Of a stretch of DNA of 64,000 nt, positions 1-64,000 are shown one piece after another (position 1 is the stretch's first letter; the number at the start of each line of letters is the position of its first letter). Where the stretch lies: assembly GCA_013298595.1 (NCBI GenBank), contig JAAFIG010000012.1:50297-114296 (forward strand), in the 5' to 3' direction. This DNA is from Deinococcales bacterium. Lineage in GTDB: Bacteria; Deinococcota; Deinococci; Deinococcales; JAAFIG01. Made by a program: the position numbers and the translations under genes. The notes under the pieces were generated by a model. That model saw nothing but the letters and a program-made list of their open reading frames with translations, made no database searches and was not told where the DNA came from.

Positions 1-2709
1 CGCTGTATCGGCAGTCACTGTGACTTGAACTTCATCTGAAGTTGAACCAGGTAATGTTTCTGGGATAATGGTGTACTCGCCGATTGGTAATTCAACTCGA
101 GCTGGCGTGGTGTAATTTGTGCCGTTAATTGTGAAGTTAATCGCTTCTAATGGGCTTGAAGTGTTACAGACTAAACTCGAGGCAGTAACGTTCAGCACAC
201 CCAGCGCGGCAACAACTTCGATGGTAGCACTGGCTTGATTGTTCTCGAGATTTGTTTCTGTTTCGTTACCCGTTACTTTGGCAGTATTTGTAAAACTACC
301 AACTTTGGTAGTACGAACTCGGGCTGTGACAGTAGCACTATCGCCGACTTTTAAGTTGCCGATATCGGCTGTCATCACACCGTTGGCAAATAAGACTCTG
401 CCATTGGTGCTGGTTTCACCACTGATGTAGGTCAAGCTCTCAGGCATTGGATCGGTAACAACCACACCTGTGGCGTCGCTTGGTCCGTTATTGGTAACAA
501 GGATGGTGTAGGTTGCTTCGCCACCAACAATGGTGTTATTTGGGTTGACGGTTTTCAAGATGGCTAAGTCAATGGTTTTGGCTTCTGGTGCTTTGACATT
601 GACAGTGCTGACGGCGACAACACCACAGTTTGGCTCGAGACTGGCTCGGACTGTACCGTTGACAATGGCTTTGGTGGCTTTGACCGAGATAGTAAAGACC
701 AATGGCTTACTGGCAGAAACAACACCAGAAATACGCAATGGCGTGGTGGCTTCTAAACCATTTGGCAGTGTGACATTGATGGTGGCTGGCACTGGTGTTG
801 CAAAAGCCGTTGTTGCCGTGGCTGTAAATGTGGTGGTATCACCAACATTGAGATCAGCCGTTGCAGGGGTTAATGTCAGACTGGTGCTGACTGCGTATTC
901 GACAGTTACATTAGCAGTTTTACCTTGTTCGACATTGACGCTGACAGGGTTAGCTGTTGCACCAGCAACGGGTGCTGGTGTCACTGTGACACTGCCTGGT
1001 TGCACAACCACGGTGGCAGGAGCAATCACATTTTGACCAGCAACACTGACATTGACACCTGTAATTGGAGTGCGTTGACCGCAAACCAAAGCAACTGCAT
1101 TGATTTGCACACTCGAGCGTGGGCAATCTGCAACAAATCGGATACGTCCTGAAGCACTGGTGACAGTGACTCGGCTACTCGAGTTGACTGTACCTTGTCC
1201 CTCGAGGATACTTGCCGAAACTGGCGACCAGCATGGTGGCAGGGTTGGTGTGACAATACGGCTCGAGCCTGCACCTGCAACGGTGTAGCTCGCACCTGGG
1301 ATTGGTTTACCTGTGGTGTCTACAACTTCGACGCGCAATGGTGGGGTTGGTTTGCCTGTTGCCGAGAAACCTGGTAAGTAAGCGAACAATGGTTTGTCAT
1401 CTAAACGCAAACGGAATGCAAAGGAGTTGCTGAATTGACGGGTGGTTGGTAACAAACGCCCAACAATTTTCCAAGTGCCCAATAGTTCTTGGGTGACCAC
1501 AAAAGCATTGGTTGCCCATTTAGCGTCTTCAGAGGCGGTCAGTTGAAAACGGCGACCATTTGGTGCGACCAAGGTTAGAACAATTTCTTTGTCGCCGTCA
1601 GCATCGTAATTGCTGAGTTTAACGGTTTTACCAAGGGTGGTTTTACCAAGTTCAACAAAGGCAACCAATTGATCTTGATTAAATTGTCCTCGAGCATTGA
1701 CTGTGAATTGGCTGGCTTCAACACGGAAACCAGAGGTTGCACGCAAAGCATATGAGTTCTTACCATTACCATCTGAAAGGATATTAAATGGATAATAGCC
1801 TGGTTTGAGCGGACCTTCGTATAAAGCTTCGTAACTATGGGTTGTACCTGGGGTGTAACTGCGTTGGAACAATGTTGCGCCTGTTGGGTCTTTCAACGTG
1901 AAATCGCTTTTTAGGGTTGCAGTTTTACCGTACAACTCGTCACCGTAGTAAGTAACTCGGTCTCGACCATTGGCATAATCGTTACGATTAATTTCTGGGC
2001 TGAAAACTTCGATACTCGAGACGCGTCCTGCTGCGCCTGCTGGTACGTTAATGCGGTAATCGTCTGGGTCTATACGCCAACCAACTTGTTTACCAACGCT
2101 CACCAATGGCAAAGCAATACTCGAGCCGTTGCCTTTAGCAGCATTGAGGGTTGTGCCATCTTGAACAGTTGGGTTGGTACGCGATGATGGCGTTGGTACG
2201 CCACCTGGTTGAGCTGGGGCAGCTGGTTGTGTTCCAGCCGCAGGTTTAGGAGCTGGGGTTGAACCCACTGGTTTTGGTGTTCCAGGCGTTGTGGCGGCTG
2301 GCTTTGGAGCAGGAGTCGTTGCAGCAGGTTTAGGGGCTGGAGTAGTAGCTGCTGGTTTTGGAGCAGGCGTTGTGGCGGCTGGTTTTGGTGCTGGTGTCGT
2401 CGCAGCAGGCTTAGGAGCTGCTGGAGTCGCTGGTTTAGGTGCGGGAGTAGTAGCAGCTGGTTTAGGCGCTGGTGTTGCTGGTTTAGGCGCTGGTGTTGCT
2501 GGTTTCGGTGCTGGTGTTGCTGGTTTCGGTGCAGCAGGTTGTGCTGGGGCAGCGACACCAATCCGACGAGGCTTAGGTTGAGGTGTTGTTTGTGCATAAG
2601 AAAGCGTAGCAGAACCAATGAGTAAAGCAGAAAACACAATAACTCGAGCGGATAATGCTGTGGACTTTATTGCCGCACTCGAGCGGCGAAGCAAACGTAG
2701 CGGATTCAT
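1..2709 (-). CDS. Secreted DUF11-repeat protein with Pro/Ala/Lys stalk (C-terminus beyond window)
   Basis: The open frame of 903 codons reads from ATG at 2709 off the left edge, so the C-terminus is missing. The start overlaps the upstream stop as ATGA and has GAGGTGA 6 bases before it, so it is probably translationally coupled to the giant gene. The N-terminus is a signal peptide: basic MNPLRLLRR, a hydrophobic core, and likely cleavage after SYA. A low-complexity stalk of PAPKPAT/PAPKPAA units follows (DNA about 2220-2560), then about 350 residues of unassigned beta-rich sequence and DUF11-like repeats, including one starting IDLAILKTVNPNNTIVGG near 540. Proline-alanine stalks often span a cell wall or envelope layer, and DUF11 repeats form Ig-like stalks of surface proteins. 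The role is inferred to be cell-surface or S-layer associated. No anchoring motif is visible in the part present. Confidence 0.85.
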   Translation of the reverse strand, partial: MNPLRLLRRSSAAIKSTALSARVIVFSALLIGSATLSYAQTTPQPKPRRIGVAAPAQPAAPKPATPAPKPATPAPKPATPAPKPAATTPAPKPATPAAPKPAATTPAPKPAATTPAPKPAATTPAPKPAATTPAPKPAATTPGTPKPVGSTPAPKPAAGTQPAAPAQPGGVPTPSSRTNPTVQDGTTLNAAKGNGSSIALPLVSVGKQVGWRIDPDDYRINVPAGAAGRVSSIEVFSPEINRNDYANGRDRVTYYGDELYGKTATLKSDFTLKDPTGATLFQRSYTPGTTHSYEALYEGPLKPGYYPFNILSDGNGKNSYALRATSGFRVEASQFTVNARGQFNQDQLVAFVELGKTTLGKTVKLSNYDADGDKEIVLTLVAPNGRRFQLTASEDAKWATNAFVVTQELLGTWKIVGRLLPTTRQFSNSFAFRLRLDDKPLFAYLPGFSATGKPTPPLRVEVVDTTGKPIPGASYTVAGAGSSRIVTPTLPPCWSPVSASILEGQGTVNSSSRVTVTSASGRIRFVADCPRSSVQINAVALVCGQRTPITGVNVSVAGQNVIAPATVVVQPGSVTVTPAPVAGATANPVSVNVEQGKTANVTVEYAVSTSLTLTPATADLNVGDTTTFTATATTAFATPVPATINVTLPNGLEATTPLRISGVVSASKPLVFTISVKATKAIVNGTVRASLEPNCGVVAVSTVNVKAPEAKTIDLAILKTVNPNNTIVGGEATYTILVTNNGPSDATGVVVTDPMPESLTYISGETSTNGRVLFANGVMTADIGNLKVGDSATVTARVRTTKVGSFTNTAKVTGNETETNLENNQASATIEVVAALGVLNVTASSLVCNTSSPLEAINFTINGTNYTTPARVELPIGEYTIIPETLPGSTSDEVQVTVTADTA
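2220..2560 (-). repeat. Pro/Ala/Lys low-complexity coding repeat
   Basis: Degenerate tandem units of about 15-24 bp encode PAPKPAT/PAPKPAA in the partial gene at 1-2709. The opposite strand reads as a Gly/Ala/Val shadow frame, which is not a gene. Confidence 0.85.
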
Positions 2710-5700
2710 TGAATCACCTCGTCGCCGAACTTGCGGCTGATTTCGAGACCCTCCTCTACCGCTGTTGCGGTAGAGAAAGGGGTGGAGGGCGAACTGGTTT
2801 CAGTGGTTTGTGGCTCGAGATGAATAAGTATCAGGAGTTCCTCGTAATCTATGTCCGGATCGGTCAGTGCTAAGTCTGGTGGAAGGGCACTGAACAATGG
2901 GTAAATCATTGTGTAGCTACCAGCTGGCAGTGTTCCTGGGATACTAATCACATTGCCGTTGGTATTTGGCGTTGTGGTTGTGCCGTTAACTGTTACAGGT
3001 CCACGGCTCGAGTTGGCTGGTAATGGATCGGTGATGCTGAGGTTAGATACAGCTTTCTCGAGTGTGATGCGGATAGTGACTGCGTAACCTGCGCCACCTT
3101 GAACCATACTCTTGATGATGGTGACTGGTCCACGTTGAACAGTAGTGCTGCGGGCTTTAACAGCGGCACCTTGTGGTGGTGAAAGCAGGAAGTCTGCGTT
3201 GACCACACCACCGATTTCAGAGGCGCGGACGTGGCGTGAACCTGGCGAGCCAAGGTCTTCTGGTACGCGTTTGACGGCGTATGGAGCAGTGACTGGGTCG
3301 AGGCGAACAACGTAGGTGCCTGGTGCAACATTTGGCACACTGTAACGTCCATTGCTGTCGGTGACGGCGCTGCGTCCATCGGACATGTAAACTCGTGCAC
3401 CTGGCAATGGTCGGTCGCCTGCGTCGAAGTTGTTGTTGTTGTTATTGTCGAAGTAGACACGTCCAACAATCACCGAGCTGTTATCAAAGACACCCAAGGT
3501 GACTTTGACCGCTGCTGCAGCTATCGAACCGCTCGAGGCATTGACTGAAACTGGAACTCCGTTGAGGCTTGGGTTTTGGGCTGTGCCTGTGACGGTACCT
3601 TTAGCAATCAATGGTTCTTTGGTGTTGATGTTTGCACCAACGATGGTGTCGAACTTGACGGTAACTGGTTCGCCGTTCTTCAAGTCGTTTGGCATCTTGA
3701 TGGTCAGGACTTGTTCACCTTGGGCATTAGTGGTTGTGGAAATTTGGCTCTTATCCACAACAATTGGCTTGCCACCTGGTACTTGCACAGTGATTGGCTT
3801 GCTTGGGTCGTAGGTCACGCCTTTAGGCAAGGTTACAGTGTAGACAGGGTTCTTGAGCGGTGTGATGGTACCTGGTGTGTTGTTTGTAATCACCGAGGTG
3901 TACGGCAAGTTATCGCCTGGGGTGACAACTTGACGATCTGGTGTGATGGTTAAGTTGATCTTTGGCGGCACATAACCAACGGCTGGAGCTTTGTTGACGG
4001 TGTTCGGTTTGATGTCAACAATTTGAATGTTGTTGTTGGTGGTCAGCACCTTACCTGCTGGGTCTGTGACAACCACACCAACTTTACCGACTGGGACGGC
4101 TGGGAAGACTGCCACACCATTGGCATCGGTTTGGACTGGTGGGATTGGATTGCCAGCAGCATCCTTGAGACGCACTGGGTTACCACTTGTATCAACGCGT
4201 ACTTTGTTGGTTGTTGGGTCAACTTCGTACAAGGTGACTGTGGCATTTGGAATGGCTGTTTCACCTGGATCACGCACTCCGTTACCGTTGTCATCGTTGA
4301 AGACTGGCACCTCGAGACGAGCGGTGGTGGTCTTGTTGACTGTGACAGTGACTTTGCTGACGGTGCAGCTACCAGCGGTGTCGCAAACTTTGTAATCGAA
4401 GGTATCTGTACCGAAGAAGCCTAGGTTTGGCGTGTACTTGATTGTGCCATCTGGGTTGACTGTGGTTGTGCCGTTGGTTGGATTCTTGACCACTACCACT
4501 GTGCTTGGTACAAGGTTACCTTTGTCGTTGGTCAGGACAGGAATGGTAACTGGGGTGTCTTGTGGTGTTTGGGCAGTGTCATCGCTCGAGATTGGCAAGA
4601 CAGTCACATCGACTGTGGTGACATTTGATCTCTGACCTGTGCTGTCAAGAACTGTGTAGGTAATTTGTGTGACATTGCCACTGAAATCAGTCTTTGGTGT
4701 GAAGGTGACTTCACCAACACCATTGACAGCGAACCTACCTTCTGGTACATCACGTGTGGTTTGAACACCAGCTGTAATTGGATCTAAATCGATGGTGTCT
4801 GGAGCGATATTGGCTGGGTTGGTGGCTTTGTCGTTACCAGTCAAGCTGAAGGTGATTGGTGTGTTCAGTGGTGTAACAGCTTTATCTGGATTTGCGACTG
4901 GTGGGTTGAGGCGGAAGCCATCGTTACCAGCGTTGTTAATGCCAGCCACTGGAGTAGTAATCACTGTTGGGTTTGTGCCCTCAGTTTGATTTGGTGTACC
5001 TGTGGTTGGGTTCTTCAGGGTTGTTGGGATACTCGAGCTGACCACTGTGACAGTGACTGGGCTACCGAGTGGTACGTTTGGTACGGAGTACGTGCCATCT
5101 GGCGCGGTTTGTACGGTGGCTGTGAATGTGCCATTGCTGACTGTGACACTGATGTTCTCGAGTCCTGGTTCGCTACCGTTTTGGGTGCTGTTGCCGTTGT
5201 CATCACGGTAGACCTTACCAACCACTGTTGCCAAGGCTGGGTTGCCTGGGGCGCTGATGGTCAAGGTGGCTGGGTTCGAGGTTTGACCTGTGTTGTCTTG
5301 CACGGTGTACTTGACTGGAACTGGTGTGCCATTGAAGGCTGGGTCTGGTACAAAGTTGACTGTGCCATCTGGGTTGATGGTGTATGTGCCATTGCCAGGA
5401 ACAGTAATTTGTTTACCGTTTGGTGAAACGGTGCTACCAGTTGGTTGACCCGTCGTTGGGAAGACCACACTGCTTGGAACAAGTGGGTTGCTCGAGGTGT
5501 CGTTACCAAGGACTGGAATGTTATTGACTGGCGTTGTTGTATTTGGTGCAACTCGAGCATCGTTGATTGCCACTGGTGGGTTTGGACGGTAACCATCAAT
5601 GCCTTGGTTGACGGTTGTACCTGCGGCAATGGTGACACTTGAACCAGCGGCAACATTGCTTGCGTTGGTTGGGTCGTTACCAGCTGTTTGGTTTGGAACA

Positions 5701-8700
5701 CCTGTGGTTGGGTTCTTGTACTTGGCTGGCAAGCTCGAGTCCACAATATCTACGACTGCATTACCAACTGGTAAGTTCAGGGCTGTGTACACGCCATTGG
5801 CATCGGTCAGTACAGTAATTGGTGCACCACTGGCTGGAGTGATGGTCACTTGGACATTCTCGAGGTTTGGTTCACCTGCTTGTTGTGTTCCGTTGCCGTT
5901 GGTGTCTTCAAAGACTTTACCTGTGATGTTGCCTTTGTTTGGTGTGCCAACTGTCACAGCAATTTGGGCTGGGTTACTTGGTTGACCGTTGGTGTCTTTG
6001 TAGGTGTATTGCACTGGTGTTGCACTGCCACTAAAGGTTGGTTCTGGATCGAAGGTGACCACACCTGTGGTTGGGTTGATGGTGTATGTACCCTCGCCTG
6101 GCACAGTTAATGTCTTACCGTCTGGGCTGACGGTGCTGCCGACTGGTTGACCTGTTGGTGTGAAGATCACACTGGTTGGGTCTTTGCCATTGTCGCTTGT
6201 GTCGTTGGTCAAGACTGGGATATCCACATTGGTATCGGCTGGTGTTGTGGCAGTGTCGTTGACTGCTTTTGGAGCAGCAGGACGGTAACCATCAGCACCT
6301 GCGTTGGCTGGGCTGGCTGGTGTGTTGGTCACAGCAACAGTCACAACACTTGGGTCTACGCCAGCGGTTTGATTTGGTACGCCAGCAGTCTTCAGAGCGG
6401 CTGGGAAGTCGGTGTCGTTGGTGTTGACATCGACAGTGACTGTACCTGTTGGAACGTTATCGGCAGTGTAAACACCGTTAGCATCAGTGGTGACTGTTCT
6501 GGTGAAGCTACCGTTGGTCAGCACAACATCAATATTCGGAATACCTTGTTCACCTGCACCTTGGCTACCATTGCCATCGAGGTCACGGAAGACCACGCCA
6601 CGCAAGCTACCAACTTCGGCGGCGACAGTCACATCAATATTGGCGGTACGGGTTGTGACGTTATCGGTCATGGTGTATTTGACAGTTGGTACAGCGCCGA
6701 TAAAGCCATTGACTGGTGTGAAGGTGACAACACCTGTGGTTGGATTCGACTTGAACTCACCTTCTGGGATGGTCAAGGTGCGTCCACCATCGCTGACAAA
6801 TGCACCCACAGGTTGACCTGTTGTTGGGAAGAAGACTTTGGTTGGGTCTTTGCTGCCAACATCGTTACCAAGCACTGGAATTTGCACTGGTGTGTTGACT
6901 GGAGTTGTTGCAGTGTCGTTGGCTGCTGTTGGAGTCACCACAACATTAACGGTGGCTGGGTTTGATTTCTGGGTGGTGCTGTCAAGCACAGTGTAAGTGA
7001 TTGGTGTGACATTGCCACTGAAGTTTGGATTTGGTGTAAAGGTCACTTCACCAATACCATTGACCACAAATTGACCTTCTGGCACAGTTCGGGTGGTGTC
7101 TTGGGCAGGTGTGCTTGGGTCGAGGTCAACTGTGCTTGGCACAATGTTGGCTGGGATTGTTGCATCATCGTTACCAGTCAAAGTGAAGGTGATTGGTGTA
7201 TTTACGGGTGTTGTATTGGCATCATTGACTGCCACTGGTGGGTTGAGACGGTAACCATCTGGGTCTGCATTGGCAACTGCGCCTGCAACCACAGTGGTGG
7301 TATTGACTGGGTTGGTTGGGCTGTTATTACCAGCGGTTTGATTTGGTGTTGTACCTGTCTTGACTGTGACTGGGAGGCTCGAGTCCACAATTTGTACAAC
7401 GTAGTTGCCAGCTGGGACATTGGCAGAGTACTTACCATTTGCATCGGTGGTGACTGGGATAGCTGCGCCGCCGCCAACTGGGGTTAAGGTGACTTGAACA
7501 TTTGGGATGCCTTTTTCGCTGCCGTCTTGTGCGCCACTGCCGTTGTCGTCGAAGAAGACAATGCCTTGCAATGTACCTGCACCGATAGTACCAACGGTAA
7601 TAGTGATATCGGTTGGGGCGGAAACATTGCCACTCGAGTCTGTGACAGTGTACTTAACAGGTGGTTGAACACCTGTTATAGCTGGGCTAGTTGGTACAAA
7701 GTTGACTGTGCCATCTGGGTTGATGGTGTATGTACCTGATGGGTTGGTTAGGGTCTTACCATCTGGAGAAACGCTGCTACCTGCTGGTTGACCTGCAGTT
7801 GGGAAAACCACACTACTTGGTACGAGGGTCAATGGACTGCTTGCAGTGTCATTGCCAAGTACTGGGATGTTGTTGACTGGTGTGTTATTTGGTGTGTTGG
7901 CAGTATCTGGTGCGGTAGCTGGGGCTGGGAAACGGAAGCCATCTCGAGCATCGGCAACTGTTCCACCTGCAACAACTGTTACGTTACTTGGATCTGAACC
8001 TGCGGTTGTGAGGGTTGCACCTGTTAGGAAGTCAGGGTCGGTGGTTTGTACTTTGACAGTTGCATTACCTGCTGGAACGCCTGGTGCACTCCATGTTCCA
8101 TCTGGGTTGGTGCTGACGGTGATTGGTGCGCCTCCGCCTGCTGGTGTGACGATCACATCAACATTACCAATGCCTGGTTCGGTTGGGTCTTTTGTGCCAT
8201 TACCGTTGTCGTCACGGAATACCAAACCTGTGACAGTGCCCTTGGTTGGTGTTCCAACATTGACTGTAATCAAAGCTGGGTTGCTTGGTAAGCCTGCATT
8301 GTCTTTGAAGGTGTATTGCACTGATGTTGTGGTACCAGTAAAGGTTGGTTCTGGATCAAAGGTGACCACACCTGTGGTTGGGTTGATGGTGTATGTACCT
8401 TCGCCTGGCACAGTTAATGTCTTGCCATCTGGGCTAACGGTGCTGCCTGCTGGTTGACCTGTTGGTGTGAATTTCACACTGGTTGGGTCTTTGGTATTTG
8501 GTGTGGTGCTCGAGTCGTTGGTGAGGACTGGAATATCCACATTGGTATCTGAAGCTGTTATTGCTGAATCATTCACTGCAACTGGTGGGTTTGGCTGGAA
8601 GCCATCTGCGCCAGCATCAGCACGATTGGCTGTGGTGTTAGCTGTAGTCACAGTCACCACACTCGGGTTGACACCAGCAGTTTGATTTGGCACACCACTC

Positions 8701-11700
8701 GAGTTCTTCAGGGTTGCTGGGATGCTCGAGTTGAGAACTTCAACAGTGACCGTTCCGACTGGTACGTTGTCAGCCGTGTAAGCACCTGTTACTGGGTCGG
8801 CTGGGACGGTGATTGTGAATGCACCATTGGTGATTTTCACTTGTGCAGCAAAGCCTGTTTCGTTTGTTCCTGCTTGTGAACCATTGCCGTTAGCATCTAT
8901 AAAGACATTACCTTTAATGTTACCAACGAAGACGAAGCCAATATCGGCAGCAGGGTTTGTGCCTGGAACGATATTGACATTTTGCGGATCTGTTGCAGGT
9001 GTTGTTAATACTGAGTTCGTTGGGTCAGTGACAACTTCAACTCGAGTGCTGCCGAGTGGCAAGTTTGGCACACTATAAGTTCCGTCTGGGTTGGTGTTGA
9101 CTACGATTGGTGCACCACCGCCAGCAGGTGTGACTGTGACTGGAACATTGCCAATGCCTAATTCGCCTGGGTCTTGAACGCCATTGCTGTTCTTATCTTC
9201 AAAGACAAGACCATTCAATGTGCCATTGGTGACTGGTGAAATTGGTGTTGGGCTTGGGGTATCACTGTTTGGTGTAGCTGGTAAGTTCGGGCTGTTGGTG
9301 CTGTTATCGGTTGCCAATGCACCTGTTGGTGGTGTTGGTGGTGTGGCTGGGTCGTTTGGCACAGTATGACCAGGGTTATTGCCTGGTTGTGCGCTGGTAG
9401 AAGCAAAGACTTGGTTATTACGCACCGTGGTGGCAGTTGCAACATCTGGGAAGACCACCGTTGCTGTGAAGGTGATGGTGCAGTTTTGACCTGGTTGCAA
9501 GGTATCCGAACCTGCTAACAAGGCAACTGAACCTGTGACTGCTCCGTTGATGCTTGGTGTGGCTGCTGTGCAGGTTGCACCTGCACTTGGTGCAACTGCG
9601 TAACTCGAGATGGTGATGCTGGTTGCGCCTTGGAAGGTACGGGCAAGGTTTTCAACCACTTGTACTTTGGTGGCTGGGATGGTGCCTGTGTTACCAACTT
9701 TGACGGTAATTGGCACGCTGTAACTGGTTGCGCTAATAACAGTGGCTGCACCTGCGGTCTTGACAGCATCAATTTGTTGGACGTTGTAAGGGATGGTGTA
9801 GGTAGCTGGAGTGCCATCTTGTAAGCCGTTGTTATCCCTTGCGGCGTATTGGAAGGTCACTGGAGCTGTTGGTTGCGTGGTGCTTGGGAGGTATGTGACC
9901 AATGCCAAATCGGCTGGAGTGTTTGGAATCAAGGTGGTGTTTGCCACGACTGGTACGCCGTTGTAAAGCAGGGTACCAGCAGTTGGCAAGCTAGTAACTA
10001 CAAAGTTATCTACTGTACCGTCTGGGTCGTTACCACTGAGCACTGGGGCAACTGGGCTGAGCGCTAATGGTGCGGCTGCATCGCCTGCATTGACTGGTAC
10101 GTTGGTGCGATCAACAGTGGTTGGTGGTTCGTTGCCAAGTGGAATGCTGTAGGTGTTCGGGGTTGAATCCTCGAGTCCAGTGTTGTCTATGGCAGCGTAG
10201 GTAAAGCTGGTGCTACCACCTGCTGGAGCTGTGCCATCTGGGTCGAAGGTTAAGGTACCGAGTTGTGTAGCTGGAACAGTAAATCCTGCTGCAACTTGGG
10301 CTGGTGTAATTGGTACGCCACCAAGTGCCAGTGTGCCATTGGTTGGCAAGCTGGTGATCTTGTAACTGACAACTGTGCCATCTGGGTCTGTACCAAGGAG
10401 GTTTGGATTGAGCACCGTTGCGGCTGCATTCAGTGCCAATGGGTCGTTGGTACGGTCTTGGGTGACTGGTGGTTGGTTGAGTTGTGTTGGGGTTGGGCTT
10501 GGTACATCTCCTGCAACTGGTGGGTTGGTTGGATCGCCTGCACCATTTGGCAAGGTGGTGGTGCTGTTATCACTCGAGAGTGGGCTTGGGTTTGTACCTG
10601 TTGGATTTGGTACATCGTCAGTGCTGGCAACGGCGGTGTTTTCGCGGTTGCTGGTTGGAATCACAGCAGCGTTCGGGTAAGTCACTCGGACAGTGAACTT
10701 GATGATGCAGCTTGCGCCTGGGGCAAGGGTGTTGCTGCCACTGAGCAAGGCTGTTTGGCTAACACCATTGAAAGCCGTTGGGTTGAGGGTGCAAGTACCA
10801 CTCGAGACAGTTGCAGCACTTTGAATACTGATGACTGCTGGGCTTGGGTAAGTTGCAACCAAGTTATCTACAACTTGAACATTGGTGGCTGGCACAGTGC
10901 CTGTGTTACTGACTTGGACAGCGTATGGAATGTCGTAAGCGAATGGTGTGCCAACAACTGGTGTGACTCGAGCTGGAGCAGCTTTGACAACATTAATTTG
11001 TTGAGCTGCAACTGGTGTGGTGTCTGAACCTGTGTTGTTATTGTTGTAATTGGTGCTTGGTTCGCCTCCACCTTGGACACTGGCAGTATTGCTGACACTT
11101 GGTACAGCGGCTGCGGTTGGGATAACGGCAACACTGAAGTTACTCGAGCCACCAATTGCAATGGCAGTTGTGCTGGTGCAGGTAATAACATTGGTAGCTG
11201 CATTGCATGTCCAAGCGGCATTTCCTGAGGCAACTACACCATCGGCTACGGTTAAGCCTGTTGGTAAGGTGTCAGCAACAGTAATTGTACCTGTTGTTGG
11301 GCTACCTCCTTGATTGGTGACAGTGAAGTTGTATGTGCCTGGCAAGCCAACTGTGAAGGTTGCACCTGTATCAGATTTAACAATAATCAGGTCTGGCACG
11401 GTTGGGGTGACAACGGTTGGGGTGCTGTTAGCTGGGTCTGGGTTGCTGAGGTCATCGACCAAAGCAACGTTGGTGACATCAGTGACGTTAGCTGGGAGTG
11501 GTGTGTTAACAGTTACTTGGAAGGTTCGAGTAACGGTTGCACCTGCTGCAACTGGAACACTTGTCCATGTGACTGTTCCACCAGCTTCTGTTCCACTATT
11601 GCTGGCTGAACCTGCAACATAAGTGGTGTTGGCTGGGATTGCATCAGTGATGGTGACATTGGTGGCTGTTCCACCTGTGTTTTGTACGCTGATGGTGTAC

Positions 11701-14700
11701 GTCAGGGTTTCGCCAGCTTGGGCTTTACCGTCGCCGCCATCGTTAACAACTTTATTAAGAACAAGGCTTGATGGGGTGTTAATGGTGACTGGTGCACCAT
11801 CTTCATTTTCTCGAGTTGGGTTTGGACCAGTACCATTGGTGCTTGGGTCAGAAACAAAGTCGGGGCTACCAGCGGCTGGTGTGGTGGCTCGAGCAATGTT
11901 GTTGGTGCTGCCTGGCGTTGCGGCTGTGCCATTCACTGTGATGGTCACGAATGAACCTGTGGTTGGGGCTGGAACGCTGGCATTGACTGGTAAGTTGACC
12001 GTTAAGGCATTAAGCGTACCGATGGCTGAACCACTGGCTGCACTACACGTAGCCGTTCCTGTTGCAGCACATGACCAAGTGTTCAAGGTCACACCTGCTG
12101 GGAGTACATCGGAAATAGCGATGCTATTAGCCACCGCTGGACCACCGTTCCAAACGGTGATGGTGTAGGTAACTGCTCCACCTACGGTTACGGTTGCACT
12201 GGCGGCTGTCTTTTGGATGCGAACATCAGCGACTCGAGCGTAACCGTCGTTGGTGGTGGCTCGAGTTGGTGTAGCTGTGGTTGGGGCTGCCACAGTTGCT
12301 TCTGGGTCTGAGCCTGTGGTGGTCAGATTGCCAGCGGTTGGACTGGTTCTGAGTGTGGCTGGCAAGGTGCTGTCAACGACATTAACGTTGTAGGTTAAGC
12401 CGCTGTTAAGTGGCACGATGGCTGTCCAAGCACCTGTTGTTGGGTTGGTTTGGACAGTTAAAGGTGCTCCTGCCGATGGAGTCAGGGTGACATCCACTGG
12501 TGCGCCAACGCCTGCTTCTGTTCCGTTTTGGCTACCGTTGCCATCTGTGTCTTGGAAGACCACACCTGTGATCGAACCAAAGACCAATGGGGTTGGGTCG
12601 TTGTTGCCACCAGCGCCGTTATTACCTGTTGGGCTGGTACCACTGTCGGAGAGGTCTTGGGCAATTGTGCCTGCTGGCGCAGTTGGCGCTTGAGCTGGGT
12701 CGTTTGGCACAGTCAAACCAGGGTTATTTGGGTTCAAGCTGGTGCTGCCATACGCAGTGTTGTTATAGGTGGTGGCTGCAATGTTGCTGACACGAACGGT
12801 CAATGCAATGGTGCAACGTTCATTTGGTGCAAGGGTACTCGAGCCGCTGAGTAAGGCATTGTTGCCTTCGCCATCAAAGGCTGTAGTAGCTGGGGCACAA
12901 TCGGTTGCTACTGCACCACCGCTTGGGGTGATAACTGGTGCACCTTGAAGGGCAATATCGGCTGTTCCGAGTGGGCTAAAGGTACGTAAGAAGTTCTCGA
13001 CCACTTGCACATTGGTGGCATTGGTTGTGCCTGTGTTCTCGAGAACGATGCTGTAGGCAATATCAACGGTGTTGGCATTGACTTGGGTGGTGCTAGTAAT
13101 GGCTTTTGCTACACCAATTTGTTGCCCAGTCACTGGGTCTTGGTCGTTGTCGATGTTATTGCCTGGGGTTGGGTCTGTAACTGGTGAGCTAACGATATTA
13201 GCAATGTTGTTGACATCACCTGTTGTGGCTGTGACATCGGCGACAACAGTAAAGACAGCCGTAGCACCATTGGCTAAGGCACCCAGTGTTACACCACCAC
13301 CAACCGATTCAAAGCTCGAGATACTGATTGGAGCTGTTGGACATGCGGCACCAACACAGGTGACGCTGGTCTTGGTTAATCCAGCAACCAATGGGTCGTT
13401 GACGACTGCACCTGCTGGTACTGGGCTAGGACCATTATTGGTGACTCTAACGGTGTACGAGGTTGTCCCACCAGCAGCCACACTAGTTGCACCGTTATCT
13501 TTAACGATTTGTAAGTCGGCTCGAGGATCGGCATTGACTGGTGTGCTACCCGAGTTGTTGTTGTTGTAATTCAGGCTTGGTTCACCACCACCTTGAACAG
13601 TAGCAGTGTTCGTACTGTCTGGTGTTGCACCAGTATCAGCGGTCGCACCAACATTGACTTGGAAGGTGACTGTGTTGCTTGCACCTGCGGCTAAGCTAAC
13701 ACCTGCAACACTGCTACAAGTCACAACATTGGCAACTGCATTACAACTCCAGTTTGCACCATTAGCGCCGTTTGGTACGAATGTACCATCGGCTCGAGTT
13801 AAGCCGACTGGCAAGGTATCTGTGAAGGTAATAGCTCCTGCGGTGGTTGGTGTTGTGGTGCTACCACCTTGGTTGGTAATCACAAATTGGAATGTACCTG
13901 TTTGTCCAACCACAAAGTTCGTAGCGGCTGGCAAAGTGGATTTTGCCAAAATCAAATCAGGCACGGTATTGATATCGGCTGGTGGTGTGCTATTACCTGG
14001 GGCTGGATCGTTCAAATCATCCACAACTGCGGTATTAGAAATTTGTGTCACATTGGCTGGGAGTGGTGTGTTAACGGTCACTTGGAAGGTACGGGTTACG
14101 GTTGTACCTGCTGCTACTGGAACACTTGTCCAAGTGACTGTTGGTGTAGCAAATGTTCCACCATTACTGGCTGAACCTGCAACATAAGTGGTGTTGGCTG
14201 GGATTGCATCAGTGATGGTGACATTGGTGGCTGTTCCACCTGTGTTTTGTACGCTGATGGTGTACGTCAGGGTTTCGCCAGCTTGAGCAAGGGTATCGGC
14301 ATCGGCGCTATCTACAACAGATTTGCCCAGTGTCAAATTCGATGGAGTATTAACAGTAACTGTTGCACTGTCTTCGTTTTCTCGAGTTGGGTTTGGACCT
14401 GTACCATTGGTGGTTGGGTCTGTGAAGGCATTGACATTACCAACACCTGGCACTGTGGCTCGAGCTAAGTTGTTGCTTGCACCTGTTGGTGTTGTGTTGC
14501 TGGTGGCTGCATTGACGGTGATGGTGACAAATTCACCTGTGGTTGGTTCGGTTGCACTTGGAGTACCTCGAGCTGGCATGTTCAATGTCACAGCGTTCAA
14601 AGTAGCCAAAGTTGTTCCACTAGCGGCACTGCATGTTGCACCGCCACTACCAGCACATGTCCAGTTGGTTAATGTGATGCCTGTTGGTAAGACATCGGTG

Positions 14701-17700
14701 AATGCCACACCGTTAGCAACGGCTGGACCGTTATTCCAGACTTTGATGGTGTAAGCAATTGAACCACCTTGGGTAACAGTGGTTGGTAAGGCTGTTTTGC
14801 TGATTAAAACATCAGCCACTCGAGCGTAGCCGTCGTCTGTGGTAGTCACTGGGTCTGTGCCGTTGCTTGGTACTGCAACAACCACAGTTTCGCCTGCACC
14901 TGCTGCGCCTGTTCCATCTGATGTTCCAGTGGTGCGGTTGCCTGTGGTGGCATTGGTGCGAACTGTGTTTGGCAAGGTGCTATCGTCAACATTGACGTTG
15001 TATGTTCCTGCTGGAACGAAGGCTTGCCAATCACCTGTCGCATTGGTGGTAACAGTTGTGCTGATTGGGGTTGCTCCACCCGAGGTGAGGACAACACTGA
15101 CATTATTGATTCCAGCATCGGCTGGGTCGGCGGCATTAGTACCGTTGGCATCGTCGTCTTGGAAGACTTTACCTGTGACACGCACTAAGCGAATTGGGGT
15201 TGGGTCGTCGGTGCCGCCAGCGCCGTTGTTGGTTGTTGGGCTGGTGCCATTGTCGGACAAATCGGTGGTTAGGGTACCTGTTGGGTTGCTGGTTGCACCT
15301 GTGTCAGGCACAGTTACACCAGGGTTATTGGGGTTCAAGCTGGTTGAACCATAAGCCGTATTATCAAAGGCTGTGTTACTGGCTGGGAATAAAACATCTA
15401 CATCAAATTGCACTGTGCAACGTTCGCCTGGCTCGAGTGTTCCTGAACCATCAAGCAAAGTCATGTTGGTGCTGTTAAAGGTGGTACCTGCTGCGTCTTT
15501 ACCTGTGAAGCTGGTATTGGCAACGCATTCTGTGCCGCTGGCAGTACCTGAACCACTGCGGGTTGCGCTGATTGAGCCACCAACCACGTTGATATTGGCT
15601 GGGGTCACACCTGTGTAGGTACGCTCGAGGTTTTCGGAAATCTGCACATTGGTAGCATTGATTGTGCCTGTATTCTCGAGTAGCACGCTGTAACGCACAC
15701 GGTAGGTTGGTGGGGTTGGCAAGCCTGCGCCACTGGTAATAATGTTAGCGGTTTTGGCAACACCAATGGCTTGTGGCGTGATGGTGTCGGTGTCGGTGCT
15801 GGAGTTGTTGCCTGCACCTATGCGGGTTGGATCGGTTGGGTCAACAGGCACACCTGCACCTGGGGCTGGTGCCAGTACACGGGCAGTGTTGACGATGCTG
15901 CCTGAGTTGGCGGTCACAGTACCAATCACGGTAAAGACCACGCTCGAGTCTGCACCGCTGGCGGTCAGTTGTCCAAGGGTAACACCAGTTGCAAAAGCGG
16001 CAGGTGTGATTGTACCCGTCGGACAGCCAACGATTGTTCCGCCAGCCGTCTCAGCGCAGGTCACGCTGGTGACATTGAGGTTTGCCACGGTTGGGTCAGA
16101 GACAATTGCACCCGTCACACTGTTTGGACCAGCGTTGCTGACGGTGACGGTGTACGTCACTTGTCCGCCAGCTGGGGCAGTGGTCACACCAACCCCATCG
16201 GTCTTGACCACACTGAGGTCGGCGACTGGGGTCACTGGCGTGATATCGGTGCCAGTGTTGTTGCCGTTGTTGGCTGGTGGTTCGCCACCACCGCTGACTG
16301 TGGCGGTATTGGTCACACTTGGTGCTGCTGCGGCACCGATGCTGACTGGGAACTCAAAGACACTCGAGCCACCGCCTGCAATTGAAGTGCTGCTGGTGCA
16401 AGTGATGACATTGCTGGCAGCGGTACATGTCCAGTTGGCGGCGTTGGTGCCTGAGAGCGTCAGGTTTGGTGGGCTGTTCGGCACGGTGATGCCTGCGGGC
16501 AAGGTGTCAGAAACCGTGATGGTTCCCGAGGTGCCAACACTGCCTGCTGCATTCGAGACAGTCAGGCGGTAATTGCCAGTTTGTCCAACCACAAAGGCTG
16601 GAGCAATATCGGTCTTGGCAATGGTTAGGTCAACTGGAGTACCACTCGAGGTGTTGGTGTCAGTAGCGGTGTTATTGCCTGGGGTTGGATCGCCAAAGCC
16701 TGCTGGTACATTGACTGTGGCACTGTTGACCAAGTTACCTGTTGCTCCATTGGAGACTGTGGCATTGACCGTGAATGTTGCGGTCGAACCTGCGGCTGGA
16801 GCCACGGTCAAGTTACCCAAAGCCACACCAAGCGGAGCTGTGGTCGAGTTGGTGAAGGCTGCCACGCTGATTGGGGCAGGAGGACAAGCCGTCCCGACAC
16901 AAGTCACGCTGCTGACAGTTAAGTTAGCTGGAACCGTGTCAAAGACTCGAGCGCCTGTTACCGCATCTGGTCCAGCATTGGTCACGGTTACGGTGTAAGT
17001 GATGTTTTGACCTGGGGTGTAGGTGGGGCTGGCTGGAGTATCGGTCTTGGCAACTTGCAAATCGGTGCTGTTGAGTGGCACGATCACACTCGAGGTATCA
17101 GGCAATGTGTTCGCACCTTGGTTGGTGGTTGTGCCGATATTCGAGGAAATCACTTGGTCGGCGGTGGCATTGGCTGGCACCACATACGAAATGTTACAGG
17201 TGTAATTTGGTGTTGCGCTGCTTGGTAATGGGTTTGGAATACCTGAGAGCGTGACCACACCAGTAGCTGCGTTGTATGCACCTGCTGTGACAGTATTTGG
17301 TGTACAGGTCACAGTTGGCACACTGCCACCTGTCAAACCTGTTGGGAAGGTGATGCTCGAGGTCACACCAGCGGCTGGGCTAGGTCCAGCATTGCGGAAA
17401 TCAACTGTTCCCGAGATGGTATCGCCTGGGATACGTGGTGTGGTTGTGACATTGACAGTTGTGGTTACATCGGCTCGAGGATCAGCATTGACTGGTGTGC
17501 TACCCGAGTTGTTGTTGTTGTAATTCAGGCTTGGTTCGCCTCCACCTTGGACAGTGGCAGTGTTCGTACTGTCTGGTGTTGCACCAGTATCAGCGGTTGC
17601 ACCAACATTGACTTGGAAGGTGACTGTGTTGCTTGCACCTGCGGCTAAGCTAACACCTGCAACACTGCTACAAGTCACAACATTGGCAACTGCATTACAA

Positions 17701-20700
17701 CTCCAGTTTGCACCATTAGCGCCGTTTGGTACGAATGTACCATCGGCTCGAGTTAAGCCGACTGGCAAGGTGTCTGTGAAGGTAATAGCTCCTGCGGTGG
17801 TTGGTGTTGTGGTGCTACCACCTTGGTTAGTGATCACAAATTGGAATGTACCTGTTTGTCCAACCACAAAGTTCGTAGCGGCTGGCAAAGTGGATTTCGC
17901 AATAATCAAATCAGGCACAGTTGGTGTGGTGACTGTGTTGGTTGGATTGCCATTGACTGTTGCTTGGTTAGCAATGTTAACAACATTGGCTGGTAATGGC
18001 GTGTTAACTGTGACTTGGAAATCTACGTTAATGCTGCCGCCTGCTGGTACAGTTAAACCAGAGCCTGTAACTGGGCTGGCAGTAGAAATAATGCTGCCTG
18101 TCGTTGAAGTGGTGGTTCCTGAATTTGGAACCAATGTGGTGTTAGCTGGCACAATATCGCTGAAAGTGACACCTGAAGCGACTGTACCACCTGCGTTATT
18201 AATAACAACTCGGTACGTAATGGTTTCGCCAGCTTGGGCAAGACCATCGGCGTTACCAATAATGGATTTGACTTGGGTCAGGCTCGAGGGTGTGTTTATT
18301 GCCACTGTGGCTGTGCTGGTGTTTGGACTTGTGCCTGCACCTGTTGCCTCGAGTACACCTGTTGGCGCAGTGACATTTGCGGTGTTCGCAACGCTTGCAC
18401 CTGCTGCATTGGCTGTGCCTGTGATGGTGATAGTAACAAAGTTACCTGTTGTTGGGGCAACAGTGGTTGCATTCGTGATTAAGTTACCGAATGTCACAGC
18501 ATTCAAAGTAGCTTGGGTTGTACCACTTGCTGCACTACAGGTTGCACCTGTGCTACCAGCACAAGCCCAGTTGGTCAGGGTGATGTTGCTTGGAATGGTA
18601 TCGGAGAATGTCACACCACTGAGTGGGCTGGCAGGTCCACGGTTCCAGACTTTAATGGTGTAAGTAACAGTATCGCCAACTACGTACACAGACGTGTTAG
18701 CAACTTTATCCACTGCTAAGTCAGCTACGCGTCCGTAACCATCATTAGTGGTGGTGCGTGGTGTACCAACTGCGGTTGGGGCAGCCACTGTGTTTTCTGG
18801 GTCTGAACCAGCGGTGGTCAAACGACCCGTTGTGGCGTTGGTTCGCACCCCTGCTGGCAGGGTAGCATCATCTACATTCACTGTGTAGGTTGCGGTACTC
18901 GAGACTGGAACAATGGCTGACCAGTCACCTGTTGCATTAGTTGGCACTGCCAGAGTTGGCGAACCTGCAGTGTTATTGGTGACATTGACGGTCACACCCG
19001 AAAGCGGAGCATCGCCCGCGTTATTGGTGCCGCTGGCATCGTTATCTTGGAAGACATTACCTGTGATGGTGCTGAAACCCAATGGTGTTGGATCGTTGGT
19101 TGTTCCAGCGCCGTTGTTATTGGTTGGGTCTGGATTTGTACCATTGTCCGAGACATCAGAGACAAGTGCGGTACCACCTGGTGTAGCTGCACTGGTCATT
19201 GTGGCGCTGTTGTTCTTGACTGTGCCTGCTGCGAATGTAGCTGCGTCTGGGTACACAACAGTCACAACAAATGCCACTGAACAGCCTTGTCCTGCCGCGA
19301 GGCTGAGGGTGCTGTTATCTGCCAACACATTGGTTTCGGTGGTTTGACCTGTGTAAGCAGTATTTAAAGCACCTGCAACACAGACTGCGTTTGAACCTGC
19401 ATTTAAGCCTGTAATTGTTCGTGTACCAACAGTGATGGTTGTTGCACCTGGGAAAGTGGTGCTGAGGTTATCCACCACTTGCACATTAGTAGCAGCCGTT
19501 GTACTCGAGGCTGGAACTGCGAAACGCAAGGTGTAAGGAACGGTGAACGAAAGCGGTGTGAGCATAGCCGCCGCACCTGGTTCGATGGCTTTTGCAATAC
19601 CCAAGGTTGGCAGTTGTGGCAACAAAATTGGGGTTGGGGTTGGTGTATCTGTATTAGGTGTATTTGGTAAAGCTGTGCCGTTAGTACTTAAATCGGCGGC
19701 TAACAGATTACCTGGAGGGGTTGGCGTACCCGACGCGTCTGGCGTGAAGGTATAACCAGGATTGCCCGCTAATGAACTCGAGGAAGCAAATACAGTGTTG
19801 TTTTGGGCTGTGGTTGGGGCTGCGGCTGCGTATGCAACTCGAGCTGTGAAAGTGATTGTACAAGTTGCACCAACAGCCAATGAGCCGTTACCGTTTAACA
19901 AACGGGTATCCGCAACACCATTAAAGGCGCTATTGACAGTAGAGACAGCACATGTTGCTGGTGTAGTAGAAGTGATTGCTGGTGTACTAAGAACTGTAAT
20001 GGTTGGTGTACCTGTGACAAAGGTACGTGCCAGATTTTCTGTTAACTGTACATTTGGCGCAAGTTGCGGACCTGTGTTTTTGACACTGACCGTAAACGGA
20101 ATATCGAAGGTATTGGCAGACACCTGAACTGGTGTGCCTGCGGATTTAACAACGTCGAGGCGTTGCGCTGGGAAAGCACAGGCTGCACCATCTGAACGGG
20201 TGGCTGTTTGTAAACCACTTTGGATTCTGGTGGCTGCACCTGTTTGTGTATCAATTTGGTACAAGAAACCATTGTTCGCGTAAGCAAACCAGTTACCTAC
20301 TGTATCCATGTAGGTGGTGCCCCAATTACCTTCGCCAGCAGGCACACCAGTAATGGTGATTGGCGTTACAGCCCCTGAAGCTTTATCAATTTTGACACCA
20401 GAGGTTTCGTTGATTGCACCATATAAGAAACCATCCACTGGGTTTAAGCTCATATCACCAATATTGGCTGTGGCTGGAGTCAGAGTAATCAATGTGGCAG
20501 ATGGCGGAGTACTGCTTACATTGATACGGTACATCCTGTTGCTGCCACCTGCTTCAGTGACGTAGTAATCACCATTTGAATCAAAATCAGCGGCAGTGGG
20601 TTGGAAACCATTTGGTAAACCACTGATTGGTCCGACTGAATCAAAACCAGTTGTACCAATTCTGTACAGACCTTGGGTAGCACTTGTACCACTGGGGGTA

Positions 20701-21611
20701 TCTGCATCTACACCAAGATAAATAGCGTACAAGAAATTATCAACTGGGTTGTAGCCTAAGCCGTTTAACACAGCACTTAAACTATTTAGTGGGGTTAGTG
20801 GTGTTTGTGAAAATGCAGGTCGGTTAATTTGGAATAAACGGCTTAAACCGGGTGTTCCCGTTGCCCGAATTTGATAGAAAGCGCCATCACAAGCATAAGC
20901 TGGACCCGTGTTATTGGTCACAGTTAACGAAGCTGGGGTTGGGGTTGGAGAAGCCACAGCCACAGGGTTTGCACCTGAAAATGGTGTTGCAGAACCAGTT
21001 GTTGCAAATGTTGTGTTGTTGTAAACACCAGCGCCAGGGGCTGTGACATTGACCGCGAATGTACAACTGCCACTGGCTGGAATTGTGCCACCTGTCAAAC
21101 TCAGGCTGGTGGCATTGGCTACTGGCAAACCACCCGTAAAATTACAGGTGGTATTGACAACAGCTGGCGGGTTTGCCACAACCACTGTTGAAGGTAACGA
21201 ATCTGTCAGGGTAGCAGCAGTAATAGGCACGGCATTGGGGTTGGTAATCGTGAAGGTTAAGGTACTGATACCACCTAAGGCAATGCTTGTTGGGTTAAAA
21301 GCTTTAGCAATTCTTGGGTTAATTAAAGTTGCTGTGCGGTTATTTTCGGCAACACCCCCAGCCACACCAGAATCTACGGGTGGCAAGGTTGGCGCTCCAA
21401 CTCCACCGTTGTTAGCAGGTGTTGGATCAGGTGTGCTCGAGGTTGCCGATACAACATTGATTAACTGTGCATTTGCGTTGGTAGCCACTACCAAACCCAT
21501 AAACACTGAAGCCAATAACATACCGCGCAAGAAACGCCCTGCGATGCTGTTAGGTGGTCTGGAATTCAGACCTGTTGTTTTCCGATTGAGTATCATATTT
21601 TCTGTACTCAT
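2706..21611 (-). CDS. Giant secreted surface protein, about 6300 aa, DUF11/SdrD-B/CshA-type repeats
   Basis: A single uninterrupted frame of about 19 kb. I place the start at ATG 21611, which has AAGGGGGAG before it and puts the signal peptide (core GMLLASVFMGLVVA, cleavage near NANA) within 50 residues. An in-frame ATG at 21719, 10 bases after the previous stop and also with GAGGG, would add 36 residues. Order of parts: a first DUF11-like repeat; a DUF6923-like segment (about 20880-20200) with readings on position-like values; about 20 DUF11-like repeats (about 20150-9500), interrupted by SdrD-B-like domains; then alternating SdrD-B-like (12 in all, each with a D-x-(D/N)-x-N-G calcium-site-like motif) and CshA/cadherin-like repeats (8, starting PPVAVND or similar and ending IPVLTND or similar) down to about 4300; and a last SdrD-B and two DUF11-like segments. 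The protein is rich in Thr, Asn, Val and Pro and nearly lacks Lys. No LPXTG or transmembrane anchor is seen at its C-terminus (ends GDEVIQ). Likely an extracellular fibre or adhesin; function inferred. Confidence 0.9.
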   Translation of the reverse strand: MSTENMILNRKTTGLNSRPPNSIAGRFLRGMLLASVFMGLVVATNANAQLINVVSATSSTPDPTPANNGGVGAPTLPPVDSGVAGGVAENNRTATLINPRIAKAFNPTSIALGGISTLTFTITNPNAVPITAATLTDSLPSTVVVANPPAVVNTTCNFTGGLPVANATSLSLTGGTIPASGSCTFAVNVTAPGAGVYNNTTFATTGSATPFSGANPVAVASPTPTPASLTVTNNTGPAYACDGAFYQIRATGTPGLSRLFQINRPAFSQTPLTPLNSLSAVLNGLGYNPVDNFLYAIYLGVDADTPSGTSATQGLYRIGTTGFDSVGPISGLPNGFQPTAADFDSNGDYYVTEAGGSNRMYRINVSSTPPSATLITLTPATANIGDMSLNPVDGFLYGAINETSGVKIDKASGAVTPITITGVPAGEGNWGTTYMDTVGNWFAYANNGFLYQIDTQTGAATRIQSGLQTATRSDGAACAFPAQRLDVVKSAGTPVQVSANTFDIPFTVSVKNTGPQLAPNVQLTENLARTFVTGTPTITVLSTPAITSTTPATCAVSTVNSAFNGVADTRLLNGNGSLAVGATCTITFTARVAYAAAAPTTAQNNTVFASSSSLAGNPGYTFTPDASGTPTPPGNLLAADLSTNGTALPNTPNTDTPTPTPILLPQLPTLGIAKAIEPGAAAMLTPLSFTVPYTLRFAVPASSTTAATNVQVVDNLSTTFPGATTITVGTRTITGLNAGSNAVCVAGALNTAYTGQTTETNVLADNSTLSLAAGQGCSVAFVVTVVYPDAATFAAGTVKNNSATMTSAATPGGTALVSDVSDNGTNPDPTNNNGAGTTNDPTPLGFSTITGNVFQDNDASGTNNAGDAPLSGVTVNVTNNTAGSPTLAVPTNATGDWSAIVPVSSTATYTVNVDDATLPAGVRTNATTGRLTTAGSDPENTVAAPTAVGTPRTTTNDGYGRVADLAVDKVANTSVYVVGDTVTYTIKVWNRGPASPLSGVTFSDTIPSNITLTNWACAGSTGATCSAASGTTQATLNAVTFGNLITNATTVAPTTGNFVTITITGTANAAGASVANTANVTAPTGVLEATGAGTSPNTSTATVAINTPSSLTQVKSIIGNADGLAQAGETITYRVVINNAGGTVASGVTFSDIVPANTTLVPNSGTTTSTTGSIISTASPVTGSGLTVPAGGSINVDFQVTVNTPLPANVVNIANQATVNGNPTNTVTTPTVPDLIIAKSTLPAATNFVVGQTGTFQFVITNQGGSTTTPTTAGAITFTDTLPVGLTRADGTFVPNGANGANWSCNAVANVVTCSSVAGVSLAAGASNTVTFQVNVGATADTGATPDSTNTATVQGGGEPSLNYNNNNSGSTPVNADPRADVTTTVNVTTTPRIPGDTISGTVDFRNAGPSPAAGVTSSITFPTGLTGGSVPTVTCTPNTVTAGAYNAATGVVTLSGIPNPLPSSATPNYTCNISYVVPANATADQVISSNIGTTTNQGANTLPDTSSVIVPLNSTDLQVAKTDTPASPTYTPGQNITYTVTVTNAGPDAVTGARVFDTVPANLTVSSVTCVGTACPPAPISVAAFTNSTTAPLGVALGNLTVAPAAGSTATFTVNATVSNGATGNLVNSATVNVPAGFGDPTPGNNTATDTNTSSGTPVDLTIAKTDIAPAFVVGQTGNYRLTVSNAAGSVGTSGTITVSDTLPAGITVPNSPPNLTLSGTNAANWTCTAASNVITCTSSTSIAGGGSSVFEFPVSIGAAAAPSVTNTATVSGGGEPPANNGNNTGTDITPVTPVADLSVVKTDGVGVTTAPAGGQVTYTVTVSNAGPNSVTGAIVSDPTVANLNVTSVTCAETAGGTIVGCPTGTITPAAFATGVTLGQLTASGADSSVVFTVIGTVTANSGSIVNTARVLAPAPGAGVPVDPTDPTRIGAGNNSSTDTDTITPQAIGVAKTANIITSGAGLPTPPTYRVRYSVLLENTGTINATNVQISENLERTYTGVTPANINVVGGSISATRSGSGTASGTECVANTSFTGKDAAGTTFNSTNMTLLDGSGTLEPGERCTVQFDVDVLFPASNTAFDNTAYGSTSLNPNNPGVTVPDTGATSNPTGTLTTDLSDNGTSPTTNNGAGGTDDPTPIRLVRVTGKVFQDDDANGTNAADPADAGINNVSVVLTSGGATPISTTVTTNATGDWQAFVPAGTYNVNVDDSTLPNTVRTNATTGNRTTGTSDGTGAAGAGETVVVAVPSNGTDPVTTTDDGYARVADVLISKTALPTTVTQGGSIAYTIKVWNNGPAVANGVAFTDVLPTGITLTNWTCAGSGGATCSAASGTTLATLNAVTLNMPARGTPSATEPTTGEFVTITVNAATSNTTPTGASNNLARATVPGVGNVNAFTDPTTNGTGPNPTRENEDSATVTVNTPSNLTLGKSVVDSADADTLAQAGETLTYTISVQNTGGTATNVTITDAIPANTTYVAGSASNGGTFATPTVTWTSVPVAAGTTVTRTFQVTVNTPLPANVTQISNTAVVDDLNDPAPGNSTPPADINTVPDLILAKSTLPAATNFVVGQTGTFQFVITNQGGSTTTPTTAGAITFTDTLPVGLTRADGTFVPNGANGANWSCNAVANVVTCSSVAGVSLAAGASNTVTFQVNVGATADTGATPDSTNTATVQGGGEPSLNYNNNNSGSTPVNADPRADLQIVKDNGATSVAAGGTTSYTVRVTNNGPSPVPAGAVVNDPLVAGLTKTSVTCVGAACPTAPISISSFESVGGGVTLGALANGATAVFTVVADVTATTGDVNNIANIVSSPVTDPTPGNNIDNDQDPVTGQQIGVAKAITSTTQVNANTVDIAYSIVLENTGTTNATNVQVVENFLRTFSPLGTADIALQGAPVITPSGGAVATDCAPATTAFDGEGNNALLSGSSTLAPNERCTIALTVRVSNIAATTYNNTAYGSTSLNPNNPGLTVPNDPAQAPTAPAGTIAQDLSDSGTSPTGNNGAGGNNDPTPLVFGSITGVVFQDTDGNGSQNGTEAGVGAPVDVTLTPSAGAPLTVQTNPTTGAWTAIVPLNSGLTYNVNVVDSTLPATLRTSPTAGNLTTTGSDPEATVAAPTTATPTRATTNDGYARVADVRIQKTAASATVTVGGAVTYTITVWNGGPAVANSIAISDVLPAGVTLNTWSCAATGTATCSAASGSAIGTLNALTVNLPVNASVPAPTTGSFVTITVNGTAATPGSTNNIARATTPAAGSPDFVSDPSTNGTGPNPTRENEDGAPVTINTPSSLVLNKVVNDGGDGKAQAGETLTYTISVQNTGGTATNVTITDAIPANTTYVAGSASNSGTEAGGTVTWTSVPVAAGATVTRTFQVTVNTPLPANVTDVTNVALVDDLSNPDPANSTPTVVTPTVPDLIIVKSDTGATFTVGLPGTYNFTVTNQGGSPTTGTITVADTLPTGLTVADGVVASGNAAWTCNAATNVITCTSTTAIAIGGSSNFSVAVIPTAAAVPSVSNTASVQGGGEPSTNYNNNNTGSDTTPVAAQQINVVKAAPARVTPVVGTPFAYDIPYAVQVSNTGTVPATNVQVVDNLVATYPSPAVISIQSAATVSSGTCTLNPTAFNGVSQTALLSGSNTLAPGASCIIKFTVRVTYPNAAVIPTSNRENTAVASTDDVPNPTGTNPSPLSSDNSTTTLPNGAGDPTNPPVAGDVPSPTPTQLNQPPVTQDRTNDPLALNAAATVLNPNLLGTDPDGTVVSYKITSLPTNGTLALGGVPITPAQVAAGFTVPATQLGTLTFDPDGTAPAGGSTSFTYAAIDNTGLEDSTPNTYSIPLGNEPPTTVDRTNVPVNAGDAAAPLALSPVAPVLSGNDPDGTVDNFVVTSLPTAGTLLYNGVPVVANTTLIPNTPADLALVTYLPSTTQPTAPVTFQYAARDNNGLQDGTPATYTIPYNVQQIDAVKTAGAATVISATSYSVPITVKVGNTGTIPATKVQVVENLARTFQGATSITISSYAVAPSAGATCTAATPSINGAVTGSVALLAGSDTLQPGQNCTITFTATVVFPDVATATTVRNNQVFASTSAQPGNNPGHTVPNDPATPPTPPTGALATDNSTNSPNLPATPNSDTPSPTPISPVTNGTLNGLVFEDKNSNGVQDPGELGIGNVPVTVTPAGGGAPIVVNTNPDGTYSVPNLPLGSTRVEVVTDPTNSVLTTPATDPQNVNIVPGTNPAADIGFVFVGNIKGNVFIDANGNGSQAGTNETGFAAQVKITNGAFTITVPADPVTGAYTADNVPVGTVTVEVLNSSIPATLKNSSGVPNQTAGVNPSVVTVTTANTTANRADAGADGFQPNPPVAVNDSAITASDTNVDIPVLTNDSSTTPNTKDPTSVKFTPTGQPAGSTVSPDGKTLTVPGEGTYTINPTTGVVTFDPEPTFTGTTTSVQYTFKDNAGLPSNPALITVNVGTPTKGTVTGLVFRDDNGNGTKDPTEPGIGNVDVIVTPAGGGAPITVSTNPDGTWSAPGVPAGNATVKVQTTDPDFLTGATLTTAGSDPSNVTVVAGGTVADARDGFRFPAPATAPDTANTPNNTPVNNIPVLGNDTASSPLTLVPSSVVFPTAGQPAGSSVSPDGKTLTNPSGTYTINPDGTVNFVPTSPAITGVQPPVKYTVTDSSGNVSAPTDITITVGTIGAGTLQGIVFFDDNGSGAQDGSEKGIPNVQVTLTPVGGGAAIPVTTDANGKYSANVPAGNYVVQIVDSSLPVTVKTGTTPNQTAGNNSPTNPVNTTTVVAGAVANADPDGYRLNPPVAVNDANTTPVNTPITFTLTGNDDATIPANIVPSTVDLDPSTPAQDTTRTVPEGQFVVNGIGEVTFTPNPNFSGNVTPITYTVLDSTTQKSNPATVNVVVTPTAANDTATTPVNTPVQIPVLGNDVGSKDPTKVFFPTTGQPVGAFVSDGGRTLTIPEGEFKSNPTTGVVTFTPVNGFIGAVPTVKYTMTDNVTTRTANIDVTVAAEVGSLRGVVFRDLDGNGSQGAGEQGIPNIDVVLTNGSFTRTVTTDANGVYTADNVPTGTVTVDVNTNDTDFPAALKTAGVPNQTAGVDPSVVTVAVTNTPASPANAGADGYRPAAPKAVNDTATTPADTNVDIPVLTNDTSDNGKDPTSVIFTPTGQPVGSTVSPDGKTLTVPGEGTYTINPTTGVVTFDPEPTFSGSATPVQYTYKDTNGQPSNPAQIAVTVGTPNKGNITGKVFEDTNGNGTQQAGEPNLENVQVTITPASGAPITVLTDANGVYTALNLPVGNAVVDIVDSSLPAKYKNPTTGVPNQTAGNDPTNASNVAAGSSVTIAAGTTVNQGIDGYRPNPPVAINDARVAPNTTTPVNNIPVLGNDTSSNPLVPSSVVFPTTGQPTGSTVSPNGKQITVPGNGTYTINPDGTVNFVPDPAFNGTPVPVKYTVQDNTGQTSNPATLTISAPGNPALATVVGKVYRDDNGNSTQNGSEPGLENISVTVSNGTFTATVQTAPDGTYSVPNVPLGSPVTVTVVSSSIPTTLKNPTTGTPNQTEGTNPTVITTPVAGINNAGNDGFRLNPPVANPDKAVTPLNTPITFSLTGNDKATNPANIAPDTIDLDPITAGVQTTRDVPEGRFAVNGVGEVTFTPKTDFSGNVTQITYTVLDSTGQRSNVTTVDVTVLPISSDDTAQTPQDTPVTIPVLTNDKGNLVPSTVVVVKNPTNGTTTVNPDGTIKYTPNLGFFGTDTFDYKVCDTAGSCTVSKVTVTVNKTTTARLEVPVFNDDNGNGVRDPGETAIPNATVTLYEVDPTTNKVRVDTSGNPVRLKDAAGNPIPPVQTDANGVAVFPAVPVGKVGVVVTDPAGKVLTTNNNIQIVDIKPNTVNKAPAVGYVPPKINLTITPDRQVVTPGDNLPYTSVITNNTPGTITPLKNPVYTVTLPKGVTYDPSKPITVQVPGGKPIVVDKSQISTTTNAQGEQVLTIKMPNDLKNGEPVTVKFDTIVGANINTKEPLIAKGTVTGTAQNPSLNGVPVSVNASSGSIAAAAVKVTLGVFDNSSVIVGRVYFDNNNNNNFDAGDRPLPGARVYMSDGRSAVTDSNGRYSVPNVAPGTYVVRLDPVTAPYAVKRVPEDLGSPGSRHVRASEIGGVVNADFLLSPPQGAAVKARSTTVQRGPVTIIKSMVQGGAGYAVTIRITLEKAVSNLSITDPLPANSSRGPVTVNGTTTTPNTNGNVISIPGTLPAGSYTMIYPLFSALPPDLALTDPDIDYEELLILIHLEPQTTETSSPSTPFSTATAVEEGLEISRKFGDEVIQ
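11602..11720. repeat. 119-bp direct repeat inside giant gene, copy 1
   Basis: Appears identical by eye to 14167-14285. It encodes part of a DUF11 unit (TYTISVQNTGGTATNV region). Confidence 0.85.
13516..13964. repeat. 449-bp direct repeat inside giant gene, copy 1
   Basis: Matches 17470-17918 with about a dozen mismatches in 449 bp. It encodes one complete DUF11 unit (starting ILAKSTLPAATNF). The two protein copies differ at hardly any residue, so nearly all DNA differences are synonymous. Confidence 0.9.
14167..14285. repeat. 119-bp direct repeat inside giant gene, copy 2
   Basis: Partner of 11602-11720, same orientation. Confidence 0.85.
17470..17918. repeat. 449-bp direct repeat inside giant gene, copy 2
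   Basis: Partner of 13516-13964, same orientation and phase. The spacing between copies is about 3.95 kb; recombination between them would delete or duplicate a whole number of domains in frame. Confidence 0.9.
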
Positions 21612-21643
21612 TTCTCCCCCTTGTGGACGTGAACTATTTTCAT
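21608..21643 (-). CDS. Possible 11-aa leader ORF before the giant gene
   Basis: ATG at 21643 is preceded by GGGAGGG at a spacing of 8. It encodes MKIVHVHKGEK and stops with a TGA that overlaps the ATG at 21611 (ATGA). The frame differs from the giant gene. If the longer start at 21719 is used, this reading would be a coincidence. Similar tiny coupled frames precede two other genes of the block, which is why I list it. No protein evidence exists here. Confidence 0.3.
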   Translation of the reverse strand: MKIVHVHKGEK

Positions 21644-21729
21644 ATTCTGTACCCTCCCAGAACCCGTGCAGAACTCGAGTTTGGCTTGTAGACGTTAGTT
21701 TTTTCTGACTCGAGTTCATACATACCCTC

Positions 21730-24216
21730 TTATGGCGCAGTAATAACTACTGTGAATGATTGCGATGCCGTATTTGCGAGGCTCGAGAGAGCAGGTGTTG
21801 TTGTGCTATTCCAAATCACCACTCCGGCTGCTTGTGTACCACCATTACTTGCACTCACAAATGTAGTTCCTGCTGGTAATGTATCTGTTACCACTACGTT
21901 GGTTGCTGCATTAGGTCCGTTATTGGTAACTGTCACTGTGTATGTAATATTCCCGCCTGAATTGACCACAGCAGATGGTTGCGATTTTGTCACCACTAAA
22001 TCCGCACTGGCTGGTGCAACTGGTGTAACTTGAGTTGCTTGTCCACTGGTTGCTGTGTCATTTGGTTGTGGTAATGCAGTGGCTGGTGTTCCGAATGGGG
22101 TTGCATCAGCATCGCTTGGTAATCCTCCACCGTTGCCGTTTCCAGTGATGGCTGGTAAACCAGTACCCGAGGCTCGAGCAGTATTATTGAAAGCAGTCCC
22201 GTTGACAGCAGTGTTATTGATGGTCGCGTTAATGGTTGCTGTGATTGTGCCACCTGGTTGCAATGTGACTGGCGCAGCAAGAATGGCTGCGCTGGTCGCT
22301 GTTGTTGCTAAACCAGTATAGCCAGCTCCTGCACTTGTACCTGTTTGCGCTGGTGTGCCACCACTTGGTGTGACTGTTAATGAAGTAGCAACATAGTTCA
22401 CTTGGGCTGGTAAGACATCAAAGATTTGGAAAGCAGGAATCGCTGGTGATCCTGCTGGTAAGGTGTACACAATTTGGTATTGCACAACATCGTTAATGGT
22501 CACTGTACCGCTCGAGTCAACATCGGTTAACAATTTGACACGTTTGAGTGGCTCGAGAACAACCAGTGGTGCCGAAGCCGCCGCCGCGTTTGTTCCTGCC
22601 GTGGTCGAAAGCGCATTGATTGCAATCGTATTGGTATAAGCACCTAATGTACTCGAGGTGACTGTGACTGTCACTGTGCAAGAGCCTGCTGGGATTGTCG
22701 CCGTGGCAGGTAATGTGACAGAGGTTGTTGTTGTTGTTGGTGTTGTCACACCACACGTTGTTGCAGTAACAACCGGAGTTGCCACAGTTACATTGGTTGG
22801 TAAGGTATCAGTAAAATCTGATAGTAATGTAATAGCGCTGGTATTTGGGTTTGTTAAGGTAATGGTTAAAACCGATGTTTGACCAGGCAATATGTAACTT
22901 GGGTTAAATACTTTTGCAATGGTTGGGCGCAGTGGCACAAAACCACGGTCAGCATCGGAAATCACTTGGTCTATGCCCGTTATTGTGTCGCCTGCTGCTG
23001 TCCCATTGCCATCTATGTTAATCACACTGGTTGTACCTGTCGAGTTTGTCCAACCTGCTGGCACACCCGAGTTGACACGAACAATGTAATGACCTGGTGC
23101 AACATTGACAAAATTATAATTACCATCGCCGCTGGTCACTTGTGAAGCAATCACCGTTTCACCTGCATCCACAGTGCCATTATTATTAAAATCATTGATT
23201 AATTGAACCGTAACACCATTGATGCCAGGTTCGCCAGTAGGGTCTTGGACATTGTCGTTATCAACATCTGCCCAAATTCGGTTGCCAATACTCGAGGTTG
23301 CTGGTACACAACCAGCGGCATCTCGAGCTACGGTTGCTGCTCCGAAATTTGCACCTGTTTCATCAAGAATATTGACTGTTGTACCAATTGTGGCTGTTGG
23401 GGGCGTTCCACCATTGAGCGTTACAGGTGCGATAGTGGCAGTAGCTACTGATGTGACAATACGCAGAGTACCATTGCGGTCAAACGCAATTTGGCTATTG
23501 TCCGTTAATAAGGAAAGTTGTTCTCGCCCTGTACCATCCAAGTTTTGTTGGTACAACTCGAGTGGCGCAGCACCATCAGCTTGATAATAAGTTGACCCAA
23601 CAATGACAAAGTCACCGAAATCGTTTGGATTGGTTGGCTGGAAAAGCTCGGTGGCATTACCATTAATTGTTCGTCCATCAGTCGCCATTGGAATTTCGTA
23701 CACAGTGTCATTGGTGGGAGTATTTTGGTTATTTTCAACACCTAAAACCAGCGTATTGGTATCTGATCTAAAAGTTGCACCACCTGAACCAATACCTGAA
23801 GCCCCAACAACAATATTATTATCAGTGACATCAGTATCCACTGTAAAATGCGTCCCTGTCACCAAATCATAACCAAATATTGATACGTTACCAGTCGCTA
23901 TTGTGTCACTGGTGTAATACACAATTCGGTTGTTATCCGTGGCACTACCAGGACGTGTTGCGAGGCTATTGATGTTACCTGTCACAAGCGTAGATGTAGT
24001 TAAAAGAACAGCTCGACCTGTGGTGACATCAATCGAAAATATTTGGTTGCCTCGAGAGGCAAAAATCGCACCCACTGAATTATCCACTGGTGTACAAATG
24101 GCTTGTGCATTTGCAACACTAGAAACAGTCAGAAACGCACCAACAACTGCTGGCAACAAATGTCGCCATGTAAACACCCCTTTATTACGTTTTATTCTGC
24201 TTGTGTTCAATTCCAC
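21730..24216 (-). CDS. Secreted SdrD-B/DUF11 surface protein, 828 aa
   Basis: The chosen start is GTG 24216, with GGAGGG ending 4 bases before it. In-frame alternatives are GTG 24228 (which overlaps that ribosome binding site) and TTG 24210. A basic n-region (RIKRNK) and hydrophobic core [18 protein letters not shown] form a signal peptide. About 270 residues of beta-propeller-like sequence follow, resembling DUF6923 (reads like a summary of values extracted from a repeat). Then comes one SdrD-B-like domain ([18 protein letters not shown], with a calcium-site-like D-x-D-x-D) and three DUF11-like segments. The last ends abruptly at VVITAP with no anchor, the same C-terminal end as its two upstream neighbours. 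It lies 10 bases before the long start of the giant gene, so the block is probably one operon. Surface-structure role inferred. Confidence 0.85.
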
Positions 24217-24282
24217 TGTGCCCTCCACATGGTTTTACTCGAGTAAATGCGATTCCCCTTGTTCTAAAAGTACAAACCATCC

Positions 24283-27200
24283 TTATGGTGCTGTTATTGT
24301 TACTGTAAAAGTTTGCGATGCCGTATTTGCTAAGCTCGAGAGAGCAGGTGTTGTTGTGCTATTCCAAGTCACCACTCCAGCTGCTTGAGTACCGCCGTTA
24401 CTCGCACCCACAAATGTACTCCCCGCTGGTAACGTATCCGTTATCACCACATTCTGAGCAGCATTTGGTCCGTTGTTAGTCACAGTCACAGTATACGTAA
24501 CATTCCCACCAGAATTCACTACAGCAGGTGATGGTTGCGATTTTGTCACCACTAAATCTGCACTTGGTGCATTTGGTGTAACTTGAGTTGCTTGTCCTGT
24601 TAGGGCTGTGTCATTTGGTTGAGGTAATGCAGTGGCTGGTGTTCCAAATGGTGTTGCATCAGCATCGCTAAGTAAACCACCCGTAATAATGCCTGTGCCA
24701 ATATTGGTAACAGCTGGTAAACCAGTACCCGAAGCTCGAGCAGTGTTATTAAATGGCGTGCCACTGGTTGCAGTACTATTGATGGTTGCGTTGATGGTTA
24801 CTGTAATTGTGCCACCTGGTTGCAATGTCACTGGGGCAGTCAAAATTTGTGGGGCTGTTGCAGAAGCATTGGTACCTAAGTAACCAGCATTCAAAGCACC
24901 TGTTTGGGCTGGTGTGCCACCGCTCGGTGTGACAGCTAATGAGACAGCGACATATGTTACTTGGCTTGGTAGTACATCGTATGCTTGGAAGTTAGCAATT
25001 GCTGGTGAGCTTGCTGGTAAGTTGTATACAATTTGGTATTGCACCACATCGTTCACACTTGGTCCACCGCTCGAGTCAACATCGGTGAGCAAGCGCACGG
25101 CTTTTGCAGGCTCGAGTACCACAAGTGGGGCTGCGGCAGCAGGTGCTGCGCCTGCTGTGGTATTTAAACCATTGGCTACGGTTCCCGCAGGAATTGTATT
25201 GGTATATAAACCTGCGGTGACAGATGTGACAAGCACATTGACTGTGCAGCCACCAACTGGAATACCTGTACCGTTGGAAACCGCAATTGACGACCCACCC
25301 GCGACAACAGTCAATGTTGCACCTGTACAAGAAGTACCTGCTGTCAGTGGTGAAGCCACAACGACATTGGTTGGCAAATTATCTACCAGTTGTTGGGTTA
25401 AAGAAATGGCACTGGCATTGCTGTTACCAAGTTGAATGGTTAGAGTCGAAGTTCCACCTGGAGCAATATATTGTGGGTTAAAAGATTTACTCAATGTTGG
25501 TGCTGCCAATAACGTTACATCATCGTTGCTCGAGGAAGCAGAAGCATACACAACCGAAGCTGTGGCTCCTGCAACTGAATCGGTGTAGTTAGCTGTTGCA
25601 GGGTTTTGGTACGTTCCAGCGGTTGCTGCATTGACATTGACGGTGAAGGTCAATGCGACACTACCGCCACCTGGAATCGAGAAATTATTGGCACTTGGTG
25701 CACCTGTTGCTCCGAAGGTAGCTGTAGTTGTGCCTGCACCAGCAATGGTTGTGCCTGTGCTGCCATCACCTTTGGTTGCTCCACCTGCATAAGCAACCGT
25801 GGCATTGCCACCTGCAAAAGTAAATGGTGTTGGTAATACGTCTACTAAGTTGATACCTGTTGCTGTTGTCCGACCTGCTCCGTTAGTAATGGTGACTCGG
25901 TATTGCACAGTTGTTGTACCTGCTGGGAATGTATTACCACCTGCTAGTGTTGGCAAACTATTTTTGGCAACGGTTAAATTTGGAATACAAGCACTTGGTC
26001 CAACGACATCGTTATTACTAAATTGAACTGTTCCTGTTGCACCACCACCCGCACCTGAGCCGAGTGTATTGGAAACAACTGTGGTACCAGTTGTGTTCTG
26101 AAAATTCTGTCCAGCTTGCCCACCACTAACATTCGTACCGATACCAGATGCACCAACAGGAATCAATATGGCACCACCACCACCACCACCGCCACTACCT
26201 TGGGTTTCAGCGTTACGAAGTGGCGAGCCTGATTGTCCACCATTACCACCTTGGGCATTAACAGTTACACCTGCTAAGCTTGTTGTGGTTGTAAAAATCG
26301 CAACTGTGCCACCTGCACCACCACCACCTGCACCGTCACGCCCACCCGGTAAACCTGCTTGCCCTCTCGAGTTAATGGTTAACGTACCTGTACCACCCTG
26401 ACGAGCAATTGTATTGGCACGAATAAAAATCACACCGCCACCATTACCACCGCTCGTTTGAGCAATGGCTCCTAAGTCGGCAGGGTTACCCGTTGCATTA
26501 GCAACTCCATCGTTATCATCTTGATTATTACCATCACCTGCACCACCACCACCACCAAGCACCAAACGATTCCCTGGATTCTCATAATCGGCTGTGACAA
26601 ATGCCCGACCAGGACGACCTCCAACAAATCTCGAGCGGTCACCATCACAAGAAAACCAAGCAGATCCACTTGGAGTAGATGTTGCTGTTTCAGTCACACA
26701 AAACGCACCTGATGCTGGGTTACGATAAAATCCGAAGCTATGTGCGCCTTGACCGCCAGCGCCACGGTTTGCACCACCACCACCACCTGAATTATGGGCT
26801 GTTGCACCACCACCACTATTACCTGCTGCACCACGTGAACGTGTTAATCCACCAGGATACCCTGGGTCAGTTCCGATATTTGGTGTGGCAATACCGTTTG
26901 ATGCGGCACCCGAAGCACTTGGTGTTGTTAATGTCACAGAATTTGCTGTGACTGTTACATTTGCCCCTACAGGTCCACGAACTTTATCTGGTGTACCAGC
27001 AACGCCTTCACCTTTAGCACCACCTCTTGTTGTACTCGAGGGTAAAGTCGCATAAGCAACGCTTGTGGGTGCATTTGAATCACCGCCAACTTCACCACCA
27101 CCGCCACGAAAACCTGCTCCATCTGCATTAATTGTGGCATTGTTGAGTGTTAAAGCACCTGCTACGTCAAAAACAATCACACCACCTGTTTCACCATTCC

Positions 27201-27786
27201 AAGGTAAAACATTTTGTGTACCTGCGAGTGTCAGCGTGCTATTTTGGGCAACCCGAATCACTTGGTAACGACGGCGTGGTGTTGTAGCAGTCGCAGCGAC
27301 AGTGCTGTACGTATTTTTTAAATTATCACGGAAAGTCAGGGTCGTAGTGGTAGCCGTTTGCACTAATGCAAATTCGTATTTACCCGTTTGGCGCAAATCA
27401 GTCCAACCACTACCATTATAATTTGTAGCAGTTTGGCTATCTGGTGAAGTTCCATCGCCAGTACCATCACCATATTGGTTGTTATCGCTAGTATTGAAAT
27501 CAGCATCCTGTACTTGAAAAATAAAAGCTAAATCGCCAGCAGCAAACGCCGCCGTTGATGCCGCAAAACCAGCAATATCTGCCGAGCGTACTGTGCCAAT
27601 GCCCGCTTGATTTGGTGTAGCTGTTGACAAACCAGTGCTTGTGCTTGTACCGGGAAAATACGAGTTCGAAAATACTGTTCCGTCCCTTCCTGGATTAGCA
27701 CACACTTGTGCAACGGAAACGCTCGAGGTTACCAATACAACTGTACTTACCAGCGGCACCAAAATTCTTTTTAGCCAATAACTCAT
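24283..27786 (-). CDS. Secreted glycine-rich/DUF11 surface protein, 1167 aa (paralogue A)
   Basis: ATG 27786 follows AGGGGG at a spacing of 6 to 7. A signal peptide (MSYWLKRILVPLVSTVVLV) is cleaved near VSVAQ. Residues about 30-200 form a beta-rich N-terminal domain (AGDLAFIFQVQD, YQVIRVAQ). Next is a long glycine-rich section with GGGGGAGDG and GGNGGG blocks that alternate with short beta strands, as in parallel-beta envelope proteins. Three DUF11-like segments follow, starting near IPNLTVAKNS, and the C-terminus is TVTITAP. The domain order matches the next upstream gene (27930-31277), so the two are tandem paralogues. The C-terminal 263 bp of DNA are almost identical between them. Likely an exported surface layer or fibre component; nothing indicates enzymatic activity. 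Confidence 0.85.
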   Translation of the reverse strand: MSYWLKRILVPLVSTVVLVTSSVSVAQVCANPGRDGTVFSNSYFPGTSTSTGLSTATPNQAGIGTVRSADIAGFAASTAAFAAGDLAFIFQVQDADFNTSDNNQYGDGTGDGTSPDSQTATNYNGSGWTDLRQTGKYEFALVQTATTTTLTFRDNLKNTYSTVAATATTPRRRYQVIRVAQNSTLTLAGTQNVLPWNGETGGVIVFDVAGALTLNNATINADGAGFRGGGGEVGGDSNAPTSVAYATLPSSTTRGGAKGEGVAGTPDKVRGPVGANVTVTANSVTLTTPSASGAASNGIATPNIGTDPGYPGGLTRSRGAAGNSGGGATAHNSGGGGGANRGAGGQGAHSFGFYRNPASGAFCVTETATSTPSGSAWFSCDGDRSRFVGGRPGRAFVTADYENPGNRLVLGGGGGAGDGNNQDDNDGVANATGNPADLGAIAQTSGGNGGGVIFIRANTIARQGGTGTLTINSRGQAGLPGGRDGAGGGGAGGTVAIFTTTTSLAGVTVNAQGGNGGQSGSPLRNAETQGSGGGGGGGAILIPVGASGIGTNVSGGQAGQNFQNTTGTTVVSNTLGSGAGGGATGTVQFSNNDVVGPSACIPNLTVAKNSLPTLAGGNTFPAGTTTVQYRVTITNGAGRTTATGINLVDVLPTPFTFAGGNATVAYAGGATKGDGSTGTTIAGAGTTTATFGATGAPSANNFSIPGGGSVALTFTVNVNAATAGTYQNPATANYTDSVAGATASVVYASASSSNDDVTLLAAPTLSKSFNPQYIAPGGTSTLTIQLGNSNASAISLTQQLVDNLPTNVVVASPLTAGTSCTGATLTVVAGGSSIAVSNGTGIPVGGCTVNVLVTSVTAGLYTNTIPAGTVANGLNTTAGAAPAAAAPLVVLEPAKAVRLLTDVDSSGGPSVNDVVQYQIVYNLPASSPAIANFQAYDVLPSQVTYVAVSLAVTPSGGTPAQTGALNAGYLGTNASATAPQILTAPVTLQPGGTITVTINATINSTATSGTPFNNTARASGTGLPAVTNIGTGIITGGLLSDADATPFGTPATALPQPNDTALTGQATQVTPNAPSADLVVTKSQPSPAVVNSGGNVTYTVTVTNNGPNAAQNVVITDTLPAGSTFVGASNGGTQAAGVVTWNSTTTPALSSLANTASQTFTVTITAP
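24284..24546. repeat. 263-bp direct repeat, copy 1 (3' end of paralogue A)
   Basis: This segment and 27931-28193 match over 263 bp with about 3 mismatches. It encodes the last DUF11-like unit and the shared TITAP C-terminus. The rest of the two genes is clearly more diverged, so this looks like recent gene conversion. Confidence 0.9.
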
Positions 27787-27827
27787 TGAATCCCCCTGTA
27801 TTCAGAACATGTTCTATTTTGCAGCAT
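27783..27827 (-). CDS. Possible 14-aa leader ORF before paralogue A
   Basis: ATG 27827 is preceded by GGGGAG at a spacing of 5. It encodes MLQNRTCSEYRGIQ and its TGA overlaps the ATG of the 1167-aa gene (ATGA). It covers the perfect palindrome at 27804-27815. It could mediate translational coupling or attenuation, or be chance. Confidence 0.3.
   Translation of the reverse strand: MLQNRTCSEYRGIQ
27804..27815. promoter_or_regulatory. 12-bp perfect palindrome AGAACATGTTCT upstream of paralogue A
   Basis: AGAACATGTTCT is its own reverse complement and lies 18 bases before the ATG of the 1167-aa gene, in the 143-bp gap after the first surface gene. It could be an operator for an internal promoter. 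No clear -35/-10 pair is seen around it, so the call is tentative. Confidence 0.25.
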
Positions 27828-27929
27828 GTTTTCTCCCCATGTTTTAATACCAACACAAAAACGTGTTATGAAACCTAAACTAAGTAACTTATTTTTGTGC
27901 ATTACCAAATCCCCCATCAAATTCAAAAC

Positions 27930-30900
27930 CTATGGTGCTGTTATTGTTACTGTAAAAGTTTGCGATGCCGTATTTGCTAAGCTCGAGAGAGCAGGTGTTG
28001 TTGTGCTATTCCAAGTCACCACTCCAGCTGCTTGAGTACCGCCGTTACTCGCACCCACAAATGTACTCCCCGCTGGTAACGTATCCGTTATCACCACATT
28101 CTGAGCAGCATTTGGTCCGTTATTAGTCACAGTCACAGTATACGTAACATTCCCACCCGAATTCACGACAGCAGGTGATGGTTGCGATTTTGTAATAACC
28201 AAATCCGCACTCGGCGCAACAGGTGTCACTCGAGTTGCATCTGTACGCGCAGGTGAATCCTGATCTTGTGGTTGAGCAATAGGATTTGTGAAAGTACCAG
28301 TAGCCGTTGTATCAGCATCACTCAGTAAACCACTCGCAGGGAATCCAGCAGTTGTACTACTCACCACAGCAGTATTATCAATGTTCACTCCAGCAGCCCC
28401 TGTGATTGAAGCACGGAAAGTCAGTACAATCGTACCAGCAGGTGCAAGGGTACCAGTTGTACTTAATAATGTTGTATTTGGGGCTTTACCAGTGAAACTT
28501 GTATTAGCAATAGCGCCTGTACCAGCTGTTTGTGATTCAATAGCTAGGTTTGTCGCATTACCTAATTGTGCTGGTGTGGCATCAGTTAATTGCAAACCAG
28601 TTAAAGCAAGTCCAGCATCAGGTGTGTTTGGATTTGTGAAAGCAATTCGGTACTCGAGGATATCTCCTGGGCTGACACTATTAGAATTATCAACATCGCT
28701 AAATAAACGCACACTCTTTAATGGTTGAGTCACAGCTAAAGTAGCCGCAGCGATCACGTTATTACCAGCATCTGTGGTTAAAGCACCAGCAGGGATAACA
28801 TTGTTAAAAGAACCAGCTGAATTCGAGATTACATCCACGCTTACTGTGCACCCACCCACTGGTACTCGAGCAGCATTTAGTAAGCCAATGCTGGTAGTTG
28901 TGGTAACAGGTGTGGCAGTGGTAGTGCCAGTTCCAGATGCAAGACAGGTGGTACTTGCATTTGCTGGGGTTGCTAGGATGACTGTTCCAGGCATTGTATC
29001 TGTGAAAGCACTAGTTAATGTGCTTTGAGTAGCATTACTATTTCCAATCGTAATCGTTAATCTCGAGGTTTGACCAGGTGCAACGAATCTAGGATTGAAT
29101 ACTTTAACAAGTGATGGCGCAGCTAAAATCACGATATCTTCGTTGGTACTTGAACCGCTGGCATAATTACTGCCACCTGCATTGCCACCACCTGTTTGAT
29201 AGGCTCCGCTTGGTTGAATGGTCGTACCAGCAACATTTCGGGTAGGGTCTAAATAATTTGCATTGGCAGGGTTTTGATAAGTGCCTGGCGCAGCGCCATT
29301 CAAACCGACAGTCAAGGTTAATGACACTTGTCCGCCTGCTGGAATAGTGAAGGAATTTGTAGCTGTTCCACCTGCTGTGCCCACAGTAATTGTAGTGACA
29401 CCACCTGCAACTGCTGTAGTGGGTGTGACACTGGCAGGTCCACTAGCACCTCCAGAATACACTGGTGTAACAGCAACTGGTGTGTAATTAAAAGGTGCAG
29501 GCAAAACATCAACCACATTGACACCTGTGGCTGTACCAAGACTTGCTGCATTAGAAACGGTAATGGTGTACGTTCCTGTGGTTTGAGAGGTTCGTACTGG
29601 TGTTGAAGTTGATTTGGTCACAGTCAAGGCAGGAAGACAAACGGCACCTCCGCTTATACCAGTTGCAGCCGTTGTGGTTGTGGTTGTACCACTACCGTCT
29701 ATACCTGGGGTAGAACCATACGCATTGGCAGGAGGAGTTGGGTCTGGACCTTTGATCCCTTCTAAACCATTAACACCACCTGTGACGGTAGCAGCAAGAC
29801 CTGTTAAATTTGTGCTCCTCAAGACAAATCCACCACCACCACCACCACCAGGACCATGATCGTAGAAATCTGGGTCGCCACCGTTACCACCACGAGCATT
29901 GATGGTTAAATTTGCCCCTGTTCCGCTGGTACTCGTAATAAAAACGCTACCACCGGCACCACCAGCGCCAGCACCTTCGCTTGATGTGGTAGTGGCTGTA
30001 CTTGCAGCATTTGCAGCATTACCATTTGTATTATATGCACGGTAACCATCTGCGTTAATTTGCGCTCCAGCAACAGCATTAATTGTGCCAGTTCTTACTA
30101 AAACAATTCCACCACCAGCAGCACCAGATAACGTAATAGCCCCTTGTGCACCATTAGCTACTGGGTTAGTAGTGTTGCCACGTGGCGTTGGAGAAATAGG
30201 GGTAGGTGGATAAATTGAGACAACATTTGCAGTAGTGTTGTTATTAGAACTACCCGCACCACCACCACCACCCAAAACTAAGCGGGTTGCAGAATTGGTA
30301 GCAGCTTTGCCACCAGCACCACCAGCGGCATTATTGTTTGACCACGAATTACCACCACCGCCACCAGCGCCAGCGTTTCCACCACCGCCGCCGCCAGAAT
30401 TGAATTGGTTTGTTCCGGTTGGAGGCGTACCGTCATTACCACCACCACCAGCATTACCTGGGCTACCTTGTCCGTAGCTACCGTTGGTGTAGCCGTCCAC
30501 GCCGTAATCTAATGGAGTTGCTGTACCATTAAAAACAAAACGTGGTGTACCAGCAGTTCCTTCACCTTTTGATGCTCCGTTAGCATTGGTTGCATCAGCA
30601 GGGTATCTTAAATCGGAGAACAAACCACCAGTTCGGTTACCCGTTCCATTACGCCCAGCGCCCCCACGAAACCCTTGTCCTGACACATCAATATTTGCAC
30701 CAGCATTCATTGTTAAACTGCCAGAAACATCAATGGCTACCACACCGCCACTAGCAGCACCTGTAGTTGTATCAACATCCCAAGGAGCAGCCGAAACGAC
30801 CCCACTGATAATTGCACTCGAGTATTGTGGTACCCGAATGACTTGGTATGTCTGGCGATTAGCATAATCTTGTACATATGTATTAACCAACGAGTTTGCC

Positions 30901-31277
30901 AAAGTAACAGTGACTCCTGTGACATCGGTCACTCGAGCATATTCATATAAACCCGCTGTGCCTGTACCTGTACCATAAGTTGCCGCAGTTGAAAAATCAG
31001 TGCCGGAACCATCTTGCATTTGCATGATTAAAATCAGATCACCCGCAGCGATTGGGGTTGTTGCGCCTGGTGCTCCGCGTATTGCTCCGAGGGTAATGGT
31101 TGAACCTGAAGCTGTATTACCTGCTGGAGCAGCATAATAGGTATTTGGAACGCCTGTTATGGTAACTGGTCCATCATTACCTGGAATTGCACAAACTTGG
31201 GCGAAAGCAACACTGGAGGTGGCTAGTGCTATTGCACTAGCCAGAGGTAGCAAAAGTCTTTGAAGCCACTGAATCAT
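27930..31277 (-). CDS. Secreted glycine-rich/DUF11 surface protein, 1115 aa (paralogue B, first gene of block)
   Basis: The preferred start is ATG 31277, with AAGGA 6 bases before it; it opens directly on a signal peptide (MIQWLQRLLLPLASAIALA, cleavage near VAFAQ). The frame stays open upstream to 31583. ATG 31499 also has AAGGA, but it would place a 74-residue polar extension before the signal peptide. After the signal come a beta-rich domain (GDLILIMQMQDGSG, YQVIRVPQYSS), a glycine-rich region (PGGGGGGGF, GGAGGKAATN), and three DUF11-like segments ending TVTITAP. It is paralogous in every part to the downstream 1167-aa gene. As the first gene of the minus-strand block it probably carries the operon promoter upstream, where a cre-like palindrome sits at 31639-31652. 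Cell-surface role inferred. Confidence 0.85.
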   Translation of the reverse strand: MIQWLQRLLLPLASAIALATSSVAFAQVCAIPGNDGPVTITGVPNTYYAAPAGNTASGSTITLGAIRGAPGATTPIAAGDLILIMQMQDGSGTDFSTAATYGTGTGTAGLYEYARVTDVTGVTVTLANSLVNTYVQDYANRQTYQVIRVPQYSSAIISGVVSAAPWDVDTTTGAASGGVVAIDVSGSLTMNAGANIDVSGQGFRGGAGRNGTGNRTGGLFSDLRYPADATNANGASKGEGTAGTPRFVFNGTATPLDYGVDGYTNGSYGQGSPGNAGGGGNDGTPPTGTNQFNSGGGGGGNAGAGGGGGNSWSNNNAAGGAGGKAATNSATRLVLGGGGGAGSSNNNTTANVVSIYPPTPISPTPRGNTTNPVANGAQGAITLSGAAGGGIVLVRTGTINAVAGAQINADGYRAYNTNGNAANAASTATTTSSEGAGAGGAGGSVFITSTSGTGANLTINARGGNGGDPDFYDHGPGGGGGGGFVLRSTNLTGLAATVTGGVNGLEGIKGPDPTPPANAYGSTPGIDGSGTTTTTTAATGISGGAVCLPALTVTKSTSTPVRTSQTTGTYTITVSNAASLGTATGVNVVDVLPAPFNYTPVAVTPVYSGGASGPASVTPTTAVAGGVTTITVGTAGGTATNSFTIPAGGQVSLTLTVGLNGAAPGTYQNPANANYLDPTRNVAGTTIQPSGAYQTGGGNAGGSNYASGSSTNEDIVILAAPSLVKVFNPRFVAPGQTSRLTITIGNSNATQSTLTSAFTDTMPGTVILATPANASTTCLASGTGTTTATPVTTTTSIGLLNAARVPVGGCTVSVDVISNSAGSFNNVIPAGALTTDAGNNVIAAATLAVTQPLKSVRLFSDVDNSNSVSPGDILEYRIAFTNPNTPDAGLALTGLQLTDATPAQLGNATNLAIESQTAGTGAIANTSFTGKAPNTTLLSTTGTLAPAGTIVLTFRASITGAAGVNIDNTAVVSSTTAGFPASGLLSDADTTATGTFTNPIAQPQDQDSPARTDATRVTPVAPSADLVITKSQPSPAVVNSGGNVTYTVTVTNNGPNAAQNVVITDTLPAGSTFVGASNGGTQAAGVVTWNSTTTPALSSLANTASQTFTVTITAP
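27931..28193. repeat. 263-bp direct repeat, copy 2 (3' end of paralogue B)
   Basis: Partner of 24284-24546, same orientation. The 832-codon neighbour carries a more diverged version of the same unit near 21733-21990. Confidence 0.9.
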
Positions 31278-31315
31278 TGAAAGTCCTTCTGGTTGAAACT
31301 TAGGCTGTTTTGCAT
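31274..31315 (-). CDS. Possible 13-aa leader ORF before paralogue B
   Basis: ATG 31315 has AAGGGAG at a spacing of 6. It encodes MQNSLSFNQKDFQ and ends in a TGA that overlaps the preferred start at 31277 (ATGA). It shares the form Q-N near the start and a terminal Q with the leader frame at 27783-27827. The coding status is unproven. Confidence 0.3.
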   Translation of the reverse strand: MQNSLSFNQKDFQ

Positions 31316-31699
31316 GGTGCTCTCCCTTTTTCGGTTGTTCGAGCAATTCACTCGAGGGTGGCGTTGGTAACTGGAGCTTATCTGATTCTCTTTGTTTTTG
31401 CCCTACATTTTTGCTGATTAATAAGGTACTACATGCAGAAAAACCCCTTGAAGGGCGGTCTATTTTTTGTTGTCCATGAAGTATCTGTGGTGCTGGCATA
31501 CAATTTCCTTTTGTGAAAAACCAAACACATATCAAAGTTTCGTTGTCAAACTCATGCAAAGTTAGCATATCTCTAATGTGCACTACAACCCTGTGTGACT
31601 TTTGAACATTGTTGGAAGTGTTTCTATGGTAGCAAGATTGTAAGCGCTTACACTTTATCGTTTTTTCATAAACCTCTTAAACATTGCCACGAGTCTTAG
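31278..31699. other. Upstream region of the surface-protein block
   Basis: A 422-bp stretch between the first surface gene and tyrA. It holds an open extension of the first gene's frame (to 31583), the leader ORF at 31274-31315, an alternative start at 31499 with AAGGA, and a cre-like palindrome at 31639-31652. I see no convincing -35/-10 pair on the minus strand; a TTGTAG with an 18-base spacer to TAACTT is the best weak candidate. Confidence 0.5.
31639..31652. promoter_or_regulatory. cre-like/LacI-family operator TGTAAGCGCTTACA
   Basis: A perfect 14-bp palindrome that fits the catabolite-responsive element consensus TGWAANCGNTNWCA at every fixed position. It lies between tyrA and the surface-protein block, about 360 bp before the preferred start of the first surface gene and 50 bp past the tyrA stop. 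LacI/GalR-family regulators recognise such sites. Which regulator acts here cannot be told from this window. Confidence 0.5.
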
Positions 31700-32809
31700 T
31701 TACGACCGACTTCTCGCCACAAAACCAGCCTGTTCCAACACTTCTCGAGCTGCTTGTGCCTCCTCGAGGGTCGAAAAACCCAGTCTCATTGAACCGCCTT
31801 GATCTCGGTAGGTTAAAACCTCAACATCTTTAATATTAAGGTTTGCATCCCCCATTAAGGTAGCCACTCGAGCAAACTCACCAGGCTTATCGGCAATAGC
31901 AACAACCACATCATGCAGTACAGGCAATAAACTGCGTTTCACCACAGGTAAGCTATCTCTGGTGCGTTTACCTTCCAGAGCAGCCTCTAAAAGCATATCT
32001 GGAGCAAAAAGCATGGCTTCTAAAGATTCAAGTTCAGCTCGATAACGTGATAAGGCTTCACGTAAGGCTGCTTTATTCTCTACCACCATATCGCGGCTCA
32101 TACGCGGATCACCTGAAGCCACCCTGGTTAAGTCGCGGAAACCACCTGCCGCAAGTAACGCCAAACCATCACGATCCTCATGACGAGCCACAAGCCGCGT
32201 TAACGCCAACGCAGACAAATACGGTAAATGTGAAACCATTGCCACCAATCGGTCATGTGCGCTTGCCTCTAAAACAACAGGCTTGGCTCCCAAAACCTCC
32301 GTTAAGTTTCGCACACGAGCCAACGCCATTGCACTGGTCTCGAGACTAGGTGTTAAAACCCAAATGGCATTTTGTAACAAAGCTGCACTGGCATGGCGCA
32401 CACCACCTTTTTCTGAACCCGCCATCGGATGCCCCGCCACAAAACGCTGCCGAAATGCCAAAGGTAAATCTTGTAAACCCTCGAGTAAACCACCTTTGAC
32501 ACTACCAACATCGGTAAAAACCGTGTCTTGTCCAGCAAAACGAGCCATTTCTTTGGCTAATCCAGGCAACGCTCGCACAGGCACTGCCAATACCACCAAA
32601 TCAGCTGTCTCGAGCCAAGTACCAAGGCGTAACTCGGCACGATCTATCACACCAATGGCTAAAGCCTCTGATAAAACCTCAGGTTCGGCATCAAAACCAA
32701 CAATTTCCGAAGCAAGGAAACGCTCTCTTAACCCGAGTGCAATTGAACCACCGATCAATCCAACCCCAGCAATAACCACTGTGCCAAACACAGGTTTTGG
32801 TGTTTGCAT
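31700..32809 (-). CDS. tyrA: Prephenate dehydrogenase with C-terminal ACT domain
   Basis: Oxidises prephenate to 4-hydroxyphenylpyruvate with NAD(P), the committed step to tyrosine, in the cytoplasm. Residues 10-25 carry the Rossmann dinucleotide loop (GVGLIGGS). The family's substrate-site motifs follow: GHPMAGSEKGG with His127, and SHLPY with His194. The last 75 residues or so (from about 293, VVAIADKPGEFARVATLM) form an ACT domain, which in this family usually binds tyrosine for feedback control. The 369-aa length is normal for the TyrA-ACT type. GAGGTGG stands 9 bases before the ATG. It is monocistronic as far as visible, on the minus strand, back to back with the tRNA-Leu promoter. Confidence 0.93.
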   Translation of the reverse strand: MQTPKPVFGTVVIAGVGLIGGSIALGLRERFLASEIVGFDAEPEVLSEALAIGVIDRAELRLGTWLETADLVVLAVPVRALPGLAKEMARFAGQDTVFTDVGSVKGGLLEGLQDLPLAFRQRFVAGHPMAGSEKGGVRHASAALLQNAIWVLTPSLETSAMALARVRNLTEVLGAKPVVLEASAHDRLVAMVSHLPYLSALALTRLVARHEDRDGLALLAAGGFRDLTRVASGDPRMSRDMVVENKAALREALSRYRAELESLEAMLFAPDMLLEAALEGKRTRDSLPVVKRSLLPVLHDVVVAIADKPGEFARVATLMGDANLNIKDVEVLTYRDQGGSMRLGFSTLEEAQAAREVLEQAGFVARSRS

Positions 32810-32877
32810 ACGAAAAAACCACCTCTCCCCTACTCACTGTAAACCAGAGTGTGACACGCCCAAGGCTCGAGAAGCAA

Positions 32878-32906
32878 TTGACATGCCGCGCCAGAGTGCG
32901 TATTAT
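32878..32906 (+). promoter_or_regulatory. Promoter of tRNA-Leu/tRNA-Met transcript
   Basis: TTGACA at 32878-32883, a 17-base spacer and TATTAT at 32901-32906: a near-consensus housekeeping promoter. The tRNA-Leu 5' end is 16 bases downstream of the -10 box. Confidence 0.85.
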
Positions 32907-32922
32907 CTACCCCGCTTGTCCT

Positions 32923-33008
32923 GCCGGGGTGGCGGAATGGTAGACGCCGCAGACTTAAAATCTGTTGTCTTTACGGGCGTGCGGGTTCGAGTCCCGCCCT
33001 CGGCACCA
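32923..33008 (+). tRNA. tRNA-Leu (anticodon TAA)
   Basis: 86 nt including an encoded CCA. The acceptor stem GCCGGGG pairs with CCTCGGC (one G-T). The anticodon loop reads ACTTAAAAT with TAA at its centre. A long variable arm (TTGTCTTTACGGGCG region) gives the class II shape expected for leucine, and the T arm is GGTTCGAGTCC. Confidence 0.95.
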
Positions 33009-33039
33009 AGCGAAGTAATTGCGGCGTTCTCAACCGCAC

Positions 33040-33116
33040 GGCTATGTAGCTCAGCTGGTTAGAGCACACGACTCATAATCGTGGGGTCGTCGGTTCAAGT
33101 CCGACCATAGCCACCA
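33040..33116 (+). tRNA. tRNA-Met (anticodon CAT, elongator type)
   Basis: 77 nt with an encoded CCA. GGCTATG pairs with CATAGCC. The anticodon stem CACGA/TCGTG encloses CTCATAA with CAT. The first acceptor pair is G-C and the anticodon stem lacks the three G-C pairs of initiator tRNA, so an elongator is favoured. tRNA-Ile with a lysidine-modified CAT anticodon is the alternative. Cotranscribed with tRNA-Leu, 31 bases apart. Confidence 0.93.
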
Positions 33117-33122
33117 ACCTGT

Positions 33123-33146
33123 ACCCCGTGAAAACGGGGTTTTTTT
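33123..33146 (+). terminator. Rho-independent terminator of the tRNA transcript
   Basis: ACCCCGT, loop GAAA, ACGGGGT, followed by seven T. It begins 7 bases after the tRNA-Met CCA. Confidence 0.93.
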
Positions 33147-33197
33147 GTAAGGCTCGAGTTATGCGGATAGCAGCCTACTAAATTGCGATCTGGTGCA

Positions 33198-33225
33198 TTG
33201 ACTTCACGCCAGACAAGACTACAAT
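33198..33225 (+). promoter_or_regulatory. Promoter of spoVS
   Basis: TTGACT at 33198-33203, a 16-base spacer and TACAAT at 33220-33225, about 46 bases before the start codon. Confidence 0.7.
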
Positions 33226-33271
33226 GTTTGGCATCGCGCCTCATCTGCATTGCGCTGACATTGGAGGAATC

Positions 33272-33574
33272 ATGGAAACTGTGCGCGTTTCTGGTCAATC
33301 TCGTCCGAACTCTGTTGCAGGAGCTATTGCTGCTTTACTGCGCTTAAATGGCGAAGTTGAAGTTCAAGCTATTGGTGCGATGGCAGTCAATCAAGCAGTG
33401 AAAGCCATTGCCATTGCTCGCAGTTATATCAGTGTTGACCAAATGGATTTAGTCTGTGTTCCAGCTTTTGTGAAACTCGAGTTGGAATCTGAGGAACGCA
33501 CAGCTTTAAAGTTCATGTGTAAATCATTAAAACTTGACAGTGCTTTGGTACCAATACTACCAATATCAGAATAA
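33272..33574 (+). CDS. spoVS: Stage V sporulation protein S family (SpoVS)
   Basis: 100 aa from ATG 33272, chosen because GGAGG lies 4 bases before it and the family's conserved start (VRVSGQSRPNSVAGAIA) follows at once; a longer frame from 33224 is not needed. It contains the family core NSVAGAI, VQAIGAMAVNQAVKAIAIAR and the end of the Alba-like fold. SpoVS members are small Alba-fold proteins thought to bind nucleic acid. They occur in spore formers but also in non-sporulating Deinococcota, so this gene alone does not imply sporulation; no other sporulation gene is present. The C-terminal tail is about 14 residues longer than the common 86-aa form. Confidence 0.9.
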   Translation: METVRVSGQSRPNSVAGAIAALLRLNGEVEVQAIGAMAVNQAVKAIAIARSYISVDQMDLVCVPAFVKLELESEERTALKFMCKSLKLDSALVPILPISE

Positions 33575-33779
33575 ATCACCTTGAGAATAATGCGTTTCTA
33601 ACAGAGTAATCCTGCTTTTTCAAACAATAAGCAGCTAGGGTTTACTTTGCAAAAAAGCACTTGCCTGACATCAAAAAAACAAAAAACTAACCAAGCGTGT
33701 CTTTACACTGTAAATCTTTCATCAACAATTGCTATGATTGCAACGTTCTCGAGTGATTAGACTCGAGCAGGAGGTTAGA

Positions 33780-34478
33780 ATGCCAATGTTTGACCCTATG
33801 GGGATGTTGTTGATGGTTGGGATTATGGTGATGAGTTTTGCAGCTCAGGGGTACTTGAGTAACACCTATGGTCGTTTTTCAAAAATTCGCAATGCCAAAA
33901 ATGTGACGGGCGCAGAAGTGGCTCGTGATATTTTAGATTCCAATGGTCTAGGGCATGTTAAAGTTGAACAAACGCCTGGTGTGCTATCAGATCATTACGA
34001 TCCGCTTTCTAAAACAGTGCGTCTATCCCAAGGTAATTACGACAGTCCAAGCTTAGCTGCTTTAGCTGTGGCTGCCCATGAAGTTGGACATGCCATTCAG
34101 GATGCCAAAATGTATGCACCCTTGGTAGCTCGAGCCAGATTAGCAGTTCCATTAGGGGCAGTTGCCAATCTTGGACAAATGGCATTATTTGCAGGGTTGT
34201 TATTTATTGCTTCTGGATTTGGCAAAACCCTGCTGATTATCGGCATTATTGGTTTAGCCGCAACACTACTCTTCCACGTGGTCACTTTACCTGTCGAATT
34301 TGATGCCAGCAAACGCGCCTTAGCCATTCTCGAGGGCAACGGTTACCTTAGCCCACAAGAAAATAGTGGGGCAAAATCTGTGTTAACCGCAGCTGCATTA
34401 ACTTATGTGATCGCAGCCGTCTCGAGTGCTTTGCAGCTTTTGTATTACTTAGGGTTTTTACGTGGCAGTGACGATTAA
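33780..34478 (+). CDS. YugP-like zinc metallopeptidase, membrane-bound
   Basis: 232 aa from ATG 33780, with AGGAGG 5 bases before it. An N-terminal membrane segment (MLLMVGIMVMSFAAQGYL) is followed by a peptidase domain with HEVGH (His100, Glu101, His104), the zincin motif of the YugP family (DUF2268-unrelated, formerly UPF). Two or three further hydrophobic segments follow (LGQMALFAGLLF, TLLIIGIIGLAA, and one near the C-terminus). The family is a predicted membrane-embedded neutral zinc metallopeptidase; its physiological substrate is not known to me. It stands alone, 205 bp after spoVS, and ends at a strong terminator. Confidence 0.88.
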   Translation: MPMFDPMGMLLMVGIMVMSFAAQGYLSNTYGRFSKIRNAKNVTGAEVARDILDSNGLGHVKVEQTPGVLSDHYDPLSKTVRLSQGNYDSPSLAALAVAAHEVGHAIQDAKMYAPLVARARLAVPLGAVANLGQMALFAGLLFIASGFGKTLLIIGIIGLAATLLFHVVTLPVEFDASKRALAILEGNGYLSPQENSGAKSVLTAAALTYVIAAVSSALQLLYYLGFLRGSDD

Positions 34479-34503
34479 AGTGGTTTGGTTGCTTTGATAA
34501 GTC

Positions 34504-34545
34504 AAACTAGGTTGCGTCCAAACAACGCAACCTAGTTTGTTTTCT
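34504..34545 (+). terminator. Terminator after the YugP-like gene
   Basis: A perfect 14-bp stem, AAACTAGGTTGCGT with its complement at 34524-34537, a 6-base loop, and a downstream T-rich run (GTTTTCTT). Confidence 0.85.
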
Positions 34546-34561
34546 TCTGACCAGTTCTTGG

Positions 34562-34567
34562 TAGACT
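34562..34567 (+). promoter_or_regulatory. -10 box TAGACT of a leaderless GH42 transcript
   Basis: TAGACT ends 6 bases before the ATG at 34574, and there is no ribosome binding site. Identical or similar boxes stand 5-6 bases before the starts at 36625, 55599, 57726 and 63121. This is the arrangement of leaderless genes in Deinococcus. The -35 is weak or absent. Confidence 0.5.
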
Positions 34568-34573
34568 ACCTTT

Positions 34574-36559
34574 ATGCCATTACAACTCGGCGTTTGCGAT
34601 TACCCAGAACAAGTCTCGGCAGAAGAATGGAACGTCTTTCCGCAGCAAATGCGAGAAATGGGTTTAAGTTATGTTCGCCTTGGCGAATTTGCTTGGAGTA
34701 CACTCGAGCCTGAGCCAGGAAAATTTGATTTTACTTGGCTTGATAACGCAATCACGGCTTTGCAAGCTCAGAAATTACAAGTGGTGTTGTGCACCCCAAC
34801 AGCCACACCACCAGCTTGGTTAGTAGAAGCTCATCCAGAGATCCTACCTGTTGATATTCATGGTAATACACGAGTCTTTGGCTCGAGACGGCATTATGAT
34901 TTCTCGAGTGATGTCTACTGGCAAGAATCGGCACGAATTATTGAAATTCTGGCAAAACGGTACGGGCAACACCCTGCTGTGGTTGGCTGGCAAACAGATA
35001 ATGAATACGGTTGTCACGACACGACCAGAAGTTACAGTTTAGCTGCCAAAACCAAATTCCAAGCTTGGCTCGAGCAAAAATACCAGCGTATCGAAATGTT
35101 AAACACCGCTTGGGGTAATACTTTCTGGTCGCAAACGTACACCCATTGGCAACGGATTGGTTTACCCAATCAAACCGTCACCGAAGCAAACCCGAGCCAT
35201 CTCCTCGATTTTTACCGATTCTCGAGTGACCAAGTGGTGGCATATGACAAAATGCAATGCGAGATTCTGCGTCAACACAGCCCAAATCGCTTCGTGACCC
35301 ATAATTTTATGTTGTTCTTTGCGGATTTTGATCTCTACAAAGCCAGCGCCCACCTCGATTTTGTCAGTTGGGATAATTACCCAACAGGTATGCTCGAGTT
35401 ATCTGGCGCATTTGAACAAACCAAAATAGATTTTGCTCGTACAGGACACCCTGATTATGTTTCGTTCAACCATGATCTTTTTAGGGGTTTAAAAAATAAG
35501 CCTTTTTGGGTCATGGAACAACAATGCGGACATGTTAATTGGTCGCCGTACAACCCATTACCTGCCCCTGGAGCAGTTCGATTATGGACATTACAAGCCA
35601 TGAGTCATGGAGCCAATGTTGTCACCTATTTTAGGTGGCAAGCGGCTCGAGCTGCTCAAGAAAATTATCACTCTGGGTTGTTACGACATAATGGTCGGTT
35701 TGACCGAGGTGCTTACGAAGTAATGCGTTTATCGCCACATCTGAAAAAACTCAGCGATGCCCTTGAAGCAAAAAAAGTGTGTTTATTACACGATTACGAA
35801 TCCATGTGGGCATACGACATGCAAAAACACCACAAAAACACCAGCTACTGGGCGCAAATGCTGATGTATTACAGCAGTTTACGACAAATGGGTGTGGATG
35901 TGGATATCGTACATCCAATGTCCGATTTAACAGGATATCAGTTAATAATTGCTCCAGCTTTAATGATTGCCTCAGATGAACTCGCCGATCATCTCGAGCA
36001 CTATGCACAACAAGGCGCAACCATTGTTTTTGGTACCCGTACAGGTTTCCGTACACCAAGTGGTGCTGTGCCAGCCCAAGGCGCACCTGGGGCAATCTCG
36101 AGACTGGTTGGTATTACCATTAAAAACTTTGACAGTATGCGACCAGGTTTAAACAGCCGCATCGAAGCCTTTGACCAAAGTTTCCAAACCCACACTTGGA
36201 ACGAATCGCTTGAGTTATTGGTCAATGGTGTCCGCAGTTTAGGCATGTACCATGACGACCCGTTGTACAGCGAAATTGCCATTAGTTACCGAGCCATAAA
36301 CGATGGTGGCGCAATGTATATTGGTGTTTGGGGCGATGCAATCATCCGACGCTGTCTCGAGTACGCCTTATTTCGAGCTGGGCTAACGTATGAGGAACTC
36401 GAGCCTGGTTTGCGTTTAACCAGACGTGGTGGGTTGGTCTACGCGCAAAATTGGACTCGAGGTGGGATTTCCTTGCCATTGCCACCCGAAACCCAATTTG
36501 TCTATGGCGATAGTTTAATTGAACCATTTGGTGTTGCTGTTTATAAGGATAAGCCTTAA
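34574..36559 (+). CDS. Beta-galactosidase, glycoside hydrolase family 42
   Basis: 661 aa, the usual GH42 length. The TIM barrel starts at once ([29 protein letters not shown]). The predicted acid/base is Glu144 in WQTDNEYG, and the nucleophile is Glu315 in WVMEQQCG. The trimerisation domain (about 390-590) contains the LLHDYES and LIIAPALMI segments, followed by a short beta domain. No signal peptide is present, so it acts in the cytoplasm on imported beta-galactosides (lactose or plant galactan oligosaccharides). No sugar transporter is adjacent. The gene appears leaderless: TAGACT ends 6 bases before the ATG and no Shine-Dalgarno sequence is seen. It is followed by 65 bp and the aminotransferase-like gene on the same strand. 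Confidence 0.93.
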
Positions 36560-36613
36560 TTGATTTAAGCGTTGCTTGAGATTTTTGGGCTGTGTTGTTT
36601 TGACCTCGAGCCA

Positions 36614-36619
36614 TACTCT
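36614..36619 (+). promoter_or_regulatory. -10 box TACTCT of a leaderless transcript
   Basis: TACTCT ends 5 bases before ATG 36625; no ribosome binding site is visible. Confidence 0.35.
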
Positions 36620-36624
36620 GCTCT

Positions 36625-37797
36625 ATGCTAAAAGCCATGCCAAATTTTGATGCACTCGAGCCAGCTTATCTTCGTGACCAATACTCAATCAAATGGAATT
36701 TATACCCTGAAGGCGTGCTGCCACTCTGGGTTGCTGACATGGATTTCCCAATTGCCAAAGAAATTAAACAAGCCTTGATAAACCGTCTCGAGTACAATGT
36801 GGGCTACCCACATATGACAGGCGACCCGCGACTGGTTTCTGCTATCCTCGAGCAACAGGCAGGGTTTGGTTGGACAGGTTTACAACCTGAACATCTGATG
36901 TTTGTTTCCAGTGTTGTGCCAGGTTTGTATGCCAGTATTCTGGGTTTAACCCATGCAGGCGACGAAGTACTCACCCAAACCCCAATTTACCCACCATTTC
37001 TGATGTCCATCCGCGATCATGGACGGGTTGCTCTCGAAAACCCAATGCTTTGCGATAACAATGGCTGGTCAATTGATTTTGCTCATCTCGAGACATTGGT
37101 GACAGACAGCAGCAAGGTTTTTATGCTGTGTAACCCACAAAATCCAACAGGACGGGTTTTTACTCGAGCCGAATTAGAGCAATTAGCTGCTTTTGTTTTG
37201 CGCCACGATTTACTGGTGATTTCTGATGAATTACATGCCATGTTGATTCTCGAGGGTGAGCATATTCCGTTTGCTAGTTTATCGCCTGAAATTGCAGCCC
37301 GCACTGTCACACTGACAGGACCATGTAAAGCCTTTAACACCGCTGGTATTGGCGGTGGTGTGATCCTGAGCAACAACCTTGATTTACTCAACCGTATCAA
37401 AGCAGCTACTAAAGGATTGATGGGGCATCCCAGCAGTTTTAGTCTCGAGATGTGGCGAGTCGGACTTGAAAGCGGTGGGACTTGGCTCGAGGAAACTTTG
37501 CATTATATTCGAGCTAACCGCGATTTTCTGGATTCATGGTTGAGGCAGCACCTGCCAGAAGTGCGTTGTATTCCAGCCCAAGGCACTTACCTTGCTTGGA
37601 TGGATTTTACAAAGTTTTCTTTTGCTAAGGATTTACACAAAATACTGATTGAAGAAGCCAAGGTCGGCTTAAATGATGGACCACCTTATGGCAGAGGCAA
37701 CGAAGGTTGGTTACGCATTAACTTTGCCACATCTCGAGCGATTCTGACCGAGGCGTTGGAGCGTATGGAGCGTTGTATTCGTGCTCGAGTTGATTAA
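36625..37797 (+). CDS. MalY/PatB-type PLP-dependent C-S lyase / aminotransferase
   Basis: 390 aa, fold type I PLP enzyme. It begins with the family N-terminus (LPLWVADMDFPI), then NPQNPTGRVF, Asp201 in VISDELH (which contacts the pyridine nitrogen), and the Schiff-base lysine Lys235 in TGPCKAFNTAG. The SDELH form is typical of MalY/PatB cystathionine beta-lyases rather than of aspartate aminotransferase. Expected activity is beta-elimination of cystathionine or cysteine conjugates to pyruvate, ammonia and a thiol. The usual S-P-S-K motif reads G-P-C-K here, a minor variant. It lies between the GH42 gene and the convergent TetR gene (16 bp apart), so it could also be functionally tied to the TetR locus. 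No Shine-Dalgarno is seen; it is probably leaderless. Confidence 0.88.
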   Translation: MLKAMPNFDALEPAYLRDQYSIKWNLYPEGVLPLWVADMDFPIAKEIKQALINRLEYNVGYPHMTGDPRLVSAILEQQAGFGWTGLQPEHLMFVSSVVPGLYASILGLTHAGDEVLTQTPIYPPFLMSIRDHGRVALENPMLCDNNGWSIDFAHLETLVTDSSKVFMLCNPQNPTGRVFTRAELEQLAAFVLRHDLLVISDELHAMLILEGEHIPFASLSPEIAARTVTLTGPCKAFNTAGIGGGVILSNNLDLLNRIKAATKGLMGHPSSFSLEMWRVGLESGGTWLEETLHYIRANRDFLDSWLRQHLPEVRCIPAQGTYLAWMDFTKFSFAKDLHKILIEEAKVGLNDGPPYGRGNEGWLRINFATSRAILTEALERMERCIRARVD

Positions 37798-37813
37798 ACA
37801 ACCTGCCCTACTG

Positions 37814-38473
37814 CTACGTTAATCCACGTACATAATTTCGGGTAATAACAGCAAATTTTTCGGGTGAAAAATCTCGAGCAAATTGTTCTTGATCTAATAC
37901 CAAATTTAAACCAAAACCATCTATCAGTGCCAATATCGTTTTGGCTTCGATTAAAATATCGAGGTCTTGCCGAATTGAGCCTTGTTTTTGTAGCACTTCG
38001 AGTTGCGCCGCAATGGATAAAAAATTCTGCCGACTACGCCGACGATGCGCCTCGAGTAAGGATTCTCTTCCAATAGCAAATCCAACAAATGCAACCCAGA
38101 TAGTCCATTCGGTTTGCCCTTTTTCGTCTAAAGGCAAGGCTGATAATATGGTTTGCTCGAGACGTTCGATACCTGTTTGTGTAGTGACGCTGCGTTGTTG
38201 ACGAGTATCGAGGTGGTCGTTGATGGTCTCGAGAATAAATGCCATTAAGGCATCTTTGTCGCGGAAATAATGGGTGACAACACTGGTGGTTAAATTAAGT
38301 TCATGGGCAATGGCGCGGATGCTGGTGCGGTCTAAGCCGTCACGCATAATGACTCGCCAAGCGGCTTTGGTGACTTCTATTCGGCGTGCATCGTGCTTAA
38401 TTTGTTTTGGCAAGTGAACCTCGTGAAGTCTAATTTTACGCGATTGATCGGCTGCTTGTCTTGGGCTTGACAT
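37814..38473 (-). CDS. TetR-family transcriptional regulator
   Basis: 219 aa. A basic N-terminal extension (about 30 residues) leads into the TetR helix-turn-helix: RIEVTKAAWRVIMRDGL, then TSIRAIAHELNLTTSVVTHYF. The C-terminal ligand domain (from about 80) resembles BetI-like regulators (FVGFAIGRESLLEAHRRR). It faces the twelve-gene catabolic block across 179 bp. By the common logic of divergent TetR genes it probably represses that block and is relieved by the substrate or an acyl-CoA intermediate. This is inference; the operator is not clear. Confidence 0.9.
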   Translation of the reverse strand: MSSPRQAADQSRKIRLHEVHLPKQIKHDARRIEVTKAAWRVIMRDGLDRTSIRAIAHELNLTTSVVTHYFRDKDALMAFILETINDHLDTRQQRSVTTQTGIERLEQTILSALPLDEKGQTEWTIWVAFVGFAIGRESLLEAHRRRSRQNFLSIAAQLEVLQKQGSIRQDLDILIEAKTILALIDGFGLNLVLDQEQFARDFSPEKFAVITRNYVRGLT

Positions 38474-38500
38474 TGGTTAGGTGATTTCCGTATTATTTTA

Positions 38501-38529
38501 TTACAACTGTTATATTAATTCAATACATA
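38501..38529 (+). promoter_or_regulatory. Possible promoter of the catabolic block
   Basis: TTACAA at 38501-38506, a 17-base spacer and TACATA at 38524-38529 in the TetR-P450 intergenic region, about 124 bases before the P450 start. The AT-rich run ATATTAATTCAAT around it may contain the TetR operator, but no convincing inverted repeat is visible. Confidence 0.35.
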
Positions 38530-38652
38530 TTCAGCTAAAAACAACTGGCTGCCAAGGAATCTATTCATGCCCACTCAACATTTCCCAACAAATAATGCTT
38601 ATTGGCACAATGTCCACCACAAACCAATGATCTGCCATTGTCAGGAAAACCA

Positions 38653-39858
38653 ATGAGTTCGAGGTTATCAATCCAATTCCCAATTGGATCTCGAGTCCAA
38701 CTCGAGCAATTGAGCAAAAATCCATACCCAATCCTCAAGGAGTTACAACAACTTGAGCCTGTTTCTTGGGTAGAAGATTTGCAAATGTGGTTTGTCACTC
38801 GCTTTGATGATGTGAGCGCAGTTTTACATGATGTCGAAACCTTTACACTTGAGGATGACGAATCCCTGTTAAACGAGATTTTTGGTCGCACCATGATTTC
38901 CACTGATGGCGCAGATCACACACGATTACGCACACCGTTTCATCCCCCGTTTTTGCCAAAATTTGTTCGCAACGAAATGAGTTTACATATCAAAGCTCGA
39001 GCCAATGCACTGATAGACACATTTATCGCCGATGGCACCGCAGATTTAGCTACACAATGGGCAGATCGCTTAGCCCTTGAAATGGTGATGCAAATGCTTG
39101 GTTTGCCCATCGAAGATTTTTTCTTGGTACGCAGTTGGTTTAGCGATATTGGGCAAGCACTGGCAAATGTTAAACGCCACCCCGAAATCAAACAACGCGG
39201 ACAAAAGGCTGCCGCACAATTTACCGACTTTGCCAGAATTCATCTCGAGCGTTTACGTAAAACACCCGACAACAGCATTTTAGGCAACTTAGCAAATACC
39301 AGTGCAATGCTCACCGACACTGAAATTCTCGAGGCTTGCCGAGTCATTATTTTTGGTGGACTCGAGACAACAGCCGCTCTGTTATTAAATTGCACTTGGG
39401 CGATTTTAAATCGCTCAGATGTGCAACAAAAAATTCTGCAAACACCAAGTTTATTCATTCCCGCCATCGAAGAAACACTGCGTTGGGAACCGCCCGTGCA
39501 AACTCTGGCAAGACGCGCCACTCGAGATACACAAATCCGAGGTGTCAGCATCAAAGCTGGTGACATGCTCAGTTGCATGATTGGAGCCGCGAACCGAGAC
39601 CCATCGGTTTTTACCCAACCTGATGATTTTATGCTCGAGCGAAACAATGCCAAACATCATTTATCGTTTGCAATTGGTCGGCATTTTTGTTTAGGCGCAG
39701 CCCTCGCCCGACTCGAGGGAGAAATTGCTTTACAAGTGTTATTTGAACGATTACCAAATTTACGACTTGATGTTGATAAACCCGATCAACCAGTCGGGCA
39801 TGAGTTTCGTTCGCCGCCAACGCTTTGGGTTCGCTGGGACAAAAAACCAAATCAATGA
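38653..39858 (+). CDS. Cytochrome P450
   Basis: 401 aa from ATG 38653, with AGGAAA 5 to 6 bases before it; an in-frame ATG at 38602 lacks a ribosome binding site and adds 17 odd residues. It carries the I-helix oxygen-activation motif GGLETT (Glu238-Thr239), the K-helix ExxR (ETLRW) and the haem-binding loop FAIGRHFCLGAALAR with Cys346 as thiolate ligand. There is no membrane anchor, so it is a soluble bacterial class P450 that needs a ferredoxin and a reductase from elsewhere (neither is adjacent). It heads the catabolic block and may hydroxylate the imported compound to start its breakdown. Substrate unknown. Confidence 0.93.
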   Translation: MSSRLSIQFPIGSRVQLEQLSKNPYPILKELQQLEPVSWVEDLQMWFVTRFDDVSAVLHDVETFTLEDDESLLNEIFGRTMISTDGADHTRLRTPFHPPFLPKFVRNEMSLHIKARANALIDTFIADGTADLATQWADRLALEMVMQMLGLPIEDFFLVRSWFSDIGQALANVKRHPEIKQRGQKAAAQFTDFARIHLERLRKTPDNSILGNLANTSAMLTDTEILEACRVIIFGGLETTAALLLNCTWAILNRSDVQQKILQTPSLFIPAIEETLRWEPPVQTLARRATRDTQIRGVSIKAGDMLSCMIGAANRDPSVFTQPDDFMLERNNAKHHLSFAIGRHFCLGAALARLEGEIALQVLFERLPNLRLDVDKPDQPVGHEFRSPPTLWVRWDKKPNQ

Positions 39859-39866
39859 GGAGAAAC

Positions 39867-41228
39867 ATGGAAAAAAGTCTCGAGCAAAAAATAGACAGAC
39901 TGATAGCAGAATCCATGAGCGACGGGCTTGTTCCTGGTCTGAGCGTCGTCATTGTCAACCATGAAAGCACACAGTATGCCAAAGGATTTGGCTATGCCGA
40001 CCTCGAGCAACGCATTCCGTTTACGTCGCGTACCACCTTACAAATTGGTTCGACCAGCAAGAACTTAACAGGCTTTGCAATTGCCCAATTGATCGAACGG
40101 GGTCTTATTGCAATCGAGTCTCCTGTTACACATTACATCCCATTTTTCAAAGTTGCTGACGCTCGAGGTAGCAAAATCACAGTGCGGCATTTGCTGGGAC
40201 AGGTTTCTGGATTACCTGCAACTGCTTGGGTTTACGAACTCAGCACAGCAGATACCCGTGACACAGCCCTCGAGCATCTGATCCGTTCAATCGAGCACAT
40301 ACCGCTTCATTGCGCCCCTGGCGAGCGTTACGAATATTCTAATTATAACTACGTCATTTTGGGCTATATCATCGAACGTGTCACTGGTCTGGGTTATGAA
40401 ACCTACATGCGGGATCACATCTTTGTACCACTCGGAATGAACAGCACCTATGCGCCAACAACAACCAAGTTAAACGCAACTCTCGAGCTAAGCAAAGGGT
40501 ATGTGCTTGGCACTCAAACACCAAATGTACAAGAAAACGTTGCCCTATCGCGGCAATGGAACGCTTCAGGATTGATTGTCTCAAACCTTGAGGATGTTGC
40601 TCGGTACTTGATCGCTCAGATAGGTGGCTCGAGCATTCTAGGAGCGGCTGCCCTCGAACTTTCACATATGGGTTTGAATACTGCCGAGAGCACGATTGGC
40701 GGCGAAACTGAATACGCTTTCGGTTGGGAAACCACAATTCGTGAAGGCGTGCGCGTTGTTGAGCACGGCGGTGATGCCCGAACCTCTGGTTCGTATTTTC
40801 TATTGTTGCCCGAGTTAAACATCGGTCTTGCTATCCTAATGAATTTGGTAGATTTCGGCAAGATTCAACTGATCTATCAAATGGTCAAAACGATTCTTGG
40901 ACTCGAGGCAGATGTGTACCAAACACTGCCGAAACCAGAACCGATTCCGCCAAGCCATTTCGAGTCTGATCCAAGTGCCTTTGCCAATTTCGTTGGCGAG
41001 TATGACACCGTTCGTGGCAGACTCGAGGTCTTTGTTGAGCATGACAAATTGATGATGCGTCTTGCCAAAGGCAGTTTAGTGGAATGTGTTGTCAGACTCG
41101 AGGCGCAAGACGCAAGCAGCTTTGTTACGCGCAGCGAAGTTCTCGCGTTTGAGGGGATTCGTTTTGGCTTTGTAGGTGCAGGTTTAGAATTTGAAAATAC
41201 TGTATTTAAAAAATTGGAGCAAGCATGA
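39867..41228 (+). CDS. Serine hydrolase, class C beta-lactamase/esterase fold (1)
   Basis: 453 aa. ATG 39867 has GAGGAG 4 to 5 bases before it. Active-site motifs of the beta-lactamase-related family: S-x-x-K with Ser62 and Lys65 (IGSTSK), Y-S-N at 157-159 (YEYSNY), and a late H-G-G-D (about 310). There is no signal peptide, so it is cytoplasmic, more like the EstB/peptidase/esterase members than a true secreted beta-lactamase. The last 110 residues are an extra lipocalin-like C-terminal part (from about 370), common in these enzymes. It follows the P450 gene by 8 bp and overlaps the next gene by 4 bp. Likely cleaves an ester or amide of the imported compound; substrate unknown. Confidence 0.9.
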   Translation: MEKSLEQKIDRLIAESMSDGLVPGLSVVIVNHESTQYAKGFGYADLEQRIPFTSRTTLQIGSTSKNLTGFAIAQLIERGLIAIESPVTHYIPFFKVADARGSKITVRHLLGQVSGLPATAWVYELSTADTRDTALEHLIRSIEHIPLHCAPGERYEYSNYNYVILGYIIERVTGLGYETYMRDHIFVPLGMNSTYAPTTTKLNATLELSKGYVLGTQTPNVQENVALSRQWNASGLIVSNLEDVARYLIAQIGGSSILGAAALELSHMGLNTAESTIGGETEYAFGWETTIREGVRVVEHGGDARTSGSYFLLLPELNIGLAILMNLVDFGKIQLIYQMVKTILGLEADVYQTLPKPEPIPPSHFESDPSAFANFVGEYDTVRGRLEVFVEHDKLMMRLAKGSLVECVVRLEAQDASSFVTRSEVLAFEGIRFGFVGAGLEFENTVFKKLEQA

Positions 41229-42589
41229 ATGGGATTGAAACAAAACTCAAAGCACTCGAAGCATTCGCACTCGAGCAGATGAAGATTCATCACATTCCTG
41301 CTGTCAGCATTGGTTTAATTCTTGATGGCGTAGAACATTATGTCTCGCTCGGAATAACAAGCATCACAAATCCGTTACCAATTACAGCAGACACGCTTTT
41401 TCAAATCGGCAGCACCACCAAAACATTTACTGCCACGACCGCCATGAAACTCGCTCAGAATGGTCTGCTCGAGTTGGACGCACCAGTTCGTAAATACATC
41501 CCAGATTTTCGTGTATCCGACGAAGATACCAGCGCTCGAGTGACTGTAAGACACCTGATGACTCACACCAGCGGTTGGTTTGGCGACTTTGAATTAGACA
41601 CAGGCGATGACAGCAACGCACTCGAGTTATATGTCCAAGCAATGGCAGAATTACCGCAACTGACTCCGATAGATGCGTTGATGTCGTACAGCAATTCCGC
41701 GTTTGTGCTGTTAGGTCGGGTACTCGAGGTGGTGTCTGGTAAAACCTTAGATGTGTTGGTGCGCGAAACCATCCTCGAGCCGCTTGAATTGCATGACACC
41801 GTTTTCTGGGCACATGAGGCAATCACCAAACGCACTGCCATTGGTCATAAGCAATCCGATTCGGATCAAACCGAAGTAATTCCAGTTTGGCGCTTATCTC
41901 GAGCCACCAATGCCGATGGCGGCTTGGTTGCCAGTGCTCGCAATCAAATGCGGTGCGCCCGATTTCACATGGGGCAATTGGGTGAAACGCCGATCAACGC
42001 AGCATCACGGCTCGAGATGCAAACCCCTCGAGTTTCGGCAGGTGGACACGAATTTATTGGTTTGTGTTGGTTCGTCGAAGACAAAACAACAAATGATGGT
42101 CGTACAGTTCGCGTGATTCGTCATGGTGGCAGTGTGCCAGGTTTTCAATCGCATTTTTGGTTTGCGCCACAAGAAAATTTTGCTTTCACGTGCCAAACCA
42201 ATAGCGAATCTGGGATGGCATTGAATACGCTGGTTACAGCTTGGGCGCTCGAGCATCTATTTAACATTCCACCCAGTCATCCAAAAGCAATTGAGGTTTC
42301 ACCACAACAACTCGAGGCATTTATGGGTTGGTACGCCGTTCCGACAGGCAAAGAAGACGAAGGACTCGAGGTTGCTAAAAATGGCAATTCGTTAACGCTA
42401 CGAGTCAATGTACCAACCTTTAACCTCGTTCTGCCTGCTGTGCCACTCGCCATTGTTGCAGAAAAAATGTGCCTGATTCTCGAGGGTCCGATGTCAAATA
42501 TGACACTCGATTTTGTAACAACAGACGGCGAGTTTCGGTATGTACGTGTTGGTGGTCGGATTGCCACCCGCGCTCAAGGAGGTATATGA
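41225..42589 (+). CDS. Serine hydrolase, class C beta-lactamase/esterase fold (2)
   Basis: 454 aa, ATG overlapping the preceding stop (ATGA). Ser63-x-x-Lys66 (IGSTTK), Y-S-N at 155-157 (MSYSNS), and the third motif RHGGSVPG (about 300). No signal peptide. It is a diverged tandem paralogue of the upstream gene: same layout and length, but low identity outside the motifs. Two such enzymes side by side suggest two different bonds or stereoisomers of the same substrate. It has an AGGAGG at its end that serves the next gene. Confidence 0.9.
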   Translation: MNGIETKLKALEAFALEQMKIHHIPAVSIGLILDGVEHYVSLGITSITNPLPITADTLFQIGSTTKTFTATTAMKLAQNGLLELDAPVRKYIPDFRVSDEDTSARVTVRHLMTHTSGWFGDFELDTGDDSNALELYVQAMAELPQLTPIDALMSYSNSAFVLLGRVLEVVSGKTLDVLVRETILEPLELHDTVFWAHEAITKRTAIGHKQSDSDQTEVIPVWRLSRATNADGGLVASARNQMRCARFHMGQLGETPINAASRLEMQTPRVSAGGHEFIGLCWFVEDKTTNDGRTVRVIRHGGSVPGFQSHFWFAPQENFAFTCQTNSESGMALNTLVTAWALEHLFNIPPSHPKAIEVSPQQLEAFMGWYAVPTGKEDEGLEVAKNGNSLTLRVNVPTFNLVLPAVPLAIVAEKMCLILEGPMSNMTLDFVTTDGEFRYVRVGGRIATRAQGGI

Positions 42590-43818
42590 ACGCAATAGCC
42601 GCGCAACTCGAGCAATACGCCAAGCTGACACTCGAGGTTGGGCTTGGTTTTCAAGCTGGTCAACGCCTGCTGATTAGTGCTGATGTCGAAGCCGTTCCGT
42701 TCGTGCGTCAAGTAGCAGACCTCGCCTATCGCATGGGCGCGAGGTACGTCAATGTACTCTGGACAGACGATCACATTCGACGCTCGAGGTTTTTGCATGC
42801 CAGCAAAGAATCACTCTCCGAAATTCATGAATGGTTAGCACAAGCTCGGAATGAATCGGCTGCTGCCGACGATGCTGTGCTGGGCATCTTCAGCCAAGAC
42901 TTACAATTGCTCGAGGGCATTGATGGCGAACTGATTTTAATTGAGCAAAATGCTTTGGAATCCAGAACCGAATTGTTCTGGGAACGTTTGGGCAGCAACA
43001 AATTCAATTGGACTGCTGTACCGTACCCTTCACAAGCATGGGCAAATCGGGTTTTTCCTAACGACCCAAATGCACTCGAGAAGTTTTCTAAAGCGATGGC
43101 ACAAGCTGTACTACTCGATCAACCCGACCCAAGTGCAGCATGGCGAGCACACTGCGAAACCTTACGCAAACGCCGAGAGTACTTAAATGCCAAACGCTAT
43201 TTTGCATTGCGTTATCGCGCTCCAGGAACTAACCTCGAGATTGGACTAGCAGACGACCACGTTTGGGCTGGTGGCGAACTCGTTGCACCCAATGGCTCGG
43301 TTTATGTAGCAGATATTCCCACCTTTGAGGTCTTTACCGCTCCGCATCGGCTGCGCGTCAACGGCACAGTGCGCGGCACAAAACCCAGAATTGTCATGGG
43401 CACGCTCTGCGAAGACTGGAGCCTCGAGTTCAAAGACGGTCGGGTGGTCAAGGCAGATGCTCGGGTTGGATTACAAGCCCTCGAGCAATTTCTGGACACA
43501 GACGAAGGAACACGTTATTTGGGCGAGGTCGCGCTAGTGTCAGCAGGTTCTCCAGTAGACAAAACAGGCGTGGTCTTTCGTATGGCGTTGCTGGACGAAA
43601 ATGCCGCCAGCCACTTCGCACTTGGTTTTGCCTACCGTGGCACTATTCAAGGCGGTGGCGAAATGAGCAACGAGGAATTTATGGCAAAAGGTGGCAATCG
43701 CAGCACCGATCATGCCGATGTGATGATTGGCTCGAGTCAAATGGATGTGGATGGTGTCTTCGCTGATGGCTCGAGCGAACCATTGATGCGAAATGGACAA
43801 TTTGTTTTTGAACAGTAA
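42586..43818 (+). CDS. Aminopeptidase, M29 (thermophilic aminopeptidase) family
   Basis: 410 aa. Start ATG 42586 overlaps the previous stop (ATGA) and has AGGAGG 3 to 4 bases before it; the open frame further upstream is not used. It matches aminopeptidase T/AmpS-type enzymes: VGLGFQAGQRLLISAD at the N-terminus, the metal-site region with TFEVFTAP (about 245-252, Glu ligand), GEVALV, HFALGFAY (His ligand) and STDHADVMIG near the end. M29 enzymes are dimeric dinuclear-metal peptidases that remove N-terminal residues. In this block it would act on peptides released after deacylation. Confidence 0.9.
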   Translation: MNAIAAQLEQYAKLTLEVGLGFQAGQRLLISADVEAVPFVRQVADLAYRMGARYVNVLWTDDHIRRSRFLHASKESLSEIHEWLAQARNESAAADDAVLGIFSQDLQLLEGIDGELILIEQNALESRTELFWERLGSNKFNWTAVPYPSQAWANRVFPNDPNALEKFSKAMAQAVLLDQPDPSAAWRAHCETLRKRREYLNAKRYFALRYRAPGTNLEIGLADDHVWAGGELVAPNGSVYVADIPTFEVFTAPHRLRVNGTVRGTKPRIVMGTLCEDWSLEFKDGRVVKADARVGLQALEQFLDTDEGTRYLGEVALVSAGSPVDKTGVVFRMALLDENAASHFALGFAYRGTIQGGGEMSNEEFMAKGGNRSTDHADVMIGSSQMDVDGVFADGSSEPLMRNGQFVFEQ

Positions 43819-43854
43819 ACACCAGTTATTCGTACTCGAAAAGAGGAATCAAAG

Positions 43855-44994
43855 ATGCAAACGACTTGGAACATCAAACTCAAATACCACCTAAACCAGA
43901 TCGTTGCGTTTTGCATCTTGTTGATTGCAGGTGGTTTTGTTTGGCGTGCGCCGCTGCAACAAAAAACCCGTAATGCTCGAGCCAAAATAGATCCAAGTAC
44001 AGGTGTTGATGAACTGTTCAAAGCCAAAATTGGCGGCATTCAACAATGGATTCATGCTCGAGGAATGAACAAATCTGACCCAGTACTACTTTACATACAT
44101 GGTGGTCCTGGCACACCAATGATGCCATTCGAGAGCCTATTCCAAAATCCGCTCGAGAATCATTTTATCGTTGTGCATTGGGATCAACGCGGCACTGGAA
44201 AAACATACAGAGAAAATCCATACTTGGATTATCCATCCACCGTGACCTATGAGCGCATGATTCAAGACACCTCAGAAATGATTGATTTTCTTCGGGCACG
44301 ATACCAAAAAGATCAGGTTATTATTCTTGGGCACAGTTGGGGTTCAATGTTAGCTTTGGGCTTGCTCGAGCAACGATCCAATGGCATTGCCGCGTATGTT
44401 GGCACGGGACAGCTTATTGACGCACTACGCGGTCAGGCAGTTGCATATACGGTGACACTCGCTGAAGCAAAAAAACAACAACACGCTAAGGCTGTGCGGG
44501 CGCTCGAGTCGATTGCACCGTACCCAGAGGGTTTGAGCACAGCAAACGATCCCAAAGTGGATCTTTTTCAGGAATGGCAGCAATTTTTTGGCTTTGGTAT
44601 CTCGCGTCGGTATAAAGGCAGCGTCATGAAGGTGTTGCTGACCCAAGCGCTGCGCTCGCCAGAATACTCGTTATCGGATGTGGCAACTTTACTCGACAAA
44701 TCTGAACGTTATCCGATTCTAAACCGCGAAATCTACGCTTTTAATACCTCGAGGTTCGATGCCACGTACCAGACACCAATGTTCTTGATGCTCGGACGGC
44801 ACGATTGGCAAACGCCTAGTACCATTGCCTCAGATTGGCTGGAGACAATTCAAGCGCCACTGAAACGTATTTTTTGGTTCGAGGATTCGGCACATTCACC
44901 GATGGTTGATGAACCCGAATTGTTCGCTCAAACCCTGATCCGAGAGATTCGTCCACTCGCCTTAAAAAATACTCAAATACCTGTCCAGATTTGA
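43855..44994 (+). CDS. Alpha/beta hydrolase, proline iminopeptidase-like, N-terminally anchored
   Basis: 379 aa; GAGGAAT lies before the ATG. A hydrophobic segment at residues 14-30 is a likely membrane anchor. The oxyanion loop HGGPG stands at 82-86, the nucleophile Ser161 in GHSWGS, the acid is Asp317 in LGRHDW, and the base is His347 in EDSAHSPM. HGGPG is the hallmark of the S33 prolyl aminopeptidase branch, though related amide and ester hydrolases share it. It lies 36 bp after the M29 gene and 53 bp before the ABC binding protein, in the same block. The anchor could place it at the outer face of the membrane; orientation not determined. Confidence 0.88.
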   Translation: MQTTWNIKLKYHLNQIVAFCILLIAGGFVWRAPLQQKTRNARAKIDPSTGVDELFKAKIGGIQQWIHARGMNKSDPVLLYIHGGPGTPMMPFESLFQNPLENHFIVVHWDQRGTGKTYRENPYLDYPSTVTYERMIQDTSEMIDFLRARYQKDQVIILGHSWGSMLALGLLEQRSNGIAAYVGTGQLIDALRGQAVAYTVTLAEAKKQQHAKAVRALESIAPYPEGLSTANDPKVDLFQEWQQFFGFGISRRYKGSVMKVLLTQALRSPEYSLSDVATLLDKSERYPILNREIYAFNTSRFDATYQTPMFLMLGRHDWQTPSTIASDWLETIQAPLKRIFWFEDSAHSPMVDEPELFAQTLIREIRPLALKNTQIPVQI

Positions 44995-45013
44995 TTTCTC
45001 GAAATTTTATTCA

Positions 45014-45030
45014 AGGGCGAATTTCGCCCC
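45014..45030 (+). other. Short hairpin between hydrolase and binding-protein genes
   Basis: GGGCGA, loop ATT, TCGCCC. It has no T tract, so it is not a terminator. It could protect or separate the transcript ahead of the binding-protein gene, which often needs higher expression. Confidence 0.4.
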
Positions 45031-45047
45031 AGTTCCAAGGAGGATGT

Positions 45048-46775
45048 ATGAAGCACCCAAAGTCGGTTCGCAATTCGTTGTTCGCACTCGGTTCGGCGGC
45101 ATTGCTCAGTGCAGGGTTGACGCTGGCGGTCGCCCCAGCAAATACACTGGTGATTCAATGGTCAGGCGAAATGGTCACGCTCGATCCGCAACAAGCATTT
45201 GACAACAACGGCTCGGAAGTTCTCAATAACGTTTACGATACGTTAGTCACATTCGAGCGCAACACCACGAAGCTCGTACCAGCGCTGGCAACCAATTGGA
45301 AAGTCTCGAGCGATGGCAAAACCATCACAATGGGTTTACGTAAAGGCGTGAAGTTTCATAGTGGCAATGATTTTACCTGTGCCGACGCCGAATATTCGTT
45401 TCATCGTTTGTTGGTCACAAACAACGCTTCGAGTACCGCATTTTACCTCAGTGACGCGATGCTTGGCTTTCAATACTGGGATGAAAAGACAATCAAAGAT
45501 ACCCCATTTAGCGCTATTCAAAACGCGGCGAGTTGCGATGCAAACGGCAACCTCATCTTCAAACTGACCAAGCGCGAACCTGTATTTATTTTGCGATTGA
45601 CTGGCACTTGGGGTCTTATCCTCGATTCCAAAGCCGCTATTGCCGCTGGTGAGTGGGACGGCAACGAAGCCACTTGGAAGCAATGGCAGAACAAAGACTT
45701 AAACAACTCGAGCTTGAACAAAACCGATTACGGCAGTGGCGCTTACCAAATGGTTTCTCGAGAAGCTGACCAAGCGATTTTCAAAGCCAACGCAAACTAC
45801 TGGGGCGAAAAAGCCAAAATCGAAAACGTGATTGTTAAAATCGGTGGTACAGATGCAGGTCGGGTTTTGGCAATCAAATCTGGTGATGCCGACGTGATCT
45901 CTTATGCCAATATCAATGTCGTCAAGCAATTAAAAGGCGCTAACGGCGTAAGCGTTCGACAATTCCCTGATGCAGGAGCAAGCGCAGTTTTCTTCAATCA
46001 AGCCATTGCCAAAGGCAGTAAGCACGTCGGTAGCGGCAGACTGGACGGAAAAGGTTTGCCCGCGAATTTCTTTGCCGACATCAACGTGCGTCGTGGTTTC
46101 GCAGCTGCCTTAGATTCCAAACGGATCATTGAAGAGGTTCTTGGTGGACTGGCGGAACCACGCACCATGCCCGTACCATCTACGTTGCCCGGTTACGATG
46201 CCAGCATCAAAACCATTCCCTTTAACCTCGAGCGGGCTGCCCAAGAATTCCGTAAGGCAATCAAGGGTCAAGTTTGGAAAAACGGTTTCAGTTTTGAAGC
46301 CGTGGTGCCAACAGACGGTGATGCTCTGAACGCCATGAATTTGTTAAAGCAAAACCTCGAGCGCATCAATCCGAAATTCAAGATGAAAGTCAAAACCATG
46401 ACCACCAACGACCTCTACCCAGCACTTGCAATGGGCGTTGTGCCGTTGACGATCAGCGGAAACTCCGCCGAAATCCCAGACGCGCTAGCATTGCTTTCCT
46501 TTTTCTACTTTAGTGAAGGTGTTTTCTCAGTTCACACGCATTTCAAAGATGTGCAGATTGACAAACTAATCTTACAATTGAGCCAAACCGAAGATTTGGA
46601 CAAACGTGCAGCAATAGTGACGCAAATTGGTCGTCGTGGCAACGAATTGCTGCCTTTTGTGACACTACCTGAACGCTTCACCATACGCATTACCCGCTCG
46701 AGCTTGAAGGGTGTGAAAGAAAACTTCAATGCGTTCCGTAACACCCGTTTGTTGTGGAATTCACTCAGCAAATAG
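45048..46775 (+). CDS. ABC transporter substrate-binding protein, peptide/opine family (SBP_bac_5)
   Basis: 575 aa from ATG 45048, with AAGGAGG 4 to 5 bases before it. Signal peptide (FALGSAALLSAGLTLAVA) with no lipobox cysteine, so probably free in the periplasm or held otherwise. The mature part opens like other family 5 binding proteins (LVIQWSGEMVTLDPQQA, NVYDTLVTFE), contains KLVPALATNWKVSSDGKT and GSGAYQMVSRE, and ends with the variable lobe. Family members bind oligopeptides, dipeptides, nickel, opines and related amides. The flanking hydrolases favour a peptide or N-acyl compound. It is followed 105 bp later by two permeases. Confidence 0.92.
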   Translation: MKHPKSVRNSLFALGSAALLSAGLTLAVAPANTLVIQWSGEMVTLDPQQAFDNNGSEVLNNVYDTLVTFERNTTKLVPALATNWKVSSDGKTITMGLRKGVKFHSGNDFTCADAEYSFHRLLVTNNASSTAFYLSDAMLGFQYWDEKTIKDTPFSAIQNAASCDANGNLIFKLTKREPVFILRLTGTWGLILDSKAAIAAGEWDGNEATWKQWQNKDLNNSSLNKTDYGSGAYQMVSREADQAIFKANANYWGEKAKIENVIVKIGGTDAGRVLAIKSGDADVISYANINVVKQLKGANGVSVRQFPDAGASAVFFNQAIAKGSKHVGSGRLDGKGLPANFFADINVRRGFAAALDSKRIIEEVLGGLAEPRTMPVPSTLPGYDASIKTIPFNLERAAQEFRKAIKGQVWKNGFSFEAVVPTDGDALNAMNLLKQNLERINPKFKMKVKTMTTNDLYPALAMGVVPLTISGNSAEIPDALALLSFFYFSEGVFSVHTHFKDVQIDKLILQLSQTEDLDKRAAIVTQIGRRGNELLPFVTLPERFTIRITRSSLKGVKENFNAFRNTRLLWNSLSK

Positions 46776-46880
46776 TTTAGACGTAAAGTAGTTTCGTCCG
46801 AGAAACCGATTACCTCTTGAACGAAACTACAAACTCGAGCTTAAAATTGTTCTGCAAACCACTCAATCAAGAGGATCCAA

Positions 46881-47906
46881 ATGCTGATCTACATTTTGCG
46901 CCGTCTCGTCACTGTTCCAATTGTGTTGTTCGCTGTGACACTTTTGATTGTTGTACTGATGCAATTTATTCCACTCGAGAATCGAGCCGCAAGTTACATC
47001 ACCAATGCCCGACAACTCGGACAAATAGATCAAATTATCAAAGAAAAAAAATTGGATCAACCATTTCTGGTGCAATACATGATTTGGTTATCAGACGCAG
47101 TACGAGGCAATCTTGGTTACTCAAAAGCCAGCAACGAACCCGTCCTTGAGACCATTGGAAAAAGACTGCCTGCCAGTATCGAACTGGCACTTTACTCGGC
47201 TATTGTTGTGATTGGAGTTGGCGTTCTCATCGGCACTCGAGCCGCTATTCACAAAGGCGGTTGGTTAGATCGAATCTCGAGTTTTTTAGCGGTGGTTGGG
47301 TTTAGTTTACCTAGCTTTGTCCTCGGTGTTTGGTTACTGGTTATTTTCTACGGAGCACTTGGTATCGCACCTGCACCTGGGCGGCTAAGTCAGGAAAACG
47401 AGATTCTTCTAATCACAGGCGCTGTCAAACGTTTCACAGGAATGCTGACCATAGATGCCTTACTCAGCGGACAATGGGCAGTGCTACTTGATGCTCTCTC
47501 TCATTTGGTACTACCTGTTATCACCCTAAGTTTAGTTTCCACTGCCACAGTCCTGAAAGCCATGCGTTCAAGTTTACTCGAGGTACTTGGTTCAGATTTT
47601 ATTCGCACCGCCAGAGCAAAAGGATTATCTGAAGCTGTCATCAACATTAAACACGCTCGCCGCAACGCGTTGCTACCCGTTGCGGGATTAGCCACGATGG
47701 TTGTGCTTGGCTTAATTGGCGGTAGTGTCATTGTCGAAACAATCTTTGCTTACCCCGGAATTGGATCATGGGTAGCCAAATCCTCGAGTACTTATGATTA
47801 CGCAGGAGTACTCGGTTTTGCTGTGGTAACAGCGATTATTGTGATTATCGCTAACCTCTTGGTTGATATTTTATACGCGGTACTCGACCCTCGGGTGCGA
47901 TTATGA
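46881..47906 (+). CDS. dppB: ABC transporter permease, DppB type
   Basis: 341 aa. The N-terminus MLIYILRRLVTVPIVLFAVT is typical of DppB/OppB. About six membrane helices follow, with a periplasmic loop after the first (LDQPFLVQYMIWLSDAVRGNLGYS). The cytoplasmic EAA loop that contacts the ATPase reads TARAKGLSEAVINIKHARRNALLP. GAGGATCC precedes the ATG. It overlaps the next permease gene by 4 bp. No DppD/DppF ATPase genes occur in this window, so the pair must rely on an ATPase encoded elsewhere. The symbol denotes type, not proven substrate. Confidence 0.92.
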   Translation: MLIYILRRLVTVPIVLFAVTLLIVVLMQFIPLENRAASYITNARQLGQIDQIIKEKKLDQPFLVQYMIWLSDAVRGNLGYSKASNEPVLETIGKRLPASIELALYSAIVVIGVGVLIGTRAAIHKGGWLDRISSFLAVVGFSLPSFVLGVWLLVIFYGALGIAPAPGRLSQENEILLITGAVKRFTGMLTIDALLSGQWAVLLDALSHLVLPVITLSLVSTATVLKAMRSSLLEVLGSDFIRTARAKGLSEAVINIKHARRNALLPVAGLATMVVLGLIGGSVIVETIFAYPGIGSWVAKSSSTYDYAGVLGFAVVTAIIVIIANLLVDILYAVLDPRVRL

Positions 47907-48919
47907 CGCAATCACTTGACTCAGAACGACGAGAGACACCTGCTCTTCAGCACGTTTCTCGAGCGCCAACCCGATTACACCGATTCATACGTCATTCACA
48001 AGGATTCACGGGATTACTGATCCTGAGTATTTTTTTAATCTCGGCGATATTTGCACCAGTACTGGCACCGCCCAAAGAGGCATGTGCTCGAGAATTAGGA
48101 ATCAAGGAAACACAAACGCTCAGTGTATTGAGCTTGAATTTTTTGCAAGCCATGTTTGTACCACCAGAGGTTTGTTTTGAAATTCCACGCTCGAGTTTTG
48201 CTGATACCCCAACACCGCCTTTGCAAGGTGGGCATTTTCTTGGCACAGTCAAAGGTTACGACATTTTATATGGTTTAATCTGGGGTTCAAGAACTGCATT
48301 TTTGTTAGGTATCAGCATTGTTGGTTGCACATTTCTGATTGGATTAAGTATTGGTTTAATCGCGGGGTACTTTGGTGGTTGGGTCGATGATGTGTTAATG
48401 CGATTCACCGAAATTGTTTTCTCGCTGCCGAGTTTGGTCTTAATGATTGTGCTGGTAACCATTTTTGGATCGGGTTTAATCAATGTTGCCATCAGCATCA
48501 TTCTGGTAGGTTGGGCAGGTTATGCTCGACTGATTCGCGGTGAGGTTTTACGGGTTCGTCACCTCGAGTATGTCGAAAGTGCTCGAGCTTTAGGAGCCAG
48601 TGATGCACGCATTATTTTGCGACATGTACTACCCAATAGTTTAACCACACTCACTGTACAAGTCGCGCTGGATTTTGGATCGGTGGTTTTGATCGCAGCA
48701 GGACTAAGTTTTATTGGACTGGGCGCACCTATCGGATTTGCCGATTGGGGTCAATTAATTAATTTTTCGCAAGCCTACATTATCGGACCTGCGGGTGCAC
48801 CACTGGCATATTGGTTTGTTAGTTTCTTTCCTGGATTAACGATTTTACTCTGGGGGTTAGCTTGGAATTTCTTGGGCGATGCTCTAACTGATGTACTCAA
48901 CCCAAAAGCCAGTTATTAA
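47903..48919 (+). CDS. dppC: ABC transporter permease, DppC type
   Basis: 338 aa. A cytoplasmic N-terminus (TRLHRFIRHSQG), helix 1 (FTGLLILSIFLISAIFAPVLA), a periplasmic insertion of about 70 residues, then LGTVKGYDILYGLIWGSRTAFLLG and five helices. The EAA loop is ARALGASDARIILRHVLPNSL. The periplasmic insertion holds two cysteines (CAREL and VCFE), a possible disulfide. The start ATGA overlaps the DppB stop. The partner of the upstream permease in a heterodimeric importer. Confidence 0.92.
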   Translation: MTQSLDSERRETPALQHVSRAPTRLHRFIRHSQGFTGLLILSIFLISAIFAPVLAPPKEACARELGIKETQTLSVLSLNFLQAMFVPPEVCFEIPRSSFADTPTPPLQGGHFLGTVKGYDILYGLIWGSRTAFLLGISIVGCTFLIGLSIGLIAGYFGGWVDDVLMRFTEIVFSLPSLVLMIVLVTIFGSGLINVAISIILVGWAGYARLIRGEVLRVRHLEYVESARALGASDARIILRHVLPNSLTTLTVQVALDFGSVVLIAAGLSFIGLGAPIGFADWGQLINFSQAYIIGPAGAPLAYWFVSFFPGLTILLWGLAWNFLGDALTDVLNPKASY

Positions 48920-48929
48920 AAGGAGCACT

Positions 48930-49430
48930 ATGGAAATCGTGAAAAAAATTGGTATCGCCATCTATATCCTCTTGCTCATTTACTTTGCAGGGCTAGGTAT
49001 CGAACGTGCTGCCAATGACAAAATGCTGATTACTTTTGCTTTACCCGCAGCCGTGGTTTTGCTGTTGGCAGTTCGGGTACTTGGCAAACCAGCAGAATTA
49101 GCTGGGTGGTCAGTGTTTACCATATGGCTTGGTAGCACCTATTTATTCTCGAGCGATAATCCAACAATCATCGAAGGGGTCGCTTTTGCTGTTTACATCG
49201 GTTTGGCTCTGCTAGGCAGTTTCAAATCCCCTTATTTTCTTGCTGCCGCTTGGTTATTACACCCTGTTTGGGATTTTTTTCCTCGTGCCTTACCCGATTT
49301 ACTTAAAGATTTACCGACTGCCTGCATTTTATTTGATATTCCAATTGGTCTGTATTTGCTGTGGTTCGCTCGAGACAACCGTTGGCAGGTTTTTTCGTTT
49401 GCCAAATCCGCCAACGCGCAACACCAATAA
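48930..49430 (+). CDS. Small membrane protein of unknown function
   Basis: 166 aa from ATG 48930, with AAAGGAG 5 to 6 bases before it; a longer in-frame start overlaps dppC and is not preferred. I do not recognise the family. About five hydrophobic segments are visible (IAIYILLLIYFAGLG, LITFALPAAVVLLLAV, WSVFTIWLGSTYLF, GVAFAVYIGLALLG, and one with CILFDIPIGLYLLWFA). There is a conserved-looking HPVWDFFPRALPD loop. It sits 10 bp after dppC and 26 bp before the CocE-type gene, so it is likely part of the same operon, perhaps an accessory of the importer or a membrane enzyme. Confidence 0.75.
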   Translation: MEIVKKIGIAIYILLLIYFAGLGIERAANDKMLITFALPAAVVLLLAVRVLGKPAELAGWSVFTIWLGSTYLFSSDNPTIIEGVAFAVYIGLALLGSFKSPYFLAAAWLLHPVWDFFPRALPDLLKDLPTACILFDIPIGLYLLWFARDNRWQVFSFAKSANAQHQ

Positions 49431-49456
49431 AGCCACTTATATAGTAAAGGAAACCC

Positions 49457-51190
49457 ATGATTTATTCTGTTTACGTCGTCGCTCGAGATAACACCCGCAT
49501 CGCCATAGATGTGTACTTACCTGTACTCGAAACAACCCAAAAAGTTCCAACTGTGCTGAATATGACACGCTATCATCGGTCAGAAGAAACCCAACGTAAC
49601 CAGCCAGAATCATCGGTCATTCTGGCTGAGGCTCAAAGCTGGAATGCTCACGGTTATGCTGTTGTGGTGGTGGATGCTCGAGGCACTGGGGCAAGTTTCG
49701 GTACCCGCACAGCCGAACTGACTCGAGCCGAAATTGCTGATTATGGTGATGTCCTTTCTTGGATTGCAGCTCAGCCGTGGTCTACAGGTCGGGTTGGCGC
49801 GTATGGTGTTTCTTATGGTGGCGATACTGCCGAATTACTGACCACTCTCTCGCATCCTGCTTTAAAAGCAGTCGCACCGTTGTACAGTGATTTTGATTCT
49901 TACGACGACTTACTGCTGCCCGGAGGTGTACTCAACACTTGGTTTGGGGAAACATGGTTTGGTTTAACCAATGCGCTGGATGAAGTTCCTGGCTGGGCAG
50001 AACAATTATCAGCCGCTGCTGGTGTATCGCTAGAACAATTTCGTGCCACGATGATGCCTCGAGTTAATCCTGTGGATGGTAAAGATGGTATTGCCTTGCG
50101 TGAAGCCGCCATTCTTGAGCATCAAAACAACATTGATTCAATGAAGTTACTGCACAAGATGCCGTTTAAAGATGACATTGATGGCGATGTGACTTTAGCG
50201 GTCATGCCTTATGCTTTTGCAGCAGAAATCGAAGCCTCTAATGTTCCGATGCTGGTGCTTGCTGGTTGGCAAGATGCTGGTACAACGGCTGGAACGTTCT
50301 CGAGACTCGAGGGATTTTCAAATCACCAAGAAGTGATTATTGGTGCTTGGTCACATGGTGGTGGCTTTGCTACTGATCCGTTCCTCGAGCCATCTGCCAA
50401 TGCGGAATATGCCGAACAACTCTTATGGCAAGTGGCTTTTTTTGATCGCTTTGTGCGCGGCTTCGAGGAGCCGCAATCTGGCTTAAAAACACTAAAGTAC
50501 TACACCAATGGCGAATCAAAGTGGCATCAACACACCCCTTGGAAACCAATCACAAAACTCGAGCATTTCTACTTGCAAAGCAATCAAACACTAACCCTCG
50601 AGCCACCAACTCAGGCAGGTACAAATACTTATCAAGTCAACACAACCATCGGTACAGGTTCAAACTCGAGATGGAATACCCAATCTGGCGGTGGTGCAAT
50701 TATTTATCCGTCACAACACGAACTCGATCAGCACCGATTGTGTTTTACCAGCGCACCACTTGAACAAAATTGGCGGGTCACAGGTTTTGCTCGAGTGCAA
50801 CTGGCACTGAGTTCAAACACACCTGATGGCGCAATCTATGCGTATCTCGAGGATGTTGCTCCAGATGGCACAGTCAGATTGATTACCGAAGGGCAACTGC
50901 GTTTAATTCACCGAGCTGTACAACCCGTGCCAGCGCCAACTGCATTACCCAGAACACCTCGTAGTTTCGCTCGAGCCGATGCCCAAGCAATGAACATGAA
51001 TGAGACCTCGAGTGTGCTTTTTGATCTCATCCCAACATCGGTGCTGTTCAAAAAAGGGCATTGTATTCGCATTGCTTTTGCAGGTCACGATCAAGATCAT
51101 TTTCAATTGTACGCCGAGCAGCAAGTCATCAAATTACATCACAATGCCAGCAACCCTTGTTACCTCGAGTTACCTGTGGAGCTAACATGA
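49457..51190 (+). CDS. CocE/NonD-family hydrolase (X-Pro dipeptidyl peptidase-like)
   Basis: 577 aa with AAAGGAAA before the ATG. N-terminal alpha/beta-hydrolase domain: the nucleophile Ser119 in GAYGVSYGG, preceded by VVVVDARGTGAS. The catalytic Asp and His lie near VLAGWQDAG and GAWSHGGG. The C-terminal jelly roll of the XPDP family spans from about 380 (AIYAYLEDVAPDG, IRIAFAGHDQDHF). The family includes cocaine esterase, glutaryl-7-aminocephalosporanic acid acylase and X-prolyl dipeptidyl aminopeptidase, so ester or acyl-amide cleavage is expected. No signal peptide. The stop overlaps the acyl-CoA ligase start, so the acid it releases may be passed straight to that enzyme. Confidence 0.92.
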   Translation: MIYSVYVVARDNTRIAIDVYLPVLETTQKVPTVLNMTRYHRSEETQRNQPESSVILAEAQSWNAHGYAVVVVDARGTGASFGTRTAELTRAEIADYGDVLSWIAAQPWSTGRVGAYGVSYGGDTAELLTTLSHPALKAVAPLYSDFDSYDDLLLPGGVLNTWFGETWFGLTNALDEVPGWAEQLSAAAGVSLEQFRATMMPRVNPVDGKDGIALREAAILEHQNNIDSMKLLHKMPFKDDIDGDVTLAVMPYAFAAEIEASNVPMLVLAGWQDAGTTAGTFSRLEGFSNHQEVIIGAWSHGGGFATDPFLEPSANAEYAEQLLWQVAFFDRFVRGFEEPQSGLKTLKYYTNGESKWHQHTPWKPITKLEHFYLQSNQTLTLEPPTQAGTNTYQVNTTIGTGSNSRWNTQSGGGAIIYPSQHELDQHRLCFTSAPLEQNWRVTGFARVQLALSSNTPDGAIYAYLEDVAPDGTVRLITEGQLRLIHRAVQPVPAPTALPRTPRSFARADAQAMNMNETSSVLFDLIPTSVLFKKGHCIRIAFAGHDQDHFQLYAEQQVIKLHHNASNPCYLELPVELT

Positions 51191-52761
51191 GTCGAATTGA
51201 TGCCAATACTGTTGCCAATTTAGGTGGTTTGGTACGACTTGCTGCTAAAACATTTGCCGATTCAGTGATTTTTCGCTTTGAGGGCAAAAGCTTAACTTTT
51301 TTGCAACTCGAGCAACAGACAAATCGCTTAGCCAATGTTTTACAAGCACTCGGTGTCAAGCAAGGCGACCGCATTGCTGTGATGTTGCCTAATGGTTTTG
51401 AGTTCCCAATCTCTTGGCTAAGCATTGCTAAACTTGGTGCTATTATCGTGCCAATCAACACCCAGTACCAACATGATGATTTACGTTTTGTCCTGAGAGA
51501 CGCTGGCACAAGCCTGATTGTTTCGAGTGCAGAATTTTTACCACTGATCAAAAATGTTCAACCCGAGTGTGAAGCCCTAAAAACCATTGCTCTATTTGGA
51601 GCATCAGATACGGCTTTTGATCTCGAGTCCGCCATGAAAAACAGCAACACCGAATTTGACTTACCTGATATTACTCGAGATACTTTGGTTAATTTGCAAT
51701 ACACATCTGGCACCACGGGTTTTCCAAAAGGCTGTATGTTATCCCATTCGTATTGGTTAGAATTAGGGCAACGTTCATCTGAATTGCTGCAATGCGATTT
51801 TGACGATGTGGACTTCACCGTGCAACCATTTTACTATATGGATCCGCAGTGGAATACAGTGTTGTGCTTACTGAGTGGCATTCGTTTAGTAATTGTGCCC
51901 AAATTTAGTGTCTCAAGGTTCTGGCAAACCATTCATGCCGAAGAAGTAACATTCTTTTATTGCCTTGGTACCATTCCTATTTTTTTATTAAAACAGCCGC
52001 CAAACCCCGCACTCGAGCAAGGGCATCGTTTGCGCTTGGTTTCGTGTTCAGGGATTGTGCCACAATTTCATGCGCTTTTTGAAACGCGTTTTGCCGTGCC
52101 GTGGCGCGAAGCCTTTGGCATGACCGAAACTGGTGTAGATATTGCTGTGCCATTATCCGATACCGTAATCGGCTCTGGTACTATTGGACAACCAGTTCCA
52201 GGCAAAGTTGCACGCATTATCAACCATTCAACAACAGGTATCGAAACAGAACTCGAAGCAAATCAAATCGGCGAGTTGGTCGTTAAAGGCGGTGTGATGA
52301 TGCAAGGGTACTGGAATCGCCCAGATGATACCGCCCGAGCCTTACAAGGTGGCTGGATGCACACAGGCGACCTTGCATACCGCGATGCAAATAATAATTA
52401 TTACTTGGTTGGTCGCTTAAAAGAAATGATTCGGCGTGGCAGCGAAAATATTGCTGCCAGCGAAGTCGAAGCGGTGATTTGCGAACACCCACAGATTCAA
52501 ATGGCAGCCGTAGTCGCTATACCAGATGACGCTCGAGGCGAAGAAGTTAAAGCCTATATCCAACTCGAGCCAAACACCAAACTCGAGCCAAATGAACTGC
52601 TCGAGTTTTTACGTCCTAAACTCGCCAGATTTAAATTACCACGCTATATCACTTTCGTGAATGAATTTCCGTTAACACCTTCAGAGAAAATTGCTAAACA
52701 TAAACTTGAGAACAACACACCAACCTTCGATGCTCTCGAAGGTATTTGGAGGACACTATGA
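51187..52761 (+). CDS. Acyl-CoA synthetase (ANL superfamily)
   Basis: 524 aa from ATG 51187 (ATGA overlap with the previous gene); the frame is open upstream but belongs to the preceding gene's region. ANL motifs in order: LQYTSGTTGFPKG (P-loop-like, about 173), the adenine-site region VSCSGIVPQFH, the substrate motif EAFGMTETG, GWMHTGDLAYRDANN (ATP ribose Asp), GRLKEMIRRGSENI (hinge), and the catalytic lysine near SEKIAKHKL. It activates a carboxylic acid to AMP and CoA ester. The similarity is to crotonobetaine/carnitine- and fatty-acid-type ligases. Together with the downstream hydratase it feeds a beta-oxidation-like route. Confidence 0.93.
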   Translation: MSRIDANTVANLGGLVRLAAKTFADSVIFRFEGKSLTFLQLEQQTNRLANVLQALGVKQGDRIAVMLPNGFEFPISWLSIAKLGAIIVPINTQYQHDDLRFVLRDAGTSLIVSSAEFLPLIKNVQPECEALKTIALFGASDTAFDLESAMKNSNTEFDLPDITRDTLVNLQYTSGTTGFPKGCMLSHSYWLELGQRSSELLQCDFDDVDFTVQPFYYMDPQWNTVLCLLSGIRLVIVPKFSVSRFWQTIHAEEVTFFYCLGTIPIFLLKQPPNPALEQGHRLRLVSCSGIVPQFHALFETRFAVPWREAFGMTETGVDIAVPLSDTVIGSGTIGQPVPGKVARIINHSTTGIETELEANQIGELVVKGGVMMQGYWNRPDDTARALQGGWMHTGDLAYRDANNNYYLVGRLKEMIRRGSENIAASEVEAVICEHPQIQMAAVVAIPDDARGEEVKAYIQLEPNTKLEPNELLEFLRPKLARFKLPRYITFVNEFPLTPSEKIAKHKLENNTPTFDALEGIWRTL

Positions 52762-53549
52762 ACCTGATCGATATTACTTACCGCAAAGAAAATGGTATTG
52801 CCATTGCCACATTCAATCGCCCAGATGTCCTCAATGCGTTTCGTCAACAAACCTTTGCTGATATCAACAGCATTCTCGAGGATGTTCGCACCGACGATAC
52901 CATCCGAGTCTTAATTATCAGTGGAACAGGACGGGCTTTTAGCGCAGGAGCCGACCTCAAAGAACTCAACTCGAGCTTACTGCTTGCCACCCTCGAGCAA
53001 CAAAAAATTCATCTTGAAACGTACCAGAATTTAACCCGAGCCATGCTGGCATTACCCAAAATAATTATCAGTGCAATCAATGGTTTAGCTGTCGGCGTTG
53101 GTGTAGAAATAGCGCTCGCCAGCGACATCCGCATAGCCTCGAGCCAAGCAAGTTTTACTTTTGCCGAAGCCAAACGCGGCTTATTTCAAACCAACGGTGT
53201 GATGTTCTTATTACCACGTTTAATCGGCTTAGGACGCGCCGCTCAAATCATGCTGACAGGCGAAAGAGTTTCCGCTAACACCGCCCTCGAGTTTGGCATG
53301 ATCTCGCAAGTGGTAGCCGATAATGATCTCGAAAGCAGTGCTATTGCCCTTGCCAACACCATTGCCAGCAATGCACCCATTAGTGTGCGTTTGGTCAAGC
53401 AAGTTTTACAACAAAGCAGCCAAAGTACACTCGAGCAATGCTTAGACCTCGAAACCAACGGAATGCTTGAGTGTTTGAACAGCCGAGATTTACGTGAAGG
53501 CACCCAAGCCTTCCTCGAGAAACGCAATCCCGTTTATGCAGGATTATAA
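52758..53549 (+). CDS. Enoyl-CoA hydratase/isomerase family protein
   Basis: 263 aa, ATGA overlap with the ligase and GGAGG 5 to 6 bases before the ATG. Crotonase fold: oxyanion-hole segment GRAFSAGADLKEL (about 60-70) and AINGLAVGVGVEIALASDIRIAS (about 98-120). The catalytic glutamate region reads FAEAKRGLFQTNG, where the usual second glutamate (near 145) appears replaced, so hydratase, isomerase or hydrolase activity cannot be told apart. It is the last gene of the block and is only one base from the stop of a convergent gene. Substrate inferred to be the acyl-CoA made by the neighbour. Confidence 0.9.
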   Translation: MNLIDITYRKENGIAIATFNRPDVLNAFRQQTFADINSILEDVRTDDTIRVLIISGTGRAFSAGADLKELNSSLLLATLEQQKIHLETYQNLTRAMLALPKIIISAINGLAVGVGVEIALASDIRIASSQASFTFAEAKRGLFQTNGVMFLLPRLIGLGRAAQIMLTGERVSANTALEFGMISQVVADNDLESSAIALANTIASNAPISVRLVKQVLQQSSQSTLEQCLDLETNGMLECLNSRDLREGTQAFLEKRNPVYAGL

Positions 53550-53550
53550 T

Positions 53551-54441
53551 TTACTCTGCCCGTTTACGTTGAGCACGTTCAATAGCCAAACGTAAACTCA
53601 ACCGAGTGCGCTCGAGCGATTCCCCAAGCATTCCCACTTCATCTCGAGAAGTCATTTTGATTGGCGTATTCAAATCACCCGTACTCATAGCATTTGCAAG
53701 TTTTGTGAGTTGTAAAACAGGGCGAACAACACTTTGACTCACCAAACTTCCGATAATAGTAGCAATGATAACGGCACCAATAATAGACCCGATAATTGTC
53801 CAACCAATCACCCAAAGATTGGAAACCAATTTTTCCCCATCTTCTATGACCACAATGCCAAATCCTGAAGCGGATGCAGTACCGTTCGGAACGGCTAATG
53901 TCGTTTGATCCGCAAATCCTAACATACGGGTATCAAGTGCGCCTTTGACTCCACCTAAACCAGTACCTCGAACCATCCAAGTTAATGCACCTTCAGTTTT
54001 ATTGATACTCAGATTTATAAAGTAATCACGCATGGCAGTAGGGTTTTCTTTGACTGCCAGATATTTTGGTTCTCGAGCTTCAAAGATAGTTTTGCCTTGC
54101 TGATCTCGAAAAACGACCTGTGAATTGACTTGTCCACCGACATTGGTTTGAGTTAAATACATAGCAATAATATCACTACCTACCATTGCTTGTTTGAATT
54201 CGCGTTCGATTTCTTGGGGTTTAGTAAAATCAATGTTACCCATCAGCACTTCAACTGTTTTATTGGTGCGGCTTACATACAAATCACTGACCAATTGACC
54301 AACATTGTTATAAACCGAATAAAATATCACACCTCCTGCAAGTAACACAGGTAACACAGCCAATAAGAACATGCGCCATCTCAGTCCAAAAACAAATTGA
54401 CGTGGTGATGGATTGTTTACTTGATTCTGAACACTATTCAT
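53551..54441 (-). CDS. Membrane sensor with HAMP domain, no output domain
   Basis: 296 aa. The first membrane helix (MFLLAVLPVLLAGGVIFYS, about 25-43) is followed by an extracytoplasmic domain of about 165 residues, a second helix (about 210-235, IGWTIIGSIIGAVIIATIIG), and a HAMP domain (RPVLQLTKLANAMSTGDL, RDEVGMLGESLERTR). It ends 30 residues later with a basic tail and has no kinase, chemotaxis or cyclase domain. Such HAMP-only proteins occur beside chemotaxis- or motility-type proteins. Here the upstream gene (68 bp away, same strand) encodes a DUF4388-type protein, so the two may form a signalling pair. Function inferred only from layout. Confidence 0.85.
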   Translation of the reverse strand: MNSVQNQVNNPSPRQFVFGLRWRMFLLAVLPVLLAGGVIFYSVYNNVGQLVSDLYVSRTNKTVEVLMGNIDFTKPQEIEREFKQAMVGSDIIAMYLTQTNVGGQVNSQVVFRDQQGKTIFEAREPKYLAVKENPTAMRDYFINLSINKTEGALTWMVRGTGLGGVKGALDTRMLGFADQTTLAVPNGTASASGFGIVVIEDGEKLVSNLWVIGWTIIGSIIGAVIIATIIGSLVSQSVVRPVLQLTKLANAMSTGDLNTPIKMTSRDEVGMLGESLERTRLSLRLAIERAQRKRAE

Positions 54442-54509
54442 AATGAACCTTCTTTACGAGAGAGTGATAAAAGCTCTGACGGACGAGTTACACTTTGCAA
54501 AACACGTTT

Positions 54510-55112
54510 TTACTCAATTGTTTTGAGTAATTCAGACAACCGTGCCTCAAAAACTTGGCGACGCTCTGTGGGTACAAGCTTTTTCAATTCGGATAACCAA
54601 GCTGGTAGATTTGCTTTTGTCAAAGCATCTATGTCCACACCAATATTTTCAGCTGCATCCTCGAGTAACACACCACCAAATGGTCCGACTAAGTGTTTCA
54701 AAATTTTCTCAAGTTCATTTATAAAAGCTGCCGAAATACGTTCGTCCTGTACTACTTGTAGCGGTGGTTGAATCACTTCTCGAGAAACACTTGGCTCTAT
54801 ATCTGATTGGTCGCGTAAAACTTCGGCTAAGGGAGTCCGAACCCAGATGTCATGTGGCAAATTCGACAGCAACACCATTTCAGGAACAAACTCGGATTGA
54901 CCAGATTGCCATTGCAACACTGCACGGATAGCTGGTACACCTTTGAATGGTTCGCAAATAGCTGCCAAAATTCTCCCCACACCAAAATAGATAATGGCTT
55001 GATTTGTTTGGCTCGAGAGTAATAATTGACCTGGTGTTTGCTTAGAGACAATTTGAAGTAGCATATCAGGCAAACCTTGACGCTCAAAAAAACGTTTTGT
55101 TGAATTTGACAT
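54510..55112 (-). CDS. DUF4388 (PATAN)-like protein with DUF8082-like C-terminus
   Basis: 200 aa from ATG 55112, with AAGGGGAA before it; the open frame extends upstream but is not needed. Residues about 20-75 resemble a DUF4388/PATAN domain (GQLLLSSQTNQAIIYFGVGRI, ILAAICEPFKGVPAIRAVLQW), a small fold found in bacterial regulators and linked to response regulators, gliding or motility control. A polar linker follows. The last 80 residues (HLVGPFGGVLLEDAAENIGVD) resemble a C-terminal domain that in Deinococcota often follows DUF4388 (DUF8082). The family assignment is from pattern recall and the exact role is unknown. It is cotranscribed with the HAMP protein. Confidence 0.75.
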   Translation of the reverse strand: MSNSTKRFFERQGLPDMLLQIVSKQTPGQLLLSSQTNQAIIYFGVGRILAAICEPFKGVPAIRAVLQWQSGQSEFVPEMVLLSNLPHDIWVRTPLAEVLRDQSDIEPSVSREVIQPPLQVVQDERISAAFINELEKILKHLVGPFGGVLLEDAAENIGVDIDALTKANLPAWLSELKKLVPTERRQVFEARLSELLKTIE

Positions 55113-55221
55113 CGTATTCCCCTTTGAGCTTAGATTTTGCAAACCTTTGTAATAGACACATTAAATTCAGTAACACCTAACAAAACTGGAATTAATCAGT
55201 TTGCGTCGCTTAATTATTACA

Positions 55222-55250
55222 ACTGTAACATCAAATTTGATTGCTGTCAG
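55222..55250 (-). promoter_or_regulatory. Candidate promoter and operator of the DUF4388/HAMP pair
   Basis: On the minus strand: CTGACA (55250-55245), a 17-base spacer and TACAGT (55227-55222). The spacer contains the perfect 12-bp palindrome ATCAAATTTGAT (55230-55241), a possible regulator site. The transcript would have a leader of about 100 bases. Confidence 0.4.
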
Positions 55251-55414
55251 TGAATTTTGACCAAACAACACTGAGCCTTCTGTATTAACAAAGTGAAAAA
55301 ATCAATCCTATATGTTTCACACACATATCTCGAGTCATTGCAACAACTTTATTGGTTTTAAAAAAACCACGCCTTATTCACACTCGAGTTATTGAAAGCA
55401 CAAACTACAATCCA

Positions 55415-55453
55415 AAAAAGCATAAACAGCTTAGATTTAATCTAAGCTGTTTA
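55415..55453 (-). terminator. Terminator of tRNA-Pro
   Basis: A perfect 13-bp stem (TAAACAGCTTAGA, loop of 5), followed on the minus strand by TGCTTTTTTGG. Confidence 0.8.
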
Positions 55454-55458
55454 TAACG

Positions 55459-55535
55459 TGGTCGGGGTGGCGAGATTTGAACTCACGACCACTTGACCCC
55501 CAGTCAAGTGCGCTACCAGGCTGCGCTACACCCCG
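55459..55535 (-). tRNA. tRNA-Pro (anticodon GGG)
   Basis: 77 nt with an encoded CCA. CGGGGTG pairs with CACCCCG. The D arm is GCGCAGCCTGGTAGCGC, and the anticodon stem CTTGA/TCAAG encloses CTGGGGG with GGG. The T arm reads GTGAGTTCAAATCTCGC. The C1-G72 acceptor start is usual for bacterial proline tRNA. Confidence 0.95.
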
Positions 55536-55551
55536 ACATTCTGGCTTAGGA

Positions 55552-55580
55552 AGGGTATCAGAGGAACGCCCTATGGTCAA
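55552..55580 (-). promoter_or_regulatory. Promoter of tRNA-Pro
   Basis: On the minus strand: TTGACC (55580-55575), a 17-base spacer and TACCCT (55557-55552), 16 bases before the mature tRNA 5' end. It is back to back with the -10 box of the next plus-strand gene. Confidence 0.75.
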
Positions 55581-55586
55581 GTGGGG

Positions 55587-55592
55587 TAGACT
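55587..55592 (+). promoter_or_regulatory. -10 box TAGACT of a leaderless transcript
   Basis: TAGACT ends 6 bases before GTG 55599. The same hexamer and spacing are seen before GH42 and the Rieske gene. Confidence 0.5.
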
Positions 55593-55598
55593 GTGTGT

Positions 55599-56120
55599 GT
55601 GCGTTCTCCGATTGCTGCTTGGATGATAGGTTTATTTTTGCTCGCTGTGGGTTGCGGAGCAATTTATGTGTTTCCCGCTTTTCAGGTACGTTTACTTGTT
55701 GCTTGCCTAACTGTGTTCTTAGTAGATGCCTTGGGTGGACGCTGGTTTGGCTATACAGCCGTACCATTTATTGCCATTGGTTTACTCAATGACCGCGATG
55801 GGACTTGGATTTTATTATTACCACTTTTGATTGGTAGTTTCTGGGCTGGTTTATTTTTGCGACATGTCGAACCAGGTTGGTTTGGTGTGCCACTGGGTAT
55901 GATTGGTTTTCTGGCACCACTGGTTATTCTGGTGGTACTCCGTAGCCGTGTAGACCCCGCCATGACACTACCCTTAAAAACCCAATTTCCACTGTATTAC
56001 ATTGGCGCTGGTGGTATTGCTATTTTGGTCTCGAGTGTGGTTTTACAAATTGTGCGGCGTTCACAAGCCAAAGCATTACCTAAGCCAACGCGTCGGCAAA
56101 CGACTCGCACGGTGCGTTAA
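55599..56120 (+). CDS. Hypothetical multi-pass membrane protein
   Basis: 173 aa if started at GTG 55599, which fits the TAGACT box 6 bases before it; GTG 55593 would add two residues. No ribosome binding site is seen. Five hydrophobic segments are visible ([92 protein letters not shown]), and the tail is highly basic ([16 protein letters not shown]). I do not recognise a named family. Its stop is directly followed by the start of the YihY-type gene, so the two are cotranscribed and perhaps work together in the envelope. Confidence 0.75.
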
Positions 56121-56993
56121 ATGATGAACACGCCTTGGATGCGTGGACTGAGAGCATTTGCAGTGGCATATCTCGAGCGGTGGAATGAGGCTCGAGTTCC
56201 GATTTTAGCAGCAAGTTTAGCCTATTACGCGACTTTTAGCTTGTTTCCGTTGTTGTTATTAGCTGTGGCTGGTTTTGGTTTTGCTTTGGCTCAGTACCCT
56301 GGCTTGCGTGATGAAGTGCTTTTTTTTATGCGAAATACGATCTCGCAAGTTTTTCCCAGTGCTGCCGATTTACTCAATCAGAATCTCGAGAGTTTAAAAC
56401 GCGGTGTGCTCGAGCGGTTCGCTGCCAATGCTGGGGTAAGTAGTTTAATTGCAATTGTTAGTTTAATTTGGGCTGCCAGTGGTTTTTTTACGGTACTGCA
56501 AACAGCTTTAACTTTAGCTATTCCTGGTAATCGCAACCGCAGTGTTCTCATGCAGCGCATTTTAGCTTTTGTGACTGTCTTTACACTTGCACCTTTGATG
56601 CTTTTTTTAATGATTCTTGGTTCTGTTCTCTCGAGTTTATCGAGTGTACCTTTGTTCGAGCCATTACAAGGTTATGCCAGTGGTGTGGTGGCATTACTTG
56701 GCGCTTTTGCTTTGTTTACATTGTCGTATCGGTATTTACCAGCCCATAATCCAGGTTGGCGTGCCAGTATTAGTGGTGCATTGCCAACAGCTCTCATTTG
56801 GCAAGCTGCCCGATTAGGTTTGGGGTTACTGACTCCTATCTCGAGTTTTCAGGCAACCTATGGCATTTTGGCAGGTTTTTTGTTATTGCTGGCATGGTTG
56901 TATTTAACTTTGCAAATTTTCTTAGCAGGTGGTGTGCTGGTTAGTGTAATTGAACAAACAGCCTTGCCTGTACAAGCCTCCGAACTTGAATAG
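56121..56993 (+). CDS. YihY/BrkB-family inner membrane protein
   Basis: 290 aa, ATG at 56121 directly after the upstream stop (ATG 56124 is an alternative). It shows the family's hallmark start: a soluble helix, then LAASLAYYATFSLFPLLLLAV, the long periplasmic or cytoplasmic region (VFPSAADLLNQNLESL), IWAASGFFTVLQTALTLAI, and further helices to a total of six. There is a YRYLPAHNPGWRASISGALPTALIW signature. Formerly annotated as ribonuclease BN, but the family is now regarded as membrane proteins of uncertain transport role. No nuclease motif is seen. It ends 7 bp from the convergent DsbA-like gene. Confidence 0.9.
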   Translation: MMNTPWMRGLRAFAVAYLERWNEARVPILAASLAYYATFSLFPLLLLAVAGFGFALAQYPGLRDEVLFFMRNTISQVFPSAADLLNQNLESLKRGVLERFAANAGVSSLIAIVSLIWAASGFFTVLQTALTLAIPGNRNRSVLMQRILAFVTVFTLAPLMLFLMILGSVLSSLSSVPLFEPLQGYASGVVALLGAFALFTLSYRYLPAHNPGWRASISGALPTALIWQAARLGLGLLTPISSFQATYGILAGFLLLLAWLYLTLQIFLAGGVLVSVIEQTALPVQASELE

Positions 56994-57000
56994 CAATTGA

Positions 57001-57726
57001 TCACAGACCAAATTCTTTAAAAATTAATCGAAATCCTTCAATTGGTAACGCACCCGAAAACAAATAACCATTAATCACAAAAGATGGTGTGCCCTCGAGT
57101 TTTAAGCTTTGCCCAAGTTGATAATCGCTTTCTATGGCAGCATCATTTTTTGTACTTTTGGTACAGGCTGTAAACGTGCTGATATCAACGCCGACACTCG
57201 AGGCGTATTTAAGGAATTGATCTGGAATTACTTGAGGCTTGAGCTGTGACCATTGCAGTTGTCCTCGGTAGAAAATATCTTTCATTGCATTAAATTGTGT
57301 TTGTTCATTTGCACATGCCACAAATCTGGCTGCTACTCGAGCATGGGGGTGTTGTGGCAATGGCATATCGCGGTAGTAAAGGCGTAATTTTCCTGTGTCC
57401 ACATATTCGGTTTTGACTAATGGCTCGGTCAGTGTAGCGTACGCACCACATAACGAACATTGAAAATCCGAGAATTCGGTCATGGTTATTTTGGCATCGG
57501 CACTCCCAATACTGTAACGCGCTCCTGAAACAACATCGGTCTGAATGAGGCGCAAAATCACTTCACGTTCAGCTTCACCAGCACTGGTTTGTTGCTTAAA
57601 CTTAATGATCTTAATGGGGTCGTTATTGCTCGAGCCGCGAGGCATTGTTGCTAAAATAAAACCAACGCCAACAACAGCCAGAACAACCAGTGAAGCAAAA
57701 AAAGAATTGCGGGTTTGTGGTTTCAT
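57001..57726 (-). CDS. Membrane-anchored DsbA/DsbG-like thioredoxin-fold protein
   Basis: 241 aa. The N-terminal helix (SFFASLVVLAVVGVGFILA, about 8-26) anchors it, with the rest outside. Thioredoxin fold of the DsbA/BdbD type (Thioredoxin_4): the redox pair C-S-L-C at Cys90 and Cys93 in FSDFQCSLCGAY, a helical insertion (about 110-190), and the cis-proline loop EGTPSFVING. Two further cysteines (about 141 and 195, near VACANEQ and FTACTKS) could form a structural disulfide. Predicted to make or rearrange disulfides in exported proteins. It may be leaderless: TATGGT ends 6 bases before the ATG. A partner DsbB is not in the window. Confidence 0.9.
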   Translation of the reverse strand: MKPQTRNSFFASLVVLAVVGVGFILATMPRGSSNNDPIKIIKFKQQTSAGEAEREVILRLIQTDVVSGARYSIGSADAKITMTEFSDFQCSLCGAYATLTEPLVKTEYVDTGKLRLYYRDMPLPQHPHARVAARFVACANEQTQFNAMKDIFYRGQLQWSQLKPQVIPDQFLKYASSVGVDISTFTACTKSTKNDAAIESDYQLGQSLKLEGTPSFVINGYLFSGALPIEGFRLIFKEFGL

Positions 57727-57732
57727 GGCAAA

Positions 57733-57738
57733 ACCATA
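57733..57738 (-). promoter_or_regulatory. -10 box TATGGT of a leaderless DsbA-like transcript
   Basis: On the minus strand TATGGT ends 6 bases before ATG 57726; no ribosome binding site is visible. Confidence 0.35.
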
Positions 57739-57847
57739 CCAAGCTTAGGGATGAACGTGCTTGAAGACTTGACTCGAGGCTATTCTTTTGTTAACATAAT
57801 TGCGTAGCAAATTTATTCAGATGCCTCTCGAGAAAGGATACATTCAG

Positions 57848-58183
57848 ATGAAATTCTTTAACCCATTTGCACACTCAACCAAAGCCATTCAATACCGTCA
57901 CGGCGATGTCATGCTGCAACAAGTGAACGCCTTGCCCAGCAACGCCACACCACAACAAGGTGTGATACTGGCTCGAGGTGAATTAACAGGGCATAGTCAC
58001 CGTATTAAGGATTGGAATGCCGCACAATTATTTACCCATAACGGTCAAACTTTTGTGCAAATCAAAGAACCAACCGCTGTCATCCACGAAGAACACCGTG
58101 CGATTCCACTCGAGGTTGGCATTTACCGTTACTGGATGCAGCGTGAATATCATCCAAAAGCCATTGTGAATGTCAGAGATTAA
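57848..58183 (+). CDS. Small hypothetical protein, partner of the DUF6745 protein
   Basis: 111 aa from ATG 57848, with AAGGA about 9 bases before it. It is cytoplasmic and soluble, without a signal peptide. Its conserved-looking features are YRHGDVMLQQV, ILARGELTGHSHRI (His-rich), and EEHRAIPLEVGIYRYWMQREY. Proteins of this pattern are, from memory, found next to DUF6745 proteins in diverse bacteria, sometimes in large phages. The role is unknown. It is 43 bp upstream of the leucine-rich DUF6745 gene on the same strand. Confidence 0.75.
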   Translation: MKFFNPFAHSTKAIQYRHGDVMLQQVNALPSNATPQQGVILARGELTGHSHRIKDWNAAQLFTHNGQTFVQIKEPTAVIHEEHRAIPLEVGIYRYWMQREYHPKAIVNVRD

Positions 58184-58226
58184 ACCAAAACCTTAGCCGT
58201 AATCCCGCACTGTACTAGGATAAATC

Positions 58227-59228
58227 ATGAAAATTACAACGATACCAGCACAAACCGCTAAGCAACTTATACTCGAGGGAAATGCACCAGAAGGCATGGT
58301 CGTTTCGGGCACATTAGACCTGAGTGGTGAAAAGAATCTGCATTCACTACCCAAGAATATGACTTGCGGCACTTTAAACATCAGCGAATCAAGTATTGGT
58401 CAACTACCATCAGGCTTAAAATGCAATCAAATAGATGCTGTTCGCAGTAAAATTCGTACCTTACCCGCCGATATTTCTGTACGATTTCGCTTAAATTTAA
58501 CTGAATCCGAGCAACTCGAGACACTACCCGAAAACCTGACTGTTGGTTCCTTGGTACTTCGTGAGTGTATTGGCTTAAAGACACTTCCAGAAGGTTTAAA
58601 CACCAGCTTTTTAGACTTAACAGGTTGTGTGCTGCTCGAGAAATTCCCCCTACATGGCAATATTGGTATTGGGCATTTAACTTTACGCGGTTGCACTCGA
58701 CTCGAGGCATTACCCAATTGGTTAGGGCAACTGGCTCAACTCGACATTGCAGGTTGTGAACGCATTACTGACATACCACAAGGTTTACAAATCAGCTCAT
58801 GGTTAGACTTAGCAGATACCCAAATTACGCAACTCGAGAACCCAAACACAAAACTACGCTGGCGAGGAGTTAGTATCGAACCACGTATTGCTTTCCAACC
58901 CGAAAGCATCACAGCCAGCGAAATTATAGACACCGAAAACCTCGAGTTACGCCGCGTTAAACTCGAGCGCATGGGGTACGAACGATTTGTTGAAACAGTC
59001 AATGCCCAAGTGCTTGACACCGACCGCGATGCAGGTGGTACACGGAAATTACTTCGCGTACCATTTTCTGGCGATGAAGATTTTGTCGCTGTCTGGGTGA
59101 TTTGCCCAAGCACCGAACGCAATTATGTGTTGCGTGTACCACCAACCACAAAAACCTGTCATCAAGCAGCCGCATGGTTAGCTGGCTTTGATAATCCAAA
59201 CGATTATGCGCCATTGATTGAAGCGTAA
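58227..59228 (+). CDS. Leucine-rich-repeat protein with C-terminal DUF6745
   Basis: 333 aa. AGGA stands 6 bases before the ATG. Residues about 20-205 form a series of short leucine-rich repeats (LDLSGEKNLHSLPKNM, LVLRECIGLKTLPEGL, LTLRGCTRLEALPNWL, LDIAGCERITDIPQGL) that alternate with tryptophan-poor linkers. The last 110 residues (about 225-333) match DUF6745 (RRVKLERMGYERF, LLRVPFSGDEDFVAVWV, ERNYVLRVPPTTKTCHQAAAWLAGF). The LRR part of other cassette members (STM4015 family) is comparable. It is a predicted cytoplasmic recognition protein. Its 3' end overlaps that of the convergent radical SAM gene by 25 bp. Confidence 0.8.
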   Translation: MKITTIPAQTAKQLILEGNAPEGMVVSGTLDLSGEKNLHSLPKNMTCGTLNISESSIGQLPSGLKCNQIDAVRSKIRTLPADISVRFRLNLTESEQLETLPENLTVGSLVLRECIGLKTLPEGLNTSFLDLTGCVLLEKFPLHGNIGIGHLTLRGCTRLEALPNWLGQLAQLDIAGCERITDIPQGLQISSWLDLADTQITQLENPNTKLRWRGVSIEPRIAFQPESITASEIIDTENLELRRVKLERMGYERFVETVNAQVLDTDRDAGGTRKLLRVPFSGDEDFVAVWVICPSTERNYVLRVPPTTKTCHQAAAWLAGFDNPNDYAPLIEA

Positions 59229-60079
59229 TTGCTCGGAATTCGCTCGAGAATTCCACCTTGAAAGACATCGTACAGATTTAATTTCTCGAGGTGGACATAC
59301 CCAATGTGGCAGTCACAAATGGCTCGAGTGCAAAGTTTTGCCACTAACTTTTGCTCAAAATCGCTGTCAAAAATACGACCAATTGGTGTTTCGATAAAAT
59401 GGCAACGCCTTGCTATGCCTTGCCCATCTACGCTGATAACCGTATGACCTGCATGGCACGCTTGTCCTCGAGATTTGTATCGCTCGAGATTGAGTGGAAA
59501 ATGTGGGTCTATTTTTGTGAATTTCTCGAGAGTTTCAGGGTTGTAATAATCTTGTCCTCGGCGGTCAAAAGCGTTAATCCAAAGATAAATTTCGGGCGGA
59601 ATTGCTTGACGTAGTTTTTCGATTAGCTCGAGGTTTTCTCGGATACCAACAACGCCAACGCTGAACCGCACACCAAATTGAATCAGTTCTTTAACTCGAG
59701 TAGCAAATTTTTCGACACTGGTTTGGGATGGGTGAAACGTGATCCATAACGCTAATTTCTCGAGGTTAACGGCTTCTAGCCAGTGTAAACCCCATGAGCC
59801 ATTGGTTTGTACCACAACCTTCTCGAGGTGCGCCAAATGTGAAAGTTGTTGTACTACTTTTTGATACCGAGATCGAATTAATGCTTCGCCCCACGGTGTA
59901 AAAAAAATACTGGTTAGTTTACCTCGAGTTTCGACCCATTGCACAAATTGCTCGAGAGCCAGTGCATCGCGTTGATGCTCAGCTTTGGATTCTGTGTGCT
60001 TAGCAAATGGGCAGTAATTGCAAGCGTAATTACAACTTGATAAAAAACCTCGATACAAGATACTCAGTGTTTCAGACAT
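59204..60079 (-). CDS. Radical SAM protein, STM4011 family
   Basis: 291 aa. GAGGAAG stands 4 bases before the ATG, which overlaps the SMI1-like stop by 8 bp. The N-terminus ILYRGFLSSCNYACNYCPFAK carries the radical SAM cluster motif CxxxCxxC (Cys16, Cys20, Cys23), in the form characteristic of the STM4011 family (cysteine-rich PFAK start). The TIM-barrel core holds TPWGEAL (SAM region) and VVQTNGS. A further cysteine set (about 213, 229, 250, 252: QACHAG, RRCHF, AICDCHIG) probably binds an auxiliary iron-sulfur cluster. It is predicted to make carbon radicals on a small peptide or metabolite, and it is the last gene of the minus-strand cassette. The family name comes from Salmonella STM4011, whose substrate is, to my knowledge, unknown. 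Confidence 0.9.
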   Translation of the reverse strand: MSETLSILYRGFLSSCNYACNYCPFAKHTESKAEHQRDALALEQFVQWVETRGKLTSIFFTPWGEALIRSRYQKVVQQLSHLAHLEKVVVQTNGSWGLHWLEAVNLEKLALWITFHPSQTSVEKFATRVKELIQFGVRFSVGVVGIRENLELIEKLRQAIPPEIYLWINAFDRRGQDYYNPETLEKFTKIDPHFPLNLERYKSRGQACHAGHTVISVDGQGIARRCHFIETPIGRIFDSDFEQKLVAKLCTRAICDCHIGYVHLEKLNLYDVFQGGILERIPSNYASINGA

Positions 60080-60599
60080 GTGCTTCCTCGAGTGGAAAAA
60101 ACAAGTCTTCGCCTGCTAGCCAAGCTGCTAGCCAATCCTCAAGTGAATCTTTTTGCCAAAGTATATACTCTTCGTCGAAACCATCTTCAAAAACACCGAT
60201 ATCAACAATACCAACTCGTCCAGTCTTAGCATCGAGCAAAGAAAAAATTGTGCAGCCATGATAGCAAAAAGGTAAGTATTGATATTTCCATCCAGCTTTT
60301 CTCCAAGCTAGAAATGTAGGCACAACGCAACTTGCAGTAGCAGCAAATTTACCCTTGAGAAGCGGTAAAATCCCATAAGCAACCCCAAAGTTACCATTAC
60401 CAATTTCGAGATACATACACTTAAAAGCTTCAGGCAAAGCAAAACCAAGTTTAGCCTCAGCTTTTGCAATATCAGCCAGCTTCAAAGGCGAATTGGCAAT
60501 ATGTCGAAATGGGGGTTGAATATGAGTCGCGCTATTCATGTCAGTTGCTCGTTGAGGATCCAAAGCGCGTTCTTTGACTTGAAAAAAGATTTCTCTCAT
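60072..60599 (-). CDS. SMI1/KNR4-family protein
   Basis: 175 aa, ATG 60599 with GGAGG 6 bases before it; that site overlaps the stop of the upstream gene. It resembles the SMI1/KNR4 (SUKH) fold: EAKLGFALPEAFKCMYLEIGNG, GILPLLKG, FLAWRKAGWKYQYLPFCYHGC and a C-terminal FEDGFDEEYILWQKDSLEDWLAAWL. SUKH proteins are often immunity proteins against polymorphic toxins, but they also occur as accessory proteins. No toxin gene lies here; within this cassette a binding or regulatory role for the radical SAM partner is more likely. Confidence 0.75.
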   Translation of the reverse strand: MREIFFQVKERALDPQRATDMNSATHIQPPFRHIANSPLKLADIAKAEAKLGFALPEAFKCMYLEIGNGNFGVAYGILPLLKGKFAATASCVVPTFLAWRKAGWKYQYLPFCYHGCTIFSLLDAKTGRVGIVDIGVFEDGFDEEYILWQKDSLEDWLAAWLAGEDLFFPLEEAHV

Positions 60600-60602
60600 G
60601 TG

Positions 60603-61931
60603 TTACCTCCATTCATATGCTTGAGCCAATTCTTGCACATATGCCGAGTAAAACAAATGTCCAATAGCATCGCTGCGTTCCAAACCAAGCTCTGTCAGAC
60701 GGATTTTATCGGAGCTAACTACCACTAATCCAAGCTCGAGTAAATCTTGTAGCACAGCAAAATCCTCGAGTGCATTTGAAGCAAAGCGAGTCCAGTAAGT
60801 GCTACTCGAGAAACCTGCAACATTAAAAATATCTTGAAGAATAAATCTGCGCCGTTGCTCGAGTGCATCTAAGTAAAAACCGTGTGCGGCATACGCAAAA
60901 TCGGTTTCGGAACGCAGTGCGTAATCAGCAATAATTTCTTTGACACCAACTTGCCCAACAGCGTATTCGCTCGAGTAATGTAACTTTTGGGTGTATGAAC
61001 GCGCACCAACACCAAGACCGATTAAACCATCAGCTTGGGCATCAAAGGCAATACCACCATCCCTAGAAGGCACATCTGCACGGCGAAAAACCCGCATGGA
61101 ATGCTGTTCATAACCGTGCTCGAGTAAGAAATCTCGAGCCACTCGATATAAGGTAAGGCGAGTATCATCCCAATTCTTCTCGAGTTTACCTAAACCAGTT
61201 AGCGGACGAACATACAATGGGTATAAAAATAATTCTTGTGGCGCAAACTCAAGTGCTATTTTCAGCGACTCGAGCCATGTTTCACGGGTTTGCTCGGGTA
61301 AACCATAGATCAAATCAATGTTCAAAGTTGGAAAATCCAGTGCTTTAATACGCTGTAATGCCGCTAGAACCTCGCTCAAGTGCTGTGCCCGACCAACTGA
61401 CCGCGCCTCGGATTCAACAAAGCTTTGTACACCAATGCTGATTCGGTCTGCTTCAAAAGATTTAAGTAACTCGAGCCTATCTGTTGTTGCTGTTTGTGGT
61501 GAAGTTTCAACACTAAGCGGCGTAGCAGCATTGACAGAAAACAACTCGAGCACAGCTAAAACCCGTTGGAGTTCTCGTGGTTCGAGATAGGTTGGCGTAC
61601 CACCACCTAAAGCAGCCCGAACAATTTTTTGCTTTGGCAAAGCATCACGCACCACACGGGCTTGACGCTCGAGAGCAGACAAAAAGTTTGCCTCGAGACT
61701 TGCTTCTGGATTGACCGTTGTAAACAAATTACAAAAACCACAACGCATTTCACAAAACGGAATATGCAGATACAAAAACGCATCCGTAGGCTCGAGCGCC
61801 CAAATTTCATGTAGTGCAGCTTGAGGTAGAAGTTTTCGATATGCAGTTTTATGTGGATAAGCATAGGTATATGCCACATATGGCGAACCTGTTAATACAG
61901 ACTCAAGGGATTTATTCATACTCGAGACCAT
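60603..61931 (-). CDS. HemN-like radical SAM protein, STM4012 family
   Basis: 442 aa. The start at ATG 61931 (MVSSM) is taken as the first; ATG 61919 (MNKSL) is equally possible, and neither has a clear ribosome binding site. The N-terminal extension SPYVAYTYAYPHKTAYRKL is diagnostic for STM4012. The radical SAM motif CxxxCxxC is at Cys60, Cys64, Cys67 (IPFCEMRCGFCNLF), followed by HemN-like parts (RAALGGGTPTYLEP, SVETSPQTATTDRLELL, ISIGVQSFVESEA, NIDLIYGLPEQT). The C-terminal HemN-like domain follows. It belongs to the coproporphyrinogen-dehydrogenase superfamily, not true HemN: it has a different N-terminus and context. Confidence 0.93.
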   Translation of the reverse strand: MVSSMNKSLESVLTGSPYVAYTYAYPHKTAYRKLLPQAALHEIWALEPTDAFLYLHIPFCEMRCGFCNLFTTVNPEASLEANFLSALERQARVVRDALPKQKIVRAALGGGTPTYLEPRELQRVLAVLELFSVNAATPLSVETSPQTATTDRLELLKSFEADRISIGVQSFVESEARSVGRAQHLSEVLAALQRIKALDFPTLNIDLIYGLPEQTRETWLESLKIALEFAPQELFLYPLYVRPLTGLGKLEKNWDDTRLTLYRVARDFLLEHGYEQHSMRVFRRADVPSRDGGIAFDAQADGLIGLGVGARSYTQKLHYSSEYAVGQVGVKEIIADYALRSETDFAYAAHGFYLDALEQRRRFILQDIFNVAGFSSSTYWTRFASNALEDFAVLQDLLELGLVVVSSDKIRLTELGLERSDAIGHLFYSAYVQELAQAYEWR

Positions 61932-61983
61932 GCAATGATGTAAAGACTAATAAATACAAAGTTCGCTTCGATAGTCCAAAAAT

Positions 61984-62790
61984 TCATGGCTCTTCCTCGA
62001 GAAAAAATTCAGCATAAGGCACATTCCACACGGTTTCATGCGCTAAACGATGCCCATAAAAACCATCCTCGCCAAAGGCTTCGCCATGATCTGCACAAAT
62101 AATGCACAAAGCACCACCTCGAGCAGCAAATACTTCAAATAACTTGCCCAAATGCCTATCCACATGTTCAAGTGCTGCTGCCTGCGTCTCGAGAGAATCT
62201 TTGGTCGCTCCTTGCACAAAAATTCTGGTTGGGCTATGCGTTGCCGAAACATTGATAAACATACAGACTCGATCTGTATCTGTGAGTTCACGTAAATACC
62301 GTAAAGCTTGGGTCACTTGATTGAGCGTACTGCTCCGACTTTGCACACCTAAAGCAGTGGAATAAGCAACATGTTCAAAATAATTGGGCAACACCGAACC
62401 AAGCCCACCAGTATCTCTGAAAAAACCAACTCCACCAATACAAAAAGTAAAATACCCCAAATTCTCGAGAGCTTTAATCCAATTGCTTTCGGCATAGACA
62501 AACGATTTTTCCGAAGTGGTTTTAGAACCCTCGAATTTTGCTGCGAACAATCTCGAGTGTCGCCCAGGAAAAGCTGGTGTTGGTAAAAACCCAGCAAAAA
62601 ACGCTTGATGCGCCGCGAAAGTAAAAGTAGCAGGCGAATGCCGCAATTCCCAAGTACCATTTGGAATAACTCGAGCTAAATTTGGAGTGCGCCCAGCCTC
62701 GAGTGCCTGCATAGCAACATCGTAACGCAAACTATCCAGCGTAATGAACAGCACATCTTTATGGGGAATGTAATCGTTGGCGTTAAGCAT
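61984..62790 (-). CDS. Sulfatase-fold hydrolase, STM4013/SEN3800 family
   Basis: 268 aa. It has the alkaline-phosphatase-like fold: FITLDSLRYDV at residues 15-25 holds Asp19 (metal) and the nucleophile position Ser20. Family-specific parts follow (RHSPATFTFAAHQAFFAGFLPTP, GRHSRLFAAKFEGS, FCIGGVGFF), and a late metal site CADHGEAFGEDGFYGHRLAHE. The family nucleophile is not a formylglycine-forming Cys, so it may be a phosphodiesterase or phosphoesterase-like enzyme. Start ATG 62790, with a GAGAGG farther upstream inside the end of the Rieske gene. It is 10 bp after the Rieske gene and 52 bp before the STM4012-type gene. Confidence 0.9.
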   Translation of the reverse strand: MLNANDYIPHKDVLFITLDSLRYDVAMQALEAGRTPNLARVIPNGTWELRHSPATFTFAAHQAFFAGFLPTPAFPGRHSRLFAAKFEGSKTTSEKSFVYAESNWIKALENLGYFTFCIGGVGFFRDTGGLGSVLPNYFEHVAYSTALGVQSRSSTLNQVTQALRYLRELTDTDRVCMFINVSATHSPTRIFVQGATKDSLETQAAALEHVDRHLGKLFEVFAARGGALCIICADHGEAFGEDGFYGHRLAHETVWNVPYAEFFLEEEP

Positions 62791-62800
62791 CGTGAAGATT

Positions 62801-63121
62801 TTACCTCTCCTCTACCCAGACCAAATCATCCTCGAGCCAAGCCTTATAACTTTTTACAGCTTTAACAGCTGGCAAACACAATGCTTTACCCGTCTCGAGA
62901 TTGAATCTTGCCCCGTGTCGCACGCATTTGATACTTGGCGTAGTGCCTTCGTGCTCTGTAATTTCGCCACCCAAAAGTTCATTATCATCGTGCGAACAAC
63001 GGTCTTCAATAGCCCAGAAACCCGAGATTGACCGCAGCACCAGCACGTAATCAGAGCCAATCTCGAGACTTTTTTGCGTGCCGATTACAAATTCCTCGAG
63101 TGTACCAACTTGGGTTTTCAT
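62801..63121 (-). CDS. Rieske [2Fe-2S] ferredoxin-like protein
   Basis: 106 aa. Cluster ligands C-x-H at Cys42/His44 (DRCSHDDNEL) and C-x2-H at Cys66/His69 (IKCVRHGARF) of the small soluble Rieske ferredoxin type. It is the first gene of the minus-strand cassette and may supply electrons to the radical SAM enzymes, or to an oxygenase. It appears leaderless: TAGACT ends 6 bases before the ATG, without a ribosome binding site. Confidence 0.9.
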   Translation of the reverse strand: MKTQVGTLEEFVIGTQKSLEIGSDYVLVLRSISGFWAIEDRCSHDDNELLGGEITEHEGTTPSIKCVRHGARFNLETGKALCLPAVKAVKSYKAWLEDDLVWVEER

Positions 63122-63127
63122 AACAAC

Positions 63128-63133
63128 AGTCTA
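63128..63133 (-). promoter_or_regulatory. -10 box TAGACT of the radical SAM cassette
   Basis: On the minus strand TAGACT, six bases (GTTGTT), then ATG 63121. No good -35 is seen at the usual distance. Confidence 0.5.
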
Positions 63134-63330
63134 CTCTGACTGTTCAATCTTATTTTGCCTGAACAATAATTTCTCTTTGAGAATTTTTTCAAAATTCACC
63201 CCGCAAAAGTTCTTGAGTCAAGTGAGTGACTCCAATGCACATACCCTGCTAGTACTCTGCTGACGCATTGGTAAAATGTGTCTTTGGCTTAAATCTGAGT
63301 CTGATACGCTCAAGGTTCTTAATGCAGCTC

Positions 63331-63360
63331 TTGACGAAAGCTTGACCATACTCGTATACT
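63331..63360 (+). promoter_or_regulatory. Promoter of groES-groEL
   Basis: TTGACG at 63331-63336, an 18-base spacer and TATACT at 63355-63360. It is immediately upstream of the CIRCE site, so HrcA bound there would block transcription. Confidence 0.75.
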
Positions 63361-63370
63361 CTTGTTTGGA

Positions 63371-63397
63371 TTAGCACTCGAGACTCGAGACTGCTAA
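63371..63397 (+). promoter_or_regulatory. CIRCE operator (HrcA binding site)
   Basis: TTAGCACTC, 9-base spacer, GACTGCTAA: 17 of 18 arm bases match the CIRCE consensus (TTAGCACTC-N9-GAGTGCTAA), the mismatch being the third base of the right arm. HrcA is the heat-shock repressor that binds here in many bacteria. Two CTCGAG copies (63377-63382 and 63384-63389) overlap the arms and spacer. Confidence 0.9.
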
Positions 63398-63431
63398 TGA
63401 TTCTAATTCACGTTCTGTACGGAGGTTTACA

Positions 63432-63722
63432 ATGGCATTAAAACCGCTAGGTGATCGAGTGGTCATCGAAATTATCGAAGAAGGCGAACAAAAAACCGCT
63501 GGTGGCTTGTTTGTTCCTGATACCGCCAAAGAAAAAAGTCAACGCGGCAAAGTCATCGCTGTTGGCAGTGGCAAAACCCTTGACAGTGGCAGCAAAGTGG
63601 CTGTTGAAGTAAAAGTTGGCGACACCGTGTTCTTTGCCAAGTATGGCGGAACCGAAGTCTCCGACGGCGGCATCACTTACACCATTCTTTCCGAACGCGA
63701 TATTCTCGCTGTTATCGGTTAA
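63432..63722 (+). CDS. groES: Co-chaperonin GroES
   Basis: 96 aa, the normal length. ATG 63432 follows GGAGG at a spacing of 6. The sequence begins with [13 protein letters not shown] and contains the mobile loop [19 protein letters not shown], which contacts GroEL, and the C-terminal [11 protein letters not shown]. It caps the GroEL folding chamber in the cytoplasm. Cotranscribed with groEL 80 bp downstream, under CIRCE/HrcA heat-shock control. Confidence 0.98.
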
Positions 63723-63730
63723 ATCGCTTT

Positions 63731-64000
<270 letters not shown>

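Follow-up and report, generated by a model that had tools for sequence, protein, structure and literature searches.

The window, by which we mean the whole 64,000-nt stretch of Deinococcales DNA that was analyzed, carries a compact gene cluster at positions 57848 to 63121. A check of open reading frames found all seven frames of the cassette that an earlier sequence-only reading had placed there:

57848-58183, plus strand: small partner protein, 111 aa (ORF; pairs with DUF6745 beside the cassette in many phyla)
58227-59228, plus strand: leucine-rich repeat (LRR) DUF6745 protein, 333 aa (PF20530, 78.8 bits; linkage to the cassette)
59204-60079, minus strand: STM4011 radical SAM enzyme, 291 aa (NF038073, 370.6 bits, cut-off 200)
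60072-60599, minus strand: SUKH (SMI1/KNR4) protein, 175 aa (PF09346, 43.6 bits)
60603-61931, minus strand: STM4012 HemN-like radical SAM enzyme, 442 aa (NF006067, 543.9 bits, cut-off 380)
61984-62790, minus strand: STM4013 alkaline-phosphatase-superfamily hydrolase, 268 aa (NF038075, 358.2 bits, cut-off 250)
62801-63121, minus strand: Rieske-type [2Fe-2S] ferredoxin, 106 aa (PF00355, 42.7 bits)

We assigned families using NCBIfam cut-offs for STM4011, STM4012, and STM4013 and Pfam gathering scores for PF09346, PF00355, and PF20530, all of which were exceeded. The scores bear out the earlier assignment of the two radical SAM enzymes to the STM4011 and STM4012 families, and the leucine-rich DUF6745 protein and small protein described on the opposite strand are both present. 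The minus-strand genes form an operon-like run, separated by gaps of 10, 52, and 3 bp and one 8-bp overlap. Within it the order STM4013-STM4012-STM4011 is preserved, with the SUKH gene sitting between STM4012 and STM4011. The DUF6745 gene runs toward STM4011 and the two ends overlap by 25 bp, a convergent arrangement also found in Deinococcus psychrotolerans.

Comparison with STM4011-STM4015 loci, which the sequence-only reading had recommended, shows that the window genes belong to this system and that the rest of the set lies elsewhere in the same genome. STM4015 (13429-14244, 337 bits) and STM4014 (14358-15440, 376 bits) are neighbors on contig C43, spanning 13429 to 15440, while STM4013-STM4012-STM4011 are on a different contig, C4. 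All five families of the Salmonella cassette (NF038073, NF006067, NF038075, NF038074, NF038076) therefore score over cut-off in this genome, which also shares with Salmonella the STM4013-STM4012-STM4011 order and the terminal Glu of STM4015 described below. It differs from Salmonella in the separate location of the STM4015-STM4014 pair, in the added Rieske and SUKH genes, and in the presence of DUF6745 and the small partner, which the Salmonella plasmid locus lacks. The cassette is also split in Thiomargarita and Planktothricoides, so contiguity of the five genes is common, not obligatory; wherever the cassette is split or rearranged, STM4015 and STM4014 stay together (here on C43, and at loci L007, L012, L023, L041, L087, and L093).

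The scattered bacterial occurrence proposed earlier was confirmed: we found the cassette in Deinococcota, Chloroflexota, Planctomycetota, Actinomycetota, Cyanobacteria, Pseudomonadota, Bacillota, and Bacteroidota, eight named phyla, and in further MAGs. STM4011 was present, as a single copy, in each of 58 STM4015-positive genomes and in none of 22 genomes without a true STM4015. Many genomes carry multiple copies of STM4015, giving several paralogues per maturase set. A Bacteroides locus without STM4012 was considered as a minimal system and dropped, as its STM4013 is a short remnant. In the sister genome G005 the sole STM4015 is very diverged (34 bits). Our search of open-access papers returned no functional paper on STM4011-STM4015, in agreement with the earlier statement that product and substrate are undescribed.

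The Rieske and SUKH genes had been proposed as cassette partners. The genes themselves are genuine, but we detected no homologue of either at any other cassette locus examined, and in G005 STM4012 adjoins STM4011 with no SUKH gene at that site. The SUKH insertion was seen in this species only, and the Rieske gene occupies the place held by STM4014 in other cassettes. We conclude that both are local additions and reject them as integral partners. The SUKH gene contains one CTCGAG in its 528 bp; this hexamer is iterated about 20-fold over expectation throughout this Deinococcales lineage. SUKH proteins are typically immunity proteins, which would suit a role of the locus in inter-strain competition or defence, with SUKH conferring immunity, the LRR-DUF6745 and small proteins acting as effector and partner, and the radical SAM enzymes serving as maturases. 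The small protein does have weak phage relatives. We nevertheless judge this role very improbable, given the absence of SUKH from all other cassettes examined and of any conserved secretion or toxin gene from cassette neighborhoods; within the cassette itself, where the SUKH domain was confirmed, no linked toxin gene was identified. PADLOC returned only weak and partial matches, and anti-phage defence was set aside.

The DUF6745 protein and the 111-aa protein, by comparison, are a true conserved component of the STM4011-STM4015 system. In 395 Actinomycete genomes, all 31 strong DUF6745 matches lie within 1.0 to 7.8 kb of STM4015. A complete seven-gene locus, comprising the cassette, DUF6745, and the small protein, occurs in Deinococcus taeanensis, D. 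psychrotolerans, and Methylobacterium currus. These loci resemble the window in having the pair beside the cassette, converging on STM4011 in Deinococcus, and differ from it in that STM4015-STM4014-STM4013-STM4012-STM4011 are contiguous and no Rieske or SUKH gene is present. AlphaFold2 models of the LRR-DUF6745 protein (pLDDT 93, without a confident PDB match) and of the small partner (pLDDT 87, mostly beta) did not lead to a known fold: Foldseek gave no match at E<=0.001 for either, and the best VIA-align score for the small protein was Z 4.0. One cupin stood among the low-Z rows for the small protein (Z 2.1). Its invariant motifs G-E-x-T-G-H-x-H, H-x-E-H, and Q-R-E-Y-x-P form a putative metal or ligand site, and its C-terminal V-x-D is conserved. 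The two proteins are a conserved accessory pair, possibly acting as a second substrate or as a sensor.

Among the enzymes, STM4011 has a CxxxCxxC motif (C16, C20, C23) and five further cysteines (C208, C226, C250, C255, C257), all invariant in an alignment of 15 sequences, which makes it SPASM-like, the latter being predicted auxiliary-cluster ligands. STM4012 scores far higher against its own family than against the runners-up HemW (141 bits) and ChuW/HutW (133 bits). For STM4013, described earlier as a sulfatase-fold hydrolase, the family assignment stood, but the nucleophile is Thr in place of formylglycine: the position aligned to the sulfatase Cys/formylglycine site is Thr57, invariant in 13 sequences. 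D234-H235, H247, and H251 are invariant as well. Type I (formylglycine) sulfatases have Cys or Ser at the nucleophile position (CxPxR), which sets STM4013 apart from them. The pairing of radical SAM and sulfatase-fold genes recalls anaerobic sulfatase maturases and their sulfatases; however, because Thr replaces the formylglycine Cys, STM4013 needs no such maturation, and we rejected the idea of STM4011 as a maturase of that kind. STM4014 is an ATP-grasp protein resembling RimK, MptN, CofF, LysX, and cyanophycin synthase, with only weak similarity to LysX and cyanophycin synthase (E 0.002 to 0.005). In some species a HAD phosphatase accompanies the cassette.

We describe here a conserved C-terminal tail in STM4015. 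The protein ends in a heptapeptide, typically RYVAVSE, preceded by a variable acidic linker. Terminal Glu was found in 166 of 172 unique STM4015 sequences and in 37 of 38 divergent representatives (below 50% identity in the LRR). Across these 38, the final seven positions carry 2.0 to 4.2 bits of information each versus about 1 bit in the linker, the fraction of Asp plus Glu is 0.34 in the linker versus 0.15 in the LRR, and the distance from LRR to stop ranges from 19 to 37 residues. In named species the other tail residues vary while the terminal Glu is kept: YMNAMYTE in Salmonella, RYPSLTE in Paenibacillus, YYPMITE in Bacteroides, RSIAVSE in Methylobacterium, RFVALGE in Deinococcus, and WRSPQIGE in the window's own genome. 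The Glu is not an artefact of ATGA/GTGA translational coupling, since 63 of the 166 Glu-ending genes stop with TAA or TAG and the Glu itself is encoded by GAA in some genes and by GAG in others. Unlike STM4015, STM4011, STM4013, and STM4014 have ragged C-termini. The tail is retained by STM4015 copies distant from the cassette; Herpetosiphon has one copy per genome without the terminal Glu. The conserved Glu is probably the site on which the enzymes build, although a conserved C-terminus can also serve as a docking or localization signal.

Docking alone would make STM4015 an adaptor whose LRR binds targets and whose tail brings them to the radical SAM and ATP-grasp enzymes or to another machine. 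Paralogous LRRs diverge to about 45% identity within one genome with the tail retained, and STM4015 is multi-copy in many genomes, both of which fit an adaptor. We consider it distinctly unlikely all the same, as it leaves unexplained why a carboxylate-acting ligase family should go with a terminal Glu and not with just any peptide, and no target gene is conserved in cassette neighborhoods.

The earlier note had identified no precursor peptide. This holds for a small precursor gene, for which the window cassette has almost no intergenic room (internal gaps of 3 to 52 bp), and cassette neighborhoods yielded no conserved ORF family of >=50 aa beyond those described; it does not hold for substrates in general, as the STM4015 tail is a candidate. 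The tail could be the core peptide of a RiPP-like route, with the LRR as a large leader, STM4011 and STM4012 altering heptapeptide residues (Tyr, Val, Ser/Ala), STM4014 forming an amide cross-link or adding a residue, and the modified peptide or cofactor then being cut off, in parallel with PQQ, which is made from PqqA. The pairing of SPASM radical SAM enzyme and ATP-grasp has a precedent in graspetides (PMC8939145), Tyr or Phe occupies position -6 in 35 of the 38 divergent tails, and each maturase set would serve many paralogous precursors. Graspetide and SPASM-maturase clusters differ, however, in having a short precursor gene, whereas the candidate here is an LRR protein of ~300 residues, whose ~280-residue leader would be unusual. 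The conserved gene neighborhood includes neither a peptidase nor an exporter. Moreover, the tail in the window's own genome (RSPQIGE) has no Tyr and that of Salmonella (YMNAMYTE) no Arg-Tyr pattern, which leaves the Glu as the one general feature. A PQQ-like Glu-Tyr cross-link is thus unlikely as general chemistry, with Tyr also missing in genome G003, and we regard the RiPP-like route as a whole as rather unlikely.

With slightly less than even confidence, we favor a protein-scaffolded modification pathway formed by the window genes and the C43 pair. This reading draws on the observed family memberships, seven-gene linkage, co-occurrence, conserved tail, and Thr nucleophile, and on analogy with carrier-protein pathways, in which LysX extends the Glu at the C-terminus of LysW, an amino-group carrier protein, and the Vzb22 pathway is likewise carrier-based (PMC9303977). 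The shared features are a Glu-ending C-terminal peptide on a folded carrier and an adjacent ATP-grasp partner of the RimK/LysX type, here STM4014, with weak LysX/RimK/CofF similarity. STM4015 would be the scaffold, its folded LRR domain leading through an acidic linker into a C-terminal peptide with an essentially invariant Glu. STM4014 would probably act on that Glu as LysX acts on LysW, by attaching an amine or an amino acid. STM4011 and STM4012 may subsequently alter either the tail or the group tethered to it, and STM4013, with the HAD phosphatase in some species, may remove a phosphate-type group. One enzyme set would serve from one to many STM4015 copies. That STM4015 is the substrate is an inference on our part, as are the chemistry of the ligase, the sequence in which the enzymes act, and whatever product results.

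Several observations weigh against the scaffold. STM4015 is an LRR protein without LysW-type domain homology, and its partners are radical SAM and phosphatase-superfamily enzymes, the LysZ/LysY/LysJ/LysK set not being seen. Neither a release peptidase nor a second carrier-pathway enzyme appears in the conserved neighborhood. Co-evolution of tail subtype with genome is unsupported: with LRR relatedness accounted for, 43 tails were nearer a paralogue and 113 nearer a foreign protein, with 67 ties. The weak STM4014-LysX similarity, the Herpetosiphon copies without Glu, and the diverged STM4015 of G005 also count against it.

More tentatively, the system may represent a new scaffolded biosynthesis, spread over at least eight phyla. 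The carrier would be an LRR protein with several paralogues in one genome, its tethered C-terminal Glu would be the place where an ATP-grasp ligase and the two radical SAM proteins assemble a group, and DUF6745 with the small protein would form an accessory pair. DUF6745 and the small partner are now placed in a genetic system, and for families that carry Salmonella locus-tag names only, the conserved tail narrows the question of function to one site, the last eight residues of STM4015. If the carrier model is true, carrier-protein biosynthesis would come to include LRR scaffolds and the chemistry of radical SAM enzymes.

All seven genes proposed by the sequence-only reading are present in the window where it had placed them. 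NCBIfam upheld the assignment of the radical SAM enzymes STM4011 (370.6 bits, cut-off 200) and STM4012 (543.9 bits, cut-off 380) and of the hydrolase STM4013/SEN3800 (358.2 bits, cut-off 250), and Pfam upheld the SUKH-1, Rieske, and DUF6745 domains. Neither outcome named as refuting that reading, placement of the radical SAM enzymes in other families or loss of the third member from relatives, was obtained: the order 4013-4012-4011 is found in the great majority of 39 related loci. Among named relatives, the closest is a Deinococcales MAG, with which STM4011 shares 79% identity. These three families, together with STM4014 (ATP-grasp) and STM4015 (a leucine-rich repeat [LRR] protein), already carry NCBIfam names; in the open-access papers searched, we found no description of their function. 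The window locus is a split member of this five-family system, arranged as follows:

57848-63121 of the window: cassette with STM4013, STM4012, and STM4011 on one strand; genes for the LRR-DUF6745 protein and its small 111-residue partner on the opposite strand
59204-59228 of the window: convergent overlap of the DUF6745 gene and STM4011
13429-15440 of contig C43, outside the window: STM4015 and STM4014 together, flanked by unrelated genes

In Deinococcus taeanensis and D. psychrotolerans, 4015-4014-4013-4012-4011 are contiguous and are followed on the other strand by the DUF6745 and small genes, overlapping the 3' end of STM4011. The window retains this convergent overlap, and the simplest reading is that 4015-4014 moved away from the cassette in the window species. 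The pair also stays together in other split or rearranged cassettes (L007, L012, L023, L041, Thiomargarita L087, and Planktothricoides L093), with locus L038 as an exception. As far as we could check, this pairing argument is new here.

The Rieske and SUKH proteins had been proposed as cassette partners. Their genes are present in the window but are not members of the wider system: homologues were sought at other cassette loci and found at none. In the sister genome G005, which belongs to the same genus, 45 bp separate STM4012 from STM4011 and SUKH is absent. The SUKH gene contains a single CTCGAG, compared to 34 in STM4011, STM4012, and STM4013 combined, a modest sign of recent arrival. Both are local genes of the window locus.

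The palindrome CTCGAG occurs 309 times in the 64-kb window, compared to 14.2 expected. Four genomes of this Deinococcales lineage have 4.8 to 9.2 sites per kb, and two Deinococcus plasmids have 0 to 0.3 per kb; the loci covered were the whole window and L067, L068, L069, L070, L079, L080, and L081. Of 41 sites in four orthologous genes, 29 also occur in the sister genome, against approximately 6.7 expected by drift. The longest CTCGAG-free stretches of the window, at 1.5 to 1.8 kb (29062-30817, 19838-21436, and 5859-7378), may be recent acquisitions or contain constrained genes. This iteration is like that of the cyanobacterial HIP1 palindrome (PMC4390886), but is found outside cyanobacteria, and it deserves separate study.

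The DUF6745 protein and its small partner are encoded next to the cassette in 11 of the 39 loci, as well as on Deinococcus and Methylobacterium plasmids. Among 395 Actinomycete genomes, 56 encode STM4015 and 31 give strong DUF6745 matches (>310 bits). All 31 are also STM4015-positive, with the DUF6745 match on the STM4015 contig at a distance of 1.0 to 7.8 kb (hypergeometric 5e-31, shared ancestry ignored); weaker matches elsewhere do not adjoin STM4015. The two proteins are therefore members of the wider STM4011-STM4015 system, a result that is new here as far as we could check. In most non-Actinomycetes examined, window included, the N-terminal half of the DUF6745 protein aligns as bacterial LRR. 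The model of the window protein has a pLDDT of 93, and a search of the whole model against the PDB gave no confident match. A fold search with the small protein, which is mostly beta in its predicted model and has invariant His and Glu residues, also gave no confident match; it has distant relatives in phages.

A second LRR-DUF6745 and small gene pair lies elsewhere in the window's genome (contig C52; L070 7638-8694), and the sister genome has two pairs (L080 7188-8248). A VWA-domain-like protein is encoded near these pairs, and D. taeanensis likewise has an annotated VWA protein close to its cassette. In the sister genome, an LRR protein that has diverged strongly (34 bits; L067 5232-6089) and has the C-terminus YDYE occupies the place of STM4015, and two DUF6745 pairs lie near STM4011; substrate replacement is possible.

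We sought STM4015 in the loci with a profile whose seeds had the C-terminal 28 residues removed. A full LRR match was obtained for 172 unique proteins, and the terminal residue is Glu in 166 of them. It is also Glu in 37 of 38 representatives (<50% LRR identity), 31 of which have [YF]xx[VAI][SAGT]E as their last residues. Among the 38 representatives, information content is 2.0 to 4.2 bits at each of seven tail positions and approximately 1 bit in the preceding linker, which is variable in length and acidic (D+E 0.34, compared to 0.15 in the LRR). The C-termini include YMNAMYTE in Salmonella, RYPSLTE in Paenibacillus, YYPMITE in Bacteroides, RSIAVSE in Methylobacterium, RFVALGE or RYVALGE in Deinococcus, and WRSPQIGE in the window's genome. 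Across these organisms, the general part of the tail is the final Glu only, usually preceded by a small residue. The tail is retained in paralogues distant from the cassette and, as far as we could check, is itself new here. Start-stop overlap as a cause of the terminal Glu was excluded by stop-codon usage.

Some genomes carry many STM4015 copies: seven tandem genes in Actinomadura craniellae (L021 1-6758) and nine STM4015-like matches, spread across many contigs (L095, L097, L100, L103, L105, and L107), in a Kofleriaceae MAG (G122). Nearly all copies read from these two keep the terminal Glu. In Herpetosiphon (L008-L011), the first of four tandem copies ends in YLA or similar, making it a natural tail-less paralogue.

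STM4011 contains CxxxCxxC plus five more invariant cysteines in a SPASM-like C-terminus, and STM4012 is HemN-like, with HemW and ChuW/HutW as the next nearest families. When STM4013 is aligned with sulfatases and nucleotide pyrophosphatases, its invariant Thr57 falls at the formylglycine position of the former, and the latter also have Thr there, as their nucleophile; because of this match, STM4013 most likely acts on phosphate esters or phosphodiesters. Salmonella and two Actinomycetes have a HAD hydrolase gene after STM4011, D. taeanensis has one nearby, and on a Bacteroides finegoldii plasmid STM4011 is apparently fused to a C-terminal HAD-like domain, recognised by eye (L260 10112-11677), again pointing to phosphate chemistry. 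STM4013 is reduced to a remnant at that plasmid locus.

STM4011 is single-copy in all 58 STM4015-positive genomes tested and present in none of 22 genomes without true STM4015, while STM4015 reaches five or more copies per genome. STM4015 occurs in 11 of 12 genomes picked for carrying STM4011. Such a pattern, a single enzyme set and many tail proteins, is expected of a maturase-substrate relation. It is also expected if STM4015 is an adaptor, which we consider improbable. That the tail is itself the core of a RiPP is somewhat less doubtful, although still unlikely. A test for co-evolution of the tail with the genome failed, which speaks modestly against a tightly co-adapted substrate.

The ATP-grasp enzyme STM4014 is distantly related to RimK, MptN, CofF, LysX, and cyanophycin synthase, ligases that join amino acids to carboxylates; LysX attaches cargo to the carrier LysW. 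During later enzyme steps, the cargo of LysW and other amino-group carrier proteins stays bound to the gamma-carboxylate of their C-terminal Glu (PMC9303977). STM4015/STM4014 match LysW/LysX in two formal features, a C-terminal Glu on the carrier and an ATP-grasp ligase, but the fold of STM4015 is unrelated to LysW. Because of this match, we tentatively favor a model, each chemical step of which we infer, in which the STM4015 tail is a carrier or a site of tail extension: STM4014 would attach the cargo or extension to the C-terminal Glu of STM4015.
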